Position numbers and translations under genes: made by a program | The notes under the pieces: generated by a model | Told to the model about the DNA's origin: nothing | Database searches by the model: none | What the model saw: the letters and a program-made list of their open reading frames with translations, nothing else | Shown: positions 1 to 26,291 of the stretch, one piece after another | Position numbering within the stretch: position 1 is the first letter of the stretch | Layout of the letters: the number at the start of each line of letters is the position of its first letter | Assembly (NCBI GenBank): GCA_913009765.1 | Contig: CAJVYT010000015.1 | Coordinates: 1-26,291, forward strand | From: an uncultured candidate division Zixibacteria bacterium | GTDB taxonomy: Bacteria; Zixibacteria; MSB-5A5; GN15; FEB-12 | Length of the DNA: 26,291 nucleotides | Reading direction: 5' to 3'

Positions 1-1669
1 TGCCTTTGTAAGACTCTACAACATCATCCCACATCTCCTCTAAAACATCTGTTCTGAAAAAATGCCCTGCCACATGGTTGAGCAGATCCATAATATCCTT
101 TTTCTCAGTATATTCTTTAACGCGGAGCGTTGTTGTGGAATAGACATCGGCGATAAGGATTGTGAAGTATCCGAAAAAGACTAGGCCGAAGAATGGGAAC
201 TGGGACAGCAAGCCTTCAGGAAACTGAATATACATAACAAAAACAGTGATAAAGACTCCGAGGCCGGCGAAATAGGAAAGCGTTGTAATCACACCGCGCT
301 CCATAAGCTCCTCAAAACCTTTGTGCGTGCGCCTTAGAAATGTAAAATAGAAGAGGAAGAAGATGCCGATCAGTGTGAGCGGGAAAAAGGGGTATCTCCC
401 CAAAAACACATCCAGTGTTGTTGTCTTACCCTGTGTAAGAATCACCAAGAAAAAGATTGTAAAGAACAGGGAAAAAATCGATACAGCATATCGGGCAATG
501 TCCAGGGGATTGGGTTGCACCTTAACATTCAGGTCTCTTGTGAGCTTTCGAATGTCAAGGGTCGTTGTAATATAGAAGAGCATTGAAAGACCAAAAAAGA
601 CAGTGAAAAGGATTTTATCCGTAAATTCAAGGGAGTGCCATAAGACAGCGGCAACAGCGAGGATATAGAATGACAAAGCGAGGTGGCCTGCTATTTCAGC
701 TTTAATATAGTTCCAGTAGCCTAGTGTGGTTTCACCGGCAAATGTCCGTGTATAGAGAAATAGGATCGCCGCCGGAACAAAGAGAACGGCGCTTATCACG
801 AGTGCCCAGCCTGGAATCACAACGACAATCCCTAAATCTTTGAGTGTGAAATAAAGTGAAATCGAAAGGAAGGCAAGTGTAATGGTTCCTGCTAGGCGCA
901 TGGGATCAACAGGCAGATATGCCTTCCACTTAGGCTGAATAGCCGAAGGATAATCAACTACGAACCTCATAAACTGGAGGAGTGTAAACGTGAACAGGGC
1001 AGAATAAAAAAAGAGGTAATAATATAGGTTGTTTAATTGTTTGATGGTGGGGAATTGGAGGATGATGAAGATTATTATCAAAACAGATATGAGATAAGAT
1101 ACCAACCCTATACTCCCTATTAAGAATGGTTTGTAAACAAATCCCAGATCAGAGTATCTCCCAGATATGATTTTCATTAAAGAACTGAAGTAAAAGATAA
1201 TCATTAACGAAAAGAGTACATAATAAAAGACGATCTTAATCCTACTTCCAGGAAATGAAAGCATGGTCAATGCTTTCGCTGAAAAGAAGATCACGAGTGG
1301 AAATCCGACAAAAGCAGGAATATATGCTTTTTTTAATATTTTTAGTGATTTTAAAATAGGCAGTGCCAAGTGGTAAGTTGTTAAGAGAACTAGGAAATGG
1401 GTGATTACATCAAAAGTGATAGCTAGAATTATATAACGTGATGCGACTCCCGCAATATAAAACTTGTACAAAAGCAAGAAAGTAAAAATTGTCAATAATA
1501 CACCCCAGTAATTTCCATAGGATATATTATCCCAAATTCCAGAGCGTATGCTTTTTTTAGTTTCTGACATTATAGCGTATAACGCTCCATGATACAATGA
1601 CAGTGCAAATAGATAGATAGTTATAAAAATAGGAAATCCAAAAAGAAAGATTATCATGCCCTCGGCCAT
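1..1669 (-). CDS. Polytopic membrane protein, unknown family (3' end outside window)
   Basis: The minus strand is open from an ATG at 1669 to the window edge (556 full codons), so the C-terminus is missing. An in-frame TAA lies two codons before the ATG, which makes this the earliest ATG start. The protein is dominated by hydrophobic helices, roughly 13-15, separated by short polar loops, with no signal peptide. After the last helix the chain turns soluble: a region with the words MDLLNHVAGHFF and VLEEMWDDVV follows Lys/Glu-rich residues, suggesting a cytoplasmic domain that continues beyond the edge. I do not recognise the family. The long helix array followed by a cytosolic segment would suit a membrane-anchored sensor or regulator, but that is inference. 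It lies 102 bp downstream of the flavoprotein gene on the same strand and has its own TATA box. Confidence 0.8.
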   Translation of the reverse strand, partial: MAEGMIIFLFGFPIFITIYLFALSLYHGALYAIMSETKKSIRSGIWDNISYGNYWGVLLTIFTFLLLYKFYIAGVASRYIILAITFDVITHFLVLLTTYHLALPILKSLKILKKAYIPAFVGFPLVIFFSAKALTMLSFPGSRIKIVFYYVLFSLMIIFYFSSLMKIISGRYSDLGFVYKPFLIGSIGLVSYLISVLIIIFIILQFPTIKQLNNLYYYLFFYSALFTFTLLQFMRFVVDYPSAIQPKWKAYLPVDPMRLAGTITLAFLSISLYFTLKDLGIVVVIPGWALVISAVLFVPAAILFLYTRTFAGETTLGYWNYIKAEIAGHLALSFYILAVAAVLWHSLEFTDKILFTVFFGLSMLFYITTTLDIRKLTRDLNVKVQPNPLDIARYAVSIFSLFFTIFFLVILTQGKTTTLDVFLGRYPFFPLTLIGIFFLFYFTFLRRTHKGFEELMERGVITTLSYFAGLGVFITVFVMYIQFPEGLLSQFPFFGLVFFGYFTILIADVYSTTTLRVKEYTEKKDIMDLLNHVAGHFFRTDVLEEMWDDVVESYKG

Positions 1670-1691
1670 AGTTTAAATAAAATATCCGAGA

Positions 1692-1698
1692 TTATAAA
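1692..1698 (-). promoter_or_regulatory. TATA box for the left-edge membrane protein
   Basis: TTTATAA on the minus strand, centred 26 nt before the ATG at 1669. Archaeal transcription starts about 25 nt downstream of this element, so the mRNA would be essentially leaderless, which fits the absence of a Shine-Dalgarno sequence. Confidence 0.5.
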
Positions 1699-1771
1699 CC
1701 TATTGATTTTCACAGCTTTATAAGTCGTTGATTAAACCATAATAAACTTCAGTACTAATAAAATAACTTTA

Positions 1772-2929
1772 TTACGAAGTCAGTAGTAACTCTTTTATTT
1801 TGGCAGTATCTTCCTCTTGTAGGTTACTAATCTGATTTGGTGTTAGGATTCCGGTGGTTAATCCTAATCGAAATAAATTGTTCTTTTCAAGAGGAAAACT
1901 GTCCAAACCCATTAGAGCTTCGTATATGTCATTAGAATGATTAAAATATATCCCTAATTTCTCATTGATCTTATCAGGGTAAGACTCAAGCGGCGTTTTG
2001 TCAACAAAAAAATCTACAGCCGATTTACCCGCTAAGTGACCGCATATCACTCCAGGAAGTACTCCCTCTACAAATGGTTTGAAGTTTTGATTTGCGGAAT
2101 CACCTGTCAATAAAATGTTTCCAAAAACTACTTTTTCTGTTGGAGAGCTATATGGTGCTACACCGCTTTTTTCTCCAACAATTTTGCCATTGCGTAGCTG
2201 GTTATTGACTTCAGGAATAGCTAAAAACTCATCGAAACTTTTGTCCAAATCTATATCAGGACTTAAAACCCCCACTCCAATGTTTACAGTGTCTTTTGAT
2301 TTTGGGAACATGTAACCATACCCATGAGACGCAAAGTCGCCAACATAAAAATGATCGTAGTAAGGGTCGGTCAATTCTGCACCTTTAATTTCAAAACTTT
2401 TTACATACCCCACCATGTTCTTAGTATAAGAGAATCCTACTTCGTGCAACACTCTAGAATTGACCCCATCACAACCAATAACAATTTTTGGCTTTATGAC
2501 CTCAACACCGGAGGATGTTTTTATTAAAGCCTTTTTTACAGAATTGTTATCGGTTAGTTCCAACTCAATTAATTCTGCACCAAGCTTCAATACCGCACCA
2601 TGCAGAATAGCTTTTTGAGCTAACCATTTATCAAAGTAATCTCTTCGAATACCGTAGCTGGACCACATCCCTCCAGATTTTTTTATCCTAATATCATCAC
2701 AGTAAAAAGTAATACCTTCGATATCCCATACTAATTGGTTTGTTGGAATTTGTACAGGCAATAGTGGAATAAGATACTTTCCTATTGCTTCGGCACATTG
2801 AACTGGCTCGCCAATTATCTCTTTTTTATCAATCAAAATTGTTTTTAAGCCACCTTGCGCCGCAGCCATTGCGGCGCTTGATCCTGCCGGCCCTGCCCCC
2901 ACTACTAAAACATCGCATTCAATTGTCAA
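1772..2929 (-). CDS. Geranylgeranyl reductase family FAD-dependent oxidoreductase
   Basis: A 385-residue flavoprotein. The N-terminus has a dinucleotide-binding beta-alpha-beta fold with VVGAGPAGSSAA (G11-x-G13-xx-G16) and an acidic residue at the end of strand 2 (IDKKE). A second FAD contact is the GD motif (G276-D277) followed by a glycine-containing helix, typical of the p-hydroxybenzoate hydroxylase fold. In archaea this family reduces double bonds of geranylgeranyl chains in membrane lipids or prenylated cofactors; the exact substrate cannot be read here. The start is TTG at 2929: an in-frame TAG lies two codons upstream, and GAGGTG sits 8 nt before TTG as ribosome binding site. The length suits the family. 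Convincing homologous neighbours for lipid synthesis are absent. The broader alternative is a generic FAD-dependent oxidoreductase. Confidence 0.88.
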   Translation of the reverse strand: MTIECDVLVVGAGPAGSSAAMAAAQGGLKTILIDKKEIIGEPVQCAEAIGKYLIPLLPVQIPTNQLVWDIEGITFYCDDIRIKKSGGMWSSYGIRRDYFDKWLAQKAILHGAVLKLGAELIELELTDNNSVKKALIKTSSGVEVIKPKIVIGCDGVNSRVLHEVGFSYTKNMVGYVKSFEIKGAELTDPYYDHFYVGDFASHGYGYMFPKSKDTVNIGVGVLSPDIDLDKSFDEFLAIPEVNNQLRNGKIVGEKSGVAPYSSPTEKVVFGNILLTGDSANQNFKPFVEGVLPGVICGHLAGKSAVDFFVDKTPLESYPDKINEKLGIYFNHSNDIYEALMGLDSFPLEKNNLFRLGLTTGILTPNQISNLQEEDTAKIKELLLTS

Positions 2930-2968
2930 GCACTAAGCACCTCAGGACTGATTTTAATCATAAAACAA

Positions 2969-2977
2969 TATATAAAT
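2969..2977 (-). promoter_or_regulatory. TATA box for the flavoprotein gene
   Basis: ATTTATATA on the minus strand, about 44 nt before the TTG start. It predicts a transcript with a leader of about 20 nt that contains the GAGGTG ribosome binding site. Nothing else stands out in 2930-3187. Confidence 0.55.
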
Positions 2978-3159
2978 CCTTTGCCGAAAATGGAAAAATA
3001 AACGTCGAAAACAGTGTTTTTAGGAAAAAATTTTCACCACACCCCCCCATTCTTACTAAAAAGCCAGGAAATCAAGCTACAAACCACTGCCAAAACTTTT
3101 GAAAGTTCCTTGGAGAACACTCCGCCAGACTATAATATAAACCCAGAATGTGTAAGTTG

Positions 3160-3187
3160 ATCTACAAACAAAAAGGCAAAAATAAAA
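3160..3187 (-). terminator. Possible T-tract terminator after the acylphosphatase-like gene
   Basis: Directly after the stop codon the minus strand reads several T runs (TTTTATTTTTGCCTTTTTG), the usual form of intrinsic termination in archaea. No stem is needed or seen. Confidence 0.35.
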
Positions 3188-3721
3188 TCACTTCTCAGCA
3201 ATCCTTTGCAGAACGTCTTTGATGCCCTTCAAGAGCACTGTATTCTCGCTTAGAATGCCGGTGTGTTCGTTCAGAATGCCGGACTGTTCGCTTAGAATGC
3301 CCGTGTGTTCGTTCAGAATCCCTGTGTGCTCGCTTAGAATGCCGGACTGTTCATTTAGAATCCCCGTATGATCCCTCATTATACCGATACCCACATCAAG
3401 CTTCTCGCCAATCTCCTCCCACTCGGTAGAAGCTATCTTAACAAACCTAGGCGGCAGGTCAATGTCCCTGGAGACCTCCCGCTTAACAACACCTTCGATC
3501 TCAGCCCCAATAGCCTCTGTCTTCTTCTCAACATCCTCAAAAAAAGAGTCTATTACATCATTCGCCCCTTCGATGATGACCTTCACAGTGCCGTCTATGT
3601 CATTAAATACAAAGCCCCTGAGCCGCTGAAAATTGGCAAGTTCTGTGATAAGCTCTCTGAGCCCAATGTCCTGAACTTTCCCCTGGATTACAACGTTATA
3701 GCGGTTAACCTGAACCTGCAT
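3188..3721 (-). CDS. Acylphosphatase-like protein with C-terminal heptad repeats
   Basis: Residues 8-90 fit the acylphosphatase fold: IQGKVQDIGLR matches the phosphate loop consensus G-x-VQGVGFR, with the catalytic arginine kept (R22) but one glycine replaced by D18, and RGFVFN supplies the catalytic asparagine (N40). Acylphosphatases hydrolyse acyl phosphates; small homologous domains also serve as binding modules. After a linker, residues 118-159 are six 7-residue repeats of the form H/Q-T/S-G-I-L-N/S-E and a seventh degenerate one (160-166), then a Lys-rich end. The I-L spacing of seven predicts a parallel coiled coil that would oligomerise the protein. The family is usually about 90 residues, so the tail doubles it. 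The ATG at 3721 follows a strong TATA box, giving a near-leaderless mRNA. Enzyme activity is plausible but unproven because of the loop change. Confidence 0.8.
   Translation of the reverse strand: MQVQVNRYNVVIQGKVQDIGLRELITELANFQRLRGFVFNDIDGTVKVIIEGANDVIDSFFEDVEKKTEAIGAEIEGVVKREVSRDIDLPPRFVKIASTEWEEIGEKLDVGIGIMRDHTGILNEQSGILSEHTGILNEHTGILSEQSGILNEHTGILSENTVLLKGIKDVLQRIAEK
3224..3370 (-). repeat. Seven tandem 21-bp repeats encoding heptads
   Basis: Seven consecutive 21-bp units in frame, six nearly identical (3245-3370) and one diverged (3224-3244). They alternate HTGILNE, QSGILSE and HTGILSE types. The high nucleotide identity implies recent unit expansion or homogenisation. Confidence 0.9.
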
Positions 3722-3746
3722 AGAGTATAAAAAAGCAGTTCAAGAG

Positions 3747-3755
3747 TATTTATAT
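3747..3755 (-). promoter_or_regulatory. TATA box for the acylphosphatase-like gene
   Basis: ATATAAATA on the minus strand, preceded by GAAAG (possible BRE), centred 30 nt before the ATG. It predicts transcription starting about 5 nt before the start codon. It lies only 15 bp from the left inverted repeat of the putative mobile segment. Confidence 0.6.
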
Positions 3756-3769
3756 CTTTCTTTATGTTC

Positions 3770-3787
3770 GGCTTTGCTCCTAAAGTC
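3770..3787 (+). repeat. Left 18-bp inverted repeat of a 6.2-kb segment
   Basis: The 18 bases GGCTTTGCTCCTAAAGTC are the exact reverse complement of 9931-9948. One base after the perfect part, five further inward bases (GTTTT) also match. The pair brackets the R-M operon and the transposase. No target duplication is evident outside the ends. Confidence 0.7.
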
Positions 3788-3824
3788 TGTTTTGCTCCTA
3801 AAGTTCACAGGTTGCTCCTAAAGT
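3775..3824 (+). repeat. Three direct copies of a 12-bp motif
   Basis: TGCTCCTAAAGT occurs exactly at 3775-3786, 3793-3804 and 3813-3824 (spacings 18 and 20 bp); the first copy is part of the inverted repeat. Further copies occur only at the other end of the segment. The arrangement resembles an array of protein binding sites. Confidence 0.75.
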
Positions 3825-3842
3825 CCAATGATCATGTAGGGC

Positions 3843-5231
3843 TTACATACTGTTTAGTAATACATCCTCAATTTTGTTTCTCTCTATTTCTATCTGCTTT
3901 TTAATTTTCTCTTGGTTATCCAGCTCTTCCTTAATTTCATCAACTATATTTCGTTGATTATCTAAAGGAATATCAAACAATGGAAAATCTTGGATTTGAC
4001 TTGGAAAAATATTTGTGTTGTTACCAAGCCCTTTCTTGTTTATTTCCACAAGGTACTGAAAATATTTTGTTCTAAAATAGTAATAGGCAAATAAATGATT
4101 ATAATTCTTCAATCGGATTCTCATCGTGAAGTCAGCAAAAATACCTTTCAATTCTTCATCATCAATCAATGCTACTTTCCCAATAGTTCCCTCCCCCGAA
4201 CGAGCTATTAAAATATCATTATTTTGAATGGTTTTATTTTGGTTGTCTTTTACATATTCAGACGAAACTAATCTAGCGTCTTCCTTTTCAAATCTCCAAT
4301 GTTTAATAGTTGCCATTGAGATGTAATAATATTCTCCCCGATCATCATAATGGTTAGGGGAAACGGAAGCACCTAACACAATTGGTTCAGATTTAAAATC
4401 TTTGATTTTCAGCTTTGTTCTCCTCTTTAGTTCTTCCATGACAAATTTACCTGCTTCTCTGTGGAATTTGACACTTTGGCGTAAATCTCTGTTATTGGAG
4501 AAGTCAGAAAAATCAAGGTTGTAAAACTTTTTTCTCTTCAGCTCCTCAAACTTATCTAAATCAAACCCAAACTCTCTCGCAAAAACAGTGTTAATAATTT
4601 CTTGTGGCTCTTTGATTTGAGCCTTTAGTTTGATAATTTTCTTCTCAATCGGTTCAATTTTAGCAACAATTTGATCTTGTTTAGGTTTTGGGATGAGGGG
4701 AATTTTGATTCTTCCCAATTCATCTTTTGATAGGTATTTTGATGTATATGTTGTTTGAAAAAGAGGTCTTATAATTAGATTAAGATACCAAAGTACAAAT
4801 TTCTTATTAACTTTTGTTTCATCTAAATTAACCTCAAAAACATTCTGATTAATAAAAACCGGTCTATCTAAAAGAAAAGATAAACCAACAGTCATGGCAT
4901 TAGAAACTATCAGTGCGTTTTCTTTTGCTTGATAAAGTGTTTTTTCCTGTTCAATTGCATAATCTGTGATTTTATTAGTGCATTCTGGATTTATAGTAAA
5001 GGTTAATGTATCAACATCGGACATGGTTAAAAACTCATTTTCACCATTCCAATAAGTCCCATTAAATCTTGAGGGGGTTCTTCCTGATTTTATGTCCGTT
5101 TGAATGTTTTTATTTAATAAAAAACTTTTAAAACGCGCTCCGGTTTTATATAAATAAGAATAATCTTTTAATCCTATTTTCGGATCAATGGCTAACTCTT
5201 GTAAATCAATTGTAAAAGTTTTTAATCCCAT
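3843..5231 (-). CDS. hsdS: Type I restriction-modification specificity subunit (HsdS)
   Basis: A 462-residue protein with the two-fold layout of specificity subunits. A first target-recognition region covers about residues 30-185. A conserved helix follows (PKPKQDQIVAKIEPIEKKI, about 195-235). A second target-recognition region covers about 265-415, and a C-terminal helix begins DNQRNIVDEIKEELDNQEKI. The two long helices act as spacer arms between the half-sites of a bipartite recognition sequence. The start overlaps the end of the methyltransferase gene by 10 bp, so the two are translationally coupled. It is the last gene of the operon. The specificity is not predictable from sequence. No inverted target-recognition cassette or second S gene is present in the window. 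Confidence 0.93.
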   Translation of the reverse strand: MGLKTFTIDLQELAIDPKIGLKDYSYLYKTGARFKSFLLNKNIQTDIKSGRTPSRFNGTYWNGENEFLTMSDVDTLTFTINPECTNKITDYAIEQEKTLYQAKENALIVSNAMTVGLSFLLDRPVFINQNVFEVNLDETKVNKKFVLWYLNLIIRPLFQTTYTSKYLSKDELGRIKIPLIPKPKQDQIVAKIEPIEKKIIKLKAQIKEPQEIINTVFAREFGFDLDKFEELKRKKFYNLDFSDFSNNRDLRQSVKFHREAGKFVMEELKRRTKLKIKDFKSEPIVLGASVSPNHYDDRGEYYYISMATIKHWRFEKEDARLVSSEYVKDNQNKTIQNNDILIARSGEGTIGKVALIDDEELKGIFADFTMRIRLKNYNHLFAYYYFRTKYFQYLVEINKKGLGNNTNIFPSQIQDFPLFDIPLDNQRNIVDEIKEELDNQEKIKKQIEIERNKIEDVLLNSM

Positions 5232-7612
5232 TTGATCTCTCTCAGGAAGTCCAACGCTGTTTCTTTGACGCCATCATCAACCAAAACCTCTCCTTTATCA
5301 TTTACACGATAAAGTTCGTTTGGCTTAAGCTTTTCACCCCTTTTAGTTCTCTTATACCCAATGTTTTCAACCTCTGCCATAAAGATTTTATAATTAAACT
5401 CTTTTGCCACTTCCCCAAACACCCACCACGTATTCACAAAACCAAAAACATCCTTAGTGGCGGTATCATATTTGCATAACTCGGTGATCTCATCGCTGAA
5501 TTTTTCAACCAATTCTTTCAAGTCCAATTTTTTATCATCATCTTCAATGTAATCCTTTAGAAGCCTTAGAACATTTTGTTTTCGAGTTAACTCGTCTTCT
5601 TTTGACATTGCCCATTTTTTGCTAATATCTTTACCATTGATAAAATGCTCAACTTCTTTTTCACATCGTGTTTTGAGCAAACTCCATTCATTTGAATATT
5701 TACTCCAGAGATTGTTCCATCTCTCAATTTCCTGGGCAGTCTTCTTTTGTGCAAACAACAAGCTGGTTTTAGTGGAGGTAAACGGCTCAAAAGTCAGTTG
5801 CGGCAAAGAGACCACAGCTTTAACTTTAAAGTATTTGTAAATGAAAAGCCGGATATACTTGTTTTCTGTTGTGTCAAACACACTCTCAGGGAGAACTACA
5901 CCGCACCGCCCCTTGGGTTTAAGCAACTGATACCATCTTTCAACAAAAAGGTTTTCAGAGTTCTTTTTACTTCCAAAAACAAACTCGTTTTTCACACTTT
6001 TTTGAGTGTCCGTATCTAAATCAATACTAAAAGGGGGATTAGTAATAATAATATCAAATTGTTCGTTCGTCTCTTTAGAATATAAATTAGACGTCACAAC
6101 CCGATTTAAAATATTCTCACCACTTAATTTGGTGTATTTAGAAAAACTGGAAAGACCATCGCCCTTATCGCTTCCAACAAAAATATTAGCCGACCCATCA
6201 CCATGCAGAATCATGTTTACTTTTATTGACGTTCCCAAGTTTGGATTTATTTCACCCCCATAAATATATTTTTCAGCCCACATATTCTCAGAACTATCAG
6301 GATAAAAATTATTCTCAACGAAGGATTGAACATTTCTAGAAGAGTCTAGTTTTTCTTTGTATCTATGTTTTAGGTTTTTAGTTATGAACTTCATATATTC
6401 TATTAAGAACGTTCCACTCCCCGCACTCGGATCAATTAAATAAGGAAGTTCTTGTTCTTTGTTAACTTTCTCAATGGCAAGTCTATCGAGCTGCAAACCC
6501 CAGAGAAGAAACCTAACGATGTTAAGATGTGTGAAAAATTGGCCTTTGTTTTGTTTAAATCCTTCCCTTATAATTCCTTCAAAGAAATCACCTAAAATAT
6601 CTTTACCATCAAAACTACTTTTCCCATTAACAAAGGAATATTTTTCAAGTTCCTGCACAGTATATTTTAGTTTTGAAAGGGAGAATTTATTTTCATCAAT
6701 GACATAAGACTTTTCAAGTTTTCTTTCGTCTGAGATATTGAGTCTTTGCTTTAATGCACGTCTATATAAATTATTAATCCTTTCAAATAGCTCATCGTTG
6801 GTCTCAAAAATCTCATCACCTTGCTTTGCAAACGCAAAAATCTGAAAATCGTATTTTTCACCGCTCTTTTTCTCGCTTTCATCCTGAATCTTTGCAAGGA
6901 TGAGATTAGTGAGGGATGAAAAAATCTCGTTATCATCTGTTCCTCCACCACCCCAAAGAACATTATGCAGGTTCTTTCTAAGACTTTCTAACTGATCATG
7001 GGAAAAATTAGCTTCTAAGTCCTTTTCACCCTCTTTTATATAAGGCGTTTTTTGTGCTATTCCATACCTCGCAGGGAGTTCATCAGAAAGGTTTCTTTCA
7101 ACCTTCCAAACATCAAATGAAGGATATTTTTCATAGTCAATGACAATGGATTTATCCTTTATTTCATCATTGACTATATCAAATGAATAAAGAACAAGGT
7201 ACTTTACATTTTTACCTTGACCTTTCTCCTGAGACGCAAGATTAAAGAGCTGTTTTTCAATAACCTCATCTTTATCTTTTTCATAATCATCTGGACTTTT
7301 GAGTTCAATGTAAAGAAAAGCATTGCCCCCACTATCTCGGACTATTACATCAATCCTTGGCTTATTTACCTTTGGCCTGCCAATATCATAATCCTTTTCA
7401 ATTTCAATGTTTTCTGGCCTATATCCAAGTTCATTAACAAGCTTTGTAAGGACATAAGCTCTGACTAACTCTTCATCGCCGGTTATTTTTTTTATGTCAC
7501 GGAATTTTTTAATTGCCTTTGAGTAAATTATTATGGACTTTTTTAAATCAAACTTTTCTACAACTTTTACTTTTTGTTGTTTGAGGTAATTTTCAATAAC
7601 AGATTCATCCAT
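5222..7612 (-). CDS. Fused PD-(D/E)XK nuclease / N6-adenine DNA methyltransferase
   Basis: Positions are numbered from the ATG at 7612, chosen because GGAGG lies 8 nt before it; a GTG at 7627 would add five residues. The N-terminal 160 residues resemble the nuclease domain at the front of HsdR, with RIDVIV (D88) and IELK (E103-x-K105) forming the PD-(D/E)XK core. The rest is an N6-adenine methyltransferase: GQFFTH near 357, AdoMet-binding DPSAGSGTF at 394-402 and the catalytic NPPF at 525-528. With the neighbouring HsdS it should methylate adenine in a bipartite site, and may also cleave. No DEAD-box translocase (HsdR) is found anywhere in the window, so the system resembles type IIB/BcgI-like single-chain R-M enzymes rather than a standard type I complex. 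Nuclease activity is inferred only from the motif. Confidence 0.9.
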   Translation of the reverse strand: MDESVIENYLKQQKVKVVEKFDLKKSIIIYSKAIKKFRDIKKITGDEELVRAYVLTKLVNELGYRPENIEIEKDYDIGRPKVNKPRIDVIVRDSGGNAFLYIELKSPDDYEKDKDEVIEKQLFNLASQEKGQGKNVKYLVLYSFDIVNDEIKDKSIVIDYEKYPSFDVWKVERNLSDELPARYGIAQKTPYIKEGEKDLEANFSHDQLESLRKNLHNVLWGGGGTDDNEIFSSLTNLILAKIQDESEKKSGEKYDFQIFAFAKQGDEIFETNDELFERINNLYRRALKQRLNISDERKLEKSYVIDENKFSLSKLKYTVQELEKYSFVNGKSSFDGKDILGDFFEGIIREGFKQNKGQFFTHLNIVRFLLWGLQLDRLAIEKVNKEQELPYLIDPSAGSGTFLIEYMKFITKNLKHRYKEKLDSSRNVQSFVENNFYPDSSENMWAEKYIYGGEINPNLGTSIKVNMILHGDGSANIFVGSDKGDGLSSFSKYTKLSGENILNRVVTSNLYSKETNEQFDIIITNPPFSIDLDTDTQKSVKNEFVFGSKKNSENLFVERWYQLLKPKGRCGVVLPESVFDTTENKYIRLFIYKYFKVKAVVSLPQLTFEPFTSTKTSLLFAQKKTAQEIERWNNLWSKYSNEWSLLKTRCEKEVEHFINGKDISKKWAMSKEDELTRKQNVLRLLKDYIEDDDKKLDLKELVEKFSDEITELCKYDTATKDVFGFVNTWWVFGEVAKEFNYKIFMAEVENIGYKRTKRGEKLKPNELYRVNDKGEVLVDDGVKETALDFLREIKWD

Positions 7613-7760
7613 ATTTTCCCCCTCCACTATTATTCTCAGTTATCCTTTCATTCCCCATTAAGACGCCGACCCTATCTTTATCCTCACTAACCAGGGTTAA
7701 TTTAGAGGTATCACTTAAAAAATTATCTTTTGTTCCAGAGTTGGCTTTACTGTTATTCAT
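7605..7760 (-). CDS. Small hypothetical protein between DUF2080 and R-M genes
   Basis: A 51-residue ORF, rich in Asn, Ser and Gly, with no recognisable domain. Its ATG overlaps the stop of the upstream DUF2080-like gene (ATGA), and its end overlaps the methyltransferase start by 8 bp. This geometry argues that ribosomes pass through it and that it couples translation of the R-M genes to the upstream gene. It may be a real small protein or merely a coupling ORF. Confidence 0.4.
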   Translation of the reverse strand: MNNSKANSGTKDNFLSDTSKLTLVSEDKDRVGVLMGNERITENNSGGGKYG

Positions 7761-7918
7761 TCTTTCAGTGGTTCCATGAGAAATATCTTGACTCGTTTAC
7801 CGATCCAGTCTTTAGGCACATATACACGGCCTGAGTTTCCGCCAGGCTTCACAAGTTTCTCTGTGACTTGATATGCCCCTATTTCAATCTTCATTAATTT
7901 AGATTGGTTTTCGTTCAT
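7757..7918 (-). CDS. DUF2080-family transposase-associated small protein
   Basis: A 53-residue protein with the family's signature: a central GGNSGRVYVPKDWIGKRVKI segment, following a short N-terminal strand. Proteins of this archaeal family are regularly encoded beside transposases, and their beta-strand-rich fold resembles AbrB-like DNA-binding antidotes; the molecular role is not established. Here it is the first gene of the minus-strand R-M operon and is divergent from the transposase gene, with 131 bp of palindrome-rich DNA between them. It is followed without a gap by the 51-residue ORF and the methyltransferase. A DNA-binding or transposase-regulating role is inferred from the context. 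Confidence 0.8.
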   Translation of the reverse strand: MNENQSKLMKIEIGAYQVTEKLVKPGGNSGRVYVPKDWIGKRVKIFLMEPLKE

Positions 7919-7921
7919 AAT

Positions 7922-7940
7922 GTAACTATGAAGATGTTAC
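7922..7940. promoter_or_regulatory. Inverted repeat in the divergent promoter region (DUF2080 side)
   Basis: GTAAC and GTTAC arms around a 9-nt centre, just upstream of the DUF2080 gene. The same half-sites recur at 7979-7983 and in the second palindrome at 8007-8025, so they look like binding sites for one protein. Confidence 0.4.
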
Positions 7941-8006
7941 TATATATTATTTTTGGAGAGCTTTTTGTCTCTTTAATCGTTACATTATAGAAAAGTATTT
8001 AAGTAA

Positions 8007-8025
8007 GTAACTACAATATAGTTAC
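8007..8025. promoter_or_regulatory. Palindromic operator-like site before the transposase
   Basis: GTAACTA-CAATA-TAGTTAC, a perfect 7-bp inverted repeat with a 5-nt centre, 25 bp before the transposase ATG and next to the expected transcription start. It is a candidate operator or transposase binding site. Confidence 0.5.
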
Positions 8026-8049
8026 ATAAGTAAAAGGAGCTGAATAAAA

Positions 8050-9342
8050 ATGATTGAAACCATACCCCAGAACCCAACACCCATAAATCCCGAAGTTGTT
8101 GTTAACCAGAAGGAAACACCCCTCCAGATAGAGGCTAGAAAAGAACGTGGATTACAAATTTTCAAGACCAAGAAGATTATGAAAGACTGGAAGAGGCACG
8201 GCCTCGTTGTGCCCTCACAGAACAGCAACAAGAAATATTTTGTCAATGAAGATTTTGTTTGCAACTGCCCAGATTATCAGAAGCGAGGCCATATCTGCAA
8301 GCATGGCTACGCCGCTAAATACTATCTCCAGATTGAGAGACAAACACCTAGAGGCGTCGAAAAGACAAAGGTAAGGCTCACCTATCCACAGGCTTGGAAA
8401 GCTTATAATCAGGCTCAGACCAACGAGATAAAAGAGTTTGACGAGCTACTAAGAGATTTAGTCGAGGGCATAGATGAGCCGGTTCAGAGAATGGGCAGGC
8501 CAAGGCTACCCCTTAAAGAACAAGTTTTTTGCAGTGTTCAGAAAGTCTATTCACAACTATCTAGCAGAAGAGCCTACACACTCTTTAAAAACGCTGAATC
8601 CAGAGAGCAGATAACCCATGCTCCTAATTACAATGCTGTTAATAAATTTCTGATCCGAGAAGATGTAACACCGCTCTTGGAAAGTCTTGTCAGAATCACC
8701 GCTCAACCTCTGCAATCAGTGGAAACCGAGTTTGCCATAGACAGCAGTGGATTCAGGACCACACGATTTGGGCAGTATTGCAAGGAGAAACACAGCACGA
8801 AGAAACAGCACAGGTGGCTTAAAGCCCATATCTGCGTGGGAGTTAAAACCAATATCATAACAGGCGTGGAAGTAACTGAGGGTAACTCTGGAGACAGCCC
8901 ACAGTTCAAGCCTCTTGTCAATGCAACCCATGAGGCAGGCTTTGAGATGAATGAGGTTTCAGCAGATAAAGCCTATCTAAGCCTTGACAACCTCAAAACG
9001 GTGGACAAGCTGGGTGGAACGCCTTACATACCCTTCAGGTCTAACAGCGTGGCCACAGCCAATAAGAAAAGGCTCTGGAAAAAGATGTTTCATTACTTCC
9101 AGCTCAATCAGGATGAGTTCATGGAGCATTATCATAAGAGAAGCAATGTAGAAACCACCTTTCACATGATAAAATCAAAGTTCGGTGAAACACTCAAATC
9201 AAAGAAATTCACAGCACAGAAAAACGAGCTACTATGCAAAATCATAGCACATAACATCGTGGTATTAATCCATGAAATACATGAGCTTGGCATTGAAGCA
9301 GACTTCAACCATTCAAATATAACCCCGACTCTTAAAAAATAG
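8050..9342 (+). CDS. SWIM-zinc-finger DDE transposase (IS4/IS5-like superfamily)
   Basis: A 430-residue protein. Residues 71-85 hold a SWIM zinc finger (C71-x-C73 ... C83-x-H85), a DNA or protein-binding module. The catalytic part is an RNase H-like DDE transposase: FAIDSSG (D231), SADKAY (D306) and the helix SNVETTFHMIKSKFG (E368), with the Y-R/K-x-x-E spacing typical of the IS4/IS5 superfamily. The ATG follows AAGGAG by 10 nt. All three catalytic residues are present and the frame is intact, so it may be active. It is divergent from the DUF2080 gene, a usual pairing in archaeal IS elements. I could not find short terminal inverted repeats tightly around this gene, which supports the larger 18-bp repeats as possible ends. 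Confidence 0.9.
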   Translation: MIETIPQNPTPINPEVVVNQKETPLQIEARKERGLQIFKTKKIMKDWKRHGLVVPSQNSNKKYFVNEDFVCNCPDYQKRGHICKHGYAAKYYLQIERQTPRGVEKTKVRLTYPQAWKAYNQAQTNEIKEFDELLRDLVEGIDEPVQRMGRPRLPLKEQVFCSVQKVYSQLSSRRAYTLFKNAESREQITHAPNYNAVNKFLIREDVTPLLESLVRITAQPLQSVETEFAIDSSGFRTTRFGQYCKEKHSTKKQHRWLKAHICVGVKTNIITGVEVTEGNSGDSPQFKPLVNATHEAGFEMNEVSADKAYLSLDNLKTVDKLGGTPYIPFRSNSVATANKKRLWKKMFHYFQLNQDEFMEHYHKRSNVETTFHMIKSKFGETLKSKKFTAQKNELLCKIIAHNIVVLIHEIHELGIEADFNHSNITPTLKK

Positions 9343-9444
9343 ATAGATCATAATGAGAAGCAAAAGTAAGAGTATTAAATTACCACCATCTGCCTTTCTT
9401 ATTTTTTTCTTTCTTGTTTTTTTGATGGTTTTTTTCCTTACCAT
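9313..9444 (-). CDS. Small basic single-span membrane protein
   Basis: A 43-residue protein: about 20 residues rich in Lys/Arg, then a single very hydrophobic helix (LILLLLLLIMIYLFF) and a short polar end. The ATG overlaps the stop of the upstream small gene (TAATG) and is preceded by GGAGGAG with 8 nt spacing, one of the best ribosome binding sites in the window. A long upstream extension in the same frame exists but has no such signal and no sensible composition. The last 30 bp overlap the 3' end of the convergent transposase gene. Function unknown; the basic-then-hydrophobic form could be a membrane anchor or toxin-like peptide, but this is speculation. Confidence 0.5.
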   Translation of the reverse strand: MVRKKTIKKTRKKKIRKADGGNLILLLLLLIMIYLFFKSRGYI

Positions 9445-9644
9445 TATTGTTTCTCCTCCAACTTCTCTATTCTTTTCATTAATACCATCTGGATATAGAT
9501 CACTACTGTTGCTAACAACAAGATGTTTACTGCAAAATATTTTAATGCTTCGTTTGCTTCTGAGTTTAATATACCCATAAGCAGACCTAGAAATATGAAA
9601 AAAGCTATGATGGCTTCTATGAACGCGTTGGTTTCTTCTCCCAT
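9444..9644 (-). CDS. Small two-span membrane protein
   Basis: A 66-residue protein with two hydrophobic helices (about residues 8-26 and 37-56) and a charged coiled end (MKRIEKLEEKQ). It lacks a ribosome binding site, but a TATA box at 9670-9676 is 29 nt upstream, so a leaderless mRNA is expected. It is coupled to the following 43-residue membrane ORF by a one-base overlap. I do not recognise the family. It lies inside the inverted-repeat segment, between the transposase and the second DUF2080-like gene. Confidence 0.6.
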   Translation of the reverse strand: MGEETNAFIEAIIAFFIFLGLLMGILNSEANEALKYFAVNILLLATVVIYIQMVLMKRIEKLEEKQ

Positions 9645-9669
9645 TATGTGGCAATTTTACATTTGAGGA

Positions 9670-9676
9670 TATAAAA
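9670..9676 (-). promoter_or_regulatory. TATA box for the small membrane protein pair
   Basis: TTTTATA on the minus strand, centred 29 nt before the ATG at 9644. It lies close to the stop of the DUF2080-like gene, so the pair can be transcribed separately. Confidence 0.45.
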
Positions 9677-9682
9677 CCATTC

Positions 9683-9832
9683 CTACTCAACCCTGATAAT
9701 AACAACTTCTTTTCCCTCCCATTCCTTTGGCAGATAAATAATACAGCTTGACGCTTTATTTGGTAGCTTAGCCACCTTCTCAAGCATCTCAAAACCTTCT
9801 ATTGTCAGAGTTCGGGGTTTCTTCTCTACCAT
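9683..9832 (-). CDS. Second DUF2080-like small protein
   Basis: A 49-residue protein: a short N-terminal segment with IEGFEMLEKVAKLPNKA, then SCIIYLPKEWEGKEVVII, which aligns with the SGRVYVPKDWIGKRVKI core of the other DUF2080 protein at 7757-7918. The conserved YLP-K-x-W-x-GK-x-V pattern supports membership despite the low overall identity. It is oriented towards the transposase and sits just inside the right inverted repeat. Two family members on opposite sides of one transposase suggest either an accessory pair or the remnant of another insertion. An AT-rich promoter with TTATAA lies about 36 nt upstream. Confidence 0.65.
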   Translation of the reverse strand: MVEKKPRTLTIEGFEMLEKVAKLPNKASSCIIYLPKEWEGKEVVIIRVE

Positions 9833-9885
9833 GATAAAATCAATATAATATAATGGTTTTAACCTTTATAATACTTTTCTTAGCC

Positions 9886-9917
9886 TGCTCCTAAAGTATT
9901 CATCCTGCTCCTAATGT
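9886..9917 (+). repeat. Two direct copies of the 12-bp motif near the right end
   Basis: TGCTCCTAAAGT at 9886-9897 and TGCTCCTAATGT (one change) at 9906-9917, spaced 20 bp apart like the left array. The inverted copy in the right terminal repeat follows at 9932-9943. Confidence 0.75.
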
Positions 9918-9930
9918 CGGCTTAAAAACT

Positions 9931-9948
9931 GACTTTAGGAGCAAAGCC
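9931..9948 (-). repeat. Right 18-bp inverted repeat of the 6.2-kb segment
   Basis: Exact reverse complement of 3770-3787. It ends four bases before the start of the truncated cassette fragment at 9952, as expected if the segment's end coincides with a break in that older gene. Confidence 0.7.
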
Positions 9949-9968
9949 CCAATGAGGGGCAGCTTTTT
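9946..9968 (+). terminator. Stem-loop plus T run
   Basis: GCCCC-AATGA-GGGGC (5-bp GC stem) followed by AGCTTTTT. It looks like an intrinsic terminator reading rightward and overlaps the right inverted repeat. It would shield the segment from, or stop, outward transcription. Confidence 0.4.
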
Positions 9969-10566
9969 ATACGAAATTTTGTTCGAAGATTTACTAAGAG
10001 GAGGTACCAAACTAAATCTTATTCTTCCGGTGATCGTATTTCCCTCAATAGTTGGTGCCCTTATAATGGTTACACTTGTATATTTCTTCCAACAATTAAT
10101 ACTTCTCAAGAGAAGGGGTCATATTTTTTTAATAATTTTTACTTTCATCACGATTACTTTTTGCATTTTTCCAAATATCTATGCTTATGCTCCAAATAAT
10201 GTTATTAATGAATCGAATAATCAAACGAATGGTTCTGTAGGGCCTTTATCTGCAAACACACCATTTAGAGACCTTCTTGCCGATGGTCCCTGGAGGGTTG
10301 AGCCGGGTGAGTCTCAGTTACCAATTTATTTACTAGTTAAAGACGTCTATAACCTTTTTGAGTCCTATTCGTTAGATCATATTGAAATATATGCTGATAT
10401 GGATGGCGATGGCACTCATGAGACCTTTATCAAAAATGTTCCCTACAATCTAATTATATTCCCAAATAATTATCCTGGATTTTATACGATAGGCGATTGG
10501 CATAACACGACAATGGCGGATATAATCGGGACTGATGAAGGCGGTGCGCCCTACGACTTGGCATAA
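9952..10566 (+). CDS. Truncated cassette remnant: membrane segment joined to CehA-like N-terminal domain
   Basis: A 204-residue ORF that looks composite. Residues 22-44 are a membrane helix like the end of the small membrane proteins found before each CehA-like gene. A second hydrophobic stretch (residues 54-75, ending NIYAYA) looks like a secretion signal. Residues 90-190 (LLADGPWRVEPGESQLPIYLLVKDV and IGDW) match the region just before the PHP domain in the two large genes (compare VLADAPWRIEPGDS at 13432). The catalytic PHP part is absent: the ORF stops where it should begin. In the intact cassettes these two parts are separate genes, so a fusion plus truncation has occurred. The ATG at 9952 lies in a hairpin next to the inverted repeat and may not be a real start. 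Probably decayed. Confidence 0.55.
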   Translation: MRGSFLYEILFEDLLRGGTKLNLILPVIVFPSIVGALIMVTLVYFFQQLILLKRRGHIFLIIFTFITITFCIFPNIYAYAPNNVINESNNQTNGSVGPLSANTPFRDLLADGPWRVEPGESQLPIYLLVKDVYNLFESYSLDHIEIYADMDGDGTHETFIKNVPYNLIIFPNNYPGFYTIGDWHNTTMADIIGTDEGGAPYDLA

Positions 10567-10750
10567 AACCCTTCTTTTTCCAGGATACTTTTGTCTCACT
10601 TTTTTTGAGAAAATAGGGCTCATTTTGCCAGTGCGAATATATTTACCTAAGGCGGTAGGGTTATTGCTCTTTTTCGGACTATCGATATTTGTTGGCATTT
10701 TTATTGGGGTACTAGTAGCTAGACTAATTGGATTGATTGGACCTAACTAA
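10535..10750 (+). CDS. C-terminal fragment of a cassette membrane protein
   Basis: A 71-residue reading frame overlapping the end of the preceding remnant by 32 bp. From about residue 13 it aligns with the small membrane protein at 12707: FPGY matches FLPGY, and the final helix with GLSIFVGIFIGVLVARLI matches QGILIGAIILSQIARLL. The first membrane helix is missing, so this is an N-terminally truncated paralogue. Its nominal ATG is inside the preceding ORF. It is followed after 19 bp by a signal-peptide-like ORF, preserving the membrane-protein-then-secreted-protein order. Confidence 0.45.
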   Translation: MKAVRPTTWHKTLLFPGYFCLTFFEKIGLILPVRIYLPKAVGLLLFFGLSIFVGIFIGVLVARLIGLIGPN

Positions 10751-10769
10751 TTAATCTGAGGTATAGTGG

Positions 10770-10904
10770 ATGAGGATGAAGAAGTTTTTTATTTTTTTAT
10801 TGGTGTTGTGTGCGTTAATTTGGATGCCTATTAAGCTCTCGCTTAAATTATCCGTGTTACGGGATAAGTCTTTCTTACACAAGAAAGGATTGGAAGGAGG
10901 GTGA
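10770..10904 (+). pseudogene. Signal-peptide remnant of a further CehA-like gene
   Basis: A 44-codon frame starting MRMKKFFIFLLVLCALIW, a basic N-region and hydrophobic core of the kind that opens both large secreted proteins. After about 20 residues it loses any resemblance and stops. Its position just after a membrane-protein fragment is where a CehA-like gene begins in the intact cassettes, so I read it as the start of a deleted copy. Confidence 0.4.
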
Positions 10905-10913
10905 CATAAAGTG
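10868..10913 (+). repeat. Cassette leader copy 1: hairpin, ribosome binding site, GTG
   Basis: CTTTCTT-ACAC-AAGAAAG forms a perfect 7-bp stem (10870-10887), followed by GGAGGGTGACATAAA and GTGAAG. The same order and much of the sequence recur at 12660-12712 before the intact membrane protein gene. Here nothing recognisable follows the GTG, so the leader has outlived its gene. Confidence 0.55.
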
Positions 10914-11000
10914 AAGCTCGGCCTATGCTACGGGCGGTGTCATGAGCTATGGTGGCGGCTATTATTACGAACTACTGAGAATGGTTTTATAAGTGGAAAT

Positions 11001-11382
11001 TTATCCTTCTTTTTCGAGTATTTTTTCTATTTTTTCTATGAATTTATCAGCATCAGAAACGATTACTTCCGCTTCTTCCATTGTGAACTTGTGTATAACA
11101 TCGTAATCAGCCATTTCTCTAAGAGACTCGGCCTTGGATAACAATACACTATATTCCTTTGAAACAAGCTCTGTTTTGACAAACACTTCCCCAAATTTCT
11201 GGATCAAACCTTTGTGGGTCCTGGGAGATATATCGCGGGTTAAAAGAATTGCTCTAGCGGCATGATACAATCGCATAGTAGGCTCTTCCAATCGCGTCTT
11301 TGGGGCGTTTATGATCTAGTAATATCCGGGCGGTTTCAAGACGCTCATCTGCCTCTGCCAAATGATAGTCAACTCTATCCAA
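11001..11382 (-). pseudogene. HEPN-domain gene with a frameshift (toxin partner of MNT)
   Basis: The HEPN (PF05168-type) protein reads in two frames. From a TTG at 11382, overlapping the stop of the nucleotidyltransferase gene, the frame gives LDRVDYHLAEADERLETARI and on to AIGRAYYAI, then hits a stop. The family continues ...FHAARA, and that text is present one frame away (LYHAARAILL to IEKILEKEG, ending at 11001). One extra base near 11268 accounts for it. HEPN proteins paired with minimal nucleotidyltransferases are RNase-type toxins whose R-x(4-6)-H motif is catalytic, and the break falls between the R (of GRAYYA) and the H (of YHAARA). Either the toxin is dead or the base is a sequencing error. 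The intact downstream frame alone (from 11291) would lack the first helices. Confidence 0.8.
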
Positions 11383-11707
11383 ATACTACACCTTCTCGCT
11401 CAAGGGTCTGAATAAAGGGCATTTGAAGGTCAATCATAGCTTTATATTCTTCAGGTGAAACTATTTTTAAAGAGATTACAACACCATATTCCACAAGGAT
11501 ATCCACTGCAATGTTCTCCAGATCTTCCCACCCCTCAAGAAGCTTTCCCTTCCAAACTACCAGAAGATCAATATCACTTTCCTGAGTATAATCTCCTCTT
11601 GCGTAGCTACCAAATAAAATAACTTTATCGATCCTTTCACTATACTTTTTGTTAACTTCCTGAAGGAATTTTTCTACAGCATTAGGATGCAGCTTATCTC
11701 TGGACAT
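11375..11707 (-). CDS. Minimal nucleotidyltransferase (MNT-type antitoxin)
   Basis: A 110-residue protein of the polymerase-beta nucleotidyltransferase superfamily: LFGSYARGDYTQESDIDLLV gives the GS motif (G33-S34) and the metal-binding D45-x-D47. A third acidic strand (about AVDILVEY) follows. Minimal members of this family are antitoxins that modify or neutralise the HEPN toxin encoded next door; here the HEPN gene follows on the same strand with overlapping ends. A TATA-like TATTTTAT lies about 31 nt upstream. The pair may have arrived with the surrounding mobile debris. Because the toxin is frameshifted, the antitoxin may persist without a target. Confidence 0.87.
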   Translation of the reverse strand: MSRDKLHPNAVEKFLQEVNKKYSERIDKVILFGSYARGDYTQESDIDLLVVWKGKLLEGWEDLENIAVDILVEYGVVISLKIVSPEEYKAMIDLQMPFIQTLEREGVVFG

Positions 11708-11845
11708 ATTTCAATAATCTTCAACCTTCATGGATAAAATACTTTGCCACTACCATGCTGCTATAAAAAATTATAAAACCAAAACAGTCATCTCTCTAAC
11801 TCATTCATTCACTGATTACCTCTACATCTGTGCAACGCGATCTAA

Positions 11846-12016
11846 TATCATCTTGGTATTCTCGTCGAAAAGACGATGCATTATCCTTATGGCAGTGTGC
11901 GTGAAGGTGGAGACTCACGCTATCTTTTCACAGGCAAAGAACTGAGTAAAGACACTGGGCTCTACTATTATGGCGCCATAATAAACGGTGATAAACGTTC
12001 CTTATCGGGATTTTAA
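11846..12016 (+). pseudogene. RHS-repeat core remnant
   Basis: An open stretch without a start codon reads ...MHYPYGSVREGG, then YLFTGKELSKDTGLYYYGA, and soon stops. This is the hallmark junction of RHS/YD-repeat proteins (consensus YDPYG ... FTGKE-D-ETGLYYYGAR), which are large secreted or wall-bound proteins with variable C-terminal toxins. Only about 40 residues remain; no repeats upstream and no toxin domain downstream are visible. It is a fragment left by deletion. Confidence 0.6.
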
Positions 12017-12659
12017 AATAATGCAGTTTCCATATCTCACGAGATCAGTTCTAAAAAACCAACCTTTTTCCCTCCTCCTTATCTACTTATATGAACTTGG
12101 ATAAACATAACTACGCAAACCAGACTAATGATCACAAGTATTCAATCAGTGTTAAATACTAGTTTGTTCGGGGTTCAGCCAAATAATAGTGAAATCCTAA
12201 TACAAGTGTTCGAAGGGACTTTTAGCTGAGCTTTGATGGTGCAGGGATTTTTATCTCCCTGATTTAAATCAACTTTTTATTAATCTAATATTGATTTGCC
12301 AATTTTTAAATGAAATAATCTTATAGAAGAATCTTTCATAATTATTAAATATTATAACAGCGATAGAATCTGGGTGACAGTCTAAATCCAGCTGTCTTGG
12401 GTGTAAGATTTGAGGTATAGGTGGTAAAAGGAAGTTGAGGTTTCAGGTTAGGGGAAAGTGGCAAAATAGAACCAACATAAATAGAAACAGATCGACTTCA
12501 GATTCCACTCTGGCTTTAGATATTCTACGTTCACCTCCCTGCACCACTAATTCTTTTAAACTCAATGTCAATTATGCCGTTGTTCAAGACTTCATTCATT
12601 ATGTTATAAACACTTTCAATTGGAGGATTTGTGATAGCAAATCCGGGTTCTTTGGGTGG
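12017..12659. other. Gene-poor AT-rich stretch
   Basis: No ORF here has a plausible start, composition or family. A short inverted repeat (CAGGGA/TCCCTG, 12242-12261) and AT-rich stretches around 12280-12360 are the only structures seen; the latter may hold the promoter of the downstream four-gene operon. A 91-codon frame (12435-12710) starting at TTG runs through the hairpin leader and overlaps the next ATG, but it has no recognisable content. Confidence 0.5.
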
Positions 12660-12706
12660 CCAAGGCTTTTCTACACAGAAAAGGCTTGGAGGGAGGGTGA
12701 CAAAAT
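12660..12706 (+). promoter_or_regulatory. Cassette leader copy 2: long hairpin before the ribosome binding site
   Basis: CCAAGGCTTTTC (12660-12671), a six-base loop TACACA, and GAAAAGGCTTGG (12678-12689) form a 12-bp stem with one mismatch. GGAGGGAGGGTGA follows at once, then the ATG at 12707. It lacks a T run, so it is more likely an mRNA structure affecting translation or stability, or a DNA site, than a terminator. A shorter version is at 10868-10913. Confidence 0.6.
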
Positions 12707-13045
12707 ATGAAGGCGTGGAAAAAAGGGGCGGTGATTGGTGGAATTTGGGGATTAGTTAGTGTTATTGCTTGGACGGTTTATTCTTATTCTTTAATAGGAA
12801 GTCATGTTTCTCAAACTTCTTTTGGATTAAATTTGGCTAAATTTGTCTTTCTACCTGGATATATAAGTGGGATTATAACTGGTAGTATTACAAATTTTTT
12901 ATATCACCCCACTCCCCCCTATACGGTAAATCGACTTATACAAAATATCTCAATGATAGTTTTTTTCTTACAAGGGATATTAATAGGAGCCATAATCCTT
13001 TCTCAAATAGCTCGACTTCTTGAAAAGAGGAAGGCGGTAAAGTGA
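12707..13045 (+). CDS. Small cassette membrane protein, copy B
   Basis: A 112-residue protein with three to four hydrophobic helices (about residues 9-31, 43-66 and 80-103) and a basic tail (EKRKAVK). Family unknown. It shares with the fragment at 10535 the words FLPGY and a final Gly/Ile-rich helix, and with the 135-residue protein at 15801 the same size, topology and position. It is the first gene of the operon, with a strong ribosome binding site, and its TGA overlaps the GTG of the secreted hydrolase. Being always directly upstream of a CehA-like secreted protein suggests a partner role such as anchoring or export, which is inference only. Confidence 0.8.
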   Translation: MKAWKKGAVIGGIWGLVSVIAWTVYSYSLIGSHVSQTSFGLNLAKFVFLPGYISGIITGSITNFLYHPTPPYTVNRLIQNISMIVFFLQGILIGAIILSQIARLLEKRKAVK

Positions 13046-15804
13046 ATAAGATTTTGCTATCCCTCCTATTAGTACTATTAATCTTCTATTTTTCTCCTCC
13101 AGCATATGCAACAGGGGAAAACGGAACGATGATGCTAAATTTCAGTTCTAACATCTATATTCAAAATGAAAGCGCTCTAAAAAGTCAATTTCAACCCCTC
13201 TATATCAAGATTGTAGAATTTCAAAACAACACACAAAAATCTGTCTGGCAATCATTAATCACTGTTCCGGAGGATACTAAGATATCTTTGCCCTCTGGAA
13301 AATATAAGTTCTATATTCAACTTAAAGGGCATAGAACTATTTGGGAATTGAATAACGAGGGTGAGGGTTATCAAGTTTCTTCCGGAAATGAAACTGTCAT
13401 CCCTCTATTTGGCAATTTTTTAGGCAAAGAAGTACTTGCTGATGCTCCTTGGCGAATTGAACCTGGCGATTCTATTCCCGTACTCGTCATGGTGAAAGAC
13501 GCCAATGAAATTTATGGCGACTACGATTTAGGAAATATTGAATTCTATCGTGACAACGATTGCGACCGAGATCCTAATGAAAACGACGACACACCACTTC
13601 CTTCATACACAGAAACAGCATGGAATGGCTTAATAATAAATAACACTATCTATAATTTATACAAACCGGGTGATTGGTACGGCATCACGAATTTGGACCC
13701 TGCATCTGAGAGTTTAACTGGGGAAGTTTGCTTCCATGCAGTTATAAGGGATATCGGAGGGATATTAGATCCTGATGGCGATACACATAGCTTTTTTACG
13801 GTGAATATAGCAAGTGATCCTTTACCTAGTTTTTGGAACTGGTATTCAGGCGATACCCACTACCATAGCAGTTATACTGATAACAAGTGGGAATTTGGTT
13901 ATCCTGTTGAAGCAACAGTGGAAGCTGGTAAAGCTGTTGGCTTGGAATGGACGACTATTACTGACCATTCCTTTGATCTAGATGATATAAGGACTGGTGA
14001 AACAAATGTTAATCATAAATGGAACTCATTGAAAAATGCTGTTGCTCTTTATCAAAGTGATCCATCCTTCAAACCTATCTTAGGGGAAGAAGTCTCGGTG
14101 AATAGAACCGATGGGAGGATTGGCCATTTTCTGGTTTACGGGATGGAAAACTTCAACAGTATCGGTGGGAGTGGATATGATTTTTTCCCAGGACAGGCAG
14201 ACGAATATTGTGAATGGCATTTTCCCTTACCGCCCTCAGAAGATTATACTTGTAGTGAAACTTGGTCTCTCCAGCAAGCCATAAGTTACGTTAATTCGCA
14301 GGATGGAATTGCTTTTGCAGCACATCCGGGGGATACTGGGACAGCGTTAGGGCGAGGAGGATGGATACAAAGTGATTATGATTTGCCGGGGTATAATGGT
14401 TTAGAAATCTGGAACGCCGTGAGAACAAATGAAACTGATTGGGCAACTCAACTTGAAAACGGCCTAACAGACTGGAAACGATTATTAAAAAATGGACGCC
14501 GAGATGTTTTTATTATAGGTGGAACCGACGCCCATGGCGACTTCAGTCATGAATATAAAAATGACATGGCGCTTTGGCCACCTGATTGCTGCACTTCTGA
14601 AAGCGATAACGCCTATGGCAAGGTTCGTACTGTAGTTTATAGCGATGAGGGGCTAACTGAAAACGGTATTCTGGAGGGCTTAAAAAATGGCCATTCAATA
14701 ATGACAGACGGTCCTCTAGTAACCTTTACAATAAACAATGAAATCATCGGTAATACGACAGAAATTGCCTATGAAACTTCTCCTACCTTGGAAATTAGCT
14801 GGAAATCTTCACCCGAGTTCGGAGACGTTGGGAACATAAAAATATATCGTGGTGATTCAACAGGTGAAACGAAAGTCTTTGATAATCATCCGAGTCTTCT
14901 CCCGGGAGGTTATAGCGGAACCTTACAGGATGGTTACGCTACTTGGACAGATCCAACTACGTTGACTCTAAACTCCTACTACAGGATTGAAGTTCAATCC
15001 TCCGTAGGATTCCCACCTAATAATGTGGACTATAGAGCCTACACCAACCCTATCTGGGTTGATGTGTGGCCTTATTGCACTGTTTCACAGGGAGCCTCAA
15101 TTAGCATTCAACAAACATGTATAGACGATCCTGATCCCCCCGAAGCCCCTTCTCTAGTTTGGCCCAGCTCCGGTGAGACCATCGCTGACAGCACGCCAAC
15201 GTTTGTGTGGAACCGGCCTAACGACACTGGCAGCGGTGTTGATTACTATCAAATCGATGTTGACGGCACAAGTAATTTCTATGGAGACACTTCCCCACAG
15301 CCATCTTACACTTGGCCAAGCGCTTTGAGCAACGGACCTCATACGTGGAAGGTGCAGGCTAGAGACGGCGCAGGAAACTACGGCAACTGGAGCGAGACAA
15401 GAACGTTTATCGTTGACACTTCAAACGATCAGCAGACCACAGCCGGGACTATTTCTGAAACTCATGCCTGCGACTCGATAACCGTCACCGCAACCTATAG
15501 TGGTGATGTGGACAACGACGGCTCAGCCACCCTCGACTATAAGCTGTCTTCATCAGGCACATGGGGCGGCGGTATTGGAATGACAGATCAGGGCACACAA
15601 TACCAAGAAACAATCTCAGGACTAAGCGAAAGCGCAAACTATGACGTCAGAGTGACATATAACGATCCAGATGGAGTCATACCACCCGGGAACAACGTAC
15701 AAACAATAACGGGAATAAACACCGGAAGCTGCCCGATAAATAATCCACCTTACGATGTGGTGATACAATCACCACTTAGGGGCGTGATGGAGGCGCAATT
15801 ATGA
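13042..15804 (+). CDS. Secreted CehA/McbA-like PHP-domain metallohydrolase, 920 aa
   Basis: The GTG start gives a signal peptide (MNKILLSLLLVLLIFYF ... AYA). Residues 28-265 form a beta-rich N-terminal region. The PHP metal-binding domain follows: D271-x-H273-x-H275 (DTHYHSSYTDN), TDHS (D308, H309), GEE (E349-E350), H362, AHP (H428) and GTDAHGD (D496, H498). This is the full ligand set for a polynuclear metal centre, typical of phosphoesterase or CehA-type amide/ester hydrolases. Residues 590-690 are a beta domain, and 697-910 two FN3/Ig-like domains nearly identical in DNA to those of the next gene. The protein then ends abruptly (SPLRGVMEAQL) exactly where its paralogue begins another domain, so the C-terminus looks truncated. 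It acts outside the cell; the substrate is unknown. Many N-x-S/T sites. Confidence 0.88.
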   Translation: MNKILLSLLLVLLIFYFSPPAYATGENGTMMLNFSSNIYIQNESALKSQFQPLYIKIVEFQNNTQKSVWQSLITVPEDTKISLPSGKYKFYIQLKGHRTIWELNNEGEGYQVSSGNETVIPLFGNFLGKEVLADAPWRIEPGDSIPVLVMVKDANEIYGDYDLGNIEFYRDNDCDRDPNENDDTPLPSYTETAWNGLIINNTIYNLYKPGDWYGITNLDPASESLTGEVCFHAVIRDIGGILDPDGDTHSFFTVNIASDPLPSFWNWYSGDTHYHSSYTDNKWEFGYPVEATVEAGKAVGLEWTTITDHSFDLDDIRTGETNVNHKWNSLKNAVALYQSDPSFKPILGEEVSVNRTDGRIGHFLVYGMENFNSIGGSGYDFFPGQADEYCEWHFPLPPSEDYTCSETWSLQQAISYVNSQDGIAFAAHPGDTGTALGRGGWIQSDYDLPGYNGLEIWNAVRTNETDWATQLENGLTDWKRLLKNGRRDVFIIGGTDAHGDFSHEYKNDMALWPPDCCTSESDNAYGKVRTVVYSDEGLTENGILEGLKNGHSIMTDGPLVTFTINNEIIGNTTEIAYETSPTLEISWKSSPEFGDVGNIKIYRGDSTGETKVFDNHPSLLPGGYSGTLQDGYATWTDPTTLTLNSYYRIEVQSSVGFPPNNVDYRAYTNPIWVDVWPYCTVSQGASISIQQTCIDDPDPPEAPSLVWPSSGETIADSTPTFVWNRPNDTGSGVDYYQIDVDGTSNFYGDTSPQPSYTWPSALSNGPHTWKVQARDGAGNYGNWSETRTFIVDTSNDQQTTAGTISETHACDSITVTATYSGDVDNDGSATLDYKLSSSGTWGGGIGMTDQGTQYQETISGLSESANYDVRVTYNDPDGVIPPGNNVQTITGINTGSCPINNPPYDVVIQSPLRGVMEAQL
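15130..15773 (+). repeat. Direct repeat copy 1 (about 640 bp) of paired FN3/Ig-like domains
   Basis: Nearly the same DNA recurs at 18308-18945 with a 6-bp indel. The flanking N-terminal and PHP parts of the two genes are far more diverged, so this stretch has been homogenised or copied recently. Confidence 0.85.
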
Positions 15805-16208
15805 AAGAGAAGAAATTGAATTGGAAATTATTGTTAATCGTTATCTTTTTAGGCCTGTTATCTTATTTTGTGATGGGTCTCTGGAAAGTTGGTTTATTGG
15901 TAAGCGTTTTTGGAATATTAGTACTTCTGGTATATTACTTGAAAGAACTATGGGTGAAAACAGGCATTATAGGATTAATTTATGGCTATGTCGGTCCAAG
16001 TCTTTTATTTGCACTAAGCATCTACGGTGGCGCTGGAAGCAGGAAAATAGCCTTAATTTTTTATCCATCAGTCATTACAAAAATGAAATTAGATTTTTTA
16101 TCTATTTTGTATGGGAATACGGTTTATATCTTTTCTCAAGTGTTATTTTGGTTTTCCATCGGAGCTGTAATTGGTTTAATTTATCAAAAGTGGAGGGAAA
16201 GAAGATGA
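15801..16208 (+). CDS. Small cassette membrane protein, copy C
   Basis: A 135-residue protein with a basic N-terminus (MKEKKLNWK) and about five hydrophobic helices, ending with the basic KWRERR. It occupies the same place as the 112-residue protein before the first CehA-like gene: GGAGG 7 nt before the ATG, an ATGA overlap with the preceding gene and another ATGA overlap with the following one. Sequence likeness to copy B is weak (the last helix IGAVIGLIYQKW compares with LIGAIILSQIARLL), so common descent rests partly on position. Function unknown. Confidence 0.78.
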   Translation: MKEKKLNWKLLLIVIFLGLLSYFVMGLWKVGLLVSVFGILVLLVYYLKELWVKTGIIGLIYGYVGPSLLFALSIYGGAGSRKIALIFYPSVITKMKLDFLSILYGNTVYIFSQVLFWFSIGAVIGLIYQKWRERR

Positions 16209-19200
16209 AACAATTTTTCTTAATTGCGGTACTATTAATATTCATTTTGCCAGGATTTGTAGGTGCCTCAGAAAATGGCACGATAACTTTGGATTTTACT
16301 TCAAACCTCACCATTCAAGGGACAACTCGATTCCAACCATTATTCATTCAAATTGCGGAGGTAAAGCCTAACAAGGAAACAATTATCTGGGAATCTTTAA
16401 TAGAGTCTCCGAATGACATTAATATTTCTGTAGTACCTGGCGAGTATAAGTTATATTACAAAGCGCAAGGCCATAGAACAATCTGGGAACTTGATAATGA
16501 AGGGGTAAATTACAATGTTTCATCATCAGATAATCTGATCTTGCCATTGTATGCCAATGAACCAGGTCTTAAAGAGGTTTTTGCAGATGGGCCTTGGAGA
16601 ACGGTGAACAACCAGATACCTATATTTTTATTGGTGAAGGATACTGATAATCTTCAGTGTTGTGGATTGGACGATTATGACTTGGGCAATGTGGAGATTT
16701 ACCAGGACACCAATTGTGATTGGGACAATGACGAAGGTTCAGACTCACTTCTAACAACAGAGACTAGGTGGAGCGGGACAACAATTAACGCAACTCAAAA
16801 TGGCAATCTATATTTCCCGGGGGATTGGTACGGCATTACTTATCTCGATGCTTCTCTTTATGGCATAAGTGGGAATGCATGTTTCCATGTGGTTATCAGA
16901 GATATCGGTGGTATTACGGATTTAGATGGCGATACTCACAGTCATTTTAATGTTTCAGTTGGTGTGGGGGATTTACCTTCTTTGGAGGATTGGTATGCTG
17001 GGGATGTACATTACCACAGTTATTATACTGATAATAATGTAGAGGTTGGAGCACCAATTGAAGCAACCGTGGAAGCAGGGAAATCCATTGGACTTGACTG
17101 GGTCACCATAACTGACCATTCATTTGATCTTGATTCTTATATGTGGGACACTGAGTATAACAGACTATTTGATGAAGAGGGAAAATGGGATGACTTTGGA
17201 AATGACTGTAAAGATGTATCACAGGGAGGTCATTCAGATTCTGAATTTAAATGTATAAGAGCTGAAGAAATATCAGTTCAAAACGCCAATGGAAAATTTG
17301 TTCATCTTTTAGGGTATAATATAAGTGTTAACATAGATGGCGAAGGTGCAGATGGATTGGGGTGGTACTATCCCAAAGAATTTAACTTAGACCTAGTGGG
17401 CAGTGATGGTCTCGATGATACTTCCATTACTTTTAATCTTCCACAGGTGATTACATGGATCAATGCACAAGGTGGTTTTGCATATGCTTCGCATCCAGCA
17501 TATCAACCGCCTAGTTTACCACCGTTAAATAGAGACATTTGGCAAACAGCAGATTATAACTTGATATTTGATGGTGATCCGAACAATGATTATTCAGGTC
17601 TTGAAGTTTGGAACTCTATAGGAAATGAAACCTACCGAGATGCAGGGATAACGAAATGGAAAGAACTCCTAAGAAACGGTGAAACGGTTTACATCTCAGG
17701 AGGCAGTGATGCACACGGCGATTTCAGTCACGGCTCAAAGCTGGATTGGACGGGAGTTGAACGAACTGATAATAATTTTGGGAAAGTGCGTACTGCGGTT
17801 TACGTCCCGGGTTACTCTCAAAGCAGTGTTCCACCTCAAACCGAAATTCTTAACGCTTTAAGAGATGGCCATTCCATCATGACCGACGGCCCTCTCATCA
17901 GTTTTACAGTTTACGATTACACTACTGGAGTCGAGAAGAGTATTGGGAACACATTAGCGGTTGGAGCTGACACTAACCTTGGCATTGACATAAGAGGTGC
18001 ATCTAGTCCTGAGTTCGGGAGCACAATCTACTATACTCTCTGGTACGGTGTAATAAATGAAAATGAAAGTATAATAGACTCAGGAAGCTTCCCTGCCTAT
18101 CCAAGTGGACTCGATTGGATTTACATTAATACAGCCGATTTCCCGATTTACAACCAGCCCGGTTATTTCAGGATCGAGGCGAACTCGACAGACTCAAACG
18201 GCGTTACCCATAGAGCATATACAAACCCGATCTGGATTGATGTAGTTCCATATTGTCCTGCTTCTCAAGGCTCTTCTTTCAGCATTCAACAAACCTGCGT
18301 TACCGATCCTTTCCCGCCCGAAGCTCCGACCCTTGTCTGGCCCGGCCCCAGCGAGACCATCGCTGACAGCACGCCAACGTTTGTGTGGAACCGGCCTAAC
18401 GACACTGGCAGCGGCGTTGATTACTATCAGATCGATGTTGACGGCACGGTTAATTTCTATGGAGACACCTCTCTACAGCCATCCTACGCTTGGCCAACCA
18501 CCTTGAGCAATGGGCCTCATACTTGGAAAGTGCAGGCACGGGATGGCGCAGGAAACTACGGAAACTGGAGCGAGACGAGAACGTTTATTGTTGACACGTC
18601 TAATGACCAGCAGATCACGGCAGGCACGATCAGCGAGACTCATGCCTGCGATTCCATAACCGTCACAGCAACCTACTCTGGCGATGTGGACAACGACGGA
18701 TCCGCAACCTTAGATTACAAGCTGTCTTCATCAGGAACATGGGGCGGTGAGATTGCGATGATTGACCAGGGTACACAGTACCTAGAAACAATCTCAGGAC
18801 TAAGCGAAAGCACAAACTATGACGTCAGAGTGACATATAACGATCCAGATGGAGTGGTGGGAGCCAACCCGCAGACTATAACCGCGATAAACACCGGCAG
18901 CTGCCCTGTAAATAACCCACCCTACGACGTAGTGATCGAATCACCCGCAGACGGAGCAACATACAACCTCGGCGACACTATAACCTTTGACAGCAAACTA
19001 CCCAGAGACCCAGAAGACGGTTGGCTTCCAGACACAGCAAGCATATGGACCTCAAGCATTGACGGATACCTCGACATTGGCTGGTACTTCACTCGAACAG
19101 ACCTCAGCAGCGGAACCCATACTATAACACTCAATGTTACAGACAGCCAGGGCGCAAGCACAATAGACCAAGTCACAATAACGGTGAATGCTCCCGGAGG

Positions 19201-22200
19201 AGGGGAAACCAACGACCTAGCAGTCTCCAACGTCTACACAAACCCACTATACCCCACATCCAGCCAGTCCTTCAACGTATATTACACCGTAACAAACGAA
19301 GGTCAAAACACTGAAAATACAATAAACGTAAACCTATATGTCGACGGTTCAAAAGTCTCCTCACAGTTTGCGGACGGACCATTAAAAACACAAACAATCA
19401 CAATGCTGGCACCCGGAGAATCCCAGCAGGACTACTTCTCAATATCACGGCCAGAGGGAAGTTACCAGCTAGATGTCGAGGTAGAGCAAGTAGTAGGAGA
19501 GACCGACATCTCTGATAATACTGGCTCTACAACCGTTGACGTCGGAGCGCCCGGACCACTCACAATCGAAATCCAGACACCCAATGGAGGTGAATTGGTA
19601 CAACCAGACGGAAGCTCAAATTGGATATGGTGGGTCCCACCGCCCAATACACAACATAATTGGGACATATATTGGGGGCGGACCAGCAACCCCGGAGTAT
19701 GGAATTTAATTAGAGCCGGCTGGACACAGCTTAACGAATATCCAGTCAATCGTAACGAAGAAGATGAGGATGTTTCAACATATCCTGATGCAAATGATTA
19801 CCTAATAAAAGTCGTTCATTTGGATGAAAATAATATAGAAGATGCATCAGATATTTCTGACGGTGCTTTTACCATACGAAACTACCCATCGTTCACCGGA
19901 CTAGGTGGAGCAATCGACGCTGGAACCGGAGACGCAGTAGATCTATTCTGGAACACGGCAACAGACCCCAGTACCCCTGTCACATACAATATTTACATAT
20001 CTACAACAAGTGGTGGACAAGACTTTACCACACCAAATTACACCACACAGAATCTCGTGTACCAGGTAACAAACCTGACAACTGACCAGACATACTATTT
20101 CGTCGTCAGGGCCGAAGATGCCGCCGGAAACGAAGAAAGTAACACAGTGGAAAAAAGCGCAACCCCCACAACAACCGGCGGAATGCCGGATTTGATAGTT
20201 AACTCAACAAACCCCACAACACTCTCAGGAACCAAGATGTTCAATAAAGTATGGATACAAAACGGAGGAACCTTAACTGCTGCAGGAACACTCGTGCTAA
20301 ACGCCGACACAATCCAGATCGATGCAGGCGGTAAAATCGCCGCAGATGGATGGGGTAGAACCAATGAGGACCACCCACCAGAAGGCACAGCACCGCTAGA
20401 CGATACTAAATCAGATTCTTACTGTTACCTGGCGGGTAAAGCCACTCAAGGAGCTGGCGGCGGAGCCTATGGAGGATCTGGAGGGATGGGGGGATGGGCA
20501 CCATTTAATAGTATAACAGGCGATGATTGCGAGGATTATTGGCCCTATGGCACAAACGGTTTCGCAGGAGCAGGGGCAGCGTCATATGGGTCGGCAGGGG
20601 GGCAGACGATTCAAGAGGGGATGGAAGGAGGGACACAACAATGGAAATCAAGTCATAATGACCTTGGGGATGGAGGATTTGGCGGTGGAGCAATTACACT
20701 CAATGCTCGTCTAATAAATAATAGTGGAATAGTAACAGCAGATGGAGATACAGGTGGCACCGCTGGGTTGTGTTCTGGAGGTTACTACTGCACCGGAAAA
20801 GGGGGTGGCAGCGGCGGAGGAATCCTCGTAATAGCCCAGGATTATATCTGTAACAGTGGGTTATTCTCAGCAGATGGCGGAGACGGTGGCGGCGGAACAG
20901 ACCATGTAGCTGGTGGAGGAGCAGGAGGTGGAGGCAGAATAAAGATATTCTATGGAACAAAAAATGAAAATTCATGTGCCTTGACCGTAGACCCAGGAAT
21001 TAGGGGGACTGGGTATTATGCAAATGCTTCTTATGCAGCTAGCGGAACAAGTTATTATGAAGACAATCTTCCTCCAATCATTACCATCGATTCTCCAACA
21101 GATTCAATCTACAGCAGCAGCCTGGTCGATTTGAAATACTCAGTAAATGAACCTACGTCCTGGGAGGCTATAAGTGTCAACGGTGGAATAAATCAAACCG
21201 GAGGAAATCAGACCCTCACAGGACTTCCAGAAGGACAGAATAATGTTACAGTCTATGCAAATGACACCGCCGGAAACCTGGCTTCAAAAACAGTCTGGTT
21301 CAATATTATAGTCAATGAAGCACCCACTATCACAAACTATTCTCCAGTAGCCAATCCAACAATCAATGAAGGCCAATCTCAGGACTTTGGAATCATAGTA
21401 TCTGATCCAGATGGCGATTTCCTAACGTACCAATGGGCATTAAACGGAACTGTCGTTGCGACTACACAAAACTATACTTATGTTGCGGATTATGATAGCG
21501 CTGGTGTTTATAACGCAAAGGTAACTGTATCAGATGGCGAGCTTACAGATTCGCAGGAATGGAACCTCACAATTATTTATGTAAATCTCCCTCCAGTTCT
21601 AGGTCAAATCGGGAATAAATTCATACAAGAGAACCAAACCCTCGAGTTCACAGTTTTAGGTTCAGACCCAGATAATGATCAGTTAACCTACTCTGCATCA
21701 AATCTACCACCAGGCGCTCAATTCAATGCTACCAATAGAACATTCACATGGGCCCCTACACTTGGTCAAAACGGAACATATGTAGATGTTCATTTTGAAG
21801 TTACAGACGGACAATACATTGACGGTGAAAACATCAACATAACCGTCATTGATGTGGACATAACCCCGCCGACAATCACAAACGTCTCCCACTCTCCACA
21901 GAATCCAACTGACCAGGATAATATCACCGTATCAGCAAATGTCAGCGACAATGTTGGCGTTGACAGTGTATGGGTCAATTACACCACCGATGGTTGGGCA
22001 AACTATACTGTCAAGGAGATGACCGAAACACAGCCACAGTCACAATCATCTCCCGGCATCTATGAAGACACGGAAGGCAAGCACAAGAAAGATGAGGTCA
22101 AGAAAAAGGATAAGAAAGTGAAGGAGAAGAAAAAGAAGAAGGTAGTCATTAAACACAAACCTGGAAAAAAACCTCTCAAAGGCGAGATAGAGAGATTGAA

Positions 22201-25200
22201 CGGCACAAAAGCCAGAGACCTTGACAAAATAGAATCAATAGTTGTCGAAGTCGATGACATCACTAAATTTGTAACGGAGATGAAGAAAAATCCAGATGTG
22301 GAATCAGTTGAAGAGGCAGTCGTTTATCAAGCCCTACTCACACCCACTGATACCTATTACCCCGAGCAATGGAACATGGAAAACATTAACGCAGAAGAGG
22401 GCTGGAACAATGCACTCGGAAGCAATGTAACAATAGCCATAATCGACACTGGTGTAGACTACACCCACCCAGATCTCGATGACAACGTAATACTTGGTTA
22501 TGACTGGGTAAACGATGACAGCGACCCCATGGATGACAATGGCCACGGCACCCATGTAGCAGGAATCGCCGCAGCCGAGCTGAACGGCATCGGAGTAGTC
22601 GGAACCTCGCCCGGATCAAACATACTAGCAATGAAGGTGCTCGACGCATCAGGAGCAGGCTATGACTACGATGTCGCCGCTGCAATCATAAGCGCCACCG
22701 ATTCTGGAGTTGACATAATCAGCCTCAGCCTCGGCGGCGGATACTCAACAGTAATCGAAGACGCCTGCAACTATGCCAATAGCAGAGGAGTTTTAATCAT
22801 AGCAGCCGCTGGTAACACAGGTGGAAGCGTCCTATACCCCGCAGCACTTGACACAGTCATCGCCGTCTCATCCCTTAACTCGGATAACACAATCTCAAGC
22901 TTCAGCTCCAGAGGCCCGCAGATAGAGCTCAGCGCACCAGGAGGCGGAGACCGGCTCATCTATTCCACATATCCCAACAACGCCTTTGCATGGGCCTCCG
23001 GCACATCCATGGCCGCACCCCACGTCAGCGGAGTCGCAGCCCTAGTGAAATCCATGCACCAAAACTGGACAAACACAGAAATCAGAAATTATCTACAATC
23101 AACAGCAACCGACCTCGGTGCAGCCGGTAAAGACAATCTCTATGGATACGGGCTCATCGATGCCAGCAAGATAACCGGAAACACCACCGAACCAAGCCCA
23201 CCAACTTCAGCCTATAACGACAGCAAGATTGAACTAACCCTTTCAGCTGATGAATCGTCCTCACCGACAACGGTGGGAATCACTTTAACCGCGAAGCATG
23301 ACATGAACAAAGTCCGACTGAAAGACACGATTATCAATGGAAGCACAATTACAAATATCAATTCCAGCAAAGGCAAGGTCAAATTCGGAAGACCCCACAA
23401 GGGAAATGAGAGAAACCTGGACTGGAACATCGGACACATTAAATCTGGCGAAACCTATACCCTCACCTTCGACATAGAAAACACTGGCTGCATTGACACA
23501 GGTGCAACCGTGGAAGGAAAAATTGGCAAGGAAAAATATGTTTCTGGAGAAACAGATCCATTGTGCTTGACAAGTGGAACTGAAGTTAGCACACTCCAAA
23601 CCCAAGGCACATATACCAAGGATATCGGAAAATTCCCAGCAGACACAACAGTTGAGTACTATATTGTCGCATATGACACTGCAGGAAATGAAAATTCAAC
23701 AAGCGATGACATAAAAACTGTATATGTTTCTGATAGGACACCCCCCTCATTGATTGAATTCGTCCCGCCAACAGACATCAATGGTTCAACTCTAATAAGG
23801 AACTATTCCTTTATCAATGTAACAGCCTCCGATAACATAGGCGTTGATTCAGCCCTTCTTGAATGGAATAACTCAAATGAGTCCATGACCAAGGAAGGAA
23901 GTGGTCCTACAGCTACGTTTTATACGAATAAGACCGACCTCGCAAACGGTGTCTACACCTACAGAGTATGGGTCAATGACACATCGGGCAACTGGAATGT
24001 AAGTGAAACACGGAATGTAACAATTGACATAAATCAACCACCAACAACAGCAGACGATTATGCAACCCTATCTGAGGGAGGTTCAGTCAACATTAATGTA
24101 GCTGCCAATGACACTGATCCTGATGACGGTCTCAATCTATCATCTATAGTAGTTACCTCTGGTCCAAGCAATGGTGGAGTAGTTGTGAATGCAGATGACA
24201 CCATTGATTATACTCACGATGATAGTGAGACAACATCTGACTCATTTAATTACACGATAGAGGATAATTCCGGTGCGGTAAGCAACGAGGGAATTGTCTC
24301 AATCACTGTAACAGCTGTCAATGACCCGCCCATGGCCGTGGATGACTCTGGCACTGTAGCTGAAGAAGGTTCAGTCTTGGTAGATGTTCTTGCAAACGAC
24401 AATGACCCTGACAGCACACCCACAATCCAGTCCTTCACACAGGGAACATATGGGATCGTATCTGGGGTTGCGGGGCAGCTCCAATATGTTCATGATGGCA
24501 GTGAAACAACATCTGATAGTTTCACATACAACCTAACTGATGGGGAGTTTACTGGCACTGCCACAGTATCTATAACAATAACTCCAGTAAATGATCCGCC
24601 AACAGCATTAAATGATTCATACAGCATTGATGAGGATGCCGCCCTCAATGTATCTGCTCCGGGGGTCCTAGGAAACGATACTGATGCAGATAGTGTCAGT
24701 CTCACAGCGGTCTTGGTCAGCAATGTCAGCAACGGCGGGCTCACACTCAGCCCTGACGGCTCATTCAATTACGCCCCAAACCCCAGTTACAGTGGTTCTG
24801 ACAGCTTCGAATACAAGGTCAACGATGGCACTGTCAACAGTAGTGTCACTACGGTAAACATCATCGTGAATCCTGCACCGACAACAACAAGTACTACAAC
24901 AACCACTACATCTACAACCACGACAACGATTCCAACGACGACAAGCACCTCCACAACAACAACAACTTCCAGTACTACCACCACAACCCTCCTGCCATCT
25001 ACCTCTCCAATAATAACCTGGGAATCTCCAACACCCGCCGATGGCGCTACTGTTAATGAGAATAGTGTCTATCTTAACACGACCATAACAGATGACAGCG
25101 ACACTTCTGCTTTCTTTGACTGGAATCGTAGCCTTGTAGGTTACTGGTCTATGGACTATTACAACTCAACAGGCGTCTTTGACAACTCAACCTACGACAA

Positions 25201-26291
25201 TTTCGGTTCTTTCAACGGTGGAGTGGGAACCGGTAACCTAGTCAATGGAAAGTATGGGAACGCCTTGGAGTTTGATGGTGTGGATGACTATGTTAATGTA
25301 GGGAGCGATACAAGCTTAAATCTTATCACTAATCTTACAATTGAAGCATGGATATACCCAATAGGTTGGGGAGAGGCAAGTGGAACTGGCTACGGAAGGA
25401 TAGTTGATAAGGGTAAATTCCTTTTATATCTCCACAATGAGACTTTTTCAGGGTACAATGACTATAGTTTAGTTTGGACTCCGGAAATCGGCGGCTCTAA
25501 TAAACCCGTAAACACACCAGCCAATTCGCTTTCTTTAAACACCTGGCAACATGTTGCAGTAACTTATGATGGGACAACTACCAAGATATATATCAACGGA
25601 CAGAGCCAACCCCTCATTTATTATTATGAAGCACCCTCTGGCAATATAGATGACAATAGTGCATTCGACCTCTTTATTGGTGAATCTGCTGCAGGAACTA
25701 GAGCATTCAACGGCACAATCGATGAAGTTATGCTTTTCAATAGGCCTTTATCAGCAGAGGAAATCAAAGCTTCTTACAACAACGGCTTGTACAGGCTGCA
25801 AAACAACTTCACGGAGCTAGCTGACGGCACCTATGAGTACTCAGCTTATGCGATTGACACAGACGGAAATTTGAATGTTTCTGATTACAGGAGTGTTACG
25901 GTAGACACATCTCCTCCAACTACCACGACAACCAGCACTACTACGACAACCTCGACCACTACCACGACGTCAACGACCTCAACTTCCACGACAACTACCT
26001 CTACCACAACATCAAGCACCACTACTACAACTCTCCCGCCAGCTATCAGTCCATCGATAACCTGGGAATCCCCCACTCCAAACGATGGCGCTACTGTTAA
26101 TGGGGATTATGTCTATCTGAACGCCACTATAACAGATGACACTGATACCTCCGCATTCTTCGATTGGAATCGTAGCCTTGTAGGTTATTGGTCCATGGAC
26201 TTCTATAATGCAAACGGAGTGTACGACAACTCAACCTATAACAACTTTGGAACCTTCAACGGAGGATTGGGAACCAATAACGTTGTTGAAG
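16205..26291 (+). CDS. Giant secreted PHP hydrolase-subtilisin-LamG surface protein (3' end outside window)
   Basis: The frame is open from the ATG at 16205 to the edge, 3,362 codons. Order: signal peptide (1-21, GFVGA); beta region; PHP hydrolase with D267-H269-H271, D304-H305, E354-E355, H367, H430, D502 and H504; two FN3/Ig-like domains (about 700-905); PKD-like (905-996); CARDB-like (1003-1114); a beta domain and FN3 (to 1322); a Gly-rich domain (about 1326-1590); Ig/cadherin-like domains (1621-1882); an Ig-like domain split by a protease module (1885-2510); another Ig-like; three tandem VCBS/cadherin-like domains (2610-2892); Thr-rich linker; LamG (about 3014-3195); a second Thr-rich linker; a second LamG module starting. 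The subtilisin triad is D2081, H2114, S2268, with N2204. It is likely cell-surface anchored beyond the window; the role (adhesion, polymer degradation or predation) is inference. Confidence 0.9.
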   Translation, partial: MKQFFLIAVLLIFILPGFVGASENGTITLDFTSNLTIQGTTRFQPLFIQIAEVKPNKETIIWESLIESPNDINISVVPGEYKLYYKAQGHRTIWELDNEGVNYNVSSSDNLILPLYANEPGLKEVFADGPWRTVNNQIPIFLLVKDTDNLQCCGLDDYDLGNVEIYQDTNCDWDNDEGSDSLLTTETRWSGTTINATQNGNLYFPGDWYGITYLDASLYGISGNACFHVVIRDIGGITDLDGDTHSHFNVSVGVGDLPSLEDWYAGDVHYHSYYTDNNVEVGAPIEATVEAGKSIGLDWVTITDHSFDLDSYMWDTEYNRLFDEEGKWDDFGNDCKDVSQGGHSDSEFKCIRAEEISVQNANGKFVHLLGYNISVNIDGEGADGLGWYYPKEFNLDLVGSDGLDDTSITFNLPQVITWINAQGGFAYASHPAYQPPSLPPLNRDIWQTADYNLIFDGDPNNDYSGLEVWNSIGNETYRDAGITKWKELLRNGETVYISGGSDAHGDFSHGSKLDWTGVERTDNNFGKVRTAVYVPGYSQSSVPPQTEILNALRDGHSIMTDGPLISFTVYDYTTGVEKSIGNTLAVGADTNLGIDIRGASSPEFGSTIYYTLWYGVINENESIIDSGSFPAYPSGLDWIYINTADFPIYNQPGYFRIEANSTDSNGVTHRAYTNPIWIDVVPYCPASQGSSFSIQQTCVTDPFPPEAPTLVWPGPSETIADSTPTFVWNRPNDTGSGVDYYQIDVDGTVNFYGDTSLQPSYAWPTTLSNGPHTWKVQARDGAGNYGNWSETRTFIVDTSNDQQITAGTISETHACDSITVTATYSGDVDNDGSATLDYKLSSSGTWGGEIAMIDQGTQYLETISGLSESTNYDVRVTYNDPDGVVGANPQTITAINTGSCPVNNPPYDVVIESPADGATYNLGDTITFDSKLPRDPEDGWLPDTASIWTSSIDGYLDIGWYFTRTDLSSGTHTITLNVTDSQGASTIDQVTITVNAPGGGETNDLAVSNVYTNPLYPTSSQSFNVYYTVTNEGQNTENTINVNLYVDGSKVSSQFADGPLKTQTITMLAPGESQQDYFSISRPEGSYQLDVEVEQVVGETDISDNTGSTTVDVGAPGPLTIEIQTPNGGELVQPDGSSNWIWWVPPPNTQHNWDIYWGRTSNPGVWNLIRAGWTQLNEYPVNRNEEDEDVSTYPDANDYLIKVVHLDENNIEDASDISDGAFTIRNYPSFTGLGGAIDAGTGDAVDLFWNTATDPSTPVTYNIYISTTSGGQDFTTPNYTTQNLVYQVTNLTTDQTYYFVVRAEDAAGNEESNTVEKSATPTTTGGMPDLIVNSTNPTTLSGTKMFNKVWIQNGGTLTAAGTLVLNADTIQIDAGGKIAADGWGRTNEDHPPEGTAPLDDTKSDSYCYLAGKATQGAGGGAYGGSGGMGGWAPFNSITGDDCEDYWPYGTNGFAGAGAASYGSAGGQTIQEGMEGGTQQWKSSHNDLGDGGFGGGAITLNARLINNSGIVTADGDTGGTAGLCSGGYYCTGKGGGSGGGILVIAQDYICNSGLFSADGGDGGGGTDHVAGGGAGGGGRIKIFYGTKNENSCALTVDPGIRGTGYYANASYAASGTSYYEDNLPPIITIDSPTDSIYSSSLVDLKYSVNEPTSWEAISVNGGINQTGGNQTLTGLPEGQNNVTVYANDTAGNLASKTVWFNIIVNEAPTITNYSPVANPTINEGQSQDFGIIVSDPDGDFLTYQWALNGTVVATTQNYTYVADYDSAGVYNAKVTVSDGELTDSQEWNLTIIYVNLPPVLGQIGNKFIQENQTLEFTVLGSDPDNDQLTYSASNLPPGAQFNATNRTFTWAPTLGQNGTYVDVHFEVTDGQYIDGENINITVIDVDITPPTITNVSHSPQNPTDQDNITVSANVSDNVGVDSVWVNYTTDGWANYTVKEMTETQPQSQSSPGIYEDTEGKHKKDEVKKKDKKVKEKKKKKVVIKHKPGKKPLKGEIERLNGTKARDLDKIESIVVEVDDITKFVTEMKKNPDVESVEEAVVYQALLTPTDTYYPEQWNMENINAEEGWNNALGSNVTIAIIDTGVDYTHPDLDDNVILGYDWVNDDSDPMDDNGHGTHVAGIAAAELNGIGVVGTSPGSNILAMKVLDASGAGYDYDVAAAIISATDSGVDIISLSLGGGYSTVIEDACNYANSRGVLIIAAAGNTGGSVLYPAALDTVIAVSSLNSDNTISSFSSRGPQIELSAPGGGDRLIYSTYPNNAFAWASGTSMAAPHVSGVAALVKSMHQNWTNTEIRNYLQSTATDLGAAGKDNLYGYGLIDASKITGNTTEPSPPTSAYNDSKIELTLSADESSSPTTVGITLTAKHDMNKVRLKDTIINGSTITNINSSKGKVKFGRPHKGNERNLDWNIGHIKSGETYTLTFDIENTGCIDTGATVEGKIGKEKYVSGETDPLCLTSGTEVSTLQTQGTYTKDIGKFPADTTVEYYIVAYDTAGNENSTSDDIKTVYVSDRTPPSLIEFVPPTDINGSTLIRNYSFINVTASDNIGVDSALLEWNNSNESMTKEGSGPTATFYTNKTDLANGVYTYRVWVNDTSGNWNVSETRNVTIDINQPPTTADDYATLSEGGSVNINVAANDTDPDDGLNLSSIVVTSGPSNGGVVVNADDTIDYTHDDSETTSDSFNYTIEDNSGAVSNEGIVSITVTAVNDPPMAVDDSGTVAEEGSVLVDVLANDNDPDSTPTIQSFTQGTYGIVSGVAGQLQYVHDGSETTSDSFTYNLTDGEFTGTATVSITITPVNDPPTALNDSYSIDEDAALNVSAPGVLGNDTDADSVSLTAVLVSNVSNGGLTLSPDGSFNYAPNPSYSGSDSFEYKVNDGTVNSSVTTVNIIVNPAPTTTSTTTTTTSTTTTTIPTTTSTSTTTTTSSTTTTTLLPSTSPIITWESPTPADGATVNENSVYLNTTITDDSDTSAFFDWNRSLVGYWSMDYYNSTGVFDNSTYDNFGSFNGGVGTGNLVNGKYGNALEFDGVDDYVNVGSDTSLNLITNLTIEAWIYPIGWGEASGTGYGRIVDKGKFLLYLHNETFSGYNDYSLVWTPEIGGSNKPVNTPANSLSLNTWQHVAVTYDGTTTKIYINGQSQPLIYYYEAPSGNIDDNSAFDLFIGESAAGTRAFNGTIDEVMLFNRPLSAEEIKASYNNGLYRLQNNFTELADGTYEYSAYAIDTDGNLNVSDYRSVTVDTSPPTTTTTSTTTTTSTTTTTSTTSTSTTTTSTTTSSTTTTTLPPAISPSITWESPTPNDGATVNGDYVYLNATITDDTDTSAFFDWNRSLVGYWSMDFYNANGVYDNSTYNNFGTFNGGLGTNNVVE
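18308..18945 (+). repeat. Direct repeat copy 2 of paired FN3/Ig-like domains
   Basis: Partner of 15130-15773, at a constant offset of 3178 bp until a 6-bp indel near the end (3172 afterwards). Confidence 0.85.
20440..20960 (+). other. Glycine-rich domain coding region within the giant protein
   Basis: Residues of about 1412-1586 are dominated by Gly runs (GGGAYGGSGGMGG, GGGSGGG, GGDGGGG), with Cys residues between. The preceding part (QNGGTLTAAGTLVLNA) has the repetitive strand pattern of a beta-helix. Confidence 0.7.
22025..23605 (+). other. S8 subtilisin module inserted in an Ig-like domain
   Basis: Residues about 1941-2467 of the giant protein. The parts are a Gln/Ser linker, a very Lys-rich segment (about 1958-1994), an inhibitor-I9-like propeptide (about 1983-2052), the catalytic domain (IIDTGVDYTHPD, HGTHVAG, GTSMAAPHVSG) and a beta domain. 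The Ig-like half before it (1885-1940, ending WANYTVKEMT) and the half after it (2468-2510, GTYTKDIGKFPADTTVEYY) together make one ordinary domain. Confidence 0.75.
24881..24990 (+). repeat. Thr-rich linker 1 (ACN-codon repeat)
   Basis: Runs of Thr broken by Ser, Ile and Pro, about 37 residues, with mixed Thr codons. It is a probable O-glycosylated stalk between the cadherin-like domains and the first LamG module. Confidence 0.85.
25015..26291 (+). repeat. Tandem 1044-bp module: ITWESPTP domain + LamG + Thr linker
   Basis: The module beginning AACCTGGGAATC at 25015 starts again at 26059, exactly 1044 bp (348 codons) later. The second copy runs off the window after about 78 codons, with high nucleotide identity including GATTGGAATCGTAGCCTTGT in both. 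Confidence 0.85.
25916..26036 (+). repeat. Thr-rich linker 2 (ACN-codon repeat)
   Basis: About 40 residues of Thr with scattered Ser, ending TLPPA, the counterpart of linker 1 at the end of the first LamG module. Confidence 0.85.

Follow-up and report, generated by a model that had tools for sequence, protein, structure and literature searches.

A giant open reading frame pairs a CehA/McbA-type PHP hydrolase with a subtilase apparently set within an Ig-like domain

What kind of protein is encoded by a reading frame that runs for 3,362 codons and carries two unrelated hydrolases? The frame lies on the forward strand at 16205-26290 of the window, the whole stretch of 26,291 nucleotides that was analysed; it holds no stop codon and its 3' end is cut by the contig end. 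The initial annotation had read it as a single open frame of at least 3,362 codons bearing two complete, unrelated hydrolases on an adhesin-type scaffold, and translation together with domain scans confirms this. A domain search with the translation of 16205-26291 recovered a CehA/McbA-type PHP domain, PF00082, CARDB, LamG and cadherin-type repeats. The order is signal peptide, CehA/McbA-type PHP hydrolase, a stalk of Ig, CARDB and cadherin-type domains, prodomain plus subtilase, and LamG with Thr-rich stalks. Both enzymes retain their catalytic residues within this one frame and the pair recurs in other proteins. We give a probability of roughly 0.5 to the reading that this is a secreted modular two-enzyme protein, with an ester/phosphoester hydrolase as its head and a stalk that bears a self-maturing subtilase and would be kept in one piece by the halves of an Ig-like domain.

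All features of the giant frame are on the forward strand. The signal peptide at residues 1-22 (16205-16270) shows a hydropathy of 2.56 over 19 residues, with the cleavage site placed by eye. Two N-terminal beta domains follow at residues 24-253 (16274-16963), as indicated by strands in an AF2 model; the second carries the family motif D-x-P-W-R, with conserved columns D128, P130, W131 and R132. The CehA/McbA-type PHP hydrolase occupies residues about 258-560 (16976-17884). It scores 93.6 bits against NF038032 (CehA/McbA family metallohydrolase; cut-off 80), fold matches assign it a PHP fold, and alignment yields a conserved metal-binding His/Asp set. The ligands named initially (D267, H269, H271, D304, H305, E354, H367, H430, D502 and H504) are all present in the alignments, as is the proposed protease triad. 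A sequence search of the PHP part against the PDB gave one weak match, 3e0f (E 0.0025). At E <= 1e-20 the PHP family was found in 2 of 34 genomes in the phylum of L001. The head is most likely a secreted phosphoester or ester hydrolase. Described CehA and McbA are carbamate hydrolases that require conserved histidines, according to the available part of PMC8292978; because these enzymes cleave carbamates, a phosphoester substrate is a guess.

An Ig-like domain follows the PHP part at residues 562-683 (17888-18253), with AF2 and fold matches from residue 562. The stalk then contains a CARDB domain at 1003-1106 (19211-19522; PF07705) and a Gly-rich region at 1414-1595 (20444-20989) resembling the AgmC N-terminal domain (NF047640, below cut-off). 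Behind the subtilase module described below, an uninterrupted Ig-like domain at 2513-2608 (23741-24028) was recognized by alignment and by PF19077 over 2543-2608. It is followed by tandem-95, cadherin-like and Big_9 repeats with approximate limits (24032-24880; NF012211, PF17963, PF17803) and by a Thr-rich stalk of tandem repeats (24881-24971). Further downstream, a LamG domain at 3024-3188 (25274-25768; PF13385) is flanked by two Ig pieces: 2936-2976 (25010-25132), with 33% identity to the intact Ig 2513-2608, and 3201-3234 (25805-25906), with 53%. A pairwise test matched this intact Ig to the pieces on either side of LamG (E 5e-6 and 4e-10), which indicates that LamG is nested in another Ig-like domain of the giant protein. 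Tandem repeats and the translation place a second Thr-rich stalk, followed by the start of a second Ig/LamG unit that is cut off, at 25919-26028, and the DNA at 24879-25237 is repeated at 25926-26281 with 75% identity.

The protease sits midway in the stalk. Its S8 catalytic domain (22418-23152) aligns to PF00082 over the full length, 1-288 of 288, and keeps the Asp/His/Ser triad D2081, H2114 and S2268; the mycosin model TIGR03921 scores 217.4, below its cut-off of 278.75. A prodomain at about 1976-2049 (22130-22351) precedes it, aligning with pro-subtilisins from model residue 92, and the prodomain family PF22148 is found in the relatives P0006 and P0007. Six proteins carry the module, and in all of them the prodomain aligns between an Ig half and the protease. 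The aligned proteins have a Lys-rich stretch ahead of the prodomain. For the interrupted Ig-like domain of the window protein, we located the N-terminal half at 1885-1942 (21857-22030; positions 1-61 of 86 in a profile of uninterrupted copies, 34.1 bits) and the C-terminal half at 2465-2508 (23597-23728), where a weak match of 5.8 bits covers 2465-2492 with positions 58-85 of 86. A further beta domain at about 2330-2455 (23192-23569) separates S8 from the C-terminal half; by alignment it is present in P0001, P0006, P0007 and P0110 and absent from P0002 and P0117.

Several profile comparisons bear on this nesting. Half-profiles built from the six module proteins place the two Ig halves 395-523 residues apart in all six, matches that arise there by construction. 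The same half-profiles find uninterrupted copies with a gap of 16-22 residues between the halves in P0002, P0117 (two copies) and P0030, with C-half scores of 2.2-8.0 bits and some printed pairings that join unrelated domains. A profile from these four copies alone matches the six N-halves at 30-43 bits, the P0001 match extending into the insert, and four C-halves at 2-6 bits at its complementary end. With a profile of 33 rows from uninterrupted copies, 32 of them distinct, all six N-halves fall within positions 1-61 of 86 (15.7-38.7 bits). C-halves match it weakly (5.8-11.5 bits) within positions 50-86 in 4/6 proteins, and no C-half match was found in P0002 and P0117 with this profile. An AF2 model of the module is modest overall (pLDDT 65.6, pTM 0.49), and the strands in both Ig halves reach a pLDDT of about 70-90. 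Taken from sequence comparison, the interpretation of a pro-subtilase nested inside one Ig-like domain of the stalk is well supported. In the phylum of L003 (a Methanosarcinales record), 34 of 294 genomes have a match at E <= 1e-90; the 43 matches listed lie within profile positions 78-532 of 616 and reach neither Ig half. The phylum of L013 (a Nanoarchaeota record) gave a single match, at positions 87-433, in 279 genomes. Both scans scored no more than four candidates from each genome, so modules could be missed.

Is the joining of the two enzymes an accident of assembly? GC content rises from 0.41 to 0.50 near position 18000 in the giant gene, as might be seen if two genes had been fused into a chimera. 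A like rise (0.39 to 0.47) occurs in the paralogue at 13042-15804. A search among giant proteins with residues 1-700 gave eight relatives, three of which (P0002, P0006 and P0007) also carry PF00082 in a Pfam scan, with the enzymes in the same order and each on a separate contig. We therefore rejected an assembly artefact and give a chimera of two genes practically no weight. These proteins also answer the search for homologues holding both enzymes and, together with proteins of reverse order from Planctomycetota, leave the earlier idea of a unique pairing unsupported. By Pfam annotation the other 5/8 giant relatives have no S8. PF00082 was likewise absent among the 100 matches listed for the 920-residue neighbour described below (510-1,455 residues, the neighbour included), and S8 was found in the CehA frame of 0/14 archaeal loci from the genome collection. 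The fusion of PHP followed by S8 thus appears to be real but uncommon. A scan of viral_contigs gave no relative that would point to a viral origin. Among other large proteins, L061 has a 3,713-codon frame at 9467-20605 with a CehA-type match and no S8 found (record titled Candidatus Stahlbacteria). The CehA-headed giant P0008 matches the thioredoxin-like NF041057 (below cut-off) and PGF-pre-PGF in its later part, perhaps another enzyme paired with a CehA head.

Comparison of the relatives suggests that the head may be replaceable. The scaffolds of P0002 (706-3402) and P0117 (262-2501) align in four collinear pieces with 36-52% identity. The head of P0002 is a PHP domain, whereas the N-terminal 128 residues of P0117 match the alkaline phosphatases PafA and PhoK (E 7e-4 and 3.5e-3, PDB sequence search) and not PHP; a Pfam scan of this 128-residue head fragment gave no match. 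P0030 has a PHP head and shares 61% identity with the P0117 scaffold over 459 residues. The simplest reading, resting on one short match, would be that phosphatase-like metallo-hydrolase heads are exchanged on one S8-bearing scaffold. If true, this would point to phosphate or ester removal as the task of the head. A wider class of secreted proteins could be envisaged, with interchangeable PHP and alkaline-phosphatase-type heads, a nested self-cutting subtilase that severs the backbone and a split Ig holding both pieces; we regard this generalization as rather doubtful.

Pairing of the two enzymes is also found in Planctomycetota. One scan of the genome collection (79 loci) gave both enzymes in four frames, L066, L071, L074 and L079, whose records all bear the title Planctomycetota. 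The PHP profile has matches in 21 of 149 Planctomycetota genomes. From 34 match places we obtained 35 CehA-type frames, 19 with S8 in the same frame and always before PHP; S8 is absent from the other 16, of which 4 run off the contig at the 5' end. The fusions comprise these 19/35 frames plus L066, and the proteins with both enzyme types in one frame are L066, L071, L074, L079, L194 and 15 of L164-L183. PHP scores in the fusions are 35-84 bits with our in-house profile. In the four proteins found first, the S8 catalytic residues are kept, and the similarity of the region ahead of PHP to the D-x-P-W-R domain is weak (at most 4.1 bits). All four are below the cut-off of NF038032 (L074 26.3 of 80 bits, the others without a match), so their CehA-type label comes from the in-house profile and the ligand motifs. 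The L194 frame spans 3,120 codons on the reverse strand (1640-10999); its S8 occupies 1821-2073, and a weak match to PHP follows at 2774-2849.

In a midpoint-rooted tree of 95 S8 domains, which included every fourth protein of P0111-P0226, the six nested domains group in one clade (support 0.924), apart from the Planctomycetota fusions, which belong to another (1.0). Rows labelled halo in this tree include Planctomycetota genomes as well as Nanoarchaeota and Nanohalarchaeota records; L089, L090, L091, L097 and L099 lie in the Planctomycetota clade and the stand-alone L087 elsewhere. The combination of S8 and CehA-type PHP therefore seems to have arisen at least twice, separately and in opposite order. 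Two such origins argue for a functional link between S8 and PHP, with chance co-occurrence still conceivable, and the pairing in two lineages hints at a joint substrate. This weighs against neutral modular accretion, in which scaffolds gain domains freely and PHP and S8 are independent and without joint purpose, as does the fact that the one exchanged head is another phosphatase-type enzyme. S8 modules are nevertheless common in large proteins, with 2,900 of 7,986 scored candidates matching P0007 1515-2140 at E <= 0.001, and LamG is nested in the giant protein too. Further, P0110 carries the same Ig[S8]Ig module with 62% identity to the window over 635 residues on a different scaffold, where an N-terminal subtilase-like stretch and beta-helix domains stand in place of PHP. 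Weighing these points, we consider accretion without joint purpose possible yet rather improbable.

The giant gene is preceded by partial copies of its own unit, all on the forward strand. A small membrane protein of 135 residues (15801-16208; open reading frame and translation) overlaps the giant gene by 4 bases. Upstream of it, a second CehA-type gene of 920 residues (13042-15804; NF038032 119.4 bits) ends inside the shared scaffold, with 82% DNA identity between 15032-15773 and 18210-18945. Another small membrane protein (112 residues, 12707-13045; open reading frame and translation) bears a W-KKGA-GG motif and overlaps the 920-residue gene by 4 bases. At 9952-10566 we found, by eye in the translation and with no family match, a remnant of a third family member with a D-x-P-W-R type N-terminal region. 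Compared with the giant in 50-residue steps, residues 1-700 of the 920-residue protein show 30-66% identity and residues 701-900 show 85-94% (82% in DNA). So sharp a step in identity from head to scaffold suggests that recombination or gene conversion has taken place. Since the scaffold is 82% identical in DNA and the heads are much more divergent, one may speculate that tandem partial copies beside the giant gene could act as a store from which heads are exchanged by recombination.

In 9/14 archaeal loci (L002, L004, L006-L010, L013 and L026) a motif W..KGA..GG occurs no more than about 510 bases upstream of the PHP match, and in L039 it lies at -748; it was not found in L001, L003, L005 and L024, the last with 283 bases upstream. 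The motif was written after the sequences had been seen and without a background rate, and half of the L007 stretch was masked. The 112-residue protein resembles the N-terminus of P0005 in a pairwise test (E 3e-8) and has no significant similarity to the 135-residue protein (E 0.29). The small membrane protein as a conserved partner of the CehA-type gene may be taken as a lead. A 51-base leader occurs twice, at 10866-10916 and 12662-12712 (80% identity), with one copy reaching into the beginning of the small membrane gene at 12707; the repeat may be the trace of a third, decayed copy of the unit. A DDE transposase with a SWIM zinc finger is encoded at 8050-9342, near the decayed copies. Other genes of the window include, on the reverse strand, an acylphosphatase domain followed by tandem 7-residue repeats (3188-3721; HTGILSE type, a 21/42-base tandem repeat), a type I restriction-modification specificity subunit and a methylase with an HSDR_N-type N-terminus (3843-7627), and an MNT-type nucleotidyltransferase (11375-11707) whose adjoining stretch may be its partner gene. 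For a geranylgeranyl-reductase-type gene, 10 of 12 genomes gave matches; identity does not exceed 33% where the match is longer than 200 residues and rises to 50% in short stretches of 30-40. Named relatives of the 920-residue CehA-type neighbour, together with this reductase-type gene, make the archaeal origin proposed initially appear likely.

The initial annotation had named polymer degradation and cell-cell attack as possible roles. For the latter, in which the giant protein would be a weapon against neighbouring cells, the locus offers a decayed RHS/YD-repeat core piece at 11860-11990, recognized by eye (HYPYGSVREGGDSRYLFTGKEL...DTGLYYYGA), with no intact gene around it. The domain scans made gave no toxin, immunity or delivery family, and PADLOC gave no defence match other than its general model for subtilases and weak IetS scores for the S8 part. 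The proposal of cell-cell attack thus found no support and is very improbable, while polymer degradation is plausible.

For the secreted two-enzyme protein we infer autocleavage, an Ig clamp, a substrate and a location as follows. Subtilases fold with their prodomain and then remove it by self-cleavage. The subtilase of the giant protein would likewise fold with its prodomain and cut itself free of it. This cut inside the nested insert would break the backbone, and the two halves of the Ig sandwich would keep the chain pieces joined, because the cut lies inside an insert nested in the Ig domain. In its mature form the stalk would have an active protease halfway along and an esterase or phosphatase at its tip. 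LamG and cadherin-type domains may bind glycans or neighbours, and both enzymes might work on one external polymer, removing proteins as well as phosphoryl or acyl groups from it.

The same arrangement could instead work as a release switch, in which the subtilase, with the giant protein itself as its substrate, cuts its own stalk after secretion and thereby frees the PHP head or all of the outer part. A prodomain and protease mid-stalk with long chains on either side would suit such a switch, as would the Lys-rich stretch before the prodomain and the hydrophilic tail of P0002, which is without a C-terminal hydrophobic segment in a sequence whose end may not be the gene end. Shedding is unlikely, however, since nesting in one Ig domain would hold the pieces together, and in the Planctomycetota fusions S8 instead precedes PHP. 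As for location, PHP-only relatives carry PGF-pre-PGF (P0003 and P0008), an S-layer domain (P0003) and C-terminal hydrophobic segments, so some CehA-type family members are likely cell-surface proteins. The surface location proposed initially is accordingly supported for the family, where signal peptides are found as well, whereas the C-terminus of the window protein lies beyond the contig.

The individual domains are known; new here, within the literature searched, are the pairing of the enzymes, the nesting of the protease and the proposed exchange of heads. No PHP-subtilase fusion, subtilase nested in an Ig domain or head exchange was found among the matches listed from open-access literature (titles and abstract openings), and the available part of the main text of a 2008 survey of serine-protease architectures (PMC2605481) is without the terms PHP, phosphoesterase or inserted. 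The natural role of the CehA-type hydrolase family is poorly known, and a pro-protease nested in an Ig domain gives the testable idea of a stalk with a self-activating protease that stays in one piece.

Four known or newly found groups can be set beside the giant protein. With the CehA/McbA family (NF038032) of the PHP superfamily it shares a score above the cut-off, the PHP fold and the His/Asp ligands; it differs in its signal peptide and giant stalk from the carbamate hydrolases described so far (PMC8292978, available part). The CehA-type proteins P0003-P0005 with the S-layer domain PF07752 have the same N-terminal region and PHP, with 41-42% identity to the window protein, but are without S8 by Pfam annotation, P0003 scoring with the S-layer family TIGR01567 and PGF-pre-PGF. 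The Planctomycetota proteins resemble it in having both enzyme types per frame and, in the four found first, a weak match to the pre-PHP domain, whereas their S8 precedes PHP and its profile match (positions 90-435) ends short of both Ig halves. Finally, pro-subtilisins of the S8/PF00082 family such as Tk-subtilisin (2e1p) and pro-subtilisin E (3whi) share the prodomain, catalytic domain and triad, while the pro-protease of the window protein appears wholly nested in an Ig-like domain and is paired with a PHP enzyme.
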